DNA of 64,000 nucleotides from Tigriopus japonicus. Its lineage: Eukaryota; Arthropoda; Copepoda; Harpacticoida; Harpacticidae. This document shows, in pieces, positions 1 through 64,000 of this stretch. Location: positions 406,662 to 470,661 of the forward strand of contig JAAGOF010000252.1 in NCBI GenBank assembly GCA_010645155.1, read 5' to 3'. Made by a program: the position numbers and the translations under genes. The stretch's first letter is position 1. Every line of letters begins with the position of its first letter. The notes under the pieces are model-generated. The model had not been told where the DNA came from and did not search any database. It saw nothing but the letters and a program-made list of their open reading frames with translations.

Positions 1-579
1 GAGAAGAACGGCTATGGTGGCCGCGATGGTGAAAAAGGTGAAGATTATGAGGCAAAGGCGGTCCAGAACCATGGCTGCAAACTTCCAATCGTTCTCAATG
101 GCTGCCGTGTCCTCATCGTCGCGGATTTTGTCGGTGATCACACGCAGTTCTTTCAGAATTAGACTAAGTTCCCGATGAACTCCGGGCGGGAACGTGTTCA
201 GTGAGCTGCCGACTCCGCCTCCCACGGTCCCATTGCCGCCCACCATACCGTCGTCAGTGGATGTCGGTGGAAGCCCGGAGGTGACCCGCATGAAACCACC
301 CGACCCTGGCGTGGGTGTGTTTCCCATGGGCCCCATCGGCCCCGCCGGGTGAGTGTGTGAAGGATGGTGTGGGTGGATGTGGGAGTGGGGTAAAGTGGAG
401 GAGGGCCTGAAGTCGTCGTCCATGTCCAGAACGTTGGCCAGCAACGACTTGGATGAGCGCTCCTTCAGGTCCAGCTCCTTCATTTTGTTTTGCATCATGA
501 TGGTTTTGCGCGTGATCTTCTCTCCTGGCCGGCCCATCCGTAGCATCCAAGGGATCCATTGTAAGAACACGCATCTCAC
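1..579 (-). CDS. nAChRalpha6: nAChR exon 10: cytoplasmic loop and TM4 (cut at window edge)
   Basis: Starts after acceptor CACTTGCAG in phase 0 with [19 protein letters not shown], a conserved amphipathic helix. It then encodes the variable cytoplasmic loop, with a His/Pro-rich run ([14 protein letters not shown], 402-415) and a Gly-rich run (448-461). The conserved membrane-associated helix follows ([20 protein letters not shown]), then [17 protein letters not shown] and the rest of TM4. At position 1 the frame is still open after 193 codons, with TM4 nearly complete, so only the last few residues, the stop and the 3' UTR are missing. Confidence 0.97.
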   Translation of the reverse strand, partial: MRCVFLQWIPWMLRMGRPGEKITRKTIMMQNKMKELDLKERSSKSLLANVLDMDDDFRPSSTLPHSHIHPHHPSHTHPAGPMGPMGNTPTPGSGGFMRVTSGLPPTSTDDGMVGGNGTVGGGVGSSLNTFPPGVHRELSLILKELRVITDKIRDDEDTAAIENDWKFAAMVLDRLCLIIFTFFTIAATIAVLL

Positions 580-3500
580 CTGCAAGTGATAGGAGCGGGT
601 TGGGTTTGTTTGAGCTCCTAGCTTTCCCTTGGACCGGTTTACTCACCCAATTTGGCATTTCGTGGGTATCTGCCAGCCTGTGATGATAGTTCAGGATCAT
701 AATGGTTGTCACCACGGACGACGCAACCATAAACATGATGCAATTGAAGTAAGTACCTGCATCATATATGGGAAGAGTTAGCTTCGGATAATCGCCGTCA
801 TCCCTGTGCCAAAAATCAACAATGTCACCAAAAATCTCGGGTTCAGGTGATTGTTAGCACATTTGGATTAACCAAAAAGGAACTATGAACAAGCAATAAA
901 TGCAAGAGATCCAGAAAGTCGACACTTTGGGAAAAATAATCCTAAGTTGTTCGTCGGTAATTAAGCAAAGTGGGGATCTCTTGCACTCCTAACTACAGAC
1001 ACACATTTGTGACTGAACTTATCCTCGGGAGGCTAATCAATGTGCATCTTGATACAATTACAATCGAGGATAAGTGCAGATTGGGGAAAGCTTATGAGCC
1101 AAAATGCAAACCAAAAAAATGCAACTGAGAACATGAGCCAATGCCAAAAGAGGAGGATTTTAGAGCAGAATGAACTTTGAATGTCTGGAGAGATGCAAAG
1201 TTAATCATGACATCAAAAAAAAGTATTCCGTCAATAACTTTGAACCTTCAAACCAGAGCCTACGAATGAAAGAAATTTAGATTGAAATGTAGAATACGTA
1301 ATGAGAAAAAGTTAAAGATATTTTACGGACGCTTTTGCCGTGCCTCAGTTCTTCAACCGAGGCACTTTTCGTTTTAGATTGATCAATTTTAAAGAGTCCT
1401 TTTTGGCATTGTAATTATTTAAGAACAAGCAAGAACTGAAGAAGCTTTTAAAATGATTTTTAAAACGTTGTTAGCAGACTACAACCATTTGAACCTTGTT
1501 AGTGAGTGTGATCACTCAGTTTTTAGTCGGTTTAGGCAAGGTAAACCAGTGCAAGTTGAAGTTGGATTGAATTGAATTAGTACTAGTGGTCGTCTGATGT
1601 GAGGATTAGTTTTATGTGGAGTATTATCCTGTTTCTTTAGACAAATACCCCGAAAGCCCTATGAGCAAGGTTTTGCAAATTGTTCTTTTGAACACCAGTC
1701 GGAAAGAAAAAGCAGTAGTATGACAAGTTTCCGACACTATTTCGCATCTTTCTTATTTTGGTAATCAAATCGCAAGTTCTTGATATTGTAGGCATGTCAT
1801 GTTCTAAGAAACAGAGTTGGATGATGTTTAGGAAAGAAAATGACTGTGATTGTAGCCGATTTTTATGCTCATGCAGTGTCTTCTTTAATGTTGTAATGTG
1901 ATCGTTAATATTATTTTAGGGGCAATGTCCGTCTTCCTTTATCCAGACTTGACAGGAAATGCTTAACTTGTGCCTTCAAGCACATCTAAAAAGTTGGCTT
2001 TCCTTCAATATGCCGGTTAGTTATTTCTAAGCTTTAAAACTGCTTCAATTTAGACCAATAAAACTGAAACCCGTTAATTGTCCTCATGTGACAAACGCAT
2101 TAGCATCCTATTAATTAGAAATACCGTGTTGAGGTGTCTGTTACCACTCTCAATGGTTTTGATATCTTCACGGAAGGAAATCGTCTTCTTTTTTATGGAG
2201 ACACCGAATGTCTAGTTTTTAAGTGATCCTTTGGTTTGACGCTTTTTGTCTTAATGCCAGAACTCAAGGGGATGTCGATTTGTGATCTTAGTTCTGATGC
2301 CATGCAGGTAAAATGCACTTCTTGTCCCCAAATGATCTTTGTCGAATGTCTCGTTTTTCGTGAAAGTAATTTACAGGAGGCTTGTTATGAATGATTATTG
2401 TTCTGATTTAGAAACGATTGCCTGGGCCCCGGATTGGCTGGTAATTGTTTATCGACACCGATTTCTAAGAGAAGATTGAGTTGGTTTTATTTCCGAGTTT
2501 TATCTTTTGTTCTGGGGCAGGGGAATGATTTGAACACTATTAAGATGAAGAGAGAACTAGAAAAGAGTTCCATAAGAGTGGCGTGTCGAGTGGGACGAGC
2601 AAAATGCAAATCTCTCGATCGCGGTGAGGTCAGCGGGCTAACCTATTAAGGGCGTGGCATCGCTCACGGGTAGCATCTCCCCAACGATCGTTGCAAAAAT
2701 TGTTATTGAGAGCATTATAGCAACTCCTAGAATCAAGAAGAACATGACAAGAATTATCACAGTCACAACTCAGCAAACGTGGAAGCTGGATTCATTTTTC
2801 ATTAGGAGAGGGATTTTTGTTTTATTGTTTAGAATGTTTAGAAAAGTTGCTGCATATTTGCTTTAGTGTGGCCCCTTAAGCTTGTCTTCATGCGAGCTCT
2901 CTCTCTGTGGACAGGAAAAATGGCTGGTCTTAAAAACAACTCGGGGGGGCCCAAAGTTTGACCAAATTAGCCTTTCATCCAACTGTCCCAAATTTACCAC
3001 TCTTACGTTGACAATTTTTAGCTTGATTTCAGAGAGTTTGAGATGCTGTCCTACAGCAGATTTCATGTTGGAACTCTAATTTAGATGAATTGAAATAATT
3101 TCGTGACCACGTGGAGACGCAGTCAAACAACTATTACTCTAACCTATCAAGGGTGTGGCGTCAGAAACGGGCAGCATTTCTCCCACAATCGTGGCAAAAA
3201 TTGTAATGGAGAGCATTATTGTGACACCTGAAAAAAGAAGTCTTTACTGGTCTTTACAGGATCATTTTTAGAGAATCAAAGATCAAATGGGCAAGAGAAT
3301 GACTGCGGGACAGGGAAAAGCGACAATTAGGGCCTGCAGCGCGGATCAGTGATGCTGTCACACAAATTTAATTGCTCCATTTTAGGTTTCTTCTCAACAA
3401 GCCTTCCCTAGTGTATTAAGCCAGAGTGTAATTCAAATGCAGGATGTATGATTTTGATAAGCATGTTGGACAAAGTATTCTTCCTTCTGAAATCATTCAA

Positions 3501-6500
3501 AAGTCTGTTCTTTAAGTTTAGTTGCTTGGACTCATTTCTGTGTAATGCAATGTTTTTTTTGTAGTCGCTAAAACACCGATCAAAGAATGTGTCAGTTCGG
3601 CTCATCTTTTTTGGAGCCCAATTTGGTATGTTGTGTGCCGCTCCTGCCTTCATAAGAAAGTTGATTGAAATAAAAGCAAAGTTTGATGGATCATTCTATT
3701 AATCCCCTTAAAAAGCAAATCAGACTTGAGGAAGAGAAGGTAATGAACTAGTTTGCCAATAATTCCAACACTTGCACATAGCTGGACACTTAAGGCTGCC
3801 AAGGGACAAGTCAAGTGAGGTAAACTAGATGAAGTATTAGTCTTGACCTTTTTTAGATTAGGATGCTTGGATGAGAGAAAGGAATGTGTCACACAATCGA
3901 GGCTATTGAGCAAGGGCCAGTTGCATTACATTCTTAGCCAAGGTATTCGGATTGAAGGGTGACCTAACCTAAAACGGGCACAGCATCACTGACTTTCGGA
4001 AGCATCTCCGTGACCATGATACTAAACACTGTCAAGGACAGCAACACTGTCACCCCTGCAAAAAGAGCAAATGGCGGAGAATTTGAGAGATACAAACTGC
4101 GTGTTCCTTTTCTGGCCTTCATAACTCCCATCCTTAACATCAAGTTAGGCGCGGGCTTCTTTTATGAATGCAAGGATAATCTATAGACCTGACAATCATT
4201 CTGGAACAGGGGATTATGAAAAGAGAGGAGAAAATGCGTCTTGGGGTGGGATTGGCTCCCGATATCAGTACCTATGATTGGCACTTCACTTCAGAAGATA
4301 CCTCGGGTAGGGTCTCGAGAATAATCTTTTGAAATACAGCCAAAGATAAGAAAACAGTAACATCTGAAAGTATATATGACGATACTTCGATATCTTGGCT
4401 TGCCGACATACGTTTCGGAAGCAATGTCATTGTGAAATGGTTGTAGTGTGATGAACAAGGTGTATGTATGTGAAAGTGTAATTATTTACTGAACTTGTAG
4501 CATAAAATGTAATGTAGTCATGGGCGGTTGAGTGCAACTGTCAGGATTAGAACGGGTCTAATGCCAACAGGCACGACGACAAATAAAGCCCCTATTCTAC
4601 CAGGAGACTGTTCAAGGCTACTATAAATGTTTTTATTGTCTTGGTGGTAGTGCCTTGAACAAATAGATCAATGTCTTTTACCTAGCAAAGGGTTGTCTGA
4701 AGTCACTGGCATAGTCTCTGACACGGTATTTAGAAACACAGTCAAAGAGAGAAGAATTGTCACACCTGTTGGAAAACAAAGTTAAGTTCAGCATCAAGTT
4801 TCGCTCAGAACAACCTTTGGCAAAAAGGCGGTTGTTGGCTCTGGTCTGTTCCGTTTGTGCTCTAGCCTTGACTTCCCTGAAAATTACTTTCTTATGGATT
4901 CTTCTGAAATCGATAAGTGGAAAAACGATGCAAAATTACCAGATGAATTAACACTCTGTTCAACCTGGTAAAGTGTGGTGCAAAAGATGTATGGTGTTTT
5001 CACTCTAGCTCTAAGAAACACTTCAGCTATCCTAGAATAAGTGGAAAACTGTTCAGAGATGATAAACGCAAGAGAGCGAGAGACTAGGTGATGAAAGTAC
5101 GAAAATAATGCAAACTAAAGATAAAAATTGAGAACTAAGGGAAAAGGAGAGGTGGCTTTTTGGACTTGAGTCCTAGTGGGATGATACCAGTGGTGTGATG
5201 ATTCCTGACTTTAAGACTTGGTACTTGAAGAGACACTAGTATAATTTTTGTTGGAGCAATTTTATAACGTTGTGTATTGGAATTGGTTTCGTGGGTCCCA
5301 GGAAGTATAGGTAGTTTTCTTCAAATGGTTGCAGTTGTTGAAGCAATAGTACGAATTGTATAAATTTTATGGTAATAATCATAGAGGTGGTAATAGTAGT
5401 ATTGGTATTGGTTGTAGTTTTGGTAGTAGCAGTTGTTGTTGTAATAGGAGTAGTTGGTTTTGTAGTTTTAGTTATGCTGGTTGTTGTTGGTTGTAGAAGA
5501 ACATTGTAATAAGAAGCAAATGGAGCAAATAAACCACATTAGTTGCAAATGACAGAGATGGAGATGCTGCACATCATCAAGGTTGGCCACAAAGCTTTGT
5601 TATTACTCATTGTTATTATTGTTATTAGTCATATTACCTAGCAATGGGTTATCTGACGTGACTGGCATCGTGGCTGATACCATGTTCAAGAACACAGTAA
5701 GGCTGAGTAGTATTGTCACCCCTAAAAGACAACTCACTCACTTAAAAAAGGGTCACACAACGAAATGGATCAAAAGCCTAGTCCATTTAGAATCCTCTGC
5801 CTACAAAAGGCTCATTCAGAACGGTTTGGAGCTCTAATCAGCCTCAGAGAAAAGTCGGTCTAACTCAAAAAGGGGTGCTTCCTGGCCAATCCCACCCTCT
5901 GAAACTACAGCCTTTTTTGCTTTGTGTAGTTTTGATGAAACAATCAGCACAAGATGGGAGCAAAGGAGCATTGGGGTACACGTTGAATCTGGTTCAAACG
6001 GCCCTGTTCTTCATGAACACGAACAGCTATGGAGGTGTTTGTTTACATTGATTACACAGGCTCAGGGTTACCACTTTTTGAAATAGCTTAACCAGATTCA
6101 ACAGGAAGTTGATAATTTGTAGGATTGACGCAACATATGTAGTTGAGGGGCGATATGGATAGATAGAGAGTTCTATTGAAGAGTGGTTGGGACTGTTTCA
6201 CCTCTAAAGTAACAATGGTATTGAATATGAAAGGTTCCTAATGTTCTGGTGCCAATAAAGCCGTACTTGAAAAGTTGAAGACGCGTGTTTCATGAGAAAA
6301 TGCACTACAATAGATGTAATATACAAAAAATAAACAATGATACGCATGCTCTGAAAGTATGGAAGATTGAAATAAAGAAGAACTTGGAAACAAAATAAAA
6401 ATGCATCAAACGGATGCACAGTTTAAAGGGAAAAGTCCAAAAATATACTTTTCATGAGACTTGCTCTGGATATATTCAGAACTCAAACTGCAATGCCGTT

Positions 6501-9500
6501 TCTTTCATGCAAAAACAAAGTCTACAAGGAACGCTTGATTGATAGTGAAATTCCATCATTAAAAAAATGGATTTGAAGGAAAAAAGGTGTGTTGCATCTT
6601 GGCACATCAATGGTTTCTTTTGTGGTAAGAACAATGATGATGTTGATAATGACAATGATGATGATGTTGTAGTTGTTGAGAAAGATGAGAAATAAGAGTC
6701 AATCGTAATCCGTAAGAATACACTTTGGTTCACCTGATTTCATATTCCTTGCTTGCTTAGCTTCAAATGGTTGTTATGTCGCTACCACTAAACTAGCTAG
6801 AATTGTGTTCTCTCATTAAGTATAAGAATGCCAAGACCCTGATTTTGCCCTCTGACGTTCAGAAGCACAACTAGAGCTCTACTCTAGCTATGACACTGTA
6901 CTGAAGTTGCAAATTCAAGGTTGTGAAAATCTTATACTACTAGGAAATATAAAAGGACAGAATAAATTGCCGAGAGTGAAATGGAATATAAACAACACCT
7001 ATTTTGGATGGGCCATGGATATTTATGTATTTTACCTAACAAAGGAACCTGTAACGAAGTTATCGGCATTGCTTCACTGACATTTTGTTGGAAAACAGTA
7101 AGAGATAGGAGCACTGTGACACCTGAAATAGTGGGTAAGAAAACGTGGTTGGAATTAAGCAAGTGGGCCATGCAATTGGAGATGTTGTAGAAGTGTTAAT
7201 AGTCGCATTAATAGCAATAATGCGGGATTAATAAGCCCAACTATTTAACAACAGGATTCACTCGCCAAAAAGTTAGTATCAAAAGAAGTAAGCAATGGTG
7301 AGAGCTGTTACGTTTAGAGAGAGACAAGTCGTCGTAGTTGTGATGATATTGGCAATCTCCTGACTAATGCTAGCAATTTAGTTCTGATATGAAAACGATG
7401 ACAGAGACAGATTGAAGAGTTTTTCAAGGGATGAGAGTGCGAGGTTAGATTCTGAGGCGAATCGGAAAGCCCGACAAATGATTAGGATTGCCATCCTTTC
7501 AACGAGCAGGAACAATAGATTGTTGAACCTTTGGAACCGCAAACGAAAGAGACTTGATCATGTGAAATAACACAAAAATCACGCGTCAGCTGATTCTAGT
7601 TCAGTGTCTCCATTAGTTAAACGCTCTTTGGAAGGTATGTTTTTGTCGGACTCTCTTGGTTAATTCGTAATGGCAGTTCTCTAAAAGGGATGAGGATGAG
7701 TGCTTGTGTGACGACAACAATTACATTGTGCAGACTCAGAAGGAAAACCGAAAGGACGATAGCGGATGCCTCATTTAATGATAGGAATTACTTTGGATTA
7801 TTTAGAGGTAACCATCCACCGTGAACACACGAGAGACTAGATAACTCTAATTAAAAGAGTACCCGCATGAGATGGACTGATCCCACTAGGACACTTAGAA
7901 TCACTGTCTTCTAAGGTTTCAAGATGGAAAAGGAAAGCTGAAGAAAAACTGTGACAAAAGTAACTGTTACCGACTTTCAACAGAATTATTGGACTTGCCA
8001 TTTTGCAATGTTCTGGATAAGAGCAAGCCTTGTCTACAAGCATTGCGATTTTTCTTGGGCTTTCCTTTTTCTTCTTAAAACTTGTGAAGACACTGATTCT
8101 GAGAGGGGCCAATCAATGTCAGGCGCGTACTCTAGTAATTATAGTGCTCTGGGAGAGACAATGAGCGAAATAGTCATTTTTCTTGAGAGAGAAAGTGCGT
8201 GCTTTCTAAAAACATTTCAATGTTTGTAACCCAAACAAAGAGCTTGAAGATGGTCGATATTGGTGCAGGAGTTAATGTAGTTAACAACCAAACATTGAAT
8301 GTTTGAGACACATCTAAAAACGAGGATTTAGTACATAAGACTCTTAACTTGCCTAAGATATGAGAATACGATTTTGATGGAGCAATATATTTTGAAGTAT
8401 TTAATGAGAAGTTCAGCCTTTCAGGAGCCCCTTACGCGAAGGCTCGGGAAAGGCTCAAGACCCAAATGCATGTAACACAACAGCAAAGAAGGCGTGGTAA
8501 CATCAGAGAGGGGGACTTTAAACAAAAAATCATAAAAATGTTTTAGAGGTGAGGTGAGTTGTCATCCTGAATTTATTTAGGAGAGAGAGAGAGAGAGAGA
8601 GATGGAGACACAAAGATATGAGAGAGATGAAGTAAACTCTAGAAAAAAAGATAACGAACGACCACCCGACCGGCCCTCTTGTATCCCAGTGACAAGGCAA
8701 GAGAAGGTCAGCCCTTCAAAGAACCAGATCAAGGTCAAATGAAAATGTTCGCAGACGCAAGATGGCAAAAAGAATGGAAGAGGAACAAAGAAGGTCGAAA
8801 CCTGTCAAAAAGAACCAAGAAAAAATGGGCAGTTTTGTTAAGAGAAAAAGACGCATTCTTCAGATCGTTCAAATAATTTTAGCCCAAGCAAAAGAAAGAG
8901 TTTGGCCTTTTCTTGACGAAGAAATAACTGCAATGTTTTTTTTGGGATAAGTTGAAAGGGGAGAATACTAAAAAAATGATCGAAATACAAAAGTTTGTAA
9001 AAAAAGAGTGAGAGAAGGTCCATGGAACAAAGGAGAATCCATAAAGTTTATATGTCAAGTAGAGGGGACAAAGAAAGGCTGGAGTTTCCTGAATTAAAGC
9101 TAATCTGTGTACATTAGGAAACCTTCGAACTTGGTGTTCACTTGGTCATCTGATTCTAATTAGACGTCATAGGCTTTAATTTAATATACACCCAGGCACC
9201 ATTTGAGCAGCGAGGAAATCGCTATGCAGAAGTATAAGAGTTTATGGTTTTAGAGAAGAACCTAGGACTAATTTAGCGGGAACAGGTTGTATGGAGCACA
9301 TAACAGTACGTCAAGGCTGCACGACGCCCAGATGGTGAGTTGTGTGTACTCTATTACAAGAATAAAGAATAATTTGATTTAATGGAGCACATTTCTGAAA
9401 CAGACCAACCCATTTGGGAGTCTGGCCTCAAAAATATGGGATTAAGGAAGTGGACAATGCCATGCACGCTCTTACCTAGTGACAATTTTTCTCCCGAATC

Positions 9501-12500
9501 CGGAGGGAGTGTGAAACCTAGCACAGCCATGGAGGCTATGAGAACGCAGGGCACGATGAGGTTGAAGAAATAGTAGAGTGTTCGACGACGGATTTTGATT
9601 GTGAAGGTCACATCCAGATAAGGCTCTGGACAACAGTCGTAGAAGACCTCATTCCGCTGCCCGGGAACACCTAAATGGCAAATCAAGGTTTAGAGACTTG
9701 TCAAGGCAAGAGAGCTTCTTCCACTGCGGCCATCGTCGGAACTTTGCAAATTGAATAACTAAACCTGTGATGAAACTGGTTTAGACGGTGCAAATATTTT
9801 ATCAAGTTCCCGAGGAGATCGCAGTGGAAGAATAAAGATCACTGTTTGAACTGACTGCGTAGTAATTACATTATGTTTTGTGTATTGTTTGATGATTTAC
9901 AGGATAAAGGATTGAAATACAAGATGCAAACGTTATTATCAAACCATGCTCTGACCACCATTTGAAAGATATGATGGTCAATGAACGCTCATGCATCTAT
10001 GGTTTTATAAGAAAAAATCGACAATGAAAGAAACAATTACTGTCAATAATTGTGATTTAAAGTGTAGGAAACTTAAATTGAACAACGTTTGTTTGGGATG
10101 CAGACAGGAAAGGTAAGATGAGCAAGATCAATATTGTTTTGGAAAGCGTTTTAATTTCAGTTTAGAAGGCAATGGTTTTATTGGACAAAATTTGGATGAT
10201 CTTGAAGCAAAAGTAGAGAAAATGGCAATCAAGGCGTACCTTTTAGCTGTTAATCAAAATTGCTGTCCTTTGAGTTTTCACTTAAAGCATTCGTCACCTT
10301 TTATATCATGGACGCTGAGACTAAAAGTAACGATTTTCCACTGGTGCTACAAGAAGTCAGCAACTCTCTAATCTTAGTTATTATGGTGATGCTGGTTGTG
10401 ATGTTATTTTCGGCTCTGGTTAGACTAGAGTACTACAGCAAGAGATACGACGATCATCTACCCATGATGAAAACAAGTGTTGGAAAACCTTTGATTCCAA
10501 CAATTGGGAACAAAAATGGTTTAATATCTCCACTTCGATATCGCCGGTTTTTGGAAGTAGTTTAAAGAAGCAAAAAAAAAGATACAGGAAAGGGAGAAGT
10601 GAGAAAGACAGGAAAATAAAAGCCTACCAAGAAGAGAGAAGGGTTCTAGCAAAAGTAAGATTTTTAAGACATTAGTTGGTAATTGTTTTCCGGAAATCTT
10701 GATGAAAACAATGAGATAGGTTTGATGAAGGACAATTTTCATTCATTTTAATGGAACCGCAACCAAAGCTCTTTTTATAAGACAAAGAAGGGGCGAAAAT
10801 GTTTCGCTATATAATTGGGGATAATGATGAAAATGATAACAGATTTGGGTTGTTAATGAAAGAGAACACGCATGTCTACAAAGAAACGGAGGAAGAAATG
10901 AAGAATAGCAATAAAAAATTCGGGGTTTCTTAGTTTGAAACTGGGAAAAAGGACATTTTAGGAAAAAAACAAAGAACAACAGTTTAAGCCGTGGAAACGT
11001 TTGTTTAGCTATCATTAAGAGGATTTTGGTTATTACAGAATGCCGACAGAAGAGGAAGTGTTCGAACTCAATCCCAATTTTAACGTTGGTGGTAAAGATA
11101 GTTAAGTAATAAGTACGTGAGCAATGAGTGGTACAATAGTATTAGAAGAAGTAGTTGTTGTAAGAGCAGTAGTATTAATAGTAATAATAATACTGGTACG
11201 TGGAACAGTAATATCAAGTAGTAGTAGTAGTAGTAGTAATAGCAGCAGCAGTAATAGGAGGTTCAGTGGTAATATTTTGCAAAGTATTGTGATCAACAAT
11301 CAATTACCTAATAGATGCCACTCGCCGTTTTCGACATAGGTACTAACGTCGCCTTGACCTTCGTCGTTATTCATTACTAATTCCAACTGCAAAGATCAAC
11401 TTTAGATCAGTAATGACATCTCCGAGGTTGCAACGGCTCAGCCCAACAACACTAGTAGCATCATGACTCTTTGGCAGGATTTGTGGGTTCTTTCTGACTG
11501 CTGTCCCTTTCCCTTTAAACCATAGAGGACGTTGGTGTCCTATCATGTCATCACCATGATTAATAACTTCAATTCATCAATCATTTTGACATCAAGCTTA
11601 AATTGGGCATCTGTTTCCCGTGGCGGCGCCGTTTGTTTTAGAAATTTCAGGGTGGCTAAATTATGCAAATCTACAAAGCTTCGGTTTGAACGAAAACTGG
11701 TTGGAAATTTGGAACCCATAGAAAATAAATAGGACTAGATGGGATGGCATTCAACCACTTCGGGAGTCTTGTGGTTTCTTCTTTCTGTTAGTCGAATTTT
11801 TGATGCGTCTACAATAACATGATATCACCGATTGCCATTCCTTAACTGAATTACCTGATTGCTTATCTTACACAGTATTCGTTTGAATGTATATTTAACT
11901 AATGGAACGTAAATAGAATGCATCGTAAAACGTACTGATATTTGCTCCGGTAAAGAGCGAATGAGTTTTAGTGTGTTTTCGATAATTTAAAACTTTGATA
12001 AAAAAGGAAAAGTGATAATCGGTCTACTTTTCAGCAAGTTTCAAGAATGGTTCATGATGCCAAAAAGTGAATACAAGCAAAATATAATAAATACATTTGG
12101 AGGAATGGCTAGAAATGAAGGCCTGGTTGAAGTTGTAGTTCGAGTAGCAACACTTGTTTTGGTGACTGTGAAAAATAGTTTGGTTGTCGTTGTAGTAATC
12201 GTGATAAATAGTATAAAAAGTAGCAGTAGGAGCAGTTTTTGTAGTTGTAATATAAGATAAGTATCAAATGAGTGAATAAGTTCTAAAAGTAAGCATGATT
12301 GGAGTCAAACTGATAAATGCAATAAATAGCGATGGTTGTAGATATCATACTAGTGAGAATACGTGGTAAAGAGAAAACTTGAAAAAAGACAAAACGAGAT
12401 CAATCAAAGAGACGATGGAAAGAGAGCACTCATTATGTCTGATTGTTAAGACTCTTTGTACTGTTTGCAGTAGTATTTTAGAGGCATTGATTTAATTGGA

Positions 12501-15500
12501 GTAGTAGTAGAAGTAAACGTGGCAATAAAAGAGATATATCTGTAAAATGTTCAGTTTTTGAAAGCTAATCTGATCCGCAACTGGAAATCAAAACAGAACC
12601 AAAACAAAGCAAGTCTCCTCATTTCAGATCTATGGTACTCCTACGAACACCGGCACAAATCGACCATCGCCAATTGGCACGCCAAAGAACATGCATGGTC
12701 TCTATTGAAACAAATCGTGTTTTACGATCATAGGGAAACATAGTTTTGTTTTTCATACATGTTTTATGGAGTCTTCAGTACCTTACAACGGGTAAAATCC
12801 ACTGTGATATCAATTACCATCGTCTATTTTTTTACGATGGTTCGTCGACCAACGTACTAAAATTGGCAGGAAAATACTTCTAGGTTGAAACCCGATAATT
12901 TGAACTTCTTGGGAAATGGAATTTGCAAAAATAGTCAATTTGTTGGCCTAGCGTCTTCAAACAAGCGTCATCAATTTAGCCACTAACGCCATCTATCGCT
13001 AGAACAGATGTTTTGGATATGCAAATATGACGATATGATGACGATGATAAATGTACATATTATAAAAAACCAATGGCATTGCTTTGATGAATTCAAGAAA
13101 ATTTTGTCAAAAAAAGGAGTGGTAAAATTAACCCGTGTACAGAAAAAAATACCATTTATGCACATGTACAGGACGGCAGTAATGACCAAAATTCGGCGGA
13201 GGGAGTTTCATTTTATTGGCGACGAGGGGGGTCAATTAAAATGAAACGAGTGATGTCGGATCTTGGCCATTACTCCCTTCATTTCAGGGTGCATATGGTG
13301 TTCTGTTGACCAACTTATCCTTCTTGGGACTTCTGTTTCAAATTTTCAACCCCGAAAATCAGTTCAACCATGGATATTCGTACTATCCAACTAGCATGAT
13401 TTGCCTACTTAGTACCGGTTTTAGGAGCTAGCTCTGTTCACCTCAAACCACTCCACCATCAGTTCGTGTGTTAGTTACTCAGTGCCATTGTATAAAAGTC
13501 AACCACGACGTCCACACTGAATCATACCCCGTCATTGAGTTGGGGGCTTCAGACGTACAAATTATTGTACATATGAGATGTACTTTTAACAAAATAGTTG
13601 AGATGTAGAGCAATGAATTGAATTGTAGGGCAATAAAGTGATTTGTAGGGCAATAAAGTAAATTGTAGGTAAATAATCTTTTGAACTTAACCTCCTTGGG
13701 CTTGGAGGAAGTCTCATAAGGGGAGATGGTTGTAGCGCAGTTGGTTAACGCGCGACTGAGTTACGCTCAGGTTCCTGGTTTTGATCCCAGGTTTCATTTT
13801 GAGTTTCAGTATCATTCATATTGAGAGTCTCATTTTTACATTTCAGTTCGCTCAATATCGTTGAGAATGTCATTTGCACTCCTGTTCCTTTATCAAAGGT
13901 TTCCCACATTTTACAAATGCAATGGTGGATTTAAATGAGACTTGGACTATAATAGTGTATATAAAGACTAGTGCACTATAATAGAAAGAGTCACAATCAT
14001 GGACAGCGCCATCTAGTATATTCTTTGTAGTTTGGCTCGCCAATTACATAACGGTCAATCCAAGCTTAGTTTGAAAATGTTTGGTCTGAGCTCTGATTGG
14101 TCCATATAAAATCGACAAACCCATCTATGGAGAACAAACTAATGGGGTGCTATTCTTGGCCATGTTTATTTTTTGTTTGGAGTCGTCACTTGTAGATTAG
14201 GTCAATCAGCTACAAAAAGCCGAGTTGATTGGAAACCAATCCAAAACTCACCAAAAACGATGCAAAGAGGCTCAACTTTGCTATCCCATTATATTTCTTG
14301 CCTTTTGTGATTGTTAAAGAAGAGTAATATTGAAATAATTGTCCAAAATTAGAAGATTTACGAAATATTTTGGCCTTTGGTAAGCCAAGAAGCACTGAAT
14401 TTCTGGAGTGGGAGGCTAGCTCTGTGAATTATGGTTACTAGTAAGATTAATTCGATTGCGTTTTTACAAACGAGACCTGGCTTGTATTCAGTAGATTACG
14501 CATTTCAATTTTCAGCTCAATCAAATGATGGAGTAAAAAGTTAGGCCTTCTCAAACTTATGGACCAAAGAGAGCATAGAATGAATGAACCTTTTGTGGTG
14601 AAGCAATTACCAGAAAAGGGCTAATTCATTCATTCTCAGTAGGATTTGCACTGAACTTTGAGTGAGCATAACTTTTGACTCAGACCATTGTCTCAGATGA
14701 AGACTCAGTTCCATTGAGCTGAAAATTGAAATGCGAAATAAAATTGATGTGATTGATTGATGATTAATTGATGCGAATTGAAATGCTAACATAGGCAAGG
14801 TCTCATTTGCAGAAGAACGTAATTGAACTGTTTCTAATGGAAATCATGATTCCTCTCGTTAGCCTCTCAGTCCAGAGAAATTCAGTAGTTCTTGGGTAAA
14901 CAAAGTCCCAGTTAAAAAGTTGCGAGATTTCTCAAAATATAAACAATCTTTACGAGCGCCCCATTGACATTGCTCAAGACTGTACTATTTCATCAAAGTG
15001 CTCTAGACTGGACGTTCTGCTTTTCACCCTTTTTTGTTGCCAAAAGTCGGTCTGACTTGTGTTCAATTAATTGCTTTGTGCCGGTGTTCTCCTAAGTACG
15101 AACAATCATGGTAACAGATTACAGACTGACTACTTTTGGTATCAATCAACAACGAATCTGTTCTTTGACGAAACGTCTCAATGGTGTTCTAGTTTCATGA
15201 TGATGATGATGAGATGATGATGATAATGATGATGCATTCGTGTTATGTACATTTTGTGGAATAGAAGCTTTGAGCTGATCATCGGGTCAAGAGAACGCGA
15301 CGACCTACCTAGAAGTGCCCACTCGCCATTCAGAACATAGGTAGAGGTGTCGCCTTCTTCCCCATTTAGCTGAAGATCCAACTAGAATGAACAGATGGTC
15401 ATTCAATTTGGTCTAGACCTCGCGTAGATTTTGCAAATGTTTTATTATTAAAAAAGAAAGAAATAATGATGTGGAGCCGTGGTCATAAAGATACTGTGTG

Positions 15501-18500
15501 GTCATAGCTAGGAGCAATTGCGAGCTATTGAGCATTTGCCTTGGTGTTGGGCCAGTTGCAACGTTATTAAAAGATAAATATGGTAATTCCCGACTGAACG
15601 TTGGTCCGAACTTGTCCAATGTCCATTCATGGTAACTCCATTAAGGAAAGAAAAAAGTAGCTTTTGCGATAGTTTCTTACCACAATGGAGTTAAACATGA
15701 AGGACACAGAGAAGCGAGCAACCATCAATTGGGATCTGAAGAACCAATCATGCTTTGCTTACCTTGAAACCGTTATAAGTCCAACTGCCGAACTTCATTT
15801 CGCAGTCTTGGTCGTCAAACGGGAACCACGTGATATCTATCTTGCAAGTGGATTTGAAAATACCCGGGGGAATGTAAGTACAGCTACCGTTGCTATTCAC
15901 CACCACATTGGTTTGGTAGGTGCCATCAAAAGCCTCATCAGCGCTAAATACAACAATGTGTGAGAAGTGTCAGTTCACTTTGTCATCAGAGGCTCAGATG
16001 GCGACTCGGCCATTCCATTTGAGAAGCAAGGGTTCCACAATCAAGAATGGACCACCACCATAACGTGATGGTCCAATCGAGAGAGTGGAGTCATTCAAAT
16101 AGACTGGATGGATAAACCGCATCCGTTAGCCATAATCACAATTCCCCTAATTGAGTAGTAGCTGAAATAATGAAGGACAAACGACGACGATACCTGTTGT
16201 ACATGAGGACATCTGGCTTCCACAATTTTTGGGGTGGCATTCGAATGTCCTCTATGTTGCCATATTCCGATTTGTTCCACACCATGTTGACATCTTTCCA
16301 ATCCTGTGAAATGGAATTTCGTTTGAAAAGATAGTGTTGAGCTGTCAACCTTTACCAATGGTACTATTCGTGCCAAGTAGTAAAAGCCAAGCACACACAT
16401 GCCTTTTGCCAAGCTAAGAGGAAACATTGGGAACTCACCTTCAACGAGGTTGGACAATATGGATAATAATTCTAACTAGTGTTCAAACTTTCGAGATGTT
16501 AGTGGGATGCAATCATGCGCTTTTACGACAGATCAGAAGAGTCATGCTGTTCTTGGAACACTCAGTGTTGAACCTCAATGGGTGCCCAAAGAGCAAAAGA
16601 TAATCGGAGTGTTCCAATGGTAGAGTTAAAAAGATGTTTTGAGTTGATGTGTCTGTGAGTTGTTTTTTGGAAGGAGTGAGTGCCTTGAATAATTCCAATG
16701 GACAATTTAGGACAACTTTCACAGTTATTTTCGTGACTTTGGATAGACATTGAACAATGAAAGATGGAGAGGCTGTCGACGGCATTTAGAGTTCAGTACT
16801 AACGCCCAGTTGATTGGAAATTTACGAGAATACTACTTGGTCTCTTAGTATAAGAAGGATTAATTTATTGAGAGGGTTGGTTGTCAAAAATTTAACAGAG
16901 GTGGAGAAAAGTGAAGAAACAGATGAGTGGATAGATATCGATGAAGATGATGCGCAAGGTTTGTGATGGCACTTAAGAGGTTTTAGTGTTGATTGGCACA
17001 TTCCTGGATGATGGATGTCGAAGGGGCACAAATCCCAAACAAGAGGTGATCTCATTTACAATCCCACATTGTCTTCTTTTACTTTTGGCCAAACCGGAAT
17101 TTATCATAGAAGTCAAAAAGGGATTGCCCCACAAAAATGTAAGACTACCTTATTTCTGTTATTGAAGAAGGAAGGAAAGTGAAATGGAAAATAGGAGGGT
17201 AAAAGAGGGACTAGTTGTGGTCTAATCACCATCAAAACGTAAACCTGGTTGACTTCTCAATGGATGTTTTCAATGATCAGTTTTAAGTTTTTCTTTGTCC
17301 CGTTGGTAAGTCAATCTTGTACGTAAGTTCGTTACTGTTTATGTTCTAGACGTCCTTGTTGGTGTCCCATTCATGTCTTTGTTTATAAATGTGAGACCAA
17401 ATAGTCACTTTACATTTGGTCGGTTCATGAGGTTGCGCGTGTTCGAAAATGTTCTTTCCGATAAGATCCCAAACGCTATGAACTAAAAGATCACACTGAA
17501 GGATAATACAATGGGATTGTTGATAAATAATACGACTTGCTGAACTCGTTTCATCCATTCAGGAGTCCACCACGTACTCGTTTAATTAGGAGCAATGTAA
17601 ACATATGAATTAGCTTTACGACTTCTGGTTACTACTACTTGGTTAGTTAGTTCAAGGTGTAAAGAAGTTAGTCGCAAATGATACACAACTAGAAGGTTTA
17701 GAAGGAAGGAGACTGTTGACATTGCTGAGGGCAAAAGAGTACAGTGTTGTCAATGAAAGATAGACAATAACTTTGAAATTGAAATGAAGGCTTAAAAATA
17801 AGAATAGTAATGAAAGATGAAGAGAGAAAGGATGGATTGATCGATGGAAGTAGGAAGAAGAAGAAGAAGAGGTAGAAGGCGAGAGCTTAACTCTGTTGGC
17901 GTTTCTCTCTCTACTGTACTGATTATTTGCTGCCCCTGGGACGACAACACACTTACCAGATTTAACCATATGTTTGTCGTAAGGAGCTGATTTTTTTCAT
18001 CCTATAGACAAAATAAAACAATGCAGGAGCGGAAAAGTGCAACCAAAATCACTTCAAGTACACTGAGCCTTCGATTTATTGGGTTACTTCTCGAAAATGA
18101 GGTAGTAATAGGTGTTTTTCATCCCCCAACAATTAAATCTAGTTGGACAAGCAGCTGTTTTAGCACACCAAACAGGGTTAAAGATGGAGCGACAAGGAGA
18201 TAGAGAGTGGGTGTTTTAGGATGAGATTATGATTGATCTCAATTTCCAGGTTGATTGGTGATTTAGACCATCGAGAAGCGTGACTTAAATTAGACAATGA
18301 CATTCGTTGGTTTAGCGAAACACCTCTTCTAGAAGTAGTAGTATTTTGACGGAACGGGGATGAGGAAGTTAAAGGTGTCCAAAAATGTCATTGGATTTGA
18401 ATAATTTCTTTTGTCAGTGGAATGTTTCTTTCAATCTGTTTTTTTTCTAACTTGGAGATGCGGTTTTTAAGTCAGACGCACACACGAAAAGTAGCTTTTT

Positions 18501-21500
18501 AGAATCCATAAAACCACCAAAGAAACTTGTCTCTCTTCCAGAAGTAGTTAAGGTTTGAAAATGATAGTAATAGCTGTTGTAATAGTAATGATGATAATAA
18601 TAATAGTAGTAGCAACAGTAGTAGTAGTAGTAGTTAGATGATATCCATGCACATTGAAAGTGTGGTCGGAGATATAAAGAGATGATAGTTGTAGTAATAG
18701 CAGTAGTAGTGGGAGTTGTAGTAGTAGTAATAGTAGTAGTAGTAGCAGTAGTAGTAGTAGTCGTATTAGTATATAGTAAATATATGATGGACTATTAAGC
18801 AAGCATGACAGGCGTGCCATTCACCATCCAAGAGCACAACAACAGAAGGAGCAGCTTCGTTCAGAGTATCGAAAGGCCTTTAGGCCCAAGGGAATAAGGC
18901 TCGTCCTCTTCCTCCTCCAGGCCTAATAGCAAGACACTAGACCTGACAGAAGAATAGACCCACCAAGACCCACGTGACATGAACCAACAAAGGCCTTCAC
19001 ACACCCACTGCAAGTGTCCACGTGTGTCCAGATGGTGAATCATCATATTCCCTCGGCCTTTTTTACAAAGCAAAGGCTGAGATTCCAAACTCGTTGCGAA
19101 CTTCTGCTTGGTAGTGCAATGTTGAAGAAGAGGCCAAGGGGCGTGGCACCACTTACCAAATTTAGCCAAATATTTGTGGTAAGGATCTGATTTTTTTCGT
19201 CCTATAAATGGGGAATTCAGGGGCTGTACTTCGAGAAAATGGTAAAATTGGTCTTTTGTCAATTTTTTATAGTTCATTACAAGACAAAACATGAATATGC
19301 TGAAAAATCGCTTATTTTCAAAGCAAAATAAAAACCAACCTCCTGTGGAGGTACTTTTCTTTAGCAATGAAAGAAAGTGAAGGACGTCACTTTCTTGTGA
19401 GTCTTGAAAACGCATTTTCCCCAGAAGTATTTCGAAAACTTTGCCCGGCTTCAAAGTTTAGAATGGAAAAATAATGTCTGCCTCGACTTTCTCTCTCGAC
19501 TCGTGACGAGGAGAACAAAATACCACTTGACAAGCAGCCGGGATCCAACACGAGGTTCAAAAGAGCAACTCTCATATTTCCCTGACAGATCAATCAAAAT
19601 TTAGATCCCGTTTTTCTTTCGCCGCCAACTCTCGGTCCTATTACACAGAAATAGAAAACCCGTTCGTTCGTTTTGGGGAAACTTGGCTACACTACTCTCT
19701 GCCTACTCCATCCAAGGTTATGATGGCCATCGCCGAGCACTCCCGTGGAAATTGGAATCTTGACATTCCTTCAAGATTTTGAAGTGTTCCGTCCTCGCCA
19801 GCTAGCTAATCCTGGGATGGTAGTTCTCATTTTGCCATTTCCTCCAATTGTGCTGTGTTCCCAAAGTGGAACAAGAGCACTTCTGAGTGGCCCTATGAGG
19901 AAATGCAAATGATCGCCATTGCATCCGCCCTTTGAGTAAACTACCAAGGATAAGCAGTAAGTTCTGTTTGTTCACGGTTGACGCCGTGGACGAAAAGTGA
20001 CATGAACTTCTTGGGTTCTCTCTAGGGAACAAAAGGAACCAGGTGACAATGTCAAAAAGGCGCCAACTTCCTCCTACTCCTCCTTCTGAGTTCTCTTCAG
20101 TTCTCCTCTTGATACGACGAGTTTTGTTCCGAGGGGGTCTCATGAATAAATTAGTGGGTGGGAGCGTTAGCTCACTTCAAGATCATCCTTATCACGGTCT
20201 TGTTGGGGAGTTGAAACAAAGGCTGGAACTAGAAACATTCGCGAGTTTCAAGTTTTACAACTCACTTTCCAAAAGACAAAGGCAGCCTTAGAATCGATAA
20301 AGAGATTCTCATCCCCCCAAAAAAGGGAACAAGAGGGGGGGAGAAGCGGAAATGGTTCCAATCGTTAGGAATGACGACAAAGGCCGAGTTCTCGCCAATG
20401 ATAACGCGTCAGATTTGAGCGTGGCCTTTTTGTTGAAGATTGAGAGGAATGGCTCTTTTCCCAATTTTCGACGTGATAACTTCTGCAGTATCTTTTTTTT
20501 TTAATCAAAAACATCATTGAGCTATCTCGAATCTTAAACTTACCACATCAATGATTTGCTGAAGCGTCAGCCCAAAGGCCAATTTAAGGGCTTCCGACTC
20601 GTTGTAAACAGGTCGCTCCAGATTGTTGTACTTCTCCAACAGGTCATTGATGAGTCGTCGCTCATTCGGACCACTTCGGACGCCTAAAAGTGAAGGAGAA
20701 GAAGTTCAGAAGAAATGGACGACAGTGGTCTTAATGTGTGAAACGACTAGGTTGTAACAATTCTGTAAGTGGCAACCTTTAAGACGAATGTGTTTCGGTG
20801 GCTTGTTTTGACGTCACTTTCATTGGTGAGTGGTGTACTTACTGAGTCATTACCTGGAGACATTCATGAAAGAAAATGATGACGTGGGTTACTTTTCTCC
20901 CACAAAAATATGAACCATTTGAACGCAAGGATACAATATTGACCTTAGCTGTGGCCAATAATTCTGAGAGCAGAGAGCTGAAAGAACCTTAAAAAGATTG
21001 CTTTCTACCATATTGGTATTGCTTTTGAATAATTTGAGAATGTGAATTGAGAGACATGGTATTCGCTTCAAATGAGGTGCTCTTACAAACTCAGTTTTCA
21101 TGCAAAGGTACTTTTATTTACATTTCTCAAACTTTTGCCAAAAAATCTAACCCATCAAAGAAGGCAATGAATGTTACATCAACAGATTTTGTGGAACATA
21201 TTCTAGGATCCAATGCGTTCCATATTCTTTGTATCCGTTTGTTCATTCGTTCATTCCTTCATTCGTTCGCTTCCAGCGTTCTCAGCCGCAATTGGAGGCA
21301 AACAAAAGTGATTGATGGTGGGAATTCGGAGGGAATATTTTTCGAAGAATTCGATATTCCATTTACTCTGGCAGGAACATTGGGATCATTCAATGCCAGG
21401 GTTCCCCATTGGAATAACCAAATAAGTGTGCCCAGACATGTTCTCCAATAAGTCATGGTCTGATTCATGAGCTAAGCAAATACATCCCCTAGGCTAAAAG

Positions 21501-24500
21501 TCTGTCGAATTCCGACGGTTTTTGGATATGAACTCGTTGCATTGGCTCCTGAAAGTGGAACAGCTACCCTGATTTTTTCTTCTCAAGAAAAGAGAGAAAG
21601 GAGTATGAAAATGTATGGTGAGTATCTTGCATTTTCATTCTGCTGGGAGGTCTTTAAATTTACCATATAAACTTTTCTCCCGCCATATTGTCGTCTCAAA
21701 GTAAGCGCAAGATAAAAAACGGAAATGTAGAAGGTGTTGTACTAGCCAAGCACTCGTTTTTTCTTGCCTCAATGTGACTCCTTTTTGTTCCCCAAGAAAC
21801 TTTATTTCAGTTCAAGATGAGATATTTAAATTCATGACCACCTCATAGCTTCCAAGGATCTGTTAATTTGCGGTTGGGGTGGGCAAAGAACCGAGTATTT
21901 CAAGTTTAATGGACCTACTTTGTCAAATGAAAAGTTTCCTTTCCAACAAGAGTTGAGATCCTGCTCTCTTCTGAGAACCGGTTTAATTGCAAACCCGATG
22001 GGCACAATAGGTCCTTAAATATTAAATATTGGGTCTTTTGCCTCCCCCCTTCGTTTCCCAGCCAAGAGCTATAACTTCCTTTGTATTAGTAACGATGGGA
22101 CTGTTCCTTATCCAACATCCCACTCAATGTGATGCTAAAGAAATGCATAGAAAGCTTTGCATTCTGAACAGATCATTTAATGCCTATGGTGTGTTTGTGA
22201 TTAAGACGCACAATAAAAGCATTAAAGTGAAAAGCAAACGAGGGAACGAAAGACATTTGGGTTTGACAGTATTCAGGCTCTCGAGGGATTCTGAAGCAAC
22301 TTTTTTTGTTTCCTCACAAACCCCAGGCAATGGTGCTCCTCGTGTGTTTGTGTGTTCGTGGGTTGGCATTAGAAATTCCATAAAGGAATGAAATTATGTT
22401 CCATCGAGATGGAACAGCCTTCTTTGATCCAATGGACCAACTTTTTACTCTGTCAGAAATTTTCCCCGTTGTAGATAGGAGATATTCCAAATTCAGAAGT
22501 GTGCCTCCTACTTCAGCTTTATTGATCAGGGTTTCTCCCCGATTTTTACTAATGGATCTGTGAGAAGCTGGGTTTCTAAGCGCTCTTTTTTCGTTTGCAT
22601 TGGAGCATATACCTTCATGCGTGAAGTCGCCTTTCTTGGTGGGAAAATGAGTGAGTGCTTTGATTGAGACGTGAAGAAAGCCATCTAGAAGATATCTTAT
22701 TGGTAAAATGGGCACACACCTAATTTCTCTTGTAAAAACGTAAGCCCACTTTGCCATGTCTACGAACAATTATTGCCACATAAATTAGCGGGTACCAAAG
22801 TTAATGGCGATTGACATGTCAACATTGTAATGAAAATGCGACTCAAATTTCCCATTACATTTGTAACTTCAGATGTTGAGGTGAGCTCTAACGCAAATGA
22901 AGAAAACGATCTCAAAACTGATTCCCACTAATCCATTCAATTCATTTACTTGTGAAGGAAAAACTCCTTAAAGCTAGATATTGAATGCAACGAACCTTGA
23001 TAATGGAACCCAATTATGTCAAGGTTATCTAAATCACTTGTCAAAGCTTCTCGACTTCAAGATTTTCAAGTGTATAAGGACCATCATTTTGTAGAGTAAA
23101 TGTGTCTGAGATCCAACTGTACCGTGTGTTATTGACAGGTTATAGACATTTTCATCCTCACTGATCATTTGATTAAACGTTTGTTTCTTCAGTAAAACGT
23201 TCCATTCAAAACGTTGGCTTCCGTTTGAACGTCACATTTTATCCTCAGATCTTGGCTTAGTTTTCGTGACAATAACTCCTTATTTCCGTGTGGAACTACT
23301 CAAGATCCCAGTCATTGTTCCCTCAGTTCCCTCATTTCTTGGCCCCATCAGTTCTAAAATTGGGTATTTCAGAGGCGCTCTCCTATTAAACTGATCCTCG
23401 AGGTTGTTTCTCAGTGGGCGTGACAACCCAAAATGTGAATAAAAACCCTTTCATTCCAGACTGTATTCCGTCTTCCCGAGCGCATCTTTTTCGGAACATC
23501 AACGAAAGATCCGTTTTTCCCCTCCTCCGAGTTTATGATGTCGTGGGCTTCAAAAGCTTTATTAGTTCCGACATGTTTATGTGTGTCATAAAAGCAAAGC
23601 TGGACTCACATCCAACATCCACCAATAGATGACTAGTACCTTCTTTAGGGAGAGGGCTGGGTTTCTTAGATGAGAAGAATGAAGGCCGCGAAGGACGCAA
23701 TCCCTGAGGGCTTAAGTCCTAAGTCCAGACCTCAACGTAATGCGATTCTTGCATTGTCTTGCTCAAACTACACCAAGTTCCAGCCTGAAAAGCCAATAAA
23801 TGAGCTTGGATCTTGGACCCAAGGACGCTTGGAAAGGCCTTTTTCACATGTTGATCCCATGTGTAAATATTGAGTCTGATGAGTGATGACTAATTTGCTA
23901 ATTATGTCAAGAAATTAAGCAAGTCAACACTTGAAATTTGAATTGGTGGAGGGCCAAGGAGTTTAGTGGTTCATGTGGATCATCCGTTGAATATTCATAA
24001 ACAGACTCGTTATTTATGAGTCGTGGGCGAGACACGAGAAAAAATGTGGCACGCAAAGCATTTATCTTGCTTGGTGAAGGAAGCCCTTTAATGTTGTGTC
24101 TCTTTGTCTTTCTTGAAAGTGAGGTCGCCTGTCGTCTTCACTGTCTCTCTTTCTCGTTAACGAATTAATGTTCCACTCAATTTTACTTCTCTCCTCCTTG
24201 GGTAACTCCTTGTCAAGGAGTGAAGTCATCCATCAAGATTAGATCCTTGAGGGGATTCATTTCACTTCAAGAAGAACGCGTGTGTAGTTAGAGAGCACCG
24301 CAGTCTTCCTCATTGTAATCGCACTAGTTGAGTGTTCCATTCTGTCAGATCTTGTGGAACGGCTGTGGATGATTTACGGTTCAATATATTGTTCTCTGTA
24401 TATGGCTCGATCCTCGATTATCTGTCCGGAATTGGCTCTCCAGGCCATAAAATGGGCTGGCTCAATGATTTGTCGATCTTTGCACTCAGTTTTGACTCTT

Positions 24501-27500
24501 GATATTTCGAGTCAAGTAAGCATTTGTCTGTGTTTTCCTCAAGTTCACCTTGAGTGGATTGAAGTTTGGACCACCAAAGTTTTTTTGCTCTCAAATTTTC
24601 TCTATGGAAATGCTTCAGCAATCTAAAGGCCAGCTGTGTCTAGCACATCGTCCCTTCTTCAGCTTACCTGGTTCCTTGTGGTTGTGGTTCCACCGAGGAT
24701 GAAACCGCTGAAAAAGTTGGAACGACCTGTTCCACAAACTCGGTGTTGAAGATGGCGAGTTGGAACCGAGTGTCATCTGCTCTTCCAGTTATCGTGGACT
24801 TCAATTTTACACAACACTTCTGGATGGTTCAAGTCTAAGGCCTTCTTAGAGTTCGAGCAAGATTACAATGCCAAATGTACCATTGTTATTGCGAATCATT
24901 TTGTAATACGAAAACTTTACAAACCTTGAGATCTAACCTAAAACGTTTTTTTTTTGCTTTTCATGATGCAGGGTTCTAGAATACAAGACAGCTCAAAAAA
25001 GTGGACACTCGAAAGACCAATTCCAACCTCATAAGGGTTGACGGACTTTTTACAACTCTCGGTTGGGTTGGCTAATTGTTCTCTATTCTGGCGGTTGTCA
25101 GAAATCGAGCTAATTGTTAACTTAACAAAAACGCTGTGTCTGTCTGTGTGTGGGATGGGATATCTTTCTCCAATGGTTTCTCTGAGCACCAACAAAACCA
25201 AACTAGTCAGCCTTAATCAAACAAGAAATGGACAGAAGACAGAAAAGGCCATTTTGCAATTAACTCTCAGACTTAGCTCGAACACGACTTTGTGTAGATC
25301 TCATTTCCTGTCCCCCTGATCCTCTTCGGTTCCAAAACAGATGCTAAGTTTTCGTTCCAAACAAAAAAGGATCACTCAAGCCCAACGGAGCTTGGGGAGC
25401 GTTGTCAACGAAAGTCCAATTATTGCAATAATGTTTCGGGCAGCCCGTTTCTTTTGGGTTTTGTGCATCGTTCTCGAGCTCTCGCTTCCTTCTTTCTTTG
25501 GCTTGACTTGAACAAGAAACGACAACATAAGAAAAGATAAATCAAACCAAGATAAACGCTTCGAAAGGCGAACAAAGGAACAGATCCAAATGGAACTGGA
25601 CATTTGTTATTAAGTGCAATTCCGAGAACACCGCCCAAATGCAAGTGTCACGAATGGAACCCGATTGCAAGTTTATATCCGAGGAACAATGTTGCTGACC
25701 TTGCCGAATTCGATGAGAAAAATCGAGAAAAGTGGGTCTTGTTACTTCTTGGATGTACTTTCGACAACTACGACGTGTTGTCATTTGTCCTGGAACGGTC
25801 CAATGAAAGAGGCTCTTTTTGACTTGAGAGAAAGAAGAGCAAAGGAAAATGGGATCTTGTATAAAGGGAGAAATGCATGAGGCGACGAGAATGAATGGGG
25901 ATCAAAATTGGAGAGCTCCAAGCGTGATCTAAAATGCATCGCAAACAAATTTCGAAAAGGATTCAAAACTGCCATTCTTGAGGCTTTGAAAAGTTCCAAT
26001 GGAACACGAGGTGGGAACGAGCCTTTATAAAAGTAGAATGAGGGTTATGACGCCCTCCAGTTCCTTACGTTCTAAGGCCAAACAAGATTTTTGGCTTCTC
26101 AAGATTCGAAAGAGCCAACAAGTCGACCACTCATTTTAGTTTCTCAAAAATCAAGGTTCCACCAAGTGGATTCTTTGTGCTGACCTGAATCCGTGCAATG
26201 AGCCAATTGGTTCCTATTTGTTGGTGGGTTCTTCCTGGTCTTAAGGCATGGTCTATCCATAGGATATCCGCCCAAGATCCAACAACCCAGTACATAGTCC
26301 ATCCACCCACTCTTTACGTTCCCAGGTGGGCCCGAAAGGACGGTATTTCATCGTGTTCCAGTGTTCCCTCCTTCGTCTTCTTTCTCGCATGGACGTCTGT
26401 CGAAAACTCATTTTCGATTGGCAAGGTCGTAAAAGGAGCATTAATCTTCATTCAGTGGAAATGTGGCTCTCAGAGTCGGAGTTTAGTAGGATTGCCTCTC
26501 ATTTGAAAGTGCCTTGGGAGAGAGGAACACGAGTTGGAGGATATCGGCTCTCACTCGACGAACAAGGACGAAATTCCCCCCATGGTTCCTAAATGAGTGG
26601 ACCGGGTATACACAAGGTGGAGCGGGCGTGTTCCAAGTGGAACCTTTTTTTAAGAGGGCGAATTCATGAGTTGCAACCCATTTCGAACATCCTTGTAGTA
26701 CATTGATGGCCAGAAAGATTACCACGATTGTTCTTTGATATATTGGACTCGGGGTCTTATCCCCATGCTTCTTTTTCTCAAAGAGGATTGGAAGCATGGT
26801 TGATAAGTACAGAAAGTACCATAGTATCATCCTTTCGTTCTGAAATGGGTCTCTTGCAGGTGGTCGGCTGACTTGGAAATCCTCCATTTACATTCCAGAT
26901 CGGTTCGTTCTCCGAAAATATATGCAACGGCACATTCCAATCCGAGAAGATGGACTGCTAAAGCCCATCGAGGGGCCTTATTTCTCCTTCACTTTAAGAC
27001 CTTCAAAGACTTAAATTGTCTGTTACGTATCTCTCGAAGTTCTTGGGTCAAAAAGTGGAAGAGAAGTGGGCACTCAAAGCACGGCTCAAGCACTCGAGAA
27101 ATGCCTTCAACTAAATTGAGGAAATTTCCGTCAGCAATGAGCAAGGCCTTGGTACGTGAAACGTATTCAGTTAGAAGCTAGATGCATCCAAAAGGGTATC
27201 TAAACTAAGGGCCCTTCCAAATGGTCAGCTCAATTCCTCGTTGTGCAATGTTACCTAAACATACATAGGACCATCTGCAACTAGCGTGTACCAAGGGCAT
27301 ACAAAAAAGGCTTTTCAATGTCATGACGCTGATTGAAATATGGACCTTCTTTTTCCAATCATTCCGGAAGATTGACAAAAAAAGTGACGGCTCAAGTAGA
27401 AGTGAGAAAAATGGTCCTACCTTTCAAGTCCTTGGAGTGGTCCCTAGTCGATAGACATTGCCACAATTTCGACCAAGGAACCTTCCTGCGATGCCCTTAA

Positions 27501-30500
27501 GCAAAAAGGCTCTCGATTTGTATTCATTGCACGAGAGTGTTTACATCGTCCTTCATTAAAGTGGGTGGAAGCCTAGGATCTTGAAGGTGGATGCACCATA
27601 TCATTGTAATTGCTTGCATGCCTAACGGCGACATGGCTGTTGGCTCCAAAAGAAGCCCGTTTCCCGATACAATACGTACACTACCGCCGAAGAGTACGTA
27701 TTGAACTGAAAGGATCCCTTGGAGGCAATGGTAAGCGTATTACACATTAATAGCATAGTGTGTGTGCGGTTGGCCTGAATGGGGGATTCGCTCATTTCCA
27801 AATGTGATGATGACAAGGATAATCATCTTCTTCCCCCCTCGGGTTTGTAGAGAGAAGCATTTCCTTTATTATGACATTCATTTGTCTGGATGTCATTGTT
27901 GTCTATCCAAGTACTTTTTTTCAATCTAGACCAGGAACCAGTGAGAAGGAAAGACATTATGGAGTAGTTTCCCTCTTCCGTCGAGTACTGAAATGGATGA
28001 AGATGGAAGAAAACTCGCTGACGTAGCGAGATGGCGGCTTCATTGAATGTTCAATTGGGGGAATCAAATCATCTGCCCAAGGTCTGAGCCGGCCAATGAG
28101 TGATCCTGATGATTTTCTGGAACGTCGCACCAGAACATTCCCAGAATCAAGGGCCAAGGTTCTTTTTCAACTTGTGGCTCCATTGTTTGTTTGCTCGGGA
28201 ACAGCCTCTGCCGCCACAGCCATCTCCAATCTCTTGGGGTTTTATCCCACCCTCACCCACAAGCCCTCGAGAATGCCTGGAGTCTCCCAATAAAGAAAAT
28301 GAAAAGCAATGGCAAAGATTTATTTGCCGAGTTTTGAGGAAGTGAACGACCAGGACTCGGTCGTTGGTGGCCGTGTTGACCAAAGGACGACCGGGAAAGA
28401 GATTTCCCTTCCCGGCTTCCCGACCAACTCCAGAGGCTACACGGAAAAAAGACACTCAAATATGGTCAATTTATATATGAGAGGCTCGCCCAACCTCCTC
28501 CGAGTGGAATAACGGGGTCCCAACGAGTGATGCGAGTGGAATGAGTGATGAGGTGGCCGACAAAACGAGATTGCCTTTTGGTTGAAATAGGCCAGTAACG
28601 CCCGGCAGAGCTAGCGCCTCATCGGCATGTTAAAGGCTGGGATGATAATAAATATTGTGGGATTTATGTTATTCCGGCTCAATGGCGAGACGAGAAGGCC
28701 AGGGATGGCCATAAAATGGTTGCCAAAAACACATGTTCACCCATTGCCAAAATCATCTTGACATCCATCTTGGCGAGACTCTGAACTGGTTGAAGTCGAA
28801 GCTCTGATAATTTCGTTTTGCTTCTTTTGACATTGTAGATTTTGAGCACGACAGGTGAAAAGTTAAACGGAAACATCATTCCAAGAATTTAGATTAAGGG
28901 GAAAGGCCGTCAAAGCAAAGAATCTAGGGCCTTCCCCCTGGCCTTGCTCGTTGGAAAGGTGCTGTCAGAAAATAAATTGTCAACTTCTCTCGTTCGAACA
29001 TTTTCAGACTTGTCGAAAGAAGCGGGTGAAATGATGTTCTGAAGCTATCGTTATTGCTTTACCACAACTATTTGAGTTTGAGTACATATTCCCATTTTGC
29101 CCTGGTTCGGAAACAACGTATTAATCTTCATTTTCAGGCTGTAATTTTGGGTGCAAACAAATAACGAGATCCAGAAACTTTCGTCACGCTGACGCCCGTT
29201 GAGCCATGAGAAAACCCCGAAGAAGGGTCATAAATCAATTTTGTTCACCGCTTATTCGAGTCTTCAGAATTTAGGCGTGGTAAAGCTCAAGGCAAACCAA
29301 GAACGTCCTACCCTTGTGGATGAGAGAATGAGTCGGGAAATCCTGATAATAGCCAAAGTCGGCTCGTAAATTTAAAGCATGAAAGACGGCAAGACCATCT
29401 CGAAACCCGAGTTTGGCTCTTTGAAACGACTCAAATGGAACATCATGGTTGAAAACATTCGATTGAGGTGTGCCAGAGCGAGAATCGGAGAACACTGAAC
29501 CGTTAAGAGCCTTTTTGGCCGACATCATCAGGTTTTGTCCACGAGCAAAAAAACACACCAAAGCAACTGTTGATGGCCAGGGCGTCATTGTCACCCGCCA
29601 GCCTTGCCTTTGGCATCTTCTCCCCAGACCTCCACAAGGCCGACCTCAAATTTGGAGGGCCATGGTCTGCCTGTGACATATGGTAAACTGTTAGAAACAG
29701 AAAGTCCCTCCTCCTCGTTCTCTTTCTTGGCTGTTCCTTTTTTGGATGTATCGTAAGCAATCTAATGTAGTGAATGGAGAGCCGCCAAAAGAAAGTGTTT
29801 TCACCAAATACCCAGAGGGTAAATCAGGAGAGCTCAGATGCGCTTTTCCCCTTTGGCATTATGTATAGAAGTTATTAGAAACATCCATCTAATTAGCGGT
29901 GGATGGAGAGCCCTTTGTGAAACCAACCGCTGGGAGCTTCTTTGGATTTGGTCCCAAAAATACAAATGAAAATGGCGTGGTGAAGTACAACACTCTCTCA
30001 ACCTCACTTGCATTTTGTGTGAGGTACAATGAAGTTGAATAGTCCTTCCTCTCTTATTCTTGAGGCATAGTGTTTGGTTAGTTGATTGTGGGTGACTTTG
30101 ATAGGAACAGAGTAAGGTAGGTGCGACGGCCATGCTCAGTGTACTCCAAATAACAGTATATTGTTATCTAAAAATAGTCTCCCTTTCGTACACACCTCAC
30201 CAGAGATTGAAGATCAGAAGTCTAGTCTGATGCCATGTAAGTGTATGGGAACGTCAGTTAAGAGTGAGTTTTCTTCATCTTGTACATCTTGTTGGGTCGT
30301 TTGAAGATGAGCGTTTGGGCCCAATCACATCCTTTCCGACCTTTGGAAGCGTAATTGTTGTCCCAGTATCGCCACCATTTATCACTATCCTCCCAACTCT
30401 GAATGGTCAAGTCAGTGACATATTGTGCGAGGCTACCCAACGTCGAAGGTCATTGTTAGAAGTCGATTACTCGACAGGGGATGGAACAGAGGCGTGTTCC

Positions 30501-33500
30501 ACATGTCCGCCTTCCTCGTTCGTTCCCCTGGCTGAAGGTGGGAACGACTCCTGTCAAATTAGACAAGAAAGCAACACCATTTGAAGACATTAACTGGATC
30601 TGATATCCTTGCTGCATCTCCCTCCTCTTCCTTGTTCTACTAGATAAAGATCCATTGATGTTCCACTACAGAGCTACGTAACGACATCTAGCGGACGGAA
30701 GTGGAGACTCTTGAACAGGGAACGATATCTTAAGATAGTAAGCCAGCCAAGTTTAGGCATTCTTAAGCCATTCTTCAAGCTTTGAAGAGCACTGATTCGA
30801 GCATTGCCAGTCTGTTCAAAGTGGATGAAAGATGTGAATGAATTCACCAATGAACATGAATTAGTTCTCACTGGGCGGGCAAGCCAAGTTTTCCTGAAAG
30901 ACAAAAGAGCCCTGGAAATGAGCTGAAGTAGCGAACATTGAGTCTAGAAGTGTCCGGCCAAATTAGGAGCCATTCATAACCCGGAGCTTGAAATGAGGCT
31001 TTGGAATGAAATTTGCCAAGGTTGCACCTTCTTTTACCATTTCTCCTAAATTACGAGCTTTCCACCAAAGAAATTTTCAGATCAAGCCTCGATTCCAAGA
31101 ACGTGTACACGTGTTCATATACCTAGAAGCAATATAAAAAAGGGGTCAGAAGGAGATTGTCTCTTTGAAAATGTCAACTTGACGAATGATATGTGAGATC
31201 CCTTTCAGGTCGTCAATCATGTTTGAGGTAAACAGAAAATACTTGCACCTTAAGGTGGCAGAGCTGTTTGTGGGTTCTTTTTGAGCTCAAAGAGAGTGAG
31301 GTGTGAAACCAGCCTGATAAGATTTTTCATCAGGAACCGTAAAAACGCTTTGGAACATCATTTGGGCAAAAAACAACCTCAGGCTTTGCTTCTCTCCTTT
31401 CCACAACAAGACAGGGTTGCCAAAATGGAAAACATAACGCCTCTCTTCGTAATTCCTCAAACCGGCAAAACCCAATGGTTAAATTTCAATTGACCTCTAA
31501 CATAATACGTTTTACATAGATCACATTTGTGTTTGCTCCAAGGTGATCATTCTGAAAGTCAGATAATGGATTGGATGGTTGTTTATAGGGTATACATTTA
31601 CAGAGGACTGAGAGGTTGGGGTGCTTATCAAAACATAGCTGCCCTTCTGGAAAAGAGGCTCAACAGGAATGGAATCCAATAACTCAATAGCACTCATCAA
31701 GGCCATCACGATCGGGTACGTATGTTTTCTGGGGTCATGTTGTCGAGCTTAATTCATGCCTCAGTAAGCACACCATTGATGCTTTGATGTTCTTCTTTTT
31801 CTCCCTTGTAGCTCATGCAGTGCGTGTGAGCTTCCATTCCTGTTTCTGGTCCTCTTCATCTGGCTGCTAAGGAACCACATGAATGGCAATCAACCTCCCC
31901 ACCAATGGTTCCAGAGCCTCGACGGAACGATTCCTAGAGAGGAAAACTAGGGGTCTGTTCCCATCTGGTTGAATTTTACGGCCAGATGAATACTGATGCT
32001 TGACTTCAGGTACATCTCAACATCATCAAATGTATAGGACGTATTTGATCAATCAGAAGAAATTAGTTGTCCCACAGTTTTTGGGTTGCCATGGACTGCT
32101 TCGAATTTGTCAGCTGACTTTGCTTTGGAAGTAGATCGTTATTGCTACTTGAAGAAGCCCTCAGCAATGTACAGTATTATCTTGGGACGGGTCATTTGTG
32201 GTCAAAGGGGAGACCATGAGATCTGGAATCATTCCATTTGGAAAAAGAACGACCTCGACTGGAGCTTAAGAACTTGATCCAGCAATAACGACACACTTTT
32301 TTGGGTTTCCTTCCCACACGAAAAAACCAATGGAAGGTCATCTCATTTGAATTCAATGGGTTGCAAAAGAGTTATGTCCCCGTAAGAATAATTTAACCTC
32401 TTGGCACCAAAAAACTGTCTTGCCAAGGACAAGTGGCCCAGCTACATCTGGACTGCCAAGCCGCAATAACACATGTAGCTCTCCAGTTTGGTCTAATTCT
32501 TTGGATCTCGGAAAGTTATTGGAGGCTCCCTAATGAGACGCAGTGCATCGGAGGCTCCGGAAAGAGCAAATCTTATCGCTAATCTAGTGCTCGGATGCTA
32601 GTGGAACATGGAGTGTGGCTCGCTCATCCCAAGACCGAGAGAAAACTCTGTTCCCGCTGTCCAAAAGAAACTTGCCAAAGTGTGCAACACGGAGAAAAAA
32701 TAATGGGACAGGCCAAATGGAAGAACCGACCATTTCCCTCTCCCCGAGTCCAAGACCTTGGAGAAAGAGAGAGAGAGAAAGTGGAAGGGCTCTGGGACTT
32801 ATCTTCTGCAAAATGCAATTATACCCTTCCTCTTCTTGGCTTGAGGAACGGCATTTGAGAATGGTCCGATTAAAATGGCTTAGCACAATTACTGTTCCTT
32901 GTCGGAAAATTTCATCTCATTCCGCATTCACGGATGCGCCTCCTCACTCCCACTCAAAGCCATCTTTTATGGAGCGGAACAGGAATTTGCCGCTCCCTGT
33001 AATTGCTAATAGCCCACACCTGGAATTGACTGTGGAACTTGTAGGTATCTGTTGATTGCGTGCCTTGTCCACGTGATGAATCACCTGGTCATAACTCAAG
33101 AGTGAAATCATTTCCACGCGCTTGAAGGCATTCTGGCAGCCCGGACGGAAAGAGAGGAACGGACAGCGGGAATCTTTTGAAAAATGTGTTCTCCTCTTGG
33201 CAAGGGGCATTATCAAAGAACCAACAGCCGGCACATAACTCAGGATTTGTCCTCTTTAGAGATCTTTTTCAGGGTCTTCCGAATTTATAGACATGTCCGG
33301 AGAAGCGCTTGGCAAAACCAATGGGAGTCTTCAGTACTGAGGACGTACACGGGTAGATGCTGGCAAATCGCTTGTTTTGTTTGTTGTCTTTACCAGCTTA
33401 GAGGATGTCCCTCAGCGTGCCCAAAAGTGTCCAATTCATGCAAGTTTTTTTCGTGACCGTCGAGTTGAATGGCAAAGGAGGTGATGATTGAAAAGGCTTG

Positions 33501-36500
33501 TCCGTTTGGGAATGCCGGGATGTGAGAATTATTTTATTGATCGAAGATCACAAAAAGTCTCCTGAATGAACGAGATAGGAGCGCTTTTTTGAGCACAAGT
33601 TTTTCCCCTCTAAGTCTAAAAGACTTTGGACAAGTTTTTCCTTGTTCGTCTATTGTGACCAGGCATTGAGCATGGGAGAATGAAGCTAGACTCTGGCCAA
33701 ACTTGCTTCCAATCTTCCAGAAACAAGAAACTTAAAATGGACATGCAGTGTTCCAAAAATGAGGCTTTTCTCTTATTTTTATGTTGGCCTCGAGGTAAGT
33801 TCTTAGTATAACAGCAAGGCTTTCCCTTTATACTCGAGTGGAGATTTATACTCAACTTTTAATCGATCCCGTTCTAGTCAGCACATTCTTTCGGATTTTT
33901 TAGCATTTCTCCAGAACACTTGACTTTTCTCTTTTTTCCATTGGCGTCTTCTTTTTGTTAACATTTGGATTTTAGGGAAAAGGGAAAAAATGTTAAGTCT
34001 GGAGAAGGTCTTTTTCATTAGCTTCTTCACCCAAAATGTAAGATTATTTTTTGCGCTGTCGAAGATGACTACCAAAAACAAGTTTCGCCAAGTTAAGGTT
34101 GAAGGCCAACCTGGGGAATTACTTGTTCTAAACTTGGATGATTCAAGGTTCAAAAAGTCGACAACCCGGTTCCTTTTTTTGCCTCCACATTCAAAACATA
34201 AACAAACTGTAGATAAGGCTCAGTTCTCCATTACTCCAGAAAAATATGCATCACGACAAAATGATCGGTTTTTGGGGGTCGAATGAGGTTTACCGGAAAC
34301 GATCATTTTTCCGATAATTTGCGGCACCCATCTGCCAGAACAAAATTGGCGTGCTTAAACAGCCACCAAGAAGCTCAGTTAGGACCGAGAATCCGTTCCA
34401 AAGTTTGTTGTTCCATGATGTAGCTTTTGGGAGTGGGTCCAACGAAGGTCATGGAACTCGGTCATGGAGCACTTTCCCTAGGCGAGGGAAGTCTCTTCCG
34501 GATATTCCATCGTTTCTCATCATCAATTGATGCCATTTCACCGCACAAAAAAACTCCTTCTTCCCCAGTCAAAATGCAGTTTTGGGATCAGTAATGGAAC
34601 CTCCTCTGGTGATCTCAAAAGGGGGCCAAATGTTCTGGAACACAACACCAAAGGCGATGTGCAAACTGCCGCACAAAGAGCCTCGATCTTAGACGAACTT
34701 TTGCCCATGATATGAAACGTTAAAAGTGGGTTTTCAATAGACTAGACGTTGTAAATCTATCTGGCTTTGTGAGAGACTTGGATGAAGTTTGTTCCAGTCA
34801 TGACATGAGCGAACTTTCCCGCAATTCACTAGAGACCAGCCGAAAATTGGAAAACGAGGCCAATGAAGAAACCCACCGCCAAAGAAGAACTTACGAAGAA
34901 AGGAAAAGCCCTACTTTCCAATCTTTAATGGACTTTCGCATGCAACAATTCACTTTTTGCTCTGCTCTTTGGTCCTTTTCTCCATCCGTCTTCGGGGGAT
35001 TCTCAAGACATCTTGGGAGAACTGAGTTTTGTACCAAAAAATAATAATCCCCTATTTCCAGTTGTTGGAACATAGTACAGGAAAGAAAGAGTCGAAGAGG
35101 ATTGCTCTAATGTTTCCCAACATTTCAAAATAGGCTTGTCAAGCATTTTGACAAATGATGTGTGTTTCCCGCTAGAAGTGGTGCTCATTGTGCATTTGTA
35201 TACATATATGTACCAAGATGATAAGAAGGGCTTTTCAGAGTCTCTTCAAGAGGTCATTGAGGACATCAGAGATTAATGATCCCAACGAGAAAGAGAGATG
35301 AGGATCCAGAAAGACAGTCGAGTCCTCACCAGATTATGTGATGAATGGACACACAAAGATGTAGCACCAGACCCATATCTTACCACTCTGAGGGAGGGCA
35401 AATAAAGAAAGGTGTCTCAATTAGCCTAAGCTGAGTAATTGGACCACTCTGATTGGAACATGACCATGTGTACCTTTGTCCACCAAAATATTTGAACACC
35501 ACCCGCTCATTGAATAATGATTGGACTGAGAGGTCCACTAACACATTCGGCGAAGATCTCCTAATCATGGAAGATGCTAGCTTGATTCAAGTCGTATTGA
35601 CTATACATGAGATGGATCATTGGATGGCCAGAAACTGAGAAACCCATCATTTGGTAATGGTCAAAGGGTTTTTGGTGGGGAACTACAACCATTTGTCCGT
35701 CTATGACACAGTTTGGAGTTGACCCGGGAAAATGGAGAGGATGATCGTCGAAAACAAAAGCATTAACTTGATTTTTTGTTTAAAGTGTTGAAAATGAAAA
35801 ATAGGCTTTTGTGGAATCGACATGGTACGCTTTATAGTTGGTTTACAGAAAGGAGTCAAATCCAAGCATTTTTTGTACTATTGAATGGGGGCAACTCATT
35901 CTTGGAGAACTTTTAGGTCTCATACTTATTGCAGCGACGTCAGAGGAGTTTTAAACCACATTGTTATTTAGTGTTTTCGTTTTTTGCATCAGTTAAGGCG
36001 TTCCTCAAAAACATTTTTAATCTTATTTTACATTCTGAACATTTAACATTTTCCATTTCCGATCTTGAAGTCTCTTATATATTTACGGTATTATATATGG
36101 TATATATACGGTATAATACAGTATTACAGTATATACGGCATAAACATATTATTTATGGTATTATATTTTCGGTCAAGTTCGAGCATTGGTGAAAAATTGA
36201 ATGCAGAAACCACTTTTCTTTCACTTGTCAAACTTCGAAAGAGCACAAAACACTCTCACGAAAAGTTTTTCAAAGGTCCATAACAAAAAGCTTGCTTCGG
36301 AACTTTTATCTTTCGGATGACTAAATTTGATATTGCAAGCAAATTTTGCCACAACCAGCTGATGCCTGTTTGCATGAGAGCCGTTGTTTGTTAGCATTTG
36401 ATGAATGATCCGCTGATGTAACCACATCACCAACTCTTCCAAATGTGTTGAATCATGTGCCTCAAATACCCCTCCATTAGACTCTTCCATGAATTCACGT

Positions 36501-39500
36501 TTTTAGTCTGCAACTTCTCTGATTGAATCACGAGCAAATTTCAAATGTCATTCCCCCACCATTTTATTTTTCCACTAACACATAACTATGGTTTTTGTGT
36601 TACATCTCAAAAGTACAATAGCTTGAAGGCCTTAGTATATGAGAGCCTGGCACTTAAAAGATCAACATGTTAAGTACGAAGTGAAGGGGGATCTTTCTGT
36701 ATTTTTCTGGGGGGCGTATGTGAGCTTATGATATTCAGACTTCTTCTTTACATCACGAACATTTGCCTTCCGGAGCACGCTTTAATGGTGGCCATTTCCG
36801 TCTTTCAAAATAAGGATGAAAGGGCCTCGTTGCCCAAAGCACTCTATGACACTAAAGTGAGAGAGAGAGAGAGAGCGCTCGTGACTTTCCGCTCTGGTGA
36901 ATAGAAGTGGCCAGAGACGGACATCTTTGGGCCCGATGAGCAAATTAAAACTCGTGTCAAACTTTCCTCTGTGATGTAGTCGAGGAACAATCTCGTCTCT
37001 GGACATCTATCTATCTACGTATCCATATGCCAAGGACCATGGAATGGTCCTGGGAACAAACCGATTTGGTCTGAATAACGACGCTGTCAAGGCGGTCTGG
37101 CATCACAAGAGTGAAATGAATGAAGGTCTATTTCTCTTGATACTGCACCACTTTCAAGAGTCGCTCTGCGTATAACGTATGTACGTTCACATAGCCCATA
37201 TAGAGGACTATCAAAGGGGAGATATATTTACAGATGGGAGGTATCTATCTGGACACGCGGACCCATACATTCCAAGCACATCAAATTCATCAAAGGACCT
37301 TCTGGCCTTGATGGAACGAACATTGGAGCGCTCTTCACAATGGAACCCGATCAATCATTGGGTGAGTGTTTATCTTTCAGTGATTGTGGGCGGTTTAACA
37401 CGGGAAAACAATGCTTAAGATAGGAAATGGAGCACACCAGCCAAACCCAATTCGACCTTGCTGCCTTAAAAAAGCGAATTCCGTGCTATCTATCTAGCTT
37501 TGATGTTGTTCCAATTTGTAGTCTGAGGGGTCCAGGGTGATTTGCAGACGGAAGGAACCATCTTTGGAATGTCGTTGGGGAGTGTGGGGGATAACTATCA
37601 TTTGGACTGTCCTTGAGAGACTCCCTTCATTCCAAAAGACAAGTCTGAAGCGCTCTATACTCTACAAAGTAATCACCTTCATTGCTCAAAATAATTCAAC
37701 TTTTGATACAGGGGAATTCCTCACGTGAGGGTCCAGTTTCAGCCTATGGATTCACTTTCAAGGTCACTGAGGGATGCTGAAATGTCAAGTTGCAATATGA
37801 AGGGCTTTAGGGGTGGTGGAAGTTTCCAATAGGGAGACCATCGAAAGTCTCCAAAGTCGTTCATGACAATGTGAGCAAAAACCAGAACCATCACAATGGT
37901 CCCCAAAGCGACCTCTTAGATCGAGCGGTAAGCACACGAACAAAAACGGCCCACTCGAGCACATGAGCACAATGCAAGCATATCCGCGGCGACCCTGAAT
38001 AAAAACGCCATAGATTTAGAAGAAGTAAAAGTCGGGAATAACGAGCCCCAGGAGGAACATTGTTTAATGGGGTCAATACCCATTGAGCAAGATTCATAGC
38101 GCAACCTTGGGTAGAAAAGAGGGAGTGAAAGAAAAGAGCGCAGTGACCAAACCCACCAGAACTAGACTCAGAAATGGACACCCCACCTCCCTTCTTATTC
38201 ACTCACTCACTTCTAAGCCCACCCATGCATTCCTAATTTCCAAGGCCGAGAAGACGTGTTGCCTTTCATTCTCAAAGGTCATCTCACAACTTTTCAGGAT
38301 TTGATCTTTGGCGGCAGTTTCTTTACATGCCTTGTGTACTGTACAGTGTACACTGACGATGTGACATGGTGAAAATTTGAATTCGGAGATGAGGATGTGA
38401 ATGTGCCGTGGTTGTCGAGGAGTAGTGCCAATAAAACTTGGCACAAAAGCAAATACAGTTCATGAATAATTCGCTATGGTGTTGGGGAAAGCTATTTGTC
38501 CGTCTTTTTAAGGCAATGTGCAAATGAAGACGACCTTATGACATCATTATTCTACCGTACAAAGGGCAACGAAATGACTGTCTCAAATACCAAGGAAAAC
38601 AGTAGACTGAACTTTCCGTGAATCTTTTGCTTAAGAAAAACTTATTTGTGGGTTTGTAATCAGAGGTATCTGGTCTGTGTTTAGAAAAAGGCAACAGATT
38701 GTAAACGTATTACTTCTTCCTTGGTATAGACTGCAACTTGTTAACGTGCCTTTGCAGTGGATATCATATATCCAATCTGCGCTAATCCTTGATAGTTATC
38801 GTAGGGTCGCTCAAGGAAAATGGACCCAAAGACAGATGAAATAGCGACTTTTGTCCATTCTTTTCGCTCTCAATGAGCTTCGGAAGGAGGCAAAAACCAC
38901 TTTAGACGGAGCAATATGCACAGTACAACATACATAGGGGCCAAGATCAAAGCTTCGAGCTTCAGCAAAAGGCCGAAGAAAATCCTTGATTGGATGAAAC
39001 AGCAAAGGACCACGTCCTCCTTTTCTTGAGCAGGAAGAGAGATCAGGAGGGGAGGAAATTTGGGACCACAGTCGAGTGGCGAAGAACACTCATCGGATGG
39101 GCCCTTGGGTTCTTTAGTCCCTTCTCCTCATCTTCCACTCAAGTCATCCAACCATCATCTCACTCTTGTTAGGCCAGTACGAGGAGTTGGAGTAGAAGTG
39201 CTAATAGAAATAGTGGAAGCAGGGATGGCCTTGGATTTTTGGTCGGTTTTGTCCAACCCCAATGCTTATGGATTTTGGAATTTTGATCTCATAAGGCTTG
39301 TTTTTATTTATCGTAATTGAAATGTGTTGTAAAAATGAATTTATCGCTTCTACTGGTCTCTAATATCTTACCATTATACTGAAGTTACTGGTACTATTTT
39401 AGACAAAATAAAGGCAGACAATATGGATCGGACGAACTTCCAACAGAAACGCATTTTTTTGGAGTATTGGTGCTAGGGTCGGAGGGTTGGGTCTCGCCCG

Positions 39501-42500
39501 GCCAGCGAAGCCAGCCATCACATCGTCCAAAGTTTTTCCGATAGGCAATCTCATGTCCGGTATTAGAATGATTCTCCGTCTGTGGGTCGAGGAGGAGAAT
39601 TGAACCTGGGACCTCTCTCACTATAGGAAACTGCGCTAACCACGACGCCACGTCTCCTCCCAATTATTAATCCCAGAATATAGTCACATATGCAAAAATC
39701 TACTAAAGCAAAAGGTACCTTTTAAGCAGGAGGTGCAAGTCCTAAGGTTTTAACCCCATCTTTGCATGATCCTTCACACACATAAAACTCATATTATTTT
39801 CAATTCCAAAAAATTATACTACCTACGGTTTTTGTGCTTGAATATTTTGTCATGGTCTTAAAAAAAGAAAATCAGAAACACACACTGCAAGTAGCTCGCT
39901 ACAGTGCTTGTGTTATTAGAAGAGTTGCAGTCGTCCAGGTTGTCGGTCGCTTTGGGATGATAGAACTCTGGAGTTGGCTGGTCGTTGTCTACACAGCCTC
40001 GGCTAACTTTCACTGGCCCCTAACTCTGGTATAAGAGAGTCTGAAGAGCACTTGCCCAAAACTTGGATCAAAAGAATCAATTGGAACACGGCGAAATTCC
40101 GCTCAAAAGTCTTACTAATCCCTCATCCAAACCAAAAGATTCCGACAGAATTGACTGAGCCTATTATGCAGATGAATCAAATTTTCCACTAACCATCCTA
40201 CATTAATTTTACTCCATGGTCATTGATTGAAGGTCAAAAGCGTAAATTAATTATGAGAATATTTCTTGTCCTTGATTCTAGAATTAACTTTTGAAGTACT
40301 ATTTCCACGGTTTTTTTTCACGGTTAGGGGTCTTTGGTTGAGTTCTTCCTTTTCCTTTTTGTCGCAAGTCTTTTTCACCAGGGACAGGCACCCTCATCTA
40401 CCCAATAAATCTCAACTTGGCCCGATGTCCTCACCCAAAAGGACTCCAAAGGATTAGAGGGCTTCCGACGACATTCATCCATCCATCCATCCACAAAATT
40501 CATTAATTCCTTATAATCGTCCCCCTCCACAACAGACGACTTTTCGAACAATATATATGCAAAAATAGATCTGTTTGATGTTCATCTCATACCCGACCTT
40601 TAAAGTTGGCCTTAATATCTTGTTCAAGCCAGTCAAAATATCTTTTTTTTAAGTACCAAGGTATGAACATTATGTATTCTCTCCACTAGCGCAGCGCTTA
40701 AATGACCCGCGTCTCATCTTGAACAGGGTGACCGTGGACCTTTTGTCGCTTAGGGAATAAGCTGAATTGTGTTCCCAAGCCAGGGTCAAAGGAGAATGGT
40801 GGGAAAGGGAAAACCGCAAGTATAACTTGAAGGACAACGCCATCATTTTGCTCACTGATACTGCAACGGCCATATGATATATGGCCTGGGGAAATGTTTC
40901 ATGGTCACATGATTCTCGTCACTCTCCACTTCATCCTTAAACTGAGCTCTGTCGTGGATGGAAGCCCAAAAATGAGCTTGTTGCCTGGACAAAGGTCATT
41001 TTATGAGAGGCTTCTTTCAATTAATGTGTAAATTTAAAATTGCCAATTGGCAGCGCCAAATTACTCGTTATTGGGAAGTGTTGCCGTGGAATAACTAATC
41101 TGATTGGATTTGGGTTTGGCTGATGGTCACAATCGTTGCGCTGACGAAAGACCCTTGAAACCTAAACCCTCGGAAAAATGTCAATTCCTTTTGAAGGCAA
41201 CCCATCAATCTTGTTTTCATTTTAAGTCGGGGTTTTCACATTTTCTATTTCTTACTGGCCTTACTCATATAGACGAGGGTGTCTCATTTACTCAACAACC
41301 AGACTGGAACGGTTCCTTTCTTCCCGTCTTTTTGAGTACATCCAATTCTTATTGCCAGTATTTTCCTCCTGAGTGGATTGTTAGCTTTTGGCTGTCACAA
41401 AGCCGTTCTGCCAGAAGGTTTCTGTCTCTCATATTTTTCTTTCTCTAGAGACCTAGTTAGAACCTCGACTGTGTAATAAAAGGAATATCCAAATGGCAAA
41501 TGGATATGATACAACTTCCCTTTCTATCTTTCTTTGAAAGGAGCCAGAATGCCTGCGGGACTGAGTCTCTTCACAACGGCCATTAAGAGTAGGGGGAAGT
41601 TTGGAGTTCCATCCTTGATGAAATATGATCCTCTTCAAACAAGACATTGACATTGCAACTCACTTGGAACGCTCTTTAGACCAAGCCCAAGAAACAAATA
41701 AAAAATGCTTCATTTCTTTCCTCAAAGGCAAGCTGTGGCTCAGACACAAAGGGAACGTAAGCCCCTCCATCAATATCCCCGCTTTCCAAAGATCCGGATG
41801 CACACCAGGGCAGGTCTCATTAAACAACTAAACTTTAAGGGAAGCGTGGAATGGCGTGTTCTCAAGTCAGATTACTCTGTGCTTCCTGCTGGAATGCCAA
41901 AATTATGCAAATTTGGTGTCAATTTTGGATTTGTTCTCCCTCTGTCTCTCTGGTCTTTGGAGGGACGTGCCAAAACCTCATGGACTCGTGCCAGCACTTC
42001 TAAGGATGAAGATGCATCTCTGACCTTTTGAGGCCAAAGAAATGCAAATGAGTGCACGCCATCACGATTTAATTCGGGAACAAGGACAAAACCCTTTCTT
42101 TCTTCGACTCACGTGGCCAACTAGCTAGGTCACTTCAAAGGCTGCACGTAAAGCCGTCCGTTCATGAATGAATAAGGAAAGAAAATCTTAGGACAAGCTT
42201 TTGGATTGAATGGAACTGACCGCTGAGAGATTTTGAGGGATTGACTCAAGCGCGGAAAAAATAGTCTCAGATAAGGGAAACAAGCAATCTCTTCTCGCTC
42301 TTTTCTATGGAATCTGTCGAGTCTCAGTTGAGCCAATAAAAGTCTTGCCGAAAGACAAAACCGGAAACTTCTCAACTTCCCTTGGAACCCAATCGATGCC
42401 AAAAGACCAAAAAGTGAGCCCATTCCAGTTTGAAGCAATAGATAATACGGAATGGAAACATACCTAAAGTTCCTCATCTGACAGACGAACCAGAACAATA

Positions 42501-45500
42501 TGTCTAAGCAATAAACCCTTGATGGACAAACGTAACCATACCCTCTTAGCTGTCAGTCAAGATGCTTGACGGAACATAATAGCAAACGCCAGTCACTTCA
42601 GCCTTGTGAGAACACATGGAAATGGAAACCCAGAATTTGGCACAGGCCTCTTCCCTAATGGCTCCTCCATCAATTCAGGAGCATTGGATCTGTTCCTACG
42701 TCCAATGAAAAAGAGAGGGGAGTCTAAAAAACATGGAAACTCAATTATGGGACACACGGAAGGTAAGGTCGTCAATGGTGGGCGGAGAAATGATGGCCAG
42801 TGGCATGAAATCAGTGCCAGTTCCCTCCTACTGACAATGTTTTGGACCAATTCAAACCAAGCACGAAACCACCTAACTCATTTGCCGCACCACCTTTAAC
42901 AGGCAGCGCACCAGAGAGGTGGGGCGTGAGTGGGTGTGTACTTTGTTGGTTTGTGAGCATGCTCTGCTCTCAAAACGGTCTCTGTTGTTAAAACCAAGCA
43001 TCTCTCTTTGCCTGCCGGTTCGTAAGTTGGCCTTCAAAGGACAGGAGAGAAACACATCCTCATAGGGAGAAGGAGATGAGATCGAAGCAGGGAGGGAGAA
43101 CACGGCAACACCACTAAACTACTTTAACAGAAGAGTGAGCCCAATGTAGAAACTGCCTTTGGAACACAGCAGTTCTTCCCTTCCTGTGGACCACTTCTAC
43201 TTGGCTTTACCAGTTTACTATCGCCACGATACTCTCCCTTCTCTCCCTCCCCCATTTACTAAGAGAGAGTGTGTGTGGTGGTGGCTCTAGGGAGTGTTAG
43301 GGAGAAGGAGAGTAGTTTGAGTATACCAGGCATTGTAGTGCACGGTATTGTTTTAGAAAGAGCCCTTTCATCTTGGTTGTGACAGAGTGTAGGGTGGGGA
43401 GGAGACCGAGGAGACCGAGGAGAAGTAGGAGAAGAAGGGAAACAACCATTGGGATGCTAGGCACAAGCAGTCCCTCTCTCTCGCCCGCACACTTACAACT
43501 AGTAAGAGGGGCGAATAAGAGTCCTTCAACGAGTAAAAAACTGCACAGAAGCGAACAATCTTGAGAGTGCAATATTTTTGCTAATGTAAGGAATGTAATT
43601 AAGGTGCCTTGGCCAAAGTGGGTGCTAAGGGCACCAGTCGTCCAATAACGTGGAAGGCGGATGAGGGGAGAGAATGGACGAATGAAGGGTACCTCTTGTC
43701 GTAACTTTCCATTCACTTGAGTTATAATCCTCAATTCATCTTCTCGCGCTGAAGGCCTCACTGAGCTCGTTGTCGTCTCCTTAGGCGACGGGAAGCTCAA
43801 ACTTTTTTGACATCGGTCGTAAACGAACGTTTTCCTCCGGTGTCGATGCGACCAACTCCTTGGCAGCTCTTCCCCTTCCAATCCATCGGAACTCCACTCA
43901 AGTGCTATTCTGAGGTTCCATCCCAAATAATGAATTCCTCATGGACTCTCCACTCAAGAGGAAGAAAGTTCAACTGATTTCGACCTCAAGAGAAAGAGCG
44001 ACTCTATCCAGCTTATGAAAGACGCTTTAAATCCAAGATGGGCCTAAGAAGGCCACATAACTTGTTCAGGACCGTCCAACGTCAAAATGAGACCCCCACT
44101 TGGGTTGTACCTAATTTTATCCAATTCAGCATTGCCTTTGAATCACCTCACAACTGTATTTTAGATGGATAGAAGGGTACGCACACATTTCAAGAAGAAA
44201 AGGAAAGCTCACATTGGTATCCTTCCAAGGGTGTCTCCTTCCTTTCCCTTTATTATTCAGAAGCTTTGTTTGTCTTGTGTTTCCTCTAAGGTCTTGGGAC
44301 TAAAAGACATTCCACTTCCAAAGCACATTTGTTGCTTTTTTCAGCCTCTCCTTGTGGGAGATTTCGCAATCTGACTAATCTTTGTTTACTTTGGCTATGC
44401 TACTCAACAGCTATCATTTTGTGCGGGAAGCTCAAAAACTGAACGAAGTCAACTGCCGAGCATAGATTGGACCCACAAATACAAGAACGTTTTATTGCGC
44501 ATCGCGGTCAATTGACCAAAATTAAACCAATGTTTTTGGCCGAACAGGAAAATGGCCTTGTTTTTTCTAACTAATCCCTTGAAGATGAAACTTGGACGAT
44601 GCAAGCGGCCAACGGTTGCGGACAAAAAAATACGTCGGATTGTCCCGAAGTTCACGATGCAAGTCTGGCTAATGGTAAACATCTAAGAGAAGGACTCCCA
44701 AAGACCCCTATTAACCATTTTCTCTGAGCTTTTTGGTCCTATGATGCGGTCACTTGTTGGAGGCAAAGCAGGAGAGATACTACACTGGCCAAATCTTTGT
44801 TGCGTCTAAAGTTGAGAGTGGAAAAAATGCCCACCATTTCTATATTAGTCCCTTTATTTGCATCAATACTTCTTTAAAGGACATTTCTCCATCCTCCTCT
44901 TCAAAGAGGAATTTGTAAAACATAGTGTAACGTTTGGATCAGAAGTAGACCGAACATTTGCGTATTTTGCAAGGTCAAGCGATCCGACTGTTCTTCTCTT
45001 GGATATTATTGAGTAAGAGAGAACGAACCGCAATTTGCAAAAGTCCCATCTATTTCATTTTCCCTGGAGCTAAAATGATACCCACAGACTATCGTGGTCG
45101 CCTGCGTTTTAGTTTTAAGATCGTATCACCTCCATTCAGTTGGGTGGATTAGACTTAGCCAAGCCATCCTGTAACTTTCCCTGTTCTGGTTCGGTTCTGG
45201 GTGCCAGATGAGATCTCCATTCCCAATTTGAGGCACTGCCCATGGAGACAGGGTTGCCAAGTGGTCTCCAAAAATGGCATCAGTGGAAACACGTCATAAC
45301 TAGTGAATGGTAGGCCAGATCCTAAAACGTCTTTCAAGCGACAACGAGGGCAACAGTCAAGTCAACCCAGGGAGATCGAGTAATGGTGGAAGGTTTGGAG
45401 CGGAAAAGATAAATGATGGTTGCCTGGTTGGAGAGAGAGCGAACCCCTGTTTGGTTTGCAGAAACGAATGGCGGTCACAATGGTCCAAGGACTCATTCCG

Positions 45501-48500
45501 AGCCCTTTTGGTGGTCCAAATAGGTCCATTTGTTCCAAGCTTAGTGGCATATCCCCCTTTGAAACGCGATTGAGAATCCGAGGTCCCGGTTATTCAATGC
45601 ACTCGCTCTAATCAGCGTGGAACTAGACATAGAAATAGGCACTTCATCCCACGAGCGAAAAGGGACGCCTTCCACTCTGTTCTTGTCAAACGTTGGCGGC
45701 ACTTACATTATATTTCTTTGTCATGTCCCGCCATCAAAATGAGCATCTCCTATCTATCCTAATGGACCTATCTTTGTCGATGTCGCTCTTCATTCAAAAC
45801 AAAAGCAGCTCAATCCTTGTTTGACTTGTGCCGAGCTCTGCACAGAACAGTAGTATATATCGTGCTGAATATGGGCCCCTTGGGACCTTGACCAGAATAT
45901 CAAGGCAATAAAAAGATGCCCAAGTACCCAAAGACTAACAAGTGGAGTCCTCCTTGAAGGCTTAGAAGGCAGGATTCCAATATTATCGTTGCACTACAAA
46001 AGCCTCTTGGAACAACAAATTGATTTGCTTTCTCATGTAAATATTCACGTCCAGCTTGAGCTCCTCTTGCTCCCAAAGGACTTCCAAAACCATTACTTAT
46101 CACAAAAAGCATCACCAAGCTTTGAGTTACTGCCTTGCATAATACTGGATTTATTTACCTTTCTCGCACTCTCTGAAGCCTTGGCATTTTGGCATTATAT
46201 TGGGAACAGACTTGGTGATTCACAGAAAATCGGTCGCTAAGCTTCCTTTTATTGCACTTCAACTTCTGCTAATCAGCTCAAATGCAAAAACACGACATCT
46301 GGAGGGTTTGGTAACAAAAAATCCTCGTCAGTGTCACCAAACGCGAGTCAAATCATGAAGAATGTTCCTCCAGACCATATTGTTCCAAGTTCCCAACCCT
46401 CGACGTTGTGTTTGTATTTTACCAGAAGACTTTTTTTCGTTCCCTCGATTCTTCCTCCTTGTTTCTGTTCCTTTCTTTAGCTCGCTGTTCCAGTATCAGG
46501 GAGATAAAAGCAATTTGGCGCTCAAGACTCTACATCATCCGAATAACAGCTTTATACAAAAAAAAGTGGAGAAGCTCAAGGGAACTGAGTGACTCCGAAG
46601 CACACACACACACACAACCGTTGACGAAGGCCAGGTGCCAGTTTCCAACACTTCCAAGTAACTTTCTCTCGCTCTCAATTCTTTTATCAACTCGGTCCAA
46701 CGAAGGAACAAACGAACGAATTCTGGAGGGGACAGAATCTTCTTGGATCTTGAAGGAACGGAGGCGTCGTCGTCGTTTGTTGAAAGGGGATGGGATTGTT
46801 ACCGGCTCAATGTGTTTGGAAACAAAGAACCTAAAGCACATATAAAAACTATAGTATTATTGTGCAAGATTGGCAAGAAGACTAATCCGATTCCATTTGC
46901 CCGTTGGTGGTGGAGTATGCCGTGAAACGCTGAAGAGAGGCTCAGCAACATTCATTTCGGTTTCGGCTGAGTCGGCATGATTCTCAAGCGCATCTTGAGT
47001 GCTTATTATCAAGGCAGTTTCCTTCGCCTCAACCAAAGGCTCTATGGCAGTGGCCTTTGTGGGAATCCCATGAAATATATTCTAGCCGCATCCACTTCTT
47101 GGATTGGAGAGCTTGACACCAAGATCAAGTCTCTAATCTCGACCNNNNNNNNNNNNNNNNNNNNNNNNNNNNNNNNNNNNNNNNNNNNNNNNNNNNNNNN
47201 NNNNNNNNNNNNNNNNNNNNNNNNNNNNNNNNNNNNNNNNNNNNNNNNNNNNNNNNNNNNNNNNNNNNNNNNNNNNNNNNNNNNNNNNNNNNNNNNNNNN
47301 NNNNNNNNNNNNNNNNNNNNNNNNNNNNNNNNNNNNNNNNNNNNNNNNNNNNNNNNNNNNNNNNNNNNNNNNNNNNNNNNNNNNNNNNNNNNNNNNNNNN
47401 NNNNNNNNNTGATGTGATGTCACAAGCCTGCCAAACTTCCCTTGTTCCATTTTCCGTTCCTTTTTTTTTGTTATTCTCGCAAATCCAAACGTCCTGACTT
47501 TGAAGCAAAATGCGGTAGAGATTCAAAGGCACGAGCAAATTCAATTTTCAAGCCCTACAATCCAAGCAGAAGCTCCGGTAGTAAGTGAATGAGGAAGCCA
47601 ACCAACGAACTTCGCACGACATTGTTCCATTGTTCGGCCAAGCTTTTTCCGAATCAACGTGGAACACCAGCAAAATTGGTTGAGGAGAGAAAGTGCACAA
47701 ATGGTGCAATACGATCATTTTTAATGGAACAACATACTCCAACCCTTGGCTTGTGAATGTACGTACATTCACCACCAAGACGATCGATAAAAGGCCAGGG
47801 AGGAGACATTTTAAATTCATGATTCAATCCTCTTGCGACAAGATACCAAAGCGATCCTCATTCCACACTCTGGCCTTGCTCGAGCTCAACGTGCGAATTT
47901 GCATGAAATATGCCATAAATTCGAAAGATGACATGGATTTATTGAGGGACTTGTGCACAACAACACTTCCACTATCACGACAAAAAAAACGGGGCCAAGT
48001 TGGTGTGGATGTTACCTCGAACCAGATGGAGAAACTTGTGGCACATCAGTCATGAAAAAGGCCGTCAAGATAAGCCCAAGAGGGGACAAATATGAGCGTG
48101 CCCATTTCCATATTCTGGCCTTTTTTTAGCTCAACTTTGAGTGGAAGCGAAGTTTTAATTGACTCGCCCATTACACCAATTCTAACTTTGCTTCTGACTC
48201 AATCGCCAACCCAGTGGAGTTCAAGGCTTAAAACCAAGAAGGTCGTACTTTCTCTCATTGGTCTTTCACTTAAAGTTTTAGACCTTGAGAGCACTGAGCA
48301 TGGGAAATATACGTGGAAATTTCGAAAAGGCTATTGCGAACAAGGCGGTCTTTCTTTGGTGCCAAAGGCGAAGAAGAAAAACATCTCTCGCTCTTCTTCT
48401 TCTTCCCAAAGGAGGATGTAAGGCCATGAGACTTTCCAAAGGCCCTCTTCGCCTTCGTTCCTCAATGGTGCCCTTTCGCGAGTACAGACTAGAAGACTAG

Positions 48501-49850
48501 CCAATAGCAGGAGAAATATCAGAAGTCAACCAGAATCCATTAGATGATTGGTTTTGAGTCCATTTGCGAGGAGAAAATGCTTCCTGAAACCTTGATAGCA
48601 ACTAACCACTAGTCAACGTCAGTTTTCTTTACAAATCTCAAGGCTCATCAAGCATTCGTCAAGGTGCGAATGGAAAAGGTGCCAAGTAAGGCAAATGATC
48701 CTTGGGTGCGTTTGTTGTGTTGGCAGAAGTTCTGGTGGCAAGACTCAGCTTCAGACTTGGGAAGAAGCCTTTCCTTCCTTTTTCCCGTTGGAGCTTTACT
48801 TTCAGATCCGACCGTTAAAAAGGAAACCAGATCAATTTCCTCCTACTTCGTTCAATTTTAAAGGGAAACCACCACGAGAAATCTCCTTCTCCTTTCAGCT
48901 TAAAACCTTGAGCTTCCGGCCAAGTCTCTCTCTCAGTGTTCAATATTTTGGTTCCCAGCAGATTGGGGTCTAGGTTTTCCCTCGGTTTTCCAAAAACCGA
49001 GTCCGTGGTTCAGTTTTTGATCATTGACATGGCTTGACTTTCATCAGGTTCCTGTTCCGAGTTCCTTGTGAATTTGCGCTCTCAAATCATGAAGCACTAT
49101 CAAATCTTTCATCTTCGTCCTTTGGTCGTTGGCATCGCTTTGCAACCTTCCGATTCACATCTTGATAATGTGTACGCACTCGGTTGAACCTGGTTCAAAG
49201 GCGATTCCTTCTTTGCTCGCTCCAAGATCCATCCCTTCTTCTTTCCAGATCCCAGATGATTCCATTCTCCAAAATTTGGATTACACCTCATCCTCTCTCT
49301 TCGCTCTCTGAGAAAATTGCATACACAGATAGCAGGCTTCGCGCAAGAGAGAGGAATGGGTATCTGGGAAGGGAACTCGAAGGTAGCTCACGAGCACTAG
49401 GAGTGAGTGAGGGTGTGTATGTGGGGATGTGGGTGAGTCTAAGAGTGAGGTTGGAACTTGGAAGTTGGTTCAACCTGGCAATGGAAGGTCGGCAGAAACG
49501 GCGAGCAAAGGTAGGTGCAGCAGCCAGGCAACAGGTTCAAGGATCCTTCTTCGAGTCTTGAGGCCACGGAGAACACGGCCAATGGGATCGAGTTTGGAGT
49601 AAAGGGGAAGGAAGAAGGAGGCACAGGGAGAGGGATCATCATGTGTTCGATAACGAATATAATGGATTCATCAGGTGATGAAGATGTGTTTGAAGTAAGC
49701 TACCCTTGAAGTGGCTAACAGTGCTGAAGGTCACTGAAGAGCCAGACAAAGTGGAAGAGTTGAGGTTGGTGACCTACCTTGTGGGACGGTTCCAAGGAGG
49801 AGTATTGATGTGATCATGGCAGTGTTGAGCATTTTGGCCAAATTAGACAT
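1..49850 (-). CDS. nAChRalpha6: Nicotinic acetylcholine receptor alpha subunit, alpha7/Dalpha6-like (whole gene, 3' end cut by window)
   Basis: Cys-loop ligand-gated cation channel subunit of the plasma membrane, opened by acetylcholine. Joining exons 1-2-3-4-5-6-7-8-9-10 keeps one open frame of about 530 codons. In precursor numbering I see: loop D Trp83 (TTNIW); loop A 114-122 (WKPDVLMYN); Cys-loop C156-C170 with 13 residues between and FPFDDQ inside; loop B 175-179 (GSWTY); vicinal cysteines C220-C221 (YDCCPEPY), which mark an alpha subunit; TM1 239-260; TM2; TM3; a long cytoplasmic loop; TM4 about 504-530. Exons of 140, 45 and 110 bp match the conserved alpha7-family exon lengths. Duplicated exon 3 and exon 8 are hallmarks of insect Dalpha6, the spinosad target, hence the symbol. 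Three clusters (exons 3, 6, 8) hold alternative copies. Alternative assignment: another alpha7-group paralogue (Dalpha5 or Dalpha7-like). Confidence 0.93.
647..756 (-). CDS. nAChRalpha6: nAChR exon 9: TM3
   Basis: 110 bp, phase 1 to 0, acceptor ATATGATGCAG, donor TTGG|GTGAGT. It begins with GT, completing the Gly codon started by any of the six TM2 exons, then encodes [20 protein letters not shown] (TM3) and [16 protein letters not shown]. The LNYHHR and HEMP..W motifs are diagnostic of the arthropod alpha5/6/7 group. Confidence 0.97.
757..2642 (-). other. nAChR intron 8 (after the TM2 array)
   Basis: 1.9 kb, AT-rich. No exon or repeat was recognised, and no seventh TM2 copy was seen here. 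Confidence 0.75.
2643..2726 (-). CDS. nAChRalpha6: nAChR exon 8f: TM2 version f
   Basis: 84 bp with acceptor TTGATTCTAG and an atypical donor ATAG|GTTAGC. It encodes [10 protein letters not shown] then ATIVGEMLP and linker VSDATPLI. Thr6', a pore-lining residue, is replaced by Ala, the only residue differing from 8e, although the two exons differ at about 19 of 84 nucleotides. Confidence 0.92.
3144..3227 (-). CDS. nAChRalpha6: nAChR exon 8e: TM2 version e
   Basis: 84 bp with a strong acceptor TTCTTTTTTCAG and an atypical donor ATAG|GTTAGA. It encodes [10 protein letters not shown] then ATIVGEMLP and linker VSDATPLI. Position 8' is Met, 11' and 13' are Ile, and 15'-17' is ATI; Leu9' and Glu20' are retained. 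The peptide is identical to 8f except at 6'. Confidence 0.93.
3969..4055 (-). CDS. nAChRalpha6: nAChR exon 8d: TM2 version d
   Basis: 87 bp with acceptor CTTTTTGCAG and an atypical donor TTAG|GTTAGG. It encodes [10 protein letters not shown] then SIMVTEMLP and linker KVSDAVPVL. The EMLP ending at 20'-23' groups it with 8e and 8f, while the 5'-14' part resembles 8a. A Lys just after Pro23' adds positive charge at the outer mouth. Confidence 0.92.
4682..4765 (-). CDS. nAChRalpha6: nAChR exon 8c: TM2 version c
   Basis: 84 bp with acceptor TTTTCCAACAG and donor CTAG|GTAAAA. It encodes [10 protein letters not shown] then LNTVSETMP and linker VTSDNPLL. The peptide differs from 8b only at 17' (Thr for Met) and 20' (Glu for Ala), so 8b and 8c form a duplicated pair. 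Glu20' is present. Confidence 0.94.
5638..5721 (-). CDS. nAChRalpha6: nAChR exon 8b: TM2 version b
   Basis: 84 bp with acceptor GTCTTTTAG and donor CTAG|GTAATA. It encodes [10 protein letters not shown] then LNMVSATMP and linker VTSDNPLL. This is among the closest copies to the canonical alpha7/Dalpha6 TM2, but position 20' is Ala, not the usual Glu, so the extracellular charged ring would be lost in a homomer. The linker is one residue shorter than the canonical SDAVPLLG type. Confidence 0.94.
7036..7122 (-). CDS. nAChRalpha6: nAChR exon 8a: TM2 version a
   Basis: 87 bp with acceptor CTATTTCAG and donor TTAG|GTAAAA. It encodes [10 protein letters not shown] (5'-14') followed by QQNVSEAMP (15'-23') and a linker ITSLQVPLL. 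Leu9', Val13' and Glu20' are retained. The polar QQN at 15'-17' replaces the usual LNM and is unique in the cluster. The linker is one residue longer than in 8b, 8c, 8e and 8f. Confidence 0.93.
7123..9475 (-). other. nAChR intron 7 before the TM2 exon array
   Basis: 2.35 kb without a recognised exon. It holds a (GA)n microsatellite at 8580-8602. I searched it for a further TM2-like exon and found none. Confidence 0.7.
8580..8602. repeat. (GA)n microsatellite
   Basis: About eleven uninterrupted GA units inside nAChR intron 7. Confidence 0.9.
9476..9670 (-). CDS. nAChRalpha6: nAChR exon 7: loop C, TM1 and start of TM2
   Basis: 195 bp, phase 1 to 1, acceptor GCCATTTAG, donor CTAG|GTAAGA. It encodes [18 protein letters not shown], which includes the vicinal Cys pair of loop C that defines alpha subunits. 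The [20 protein letters not shown] stretch of TM1 follows, then [14 protein letters not shown]. The GEK sequence supplies the intracellular -1' Glu ring that makes the pore cation-selective. It ends after the first base of a Gly codon, so the rest of TM2 (from 4' onward) comes from one of six downstream alternative exons. Confidence 0.97.
9671..11307 (-). other. nAChR intron before exon 7
   Basis: 1.6 kb intron. A GTA/GTN trinucleotide array (about 11121-11262) ends some 45 bp from the exon 6b donor. No coding exon was recognised in the rest. Confidence 0.7.
11121..11262. repeat. GTA/GTN trinucleotide array
   Basis: Imperfect GTA/AGT repeat with a pure AGT run near 11217-11240 and an AGC run following it. 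It lies about 45 bp downstream (transcript sense) of the alternative exon 6b donor. Confidence 0.8.
11308..11386 (-). CDS. nAChRalpha6: nAChR exon 6b: loop F segment, alternative version
   Basis: 79 bp, phase 0 to 1, acceptor ATCTTTGCAG, donor TTAG|GTAATT. It encodes 26 residues plus one base: [19 protein letters not shown] followed by NGEWHLL. The start (L-[DE]-L) and end (STYV.NGEW.LLG) align with exon 6a, but the loop F core is two residues longer and different in sequence. Phase, splice sites and the conserved NGEW make a chance match very unlikely. It should give a receptor with a different complementary face. I know of no such alternative exon at this position in insect Dalpha6. Confidence 0.92.
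13605..13680. repeat. 20-bp tandem repeat
   Basis: Three full units of the GTAGGGCAATAAAGTGATTT type (13605, 13625, 13645) and a partial fourth, with a few substitutions between units. Confidence 0.85.
13726..13798 (+). tRNA. tRNA-like sequence (degenerate tRNA or SINE head)
   Basis: An A-box-like TAGCGCAGTTGGTTAACGC at 13733 and a B-box-like GGTTTTGATCC at 13777-13787 are spaced as in a tRNA. An anticodon stem-loop (CTGA / TCAG) would present TAC in the loop. The acceptor ends do not pair well and the T loop is one base too long, so I read it as a tRNA pseudogene or the head of a decayed tRNA-derived SINE, not a working tRNA. Confidence 0.5.
15309..15381 (-). CDS. nAChRalpha6: nAChR exon 6a: loop F segment, version a
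   Basis: 73 bp, phase 0 to 1, acceptor CATTCTAG, donor CTAG|GTAGGT. It encodes 24 residues plus the first base of a Gly codon: [19 protein letters not shown] followed by EWALL. This is the loop F region on the complementary face of the agonist site, ending in the conserved NGEW..LG. The joined sequence TYNGFK-LDLQL matches the family pattern. A different version lies at 11308-11386. Using both in series would put the second copy out of frame (phase 1 into phase 0), so only one can be used per productive mRNA. Confidence 0.95.
15763..15943 (-). CDS. nAChRalpha6: nAChR exon 5: loop E, Cys-loop and loop B
   Basis: 181 bp with acceptor GTATTTAG and donor CAAG|GTAAGC. It encodes residues 123-183: the [11 protein letters not shown] strand, NSNGSC with an N-glycosylation-type sequon, [11 protein letters not shown], the Cys-loop (C156 and C170, 13 residues apart, with WFPFDDQ), and loop B GSWTYNGF. 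It ends in phase 0, matching both alternative loop-F exons. All hallmark residues are intact. The loop E/Cys-loop segment is a known target of A-to-I editing in insect Dalpha6, but editing cannot be judged from DNA. Confidence 0.97.
16194..16303 (-). CDS. nAChRalpha6: nAChR exon 4: loop A region
   Basis: 110 bp, the conserved exon 4 length in the alpha7 family. Acceptor is TTTCACAG and donor ACAG|GTATCG; it starts in phase 0 and ends in phase 2. It encodes residues 87-122, beginning [20 protein letters not shown] and ending [11 protein letters not shown]. The second part is the loop A motif of the principal agonist-binding face. The split codon AG|C joins exon 5 to give the conserved YNSADE sequence. 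Confidence 0.96.
16304..17956 (-). other. nAChR intron 3
   Basis: 1.65 kb between exon 3b and exon 4. It holds a purine-rich GAA-type stretch near 17845-17875. No further copy of exon 3, and no other gene, was seen. Confidence 0.75.
17957..18001 (-). CDS. nAChRalpha6: nAChR exon 3b: loop D segment, second copy
   Basis: 45 bp, phase 0 to 0, encoding [15 protein letters not shown]. Acceptor GTCTATAG and donor CTG|GTAAGT flank it. Relative to exon 3a I count seven nucleotide differences; six are silent and one gives Ile to Leu. Both copies therefore keep an essentially identical peptide under purifying selection (inference). Its open splice sites and lack of stops argue that it is a usable alternative exon and not a decayed copy. 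Confidence 0.93.
18002..19156 (-). other. Intron between exon 3 copies, with trinucleotide arrays
   Basis: The spacer between the two exon 3 copies contains a dense imperfect TAG/GTA microsatellite at about 18556-18775 (UAC/CUA-type repeats in the sense RNA). No other coding exon was recognised. Such arrays also sit beside the alternative loop-F exon 6b. Confidence 0.7.
18556..18775. repeat. TAG/GTA trinucleotide microsatellite
   Basis: Two blocks of imperfect TAG/GTA repeat separated by about 60 bp of unique sequence, in the intron between the two copies of exon 3. Confidence 0.85.
19157..19201 (-). CDS. nAChRalpha6: nAChR exon 3a: loop D segment, first copy
   Basis: 45 bp, phase 0 to 0, encoding [15 protein letters not shown]. 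Acceptor TTTATAG and donor TTG|GTAAGT flank it. The Trp of TTNIW is the conserved loop D residue on the complementary face of the agonist site. In insects the equivalent Dalpha6 exon is duplicated as 3a/3b and spliced mutually exclusively. Here a second copy lies 1.2 kb downstream in the transcript (17957-18001) and differs by one residue. Because the exon length is a multiple of three, including both copies would not break the frame, so exclusion must be enforced by splicing control. Confidence 0.93.
19202..20543 (-). other. nAChR intron 2
   Basis: 1.34 kb between exon 2 and exon 3a. Nothing coding was recognised. A 197-residue open frame that runs from here across exon 3a (18861-19454) reads that exon out of frame and is a chance ORF. 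Confidence 0.75.
20544..20683 (-). CDS. nAChRalpha6: nAChR exon 2: N-terminal helix and start of the ligand-binding domain
   Basis: 140 bp, the standard length for exon 2 in the alpha7 family, with acceptor CTTTTAG and donor GTG|GTAAG. It starts in phase 1 and ends in phase 0. It encodes residues 25-71: the N-terminal alpha helix ([20 protein letters not shown]), a glycosylation-type sequon (YNESE), and the first beta strand ending in [10 protein letters not shown]. All three are diagnostic for alpha7-like nAChR subunits. The next codon in the transcript comes from either exon 3 copy (DEKNQ...), reproducing the conserved IIDVDEKNQ junction. Confidence 0.95.
39409..39660 (-). mobile_element. 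tRNA-derived SINE
   Basis: Read on the minus strand it starts with a tRNA-like head: A box TGGCGTCGTGGTTAGCGCA (39650-39632) and B box GGTTCAATTCT (39606-39596), 44 nt apart. A roughly 190-bp unrelated body follows, ending near TTTATTTTG. Head plus non-tRNA body of about 250 bp fits a RNA polymerase III SINE. I could not define clear target-site duplications. Confidence 0.7.
47145..47409. other. Assembly gap (265 N)
   Basis: Run of undetermined bases inside nAChR intron 1. Open frames crossing it are meaningless. Confidence 1.
47753..47772. repeat. Perfect 20-bp palindrome
   Basis: GTGAATGTACGTACATTCAC is its own reverse complement with no spacer. It lies in nAChR intron 1 about 2 kb from exon 1 and could be a dimeric protein-binding site or chance. 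Confidence 0.6.
49778..49850 (-). CDS. nAChRalpha6: nAChR exon 1: signal peptide (candidate)
   Basis: Encodes 24 residues, with a short polar N-terminus and then a hydrophobic core ([13 protein letters not shown]), typical of a secretory signal peptide. It ends in phase 1 at a strong donor (CAAG|GTAGGT), exactly the phase exon 2 needs, so the join gives a Gly codon followed by VRSGPNERR. The chosen ATG has A at -3. An in-frame ATG further upstream at 49947-49949 would add 33 residues ahead of the hydrophobic core, which is less likely. The assignment rests on signal-peptide character, phase and donor alone, because first exons are not conserved in sequence. It implies a 29-kb first intron. 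A cDNA would settle it. Confidence 0.6.
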
Positions 49851-52487
49851 CTTGGAAGCCGATGTTGAGCCTTGGCTGGATGACCAGACTCCGACTGGAA
49901 CGAGGGCCCTCCCGGCCCAAGTTGATCGGGTCATTGTGTCCACATTCAAGCCAGGGGATTACGTCTCACGGAGGACCTCGGTCTTTGCGTCCCTCCGGGA
50001 CAAATATCACTGAACTATTAGGTTATGGTGGAGCTAGAGTGGCAAACTTGGTCATTATCACTGACAACACAGTTTGAGGTTCCTATGATTCACAAAGTAA
50101 TCAAAGGAAGAGGCGTCGGAGGAGTAGGAGTAGGAGGAACGGAAGGATGAGGACGAGGAATTGAAGGAATAGGAGGAGGAAAAAGAGAAGGTGGTTCCAC
50201 CTTTGGACCGGGTAGGGTCCGAAATGCCTCTGGGTTCCAAGTGAGCCAGAATCATCAAGTTCGACGTGCTCACCATATAAACATCCAATGAGGAGAAAAC
50301 AGGCAAAACTAGCACTCCCTAAAAAAGTGGACTTCTCTATGGCCTGTTTCCCGACAACATTGCGTTCAAAAGTGGTTGCACAAAAATGGACCAGAGGAGT
50401 AAGCGGAAGATGTGGAGCAAGGGATCATCTGGCACTTCCCGCTTCCTCTTATTTTTCCCACAGACTGTTCAAGAAAATCCTCTTCACCTCTCCCGAAAAG
50501 ATGTTGGCCGTTGGCCGCGTACAATTCGTTCCCCCGTTCGTTTCTTTGGCTCCTTCCTCAGTGTCTCACCGGCGCTCCCAACCTCGAGGAACGAAACGGA
50601 GGATGGAGGCCAACACACGATCGAAAAGAGTGAGAGTCGAGAGGGACAAACCTCTCTGGCCCTGCAAACAAGAAGAAGAAGAAGAAAAGACCACCGATCG
50701 ACCACCATCCCTGTTCCCAAGTACTACAGCGCCCCACCAGCAGTATGCCACTTTACAACTACTCAACCTTCACCGGCCTGGCCAAGCTTCCAAAGTTTCC
50801 CCGAGCTTCTTCTCCTTTTGGGCTTGTCCGCCCTTTTCGAATCTGCACGTCTGTCCTTAAGGATTAGGAGAGGATGAGGCTGCCAGACCCAAAGTTCCAC
50901 AATTGGGGGGAGAGAAAAGGAAAGAGAGAATGGGCGACGACCCAACGGGGGCACCCAATGGCTTGCCCATGCTCGAAATCAGCAACGGTGCCTTACCATC
51001 CTTCTTTCATCCTCCTTCCCGAGTCCACAAACGTCGTGATGGTGGTGGTGGTGCATTGCATCACTAGATTGGTACTGAGACTCTCGTCCTTGGCTCCTTT
51101 TAAAGGGCGTAAACTTCTGCTAGACCTACACACTGGCACACGACACCGGCATCTTTTCACTGCAGATGAGGCTTTGCTCAAAAAGATGTTGTCTCAGGGT
51201 TGCCACACAAGCCTGTTGAAACAAAGTCAATGCTCGATACCATACCTTTTGGCATACACTGTTGCAATCTAGCAACCTCGAGCTCAACCAGATCAAGCCC
51301 ACTATTTGGACCCAAAGCATGACCCACAGTTCTTAGAACCCTGAATTCCACCAGGGAATCGAGCAAAATGGAACCTTCGGCTCAAAGGGGAAAAGCAGGT
51401 TCGGCGTAGACATCATCCACTGCTTCTACTACTTCTGGTACTACTACCCCTACTTGTAGTACTTGTAGTACTATCTTAAACTAGAACGTAGCTCTCTGGC
51501 CTTTAGAGTTACAGCCAGTCTCTGAGTCTCTTTGGTCCCAATGAGACTCAAATGATGAGCGAAACGGACACCACCCAACACAGATAGGGTAAATTTGAGA
51601 TACATGGTGGAAAAAGATGGCCTCCAAGGAGCAAAATGGAGATTGCATTATTCTGTTTTAGCCATCGGATGCACGTGGCGTCTTCGGGGGAAGCTCATTC
51701 AGTCAATGTGGCGGAACTAAGAGGGCTTTGGGCGCCAAACGAGCGATTGATGGAAATCCATTGAAATCCAATTCCCCCCTCTCTTCTCTTGGTTGCCTTC
51801 AGCGAGCATTCCATTGCAGTTCCATGCCAAAACCGTCGACGTCATATGGTAGATCATTGGAGTGGTCCACGATCAATGAACGATATGCTTGGGCAAAATG
51901 GATTTGAAACCAATAAAAGTTTATCAAGAGTCGGGAATAGATTAGTCCTTCTCACGAGGAAATTTTGTCAATGCAAGTCGCATTGCGACAGAAATCAAAG
52001 AGGTTCTTTTTACGTTCATGCCGGTTTTATCTGCATGTGTCGTGTTGCTTTGTTTGTCTCAGGAAATGGATTCATTTGCGTGAATGGGAAGACTTGTTAT
52101 CAGGAGGCCGCAAAATTTCAACCTTTGCCTTATTACTCAAGAACTCTTGGAGGAAAAAAGAGCTTGCTAGAATGAAAGATGGATGATAACAAGACAAGTC
52201 AAGTCGAGACGCATTCCAGACCTCTGATACTCGAGATCAGGAGAAACCTTGGTGCGAGTGTAGAAACTAGTGAGATTAAATCTTCACATTGATGAAAGGG
52301 CTTGATCATTTATCTAAACAAGAACTGTACACAACAACCGTATGATTGTGTTCAAACACGATGATGTATTTGGCTTTGGTCATTCTAGCAAACATTTGAA
52401 ATTGAAATAAAGGAAGAGAAGCCCTGAGATTGCGAGTGTGTACAACAAACTCAGTCCTTCAACGAAGATAACAGAATAACAACAAGT
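49851..52487. other. Head-to-head intergenic region between nAChR exon 1 and the EF-hand gene
   Basis: 2.6 kb that should hold both 5' UTRs and promoters. It is more GC-rich than its surroundings around 50.3-51.2 kb and has a purine-only-like G/A tract at about 50103-50191. Overlapping plus-strand open frames of 190 and 163 codons (50288-50877) lack recognisable domains and are probably chance. An initiator-like TCAGT lies at 52451-52455, 33 bp before the EF-hand ATG. Confidence 0.5.
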
Positions 52488-52808
52488 ATGCTTCGGCGGG
52501 CCAAAAGCAGGGAAACAATATCGCAAATGCCAAGTGTCACCAACTCCAAACAGGACCAGGTGGGTCTTGTCTGGGAGAATGGGCCAGAGTCTCTCGCCAA
52601 GGCTTCATCTCCCCCGAGTTTTCATCACCGAGGTCTTTTTGGAGCCGCGAAAAGTCTGCGTTCCAAGTCAAGTTCCAATCTCCACGCTCTGCTGCGTCCC
52701 AACGAAGAAGACTCACAATTTTTAATCAGATTAACCGGATCAACTCCACAGCACGTGGAGGAAAAATTCCGACAGTTTGCTTCAATTACCAATATGAAAC
52801 CGGATAAG
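52488..52808 (+). CDS. EF-hand gene exon 1
   Basis: 321 bp, ends in phase 0 at GATAAG|GTGAGT. It encodes the Ser/basic-rich N-terminus (starts MLRRAKSRETISQMPSV; SLRSKSSSNLHALLRPNEED) and the first helix of the calcium-sensor domain (TPQHVEEKFRQFASI). Confidence 0.82.
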
Positions 52809-55421
52809 GTGAGTGAGTGATGGGGAGAGCTTGAGGAGTATTGGACCTTCAGTCTTCAGTGATCCATTTCATTAGAACAATTGCGTTCATCGTAGTCGAG
52901 CATCATGTTCTCAAGGCCGACTGAGGATCCCCCAAGGCATCATTTCTGAGCGGCATTTTATTCCCTGTTGCTTTTAGATTCCTCATAATTTACTCAGAGA
53001 GCCTATTCCAAATGCAAATTGGGATACTTGATCCAACCTTGTCTGGCAAGCTGGCAGTGATCCATCTAAATATTACCTAGGAACAACACATGGGGTGCTG
53101 CAACAAACCCAATCCAGTCCACCCACACCACCCCTTTTCCCCCTAGTTTTTTGCCTTTGCTTTTGCTTCTAATAAGGTCCTTCGAGCAAGATGGATGTGA
53201 GTCCGATAACGCAATTTGTGTCGGCGCCTGACTACTAGTGACTAGTGACTAGTCCATCTCCTCCTTCGTCTCTCAGAAGGAAGGCTCTTTCTTGGACGAC
53301 TGTTATTGATTCTAGATAAACCACCCTGTTCCACTTTCTCTTTTCCTCTCTGGCACACACACGCACATCCAAACCCATACAGGGAATGACTTCAAAGCAA
53401 TTTTTCAAGCTCTACCAACGAGCCTATCCGATGTCGGTACAACCGTGGAGATTGGCCAGCAGCCTTTTTCGCATGGTGGATCAGGATCACGATGGAATTT
53501 TGTATTTTCGGGAGTTCTACATTGCATTCTGCAAGCCCACTTCTCAGACCAGGTGAGCACAGCAATGTGAGTTTTGAACGGAAAACACTTGAATATTCCG
53601 CTAACCCAATCAAGTGGAATGAATATCCAATGCTCCAAGTTGTTCCAAATGCCACGTTTCATGAGTAAACGAAAAGTCTTGAGATGGGAGGAAAGAAGCC
53701 ATTTGAAACGTTTCGGTATTACATGTTGGGTGTAGTAGATACAAGTTAGAGCTAGTAGTATTGGATCATCTTTCATCATTCATCAGAATGTCACCATCCC
53801 CCTCTCATGATGTACTAGCAAGTGATCTCTAGAATTAGAGTTCCACACACTGGATAAAAGATAGAGAAGAATCCGAGTGGAAAGATACTCTCGAAAAATA
53901 CGTCTTTCGTTTCAACTGAGTCTCCTAACGAGATGGAACGTAGTAAGATGGGACGAAAGAAAAGGAAACGGCAACGACAACTTCATAAGGCATGATAAAC
54001 CGCTTGGAGGCATAGAAATGTGCCTTTGTGGACATGGGACACACGGAGAAAGTACAGAAGAGCAACAGACACACAGGCAAATCCTATTCTTGAGGGTGGA
54101 GTCGTCCTAACCAACCAACCAACCAACCATCCGAAGCACTACTGGGGATAAAATCGGATTTCATTAATGGTTTTTTTTCTTCTTCTGCTCGTTTTGCTGG
54201 CCCCTTTTTAGGTGGGCCTCAGTGGGAATAAGATGGGATTGACTTTCGAGCAAAACTTGGTGCCTTCGTTTTTTTATTCATCTTCTGTACTGCCCCAAAG
54301 GAATTATGTGCCTGAAAAAATTAGGCCCCAAAGTTGGTTTTCGTTTGGGACTAAACTAGACACTGTCGATCTCAAGACGTCTTAAAAAGTTTTCATTGAT
54401 TTGTCTTTTGTGTCTAGTTGTAAATATGATTATCGAAATGTTATTTTCGTCTCACTTTAGAAACCTAAACATGAAACAAATCACCACTCAATTAAAGTTG
54501 GAGGTTGATTTGAAATCGATTGATAATGTCTTAAAACAAAATCAAGCGAAGTTTTTTCTTCACAGTATCATTGGTTAAATGAATGCTTAATGAATTAAGC
54601 ATTCACAGCTTTTGTCACAACCAGTCGCAACCAGTCACAAACAAAAAGTAAAAATGTTCATGCTTTTTTGTCGATTTCTTTCTACGCAAACATAAAAAGC
54701 ATGCTGTTTCAAAGAAACATTTTTAACTTCAAATATCTTCTTTGAACTCAAAATCTGTAACATAAAAAAAATCATTAAATTGGCTTTGACCCACCGTGAA
54801 AGTCTGCAAATGAAATCCTAGAAAAACGCACCCATATGATTATTAGACCATTCTGAATGCCGCTTGAAACCGATGTGATGTAAGTGCATTCATGCCTTTT
54901 TTCTCCATTTCCAGCGTCTCAACTCAACAGAAATTCCGAACTCTGTTCCACATTTGGGACCATTTGGAGCTGGGCTATCTGACCCCTGGCTCTGTGGCCC
55001 TAATCATGAAAGATGTCTTTGATATCTTGGGCTTATCTACGGATTATCATCATGAAGCCATCGAGTTGTTTAGCGCCCTCGACACGGACAAAGATTGTCG
55101 GTGAGTTCCACAATCTTGGCCATCCATATGCTTCAAATTCTAATGGACCATGGAGATGTAAACTTTTTCCCCCGCTGTTTCAAAATGCATTGGCCTCGGT
55201 AGAACGTGGTATTTCTCAGATTCAAAATGCACTGTCAGAGAGCTTTCAAGTTCCTAAAATTTGTGGACCTCCTTGCTCTCTCTCGTTTCAGCGTTTTCGA
55301 GGCCGATTTTGTACGTGGAATGATGACAAACGCGAAGTGGGTTCATCGAATGGAAACGTGCAATTTCTGTGTTCCACCCGAGGACATTTACCTAGGACAG
55401 AGTGCATTCTGGGAAAACTGA
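52488..55421 (+). CDS. Neuronal calcium sensor-like EF-hand protein (whole gene, 4 exons)
   Basis: Four exons join in frame to 268 residues: 52488-52808, 53383-53552, 54915-55100, 55292-55421. Residues 108-245 follow the neuronal-calcium-sensor / KChIP plan: a degenerate first EF-hand region ending FFKLYQRAYP, then a canonical EF loop at 140-151 (DQDHDGILYFRE), a degenerate third loop near 179-190 (DHLELG, acidic ligands lost), and a fourth loop at 220-231 (DTDKDCRVFEAD) with Cys instead of Gly and Asp at position 12. Probably one or two sites bind calcium. The Ser-rich N-terminus lacks the MG start needed for myristoylation. An in-frame stop lies upstream at 52425, supporting the ATG, which has A at -3. 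It is divergently oriented to the nAChR gene. The family call is by pattern, not alignment. Confidence 0.8.
52809..53382 (+). other. EF-hand gene intron 1
   Basis: 574 bp, GT-AG. It contains a triplicated GACTAGT-like run near 53228-53253. Nothing coding was seen. Confidence 0.75.
53383..53552 (+). CDS. EF-hand gene exon 2 with canonical EF loop
   Basis: 170 bp, acceptor CCCATACAG, donor ACCAG|GTGAGC, phase 0 to 2. It encodes MTSKQFFKLYQRAYP and FRMVDQDHDGILYFREFYI, whose 12-residue loop has Asp at 1, 3 and 5, Gly at 6 and Glu at 12. Confidence 0.88.
53553..54914 (+). other. EF-hand gene intron 2
   Basis: 1.36 kb. It contains a (CCAA)n microsatellite near 54109-54129 and a near-perfect hairpin at 54581-54604 (11-bp arms, 2-bp spacer). 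No exon was recognised, although several open frames occur. Confidence 0.75.
54915..55100 (+). CDS. EF-hand gene exon 3
   Basis: 186 bp, acceptor CCATTTCCAG, donor TGTCG|GTGAGT. It encodes QQKFRTLFHIWDHLELGYLT (degenerate third EF-hand) through ELFSALDTDKDC, the start of the fourth EF loop. The split codon CG|C makes Arg226. Confidence 0.87.
55101..55291 (+). other. EF-hand gene intron 3
   Basis: 191 bp, GT-AG with a pyrimidine-rich acceptor (CTCTCTCTCGTTTCAG). Confidence 0.8.
55292..55421 (+). CDS. EF-hand gene exon 4 with stop
   Basis: 130 bp. It completes the fourth EF-hand (VFEADFVRGMMTN) and encodes a tail with two cysteines (METCNFCVPPEDIYLG) ending AFWEN and TGA at 55419-55421. A (CCAA)n run follows immediately, then the foldback transposon. 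Confidence 0.87.
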
Positions 55422-55506
55422 ACCATCCAACCAACCAACCAACCAACTTCAACAGGATCTGCCACTCATACTTTCACTCATTTGTTTCTCGACGATTACG
55501 TACATA

Positions 55507-56428
55507 CAGGGTGAGGACATTGAAACGATACACTTTTATAAAAAGCAGCTGTACTAAAAACTAAAGATTTAAATTTCTCGCCTTTTTTTGGAAGTAGTTG
55601 TTTGCTACCTCTTCTGCTCTAAAGCAAAACATCACTTAAAAATACAATAAAATGGCCGCCCATGAAGGGATTCGCCGTCTCATCCTCCAATAATTGCAGG
55701 CGGGGGAAACCACGACCTCGATTTCTAAACAATTAAATTGTAAAAGAGCAAAAGGTTATCCAGTTGAAGCTTTTTTTGAAGCCTCTGGCGATGTCAAGGC
55801 TCGTCATGGTGGCGGCTGAAGTCGGACCAAACAGACGAAGCCCACCATAGCCGCTGTGCGAGCCAGAATAAAAAGAAATCCTCGTCGCACCACAAGATCC
55901 TTGGCCAGGGACTTTAAAACGGACCCCAAAACTATGAGAAATCTCCTTTCAAAGGATTTATGTTGTTTTTCATTTTTAAATCCTTTGAAAGGGATTTCTC
56001 ATAGTTTTGGGGTCCGTTTTAAAGTCCCTGGCCAAGGATCTTGTGGTGCAACGAGGAACTTTTTTTTATTCTGGCTCACACAGCAGCTATGGTGGGCTTC
56101 GTCCATTGGGTCCGGCTTTGGCCACCACCATGGCGAGCCTTGACATTGCCAGAGGCTTCAAAAAGAGCTTTAACTCGATAAACTTTTGCTCTTGTACAAT
56201 TGAATTGTTTAGAAATCAAGGTCGGGGTTTCCCCCGCCTGCAATTTTTCGAGGACGAGACGGCAAATCCCTTCATGGGCGGCCATTTTATAGTATTTTTA
56301 AGTGATGTTTCATTTTAGAGCAGAAGAGGTAACAAACAACTACTTCCAAAAAAGGCGAAAAATTTAAATCTTTAGTTTTAGTACAGCTGCTTTTTATAAA
56401 AGTGTATCGTTTCAATGTCCTCACCATG
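55507..56428. mobile_element. Palindromic foldback element derived from a Tc1/mariner transposon
   Basis: Two inverted arms of about 453 bp (55507-55960 and 55977-56428) flank a 16-bp centre. The outer ends match 13 of 14 bases (TACAGGGTGAGGAC / TACATGGTGAGGAC) counting the flanking TA, and TA sits directly outside both ends, the Tc1/mariner target-site signature. Each arm carries the transposase start: a helix-turn-helix N-terminus beginning MAAHEGI on the minus strand from 56285, continuing AGETPTLISKQFNC and KVYRVKALFEASG. The left arm has the same region broken by stops. No catalytic domain is present, so the element is non-autonomous. It begins 86 bp after the EF-hand stop codon. Confidence 0.88.
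56076..56285 (-). pseudogene. Transposase N-terminal fragment (helix-turn-helix), right arm
   Basis: A 69-codon remnant that starts with ATG and matches the paired-type DNA-binding N-terminus of Tc1/mariner transposases. It is truncated at the palindrome centre before any DDE/DDD catalytic residues. The mirrored left-arm copy (about 55652-55960) is interrupted by stop codons. Confidence 0.75.
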
Positions 56429-57787
56429 TATAATAAAAGCAGTAGGAGATAGGTTCTTGTATTTATAAACTGCCCATTCCAGAACGGACAATCCAGTACA
56501 TTGATTAAAACATGTGCTTGGGTTTGTTCGCAATTTCACTGCCTTGGACAAATATAAATCGTGCCGATTGGATTGGAAAAAATGTCGCTAATGGTGACGA
56601 TGTGAGGTCCGGACGAGAGAACAACACACCAACAGCCTTCCCAGATATTTCCACATCAATATTTTCATATTGTAAAATGGCAAATGCCATGGATAACACT
56701 TCTTCTCATTTAGAACATGTTCTACTTTCAAAACAGAAACAAAAACAAGCATGACACAATTTGTTTGTGTCAAATCAAATATGGCCCTTTTTCTTGATTT
56801 TTTTTTGGCATGATTAGTTTGAAAAATACTGGCAACACTAGTTCGCTCTTTCGTCTGGACCTCACATCGTCACCAATACCAATATGAAAAATGGACCAGG
56901 TTTTTCTGGAAGGAGATGTCGGAAAAGAGTGCATTCCTTGGTCAAGTTTGCATAATGGTCTTGTGGACAACGTTTAGAATTTGCGCGCAATTTTGAAAAT
57001 GCAGGAAAAAGCGTTGTTCAAAATAAACCAGTGTCAAATTTAAAACATTTTGCTGCAATACAGTTGTGCAATTTGTTTAAACATTCATTTAAAGATTGAG
57101 TTTGAAAAAATAATCCTCAAAAAAGTTCAGACTTGTTCAACTTACATTCCTAACTAGTTTGGCACGATTTTGATTTTTAAATCCTCTGGCAATTTGCAGT
57201 AATGATGGAACAAAAAGGAACCAGAGAAACCTCATATTTTCTTGGATAATTTTAAACAACAAGACCTGTTAAGAAGCAAATTAAAGTGTCTGTTTCAGAA
57301 GGGGATTTTGTTTTGATAACCTCAAATTGGGATCCCAAAACGAAGAAAACGCAGAATTGAAGGAAAATTTTGATATTTACAAAATATTTACTCAATCCTT
57401 TGTTCATTACATTTTCTTGAGATGATTATTTAGGTACACTTTCTGCTTCTTGCACGCCACCAAAATGATTACTTAGTAATAAGTACAGCTGAATATTTTA
57501 GGTTTTACCTAAAACGTCTTTTTTGGGCAATTTTTGCCTAAAACGAAGTTTTTAAGCTAATATTAACTTTTTTCTTATACAAAAGTCATTTGCACAATAA
57601 GGTTCCTTTTCCCAGTGTCTTTCAAAAAACAAAACATAGGAACTAAGGAAAAAGAAGACGAATGGGAGCCATTTTGCCAAAAGTTGATTGAAATACTGCC
57701 AATTACGGCAATTACTGCCATTTTTGAAGTCACTTACCGGCACGTTCTACCACCATTGAGTAAAATTTTCTCGCTTGAAATCACTTC
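56429..57787. other. AT-rich spacer with an inverted repeat
   Basis: No gene recognised. A 29-bp inverted pair (56592-56620 and 56846-56874, about 27 matches, unit TGGTGACGATGTGAGGTCC) may be the remains of another small element. Confidence 0.55.
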
Positions 57788-58141
57788 GTCTCGTTTTTTA
57801 GGGTGGAAATTTTCGATCTCTTCTTAGTCAAAAAATTTGATCTCGTTTTTAAGTCGCAAAATTTGATCTCGTTTTTAAGTCACAAAATTGGATCTCGTTT
57901 TTAAGTCGAAAAAATTGATCTCGTTTTTAAGTCGAAAAAATTGATCTCGTTTTTAAGTCGAAAAAATTGATCTCGTTTTTAAGTCGAAAAAATTGATCTC
58001 GTTTTTAAGTCGAAAAAATTGATCTTGTTTTTAAGGCGAAAATTTCCGAGCTCGTTGTTAAGTGGAAAAAATCTGATCTCGTTTTTAGGTCAAAAATATC
58101 TGATTTCCTTTTTTAGGTCGACCATTTTCGATCTCGTTTTT
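57788..58141. repeat. 26-bp minisatellite
   Basis: Thirteen or so units of the GATCTCGTTTTTAAGTCG type with a run of A and TT, at 26-bp spacing. The central units (about 57891-58020) are identical, while the outer ones diverge. Confidence 0.92.
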
Positions 58142-60615
58142 TTGGTCCTATTTTTTGCCTGCCCTTCCACTTTCTGCCATATTCTGCCACTTTACAAATT
58201 TCATTGCCACAAATTTTTCTATACTGCCATTTTAGTTTTTTATACTGTCATTTTCATTCACTTAAAAACTTTCCCCAATTTCCCACCACTGCCAAATAAA
58301 ATTTTCCCTCTCTCTGCTCAGGTAATTTTTCTCTGGAAAGAGGAAACTGCTGTAGAACAATCAATAAAAGGCTAAATTTGGTTTGAAAAGCCTCTGGAAA
58401 AGGTGTAATCAATTCAACCTAAAAAGACCCAAAACGTAATTTTGGGCGACTTAATTGTGTCATAATTTGCTTAAAAAATTAACCTAAAATATTAAGCCCT
58501 AGTTATAACAAACATATCAAAAGTTTTTTCTGTGACCATTTAAATCCTGCGTTAAAGTACCGATTACTGTGCCAACTTCAAAATACGAGAATGGTTCACC
58601 CTTTTAGTCCCAAGCGACCACTTATGGTTGTGAACAGCTCTACCTCATGACAAAAATCATGGTCAAAAGCTCTTATGGTTTAAAAGTAATTGAATGTTAT
58701 ACTGTAGCTTGTGTGTGTATTGTAACATAAGCCATGTTTAAGTGACACAACATTGACCTCAAATTGATGACAAAATAATTGTTTTGCAAGTGAAAACTGA
58801 TAAATTGGTTTTATGATCAATTTGTAGTAGAAAGATTTTTAAAAGTAGTTGGTAATTTGTAATTTAAAATTCATCAATTATTTGCCAAAAATGTAATTAA
58901 TTACAATTACTTGGCCCAAAACTGTAATTGATTACAATTACTTTAACATGTAATTGTAATTGAAATCATATAATTGCAATTTCAATTACAATTACTCCCC
59001 ATCCCTGCATCTGGCAAAAAATCAATGTTCCAACACACGGTGACAAAAATGACAAAAATCATGGTCAAAAGCTCAACAGTTTGGACATCAGTTCCAAAAC
59101 TCAAAAAAAATCATTTATTTTTGCAATATTAAAAAGCTATGTGAAATCTTTGGAAATTTGTTTTTTCATATAACTGTAGCGTTTTTCGGCTTTTTGGCGT
59201 CAAAAATGGACCATTCAAAGTCCATTCAAACTCAGCTGTTGTTGAATGAATTTTTCAATTTGAATTCATAAGGTAACTAAATGGTCTCTAAATATGGCTT
59301 GAATAGTTTATCAAAAAATGTTGCTTTTAACATGTTTCAGGTATATAACTTTTTCCCTGGACCTAAACTTATATAATACAATAAAGGTAAAGTTGTTCCC
59401 CATTGAATTGTGGGTCCAAAGAGTGCCATGATGTCTTTGGGTATTTTGATTCAAACCTAAAAAGCCATTCGGAACACCCTGAACAAGTATGCTACACCGG
59501 TCAAAAAGGGTTCAATATATCAAAAGAAGAAGCTACACAAACTAGAAAGGAATCCAATGCACAATGCAAAGTTTTATCTCAAATAAAAAATCATCCAGAG
59601 TTTGGAGACGATCTTTTTCACTTCTGAACAAGTTTAACCTCACTTCAATGTCGCTCGAGATCCAACAATGATCCTTGGTGCCCTTGAGTCTAAATTGGAA
59701 TCACTCATTCCAAGCTTGGCGACCATATCTGTTAGTGGCAGAACTGATGATGACGCATTCACATTTCGGGGTCCTTGCGAGCTAAACCGTTCGTAACTAA
59801 AAAAAAAAGAATAGAACATGAAATCAAAGGTTCGAATGAGTTCATGAAATATCTTATCGTCAACGGATTCAACAGGACAAATGGCTTGGTTGGCAAGGCT
59901 CATGAGAATTTGGGTAGTCTCAGGTTTTTCGCAGTTCAAAGACTAATGATGCTATGAGACACTTTCAAGTTCGGACTTTTTAAGGTAGGATTTGCAGAAA
60001 AATAATCTGCTTATTCTTGTCTGCATTGAGAGGCAATATACCCACAGGGCGGATAGTCTCTATCAGAACGGGCCTGCAGAGAAGCGTTCTGACTCCAGAC
60101 AACACAAAACAAAACAAAAGGCGTGAATACAAGCGCAAATGATGCTCAAATACTAAACTTGAATCGATTAACATTTAAACTGATTAATTAATCCATGAAT
60201 GATCCTAGATTGAGTCATCATAGAGCGTCCTTGACTTAGTTTGAACAAACGTTTCCCAGTCAAGTGGAGACTATAAATGGAAGAAATTCAATATATCTAT
60301 ACATGGCTTTCAAAAAATAGTGATGGGTGTCCAGTTGCGAGTGTTGCCATTTTTGACCCGAAGTTTATTTGGACCACTATGAGAACACTCGCGTGCAAGT
60401 TTTGATCACGCTGATTTAGCAAGGGGGTGGAAGACGTTTTGCTGGCGTTGAGAGTGTCTCCACCAAAACCGTTGAATGGACAATTAATTTAATCAAACAC
60501 GCGAATCAATACCAACATTTCAAATGTTCCCGCACTTTTGTCCGCTCATCAGTTGGCGAGGGGCGACACGTTTTTACGATTCCACTCCTAGTAATAAATA
60601 GATCTCAATGATAAT
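58142..60615. other. AT-rich repeat-laden intergenic region
   Basis: Contains a 25-bp direct repeat (58648-58672 and 59050-59074) and a TAATTGTAATT-rich segment ending in a CAGGGATGGGG-like terminus at about 58840-59011, resembling one end of a hAT element. A minus-strand open frame at 59640-59939 (VDDKIFHELIRTFDF) faintly recalls a hAT/BED-type transposase, but I cannot confirm this. Confidence 0.4.
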
Positions 60616-62117
60616 TAGGGACGGGCAAATAGTGTAAAAAGATTTTTGGCAACATAAGCCTATCATTCTGCCTTTTTGCACTTTTCACCTTTATTTACAC
60701 TTTTTATTTACAATTTTGGGCCAAAACTGACCAATTGTTAAGAAAACGTAGTGGCTTTTGAAAGAATTTTTAGCTTCAAGATCAATTTTTGAACTAGTCA
60801 AAAAGCTTGCATTTGCAATCAAACATTCTCATCACCTTGAAGAAATATGTGCATTTCAGACACACACCTCTCACTTTATTCACCATATTGGCTTTAACTA
60901 GAGCATCCCATCCCCTGACTAAGGAATCTCATTGCATGTAACCATCAAATAGCAAACCTAAAGAAATTCAAGTTATGGTATTAGAATGATCTGACAAACA
61001 ATAAAGATTGTAGGATTAGGATTGCTGCCTACAAAGATCGCTATTTAAAAAAAGCCATTCTAAACTTGAAATGAACAAGCTAAAGATACATCAGTGTAGC
61101 AGTAAACGCTGTTGAATTGACTTGGAGACATTACTTTTAAGCTCCAAAAGTGTTTGAGAACAGTTTTGATGTGATGAGACAATGCCACGTTTCCAATTGA
61201 GTTCTGGTAATTAGGCCACGGGCCACATATTAAAGTAATGTGACTTAAAATTTGATTAACACACATTTATGAATATTTTCTTGGATACAATTGCTAGGCA
61301 GGCGTGGGTCTTAAGTATTGGTGAAACCTATTTTTCTGTTCAATTTTCATTGGCTAATTATGAACAACATTCTTGAAGTACAAAAACGGACTTTTGTTAA
61401 GCCATATAAAACAACAGCTAAATAGATTTCGACAAAATTTTATCAACAGACAACCATGAAACCATCGAAGGAATGGAAAATTCAGAAGATTGTTTTCTAA
61501 AGTATTTTTAATGACTTCATGTCCTTTTTTGGTCGTGACCTAATTAATAGAACTCAATTGCTTGTGCAGCATTGTCTCTTCACCTTAAGACTAGTCTCAA
61601 ATGTCTTTAGATCTAGTAAATGACTTCTCCAGCTCAATTAGAGCCAAGGGTACTCCATGAATGACGTTTTAAGTCCAAATGCAAGTTATTTGCTCTTTTT
61701 CGACTTTAATTTGTTCTTTTTTCGACATTTGTTTGCACTTTCAACATTTTCTGCACTTTTTTGCACGTTTGGGTACATTTTTCTGCAATTTTTGGTAACT
61801 AAAAGGGTAAGATTATTTGCAATTTCTGACTGTCCCTCATTTTCCCTCAAGATTACTTCCTCTTTTTTCAACATTCATTTGCTCTTTTAACGACATTTAT
61901 TTGCTCTTTTTTTGACACTTATTTGCTCTTTTTCGACATTTATTTCCTGTTTTTTCGACGTTTATTTGCTCTTTTTTCGACATTTATTTGCTCTTTTTTC
62001 GACATTTATTTGCACTTTCAACATTTTTCTGCACTTTTTTTGCACGTTTGGGTACATATTCCTGCAACTTTTGTTAACTAAAATGGTAAGATTATTTGCA
62101 CTTTCTGCCCGTCCCTT
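60616..62117. mobile_element. hAT-like non-autonomous element, about 1.5 kb
   Basis: Left end TAGGGACGGGCAAATAGTG and right end TTTCTGCCCGTCCCTT are inverted. The flanks ATGATAAT and ATGATAAC match at 7 of 8 bases, fitting an 8-bp hAT target duplication. The left 40 bp are nearly the same as the element at 62534. The interior carries a 24-bp minisatellite and two copies of a roughly 105-bp right-end segment (about 61737-61846 and 62010-62115). No transposase was recognised. The boundaries could be two overlapping insertions. Confidence 0.5.
61685..62030. repeat. 24-bp minisatellite (TTTGCTCTTTTTTCGACATT type)
   Basis: Degenerate units of roughly 22-24 bp, clearest at about 61860-62010, inside the hAT-like element. 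Confidence 0.8.
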
Positions 62118-62533
62118 ATGATAACTATAAAACTACTGATGGAATTCCAACTCGATTTAGTTCGAGTAGTGCCATATTATTCTGTGGTTAGGTCTTTGGT
62201 CAAAACGTTTAATATAACCTGCCTTTTTGAATAGCAATAAAACTACGAGTCAAAAATGGTAACACTCCCAACTCAAATCCATTGCTAGTGCTGGTGTGTT
62301 TCGAGTTAGATTTTTGGCATAGTGTTGTCATTTTGATCTTTTAGATCTTTTTGACCCCTTAAAAGCTTATGACAAATTGACTTCTCAAAAGCCAAGAAAT
62401 TGAATCTCCAAGTAAAATATGGCAGCACTGCTAGCTCGAAGTCCATCAACGATAACTACGATCGAACTTGAACTGGAACTCGATTTTAGTTAGTGTTGCC
62501 ATATTCGTGCACTCCCAACTCGAAACACATCAC

Positions 62534-63023
62534 TAGGGACGGGCAAAAAGTGTAAAAAGATTTTTGGTAACATAAATACATGTACTTGCCTTTTTACACT
62601 ATTTGTGTTTACTTGCACGATTTTTTTACGAATTCGGCCTAAAATGAACAAATTGTCGAGAGTTAGCTATTTCTTCTATAAAAATGTTTACTTTATGAAG
62701 AATTTTTTTCAAATTTAAAAATTAAATCTGATTTTACGGCTCCCAGCTTAAGCTAGAATAGTATTGAGTGCTACTACTTCAATATCTAAATTTTGCTCTT
62801 CAAGATCGAAAAATAACAAGCAAGATAACAAGAAAGTATCTGAAGCTTTTTGCTTAAGAATTTTTAGTTTTTTGCAATTTTTTTAAAATTTTATTTGCGC
62901 TTTTTTGGTTTTTATTTACGCTTTTGACCTTTTTTGCATTTTATTTTACGATTTTGGGCTGATTTTTGTGCAACTTTTCGTAACCAAAAGCTTGTTTTGA
63001 TTTGCTCTTTTTGCCCGTCCCTA
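62534..63023. mobile_element. hAT-like MITE, 490 bp
   Basis: Terminal inverted repeats TAGGGACGGGCAAAAAG and CTTTTTGCCCGTCCCTA are perfect over 17 bp. CACATCAC is duplicated directly outside both ends (62526-62533 and 63024-63031), an 8-bp target duplication as made by hAT transposases. The interior is AT-rich and non-coding. Confidence 0.85.
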
Positions 63024-63033
63024 CACATCACTA

Positions 63034-63764
63034 ATTACTAGCTGGAAGGCAGGTAACAGAGTGCTCCGATTCTTAGGGTGATCAAAATAAGTTGCGATCA
63101 AGAAAAGCCATTATTTTTGTTTAAAGTTAGAGGAAATGATAGTAAATTGTTTGATATCTTGCTCAAAAATTTATGGTTGAATTGATCATTATTAACGCCT
63201 TTCAAAGGATAAATATGACTTACAAGTTCTAGCCCATGAAAACCACTTATTGAATTGATCATTTTTTGAGTCCTGTCGATCATAACTTAGGGTGACCTAA
63301 ATGAGCCATAACAAAACTTTGTCCATAATCCAGATTTTTTTTAAAGATCCTTGAATTAATGTACTCATTATACACTATTAAGTGTAACAAACAACTTGAA
63401 TTTCATTTGTACCAAAACATGGAATTTGAACAATGGATCTTTTCATCTTTCTGAATAGTCCAACTTTATTAGTTCAAGAGATCATGGTGAAATTCATCTG
63501 TAAGTCTGTCGCCCAATTGTAAGCGAGACCAAAACACTTCTCTTTGGTGGGCTTCTAAATTTAGAGGCTCTCTCGCAACTTTACACGATGACTGAAGTCT
63601 TGTGAGAATAGTTGAAATGTGAAGTGGTTTTTGTCAAGCCATTCTTGGAAGAAAAACATTTCTGTCGTGAGTCACATCCTATTCATAACAAAGATCCCTC
63701 TCACACCAACAGACGTGATGGCACAAGAAACTTGAAGTGACATTTCATTTTTTTAATTACTCAC
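63034..63764. other. Intergenic or intronic, nothing recognised
   Basis: AT-rich sequence between the hAT-like MITE and the exon at 63765. The next exon of that minus-strand gene was not identified here. Confidence 0.5.
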
Positions 63765-63859
63765 ATTCTTTCAAACTTTTGGCGCTCTTCAACGCTCACA
63801 GATGGTTTCGTGTCCTTTAAGGCAACCATTAAATGGTCCCGAGTGATTGGAACATGATC
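63765..63859 (-). CDS. Isolated exon, possibly the C-terminal lid region of an AAA+ ATPase (partial gene)
   Basis: 95 bp with good splice sites (CACTTGCAG acceptor, AGAAT|GTGAGT donor), phase 0 to 2. It encodes DHVPITRDHLMVALKDTKPS followed by VSVEERQKFER. A helix starting with I-T, then a [KR]PSVS-type turn and an acidic/basic helix, is the usual ending of the small helical domain in classical AAA ATPases such as katanin, VPS4 and peroxins. The member cannot be named. The gene continues beyond the window and its last exon was not found. Confidence 0.45.
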
Positions 63860-64000
63860 CTGCAAGTGAGTGAAAAAAAGCGTTCGTCCATTAGGCCTGC
63901 TTAGGGGAGGAACCAATCGAGAAAAGATTAGTTTGGCACAAAAAGCTGGCGAGCAAAATCCATCCAATCTCTTGCAATTATACAGTGGGACCCTATTTAC
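63860..64000. other. Probable intron of the gene with the exon at 63765-63859
   Basis: No further exon seen before the window ends. The open frame running upstream of the acceptor is intronic. Confidence 0.4.

What the first reader, a model, noticed from the sequence alone, without database searches (positions are those of the whole stretch)
2643..7122. Six tandem, interchangeable TM2 (pore) exons in one nicotinic receptor gene
Six exons, all phase 1 to 1 and 84 or 87 bp, each encode TM2 and the TM2-TM3 linker and can each join exon 7 (9476) to exon 9 (756) in frame. Insect Dalpha6 genes are known for three such copies; six would let one gene make six different ion pores. All copies are stop-free with usable splice sites, so this looks like an active cassette and not a graveyard of duplicates.
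Basis: partly seen in the sequence, partly recalled or inferred. Interest (0 to 1): 0.92.

Follow-up and report, generated by a model that had tools for sequence, protein, structure and literature searches.

The report
Copepod receptor's six-exon pore cassette
One neurotransmitter-receptor gene of a small crustacean carries six interchangeable versions of the exon that builds most of the ion pore, an old and conserved set, and three of the versions end in a splice signal that would read as a stop codon if it were not used.

Summary
Six intact exons (84 or 87 bp, phase 1 to 1) encode TM2 from position 4' plus the TM2-TM3 linker; each joins exon 7 (ends 9476) to exon 9 (starts 756) in frame. The gene is not a Dalpha6 orthologue: it falls in a copepod clade grouping with insect alpha7, while a separate alpha6-like gene in the same genome has the usual three copies. 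Exon 3 and loop-F exon 6 are duplicated too. The copies are old and constrained: f and g differ at 16 of 22 synonymous sites yet share 27 of 28 residues. Thirteen isoforms of a near-identical relative use a, b, c or e singly (11) or skip exon 8 (2). Units identical to b, c, f and g occur in other copepods; a has a clear match, e a weak one. All 59 environmental proteins counted carry exactly one TM2, but two copepod gene models carry two in tandem, so exclusivity is likely, not proven. New here: e, f and g, alone of 26 donors compared, read GGT|TAG. Left unspliced they stop translation at once, and one copepod protein with g ends exactly there.

The parts
7036..7122 (-). TM2 exon copy a (87 bp), [30 protein letters not shown]
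   Evidence: Splice sites and frame; used in 4 of 13 isoforms of a near relative
5638..5721 (-). TM2 exon copy b (84 bp), [29 protein letters not shown]; Ala at 20'
   Evidence: 3 of 13 isoforms; identical unit in Lepeophtheirus salmonis P0017
4682..4765 (-). TM2 exon copy c (84 bp), [29 protein letters not shown]
   Evidence: 3 of 13 isoforms; identical unit in P0015
4272..4363 (-).
3969..4055 (-). TM2 exon copy e (87 bp), [30 protein letters not shown]; donor GTTAG reads GGT TAG if unspliced
   Evidence: 1 of 13 isoforms
3144..3227 (-). TM2 exon copy f (84 bp), [29 protein letters not shown], Thr at 6'; donor GTTAG reads GGT TAG if unspliced
   Evidence: identical unit in L. salmonis P0017; 0 of 13 isoforms
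2643..2726 (-). TM2 exon copy g (84 bp), [29 protein letters not shown], Ala at 6'; donor GTTAG reads GGT TAG if unspliced
   Evidence: identical unit in P0151, which ends at that Gly; 0 of 13 isoforms
9476..9670 (-). Constant exon 7: end of ligand domain, TM1, and -1' to 3' of TM2
647..756 (-). Constant exon 9: TM3
1..579 (-). Exon 10: TM3-TM4 loop and TM4; its stop codon lies about 27 bases outside the window in L009
11308..11386 (-). Exon 6b (loop F alternative)
   Evidence: used in 7 of 13 isoforms
15309..15381 (-). Exon 6a (loop F alternative)
   Evidence: used in 6 of 13 isoforms
15763..15943 (-). Exon 5 (Cys-loop)
16194..16303 (-). Exon 4
17957..18001 (-). Exon 3b ([15 protein letters not shown])
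   Evidence: used in 6 of 13 isoforms
19157..19201 (-). Exon 3a ([15 protein letters not shown])
   Evidence: used in 6 of 13 isoforms
20544..20683 (-). Exon 2
49776..49934 (-). Exon 1 (signal peptide region), 49 of 53 residues identical to P0001

Best explanation
This is an alpha7-type nicotinic acetylcholine receptor subunit gene of a copepod with a cassette of six live alternative exons for TM2 and the TM2-TM3 linker, plus one dead or poison copy. The pre-mRNA normally joins exon 7 to one of the six and then to exon 9; some transcripts skip them all. Constant exon 7 supplies the -1' to 3' part of the pore (cation filter). The chosen exon 8 supplies 4' to 20' and the linker, so it resets the outer pore and the gating link while the filter and the 9' Leu stay fixed. 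Shown: the exons, frames and constraint; a, b, c and e in annotated isoforms of a near relative; identical b, c, f and g units in proteins of other copepods. Inferred: that one unit is normally used per mRNA, how the choice is made, and what each pore does.
For: Six intact exons with matching phase and splice sites. Strong purifying selection between copies: f/g dN 0.05, dS 2.6; b/c dN 0.11, dS 2.0. Units identical to b, c, f and g in other copepod proteins and a clear match to a. Near-relative isoforms use a (4), b (3), c (3), e (1) or none (2) of 13. 59 of 59 environmental proteins have exactly one unit. The alpha7-type placement is seen in two trees.
Against: No RNA from this species. No f or g among the 13 isoforms. 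e has only a weak match beyond the near relative (P0021, 21 of 29, and nearer to a C4 unit). Two copepod models carry two units in tandem and three models carry none. Phases do not enforce exclusion, and no RNA pairing that could was found. How far the 13 isoforms rest on RNA is not known to me.
Confidence: 0.85

Rival explanations
1. Splice-or-stop: copies e, f and g are hybrid exons. If their GTTAG donor is used they make full-length subunits; if not, the same bases read GGT TAG and end the protein right after the TM2-TM3 linker, giving a ligand domain + TM1 + TM2 fragment (decoy or dominant negative). This adds to the cassette model and does not replace it.
For: Immediate in-frame TAG in e, f and g, not in a, b, c. 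T at +3 in 3 of 3 against 0 of 23 other donors of the two array genes, kept although synonymous sites of f and g are saturated. P0151, 32 member sequences, ends at exactly this Gly after a g unit identical to the window's. An AATAAA lies 152 bases past g.
Against: 16 of 17 environmental f/g-class proteins run on into TM3. The three donors may share the sequence by descent. P0151 could be a partly spliced RNA or a cut contig; I could not see its DNA. None of the 13 near-relative isoforms ends there.
Confidence: 0.3
2. Only some copies matter in this species: a, b, c and e are used, while f and g (like d) are rarely or never spliced here although their frames are open.
For: 0 of 13 isoforms of the near relative use f or g; weak donors; d is already broken.
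Against: f/g dN 0.05 against dS 2.6; units identical to f and g in other copepod proteins; 17 of 59 environmental proteins are of f/g class.
Confidence: 0.15
3. Tandem inclusion is real and functional: some mRNAs carry two TM2 units in a row.
For: P0017 (b then f), P0036, insect gene models, and P0097, which UniRef names D. melanogaster Dalpha6 variant type V, with two units. The phases allow it.
Against: 0 of 13 near-relative isoforms and 0 of 59 environmental proteins have two. A second TM2 would reverse the topology of TM3 and TM4 (inference). Gene predictors tend to chain in-frame exons (recalled).
Confidence: 0.08

Closest known systems
Insect nAChR alpha6 (Dalpha6) exons 3a/3b and 8a/8b/8c (PMC1919356, PMC2064938)
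   Same: Tandem TM2 exons at the same place between the TM1 and TM3 exons; duplicated exon 3; alternative use
   Different: Other gene by phylogeny (alpha7 clade); six live copies instead of two or three; exon 6 also duplicated; GTTAG donors in three copies
TM2 arrays in insect alpha7-type gene models (Timema P0119 and P0123, Ephemera danica P0127; termites and crickets with two)
   Same: Same alpha7 clade or protein type and same exon; up to four units including one 28-residue unit
   Different: Fewer units in what I saw; no f/g class; known to me only as protein models, no paper found in the ten searches
Copepod alpha7 gene models (Lepeophtheirus salmonis P0017 and P0020, Eurytemora carolleeae P0021 and P0036)
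   Same: Same clade and same unit classes; b and f identical in P0017
   Different: Array DNA not seen; tandem units and a skip in the listed cluster representatives
Dscam1-type mutually exclusive exon clusters
   Same: Array of interchangeable exons and several variable sites per gene (here 2 x 2 x 6 = 24 combinations)
   Different: Far fewer copies; no docking-selector pairing detected

Membership tests
nAChR alpha subunit | PF02931 and PF02932 domains, Cys-loop, vicinal Cys pair, GEK before TM2 | tested here: met
   PF02931 E 5e-73, PF02932 E 4.9e-51; Cys-loop [23 protein letters not shown] and GEK in the translation
Arthropod nAChR alpha7 clade | Groups with insect alpha7 to the exclusion of alpha6 | tested here: met
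   Copepod clade 100/100; with insect alpha7 96/90 and 89/83
Dalpha6 orthologue | Groups with Dalpha6 and other insect alpha6 | tested here: not met
   alpha6 rows form another clade; the C4 gene is the alpha6-like one, with a weakly placed branch (92/84, 84/43)
Dalpha6-type exon make-up | Two exon 3, one exon 6, two or three exon 8 | tested here: not met
   Two exon 3 (met), but two exon 6 and six live exon 8
Mutually exclusive exon cluster | Tandem homologous exons, same phase, interchangeable | tested here: met
   Six exons, phase 1 to 1
Mutually exclusive exon cluster | Exactly one included per mRNA | tested here: inconclusive
   One unit in 11 of 13 isoforms and 59 of 59 environmental proteins; none in P0012, P0013, P0020; two in P0017, P0036
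Mutually exclusive exon cluster | Competing RNA pairing (docking and selector sites) | tested here: inconclusive
   Best pairing within the range of 8 shuffles in three layouts at step 12; one species only, and not every such cluster needs it
Mutually exclusive exon cluster | Regulated choice by cell or stage | not testable with these tools
   No RNA data

The most novel reading that the evidence does not exclude
Three of the six pore exons (e, f, g) carry a built-in switch: the bases GTTAG after the final G are a splice donor when used and a stop codon when not. A single donor choice then decides between a channel subunit with a special pore and a truncated ligand-binding fragment ending after TM2, and this is kept across copepods.
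Probability: 0.3. Interest if true: 0.78.

Novelty: new variant of a known kind. Interest (0 to 1): 0.6.

Why it matters
TM2 lines the pore. A six-way cassette would let one gene tune outer-pore residues and gating without touching ligand binding, and the f/g pair (Thr or Ala at 6', otherwise nearly the same) is a natural test of one pore position kept apart over a long time. The same gene also varies exon 3 and loop F, giving 24 combinations. Nicotinic receptors are pesticide targets, so knowing that alpha7-type genes of copepods carry such arrays matters for reading receptor pharmacology in sea lice and in non-target plankton. The stop-in-donor pattern, if functional, would be an unusual way to couple splicing to truncation.

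Tried and rejected
Dalpha6 orthology: rejected by trees. Graveyard of duplicates: rejected by dN/dS and identical units in other species, except for copy d. Chance TM2-like frames: rejected. RNA docking-selector pairing: no signal against shuffles; the finer scan at step 6 had stronger single values (down to -20.5) but was not compared with shuffles at that step. More copies of exon 3 or 6 in the window or the C4 gene: none found. More TM2 arrays in the genome: among the 19 places scored six are this array, three the C4 array and ten are single places elsewhere. Rfam at gathering scores: no match. A first regular expression for TM2 units was too narrow and was replaced; the second still missed P0135 and P0146, whose single units show. 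The dN/dS rows for copy d were one base out of frame and are not used.

Print: ten paper searches were answered. I read passages of PMC1919356 (also its outline and section 13), PMC2064938, PMC7419010, PMC8505678, PMC7017565, PMC3644170 and PMC5111602; PMC7221154 was searched for four terms and held none; all other papers were seen as search listings only. There I saw no report of more than three TM2 exons in an nAChR gene and none of a copepod TM2 array. Most subscription papers are not in the library, so this does not show absence from print.

Not done: no structure prediction or fold search; no RNA from the species; DNA of other copepods was out of reach (metagenome scans capped at 0).
Full report
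What is there. On the minus strand of the window lies a nicotinic acetylcholine receptor (nAChR) alpha-subunit gene. Exon 1 is at 49934-49776, exons 2 to 10 run from 20683 to the low end of the window, and the stop codon lies about 27 bases outside, in locus L009. Joining exon 2, 3b, 4, 5, 6a, 7, 8c, 9 and 10 gives one open frame of 513 residues with PF02931 (E 5e-73) and PF02932 (E 4.9e-51). The best matches among solved structures are alpha7 receptors.

The array. Between exon 7 (ends 9476) and exon 9 (starts 756) there are six intact TM2 exons: a 7122-7036, b 5721-5638, c 4765-4682, e 4055-3969, f 3227-3144, g 2726-2643. The gaps between them are 417 to 1314 bases. All are phase 1 to 1, so any one, any several, or none keeps the frame. 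Between c and e sits a seventh unit, d, with an acceptor and a TM2-like frame that ends in TAG; none of its four GTA/GTG donors keeps the frame. It may be a relic or a poison exon; I could not tell which.

More than chance. The profile from the six copies gives them 63-67 bits and d 25.8, while the best other hit in the window has 7.0 (circular for the six). PF02932 finds e on its own, below the family's cut-off. A genome search with a blended TM2 peptide scored 19 places: six here, three on contig C4 and ten single places elsewhere. So among the places scored, tandem TM2 arrays exist at two loci of this 195 Mb genome.

Age and constraint. f and g share 27 of 28 residues but differ at 16 of 22 synonymous sites (dN 0.05, dS 2.6); b and c share 26 of 28 with dN 0.11, dS 2.0. 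These are old duplicates under strong purifying selection. In proteins from other copepods, units identical to b and f occur in Lepeophtheirus salmonis P0017, to c in P0015 and to g in P0151; a matches P0014 at 24 of 29. e is the weakest: outside the near relative its best copepod counterpart, Eurytemora P0021, matches e at 21 of 29 and the third C4 unit at 23 of 29. The Thr/Ala difference at 6' between f and g is also seen in other species (Thr in P0017 and P0059; Ala in P0151 and P0079). Among the 303 proteins, units that match f or g best came only from L. salmonis and from unlabelled environmental rows. Of the unlabelled rows, P0059 and P0076 and P0151 were placed in trees and fall in the copepod clade; the others were not placed.

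Use. The protein search returned 13 isoforms of a near-identical gene from another assembly, source hidden; P0001 differs from the window at 4 of 513 residues from exon 2 on and at 4 of 53 in exon 1. They use a in 4, b in 3, c in 3, e in 1 and no exon 8 in 2; none has f, g or two units. Exons 3a and 3b and exons 6a and 6b are both used, and P0011 lacks exon 3. I do not know how far these isoforms rest on RNA. Taking every row labelled jgi, merc, lgn or ena (59 rows), all 59 carry exactly one TM2 unit: best class a 21, b 1, c 16, f 15, g 2, and 4 alpha6-type; e has none. Four lgn rows listed only are outside this count and show one each. These rows are cluster representatives at 90% identity. 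Where a contig length is given it runs from 1.35 to 7.7 kb, mostly 1.5 to 3.5 kb; long uninterrupted frames on such contigs, for a gene that here spans some 50 kb, are most simply read as cDNA (inference). Against strict exclusion: 37 of the 303 proteins have two or more TM2 units (in two of them, P0016 and P0303, the second is far away), among them the copepod models P0017 (b then f) and P0036, insect models, and P0097, which UniRef names D. melanogaster Dalpha6 variant type V. Skipping of exon 8 is also seen in L. salmonis P0020.

Which gene. In two trees built with the TM2 part removed (31 and 34 rows), the window gene sits in a copepod clade (100/100) that groups with insect alpha7 subunits (96/90, 89/83); the second tree includes rows named alpha7 from Apis, Periplaneta and Leptinotarsa, with Drosophila Dalpha5 inside the group. 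Dalpha6 and other alpha6 rows form another clade. A second gene on G000:C4 with two exon 3 copies, one exon 6 and three exon 8 copies lies outside the alpha7 clade near copepod row P0068; its exact place is weakly supported (84/43), but its exon make-up is alpha6-like.

What varies. By the usual TM2 numbering (recalled convention), constant exon 7 supplies Glu -1' and Ser 2'. Exon 8 supplies 4' on. All six keep Leu 9'. They differ at 6' (Thr; Ala in g), 13' (Val; Ile in f and g), 15'-17', 19', 20' (Glu; Ala in b) and in the linker, which is one residue shorter in b, c, f and g (alignment). For Tribolium alpha6, exon 8c is said to replace a conserved TM2 Glu and so perhaps to affect conductance (PMC2064938, passages). 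Hence the cassette should tune the outer pore and the gating link, not the cation filter. This is inference; no physiology was available.

A new detail. The donors of e, f and g are GTTAG. With the phase-1 G this reads GGT TAG if not spliced, an immediate stop after the linker Gly; a, b and c read on for 33, 10 and 3 residues. A T at +3 occurs in 3 of 3 of these donors and in 0 of 23 other donors of the two array genes (Fisher p 0.0004, but the three may share it by descent). All six TM2 donors of the window match the donor consensus at 6 of 9 positions, the constant and exon 3 and 6 donors of the window at 6 to 8, and those of the C4 gene at 5 to 8. P0151, a JGI protein with 32 member sequences, runs through exon 7 into a g unit identical to the window's and ends at exactly that Gly, which fits a stop at the same codon in another copepod. 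But 16 of 17 environmental f/g-class proteins continue into TM3, so such donors are used. Proteins shorter than 0.55 of the query length were not candidates, so other truncated forms may have been missed. I hold splice-or-stop as a serious but unproven addition (0.3).

Mechanism of choice. Phase, length and intron size give no hard exclusion. A search for one docking site pairing with the flank of every copy gave energies inside the range of 8 shuffles in each of three layouts (step 12); a one-species scan is weak evidence against it. How the choice is made stays open.

What is known. Insect alpha6 has two exon 3 and three exon 8 versions in most species examined, and two exon 8 in Anopheles and Bombyx (PMC1919356, outline, passages and section 13). 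In Tribolium alpha6 all six combinations were detected (PMC2064938, passages). A fly review lists no splicing for Dalpha7 and only a rare loop-F cassette exon in Dalpha5 (PMC8505678, passages). L. salmonis alpha7 was cloned, and with alpha1 or alpha2 plus both beta subunits gave no current; the word exon does not occur in that paper's main text (PMC7419010, passages). An exon-8-skipped bovine alpha7 is cited as inhibiting the full-length form (PMC5111602, passages), a precedent for the skip isoforms. Insect gene models of alpha7 type already show four units (P0119, P0123, P0127). So the kind is known; six live copies in an alpha7-type gene is the most I saw; and the f/g class and the stop-in-donor pattern are parts that I found nowhere in the ten paper searches.

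Source. Size and the copepod placement suggest a harpacticoid such as Tigriopus, but that name is recalled and untested.

Noticed in passing
15309-15381 and 11308-11386: The loop-F exon 6 is also duplicated; both versions are used in isoforms of a near relative (6a in 6, 6b in 7 of 13), and P0014 and P0015 show a 6a-like and a 6b-like version. The fly review read lists no such pair.
   Followed up: partly
19157-19201 and 17957-18001: Exon 3 is duplicated as in insect alpha6, although this is an alpha7-type gene; the C4 paralogue has two as well, so the duplication may predate the alpha6/alpha7 split.
   Followed up: partly
L011 and L012 (G000:C4:3876000-3895000): Alpha6-like paralogue with three TM2 exons, two of them starting with Asp.
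   Followed up: partly
proteins P0119, P0123, P0127, P0031, P0034: Insect alpha7-type gene models with two to four TM2 units, some with a second TM1 exon as well, suggest an old pancrustacean array.
   Followed up: no
4272-4363: Degenerate copy d starts with Asp like two of the C4 units and one insect unit, and its frame ends in TAG just before a GT; poison exon or relic.
   Followed up: partly
about 47140-47420: A run of unread bases (X in all frames) inside the long first intron.
   Followed up: no
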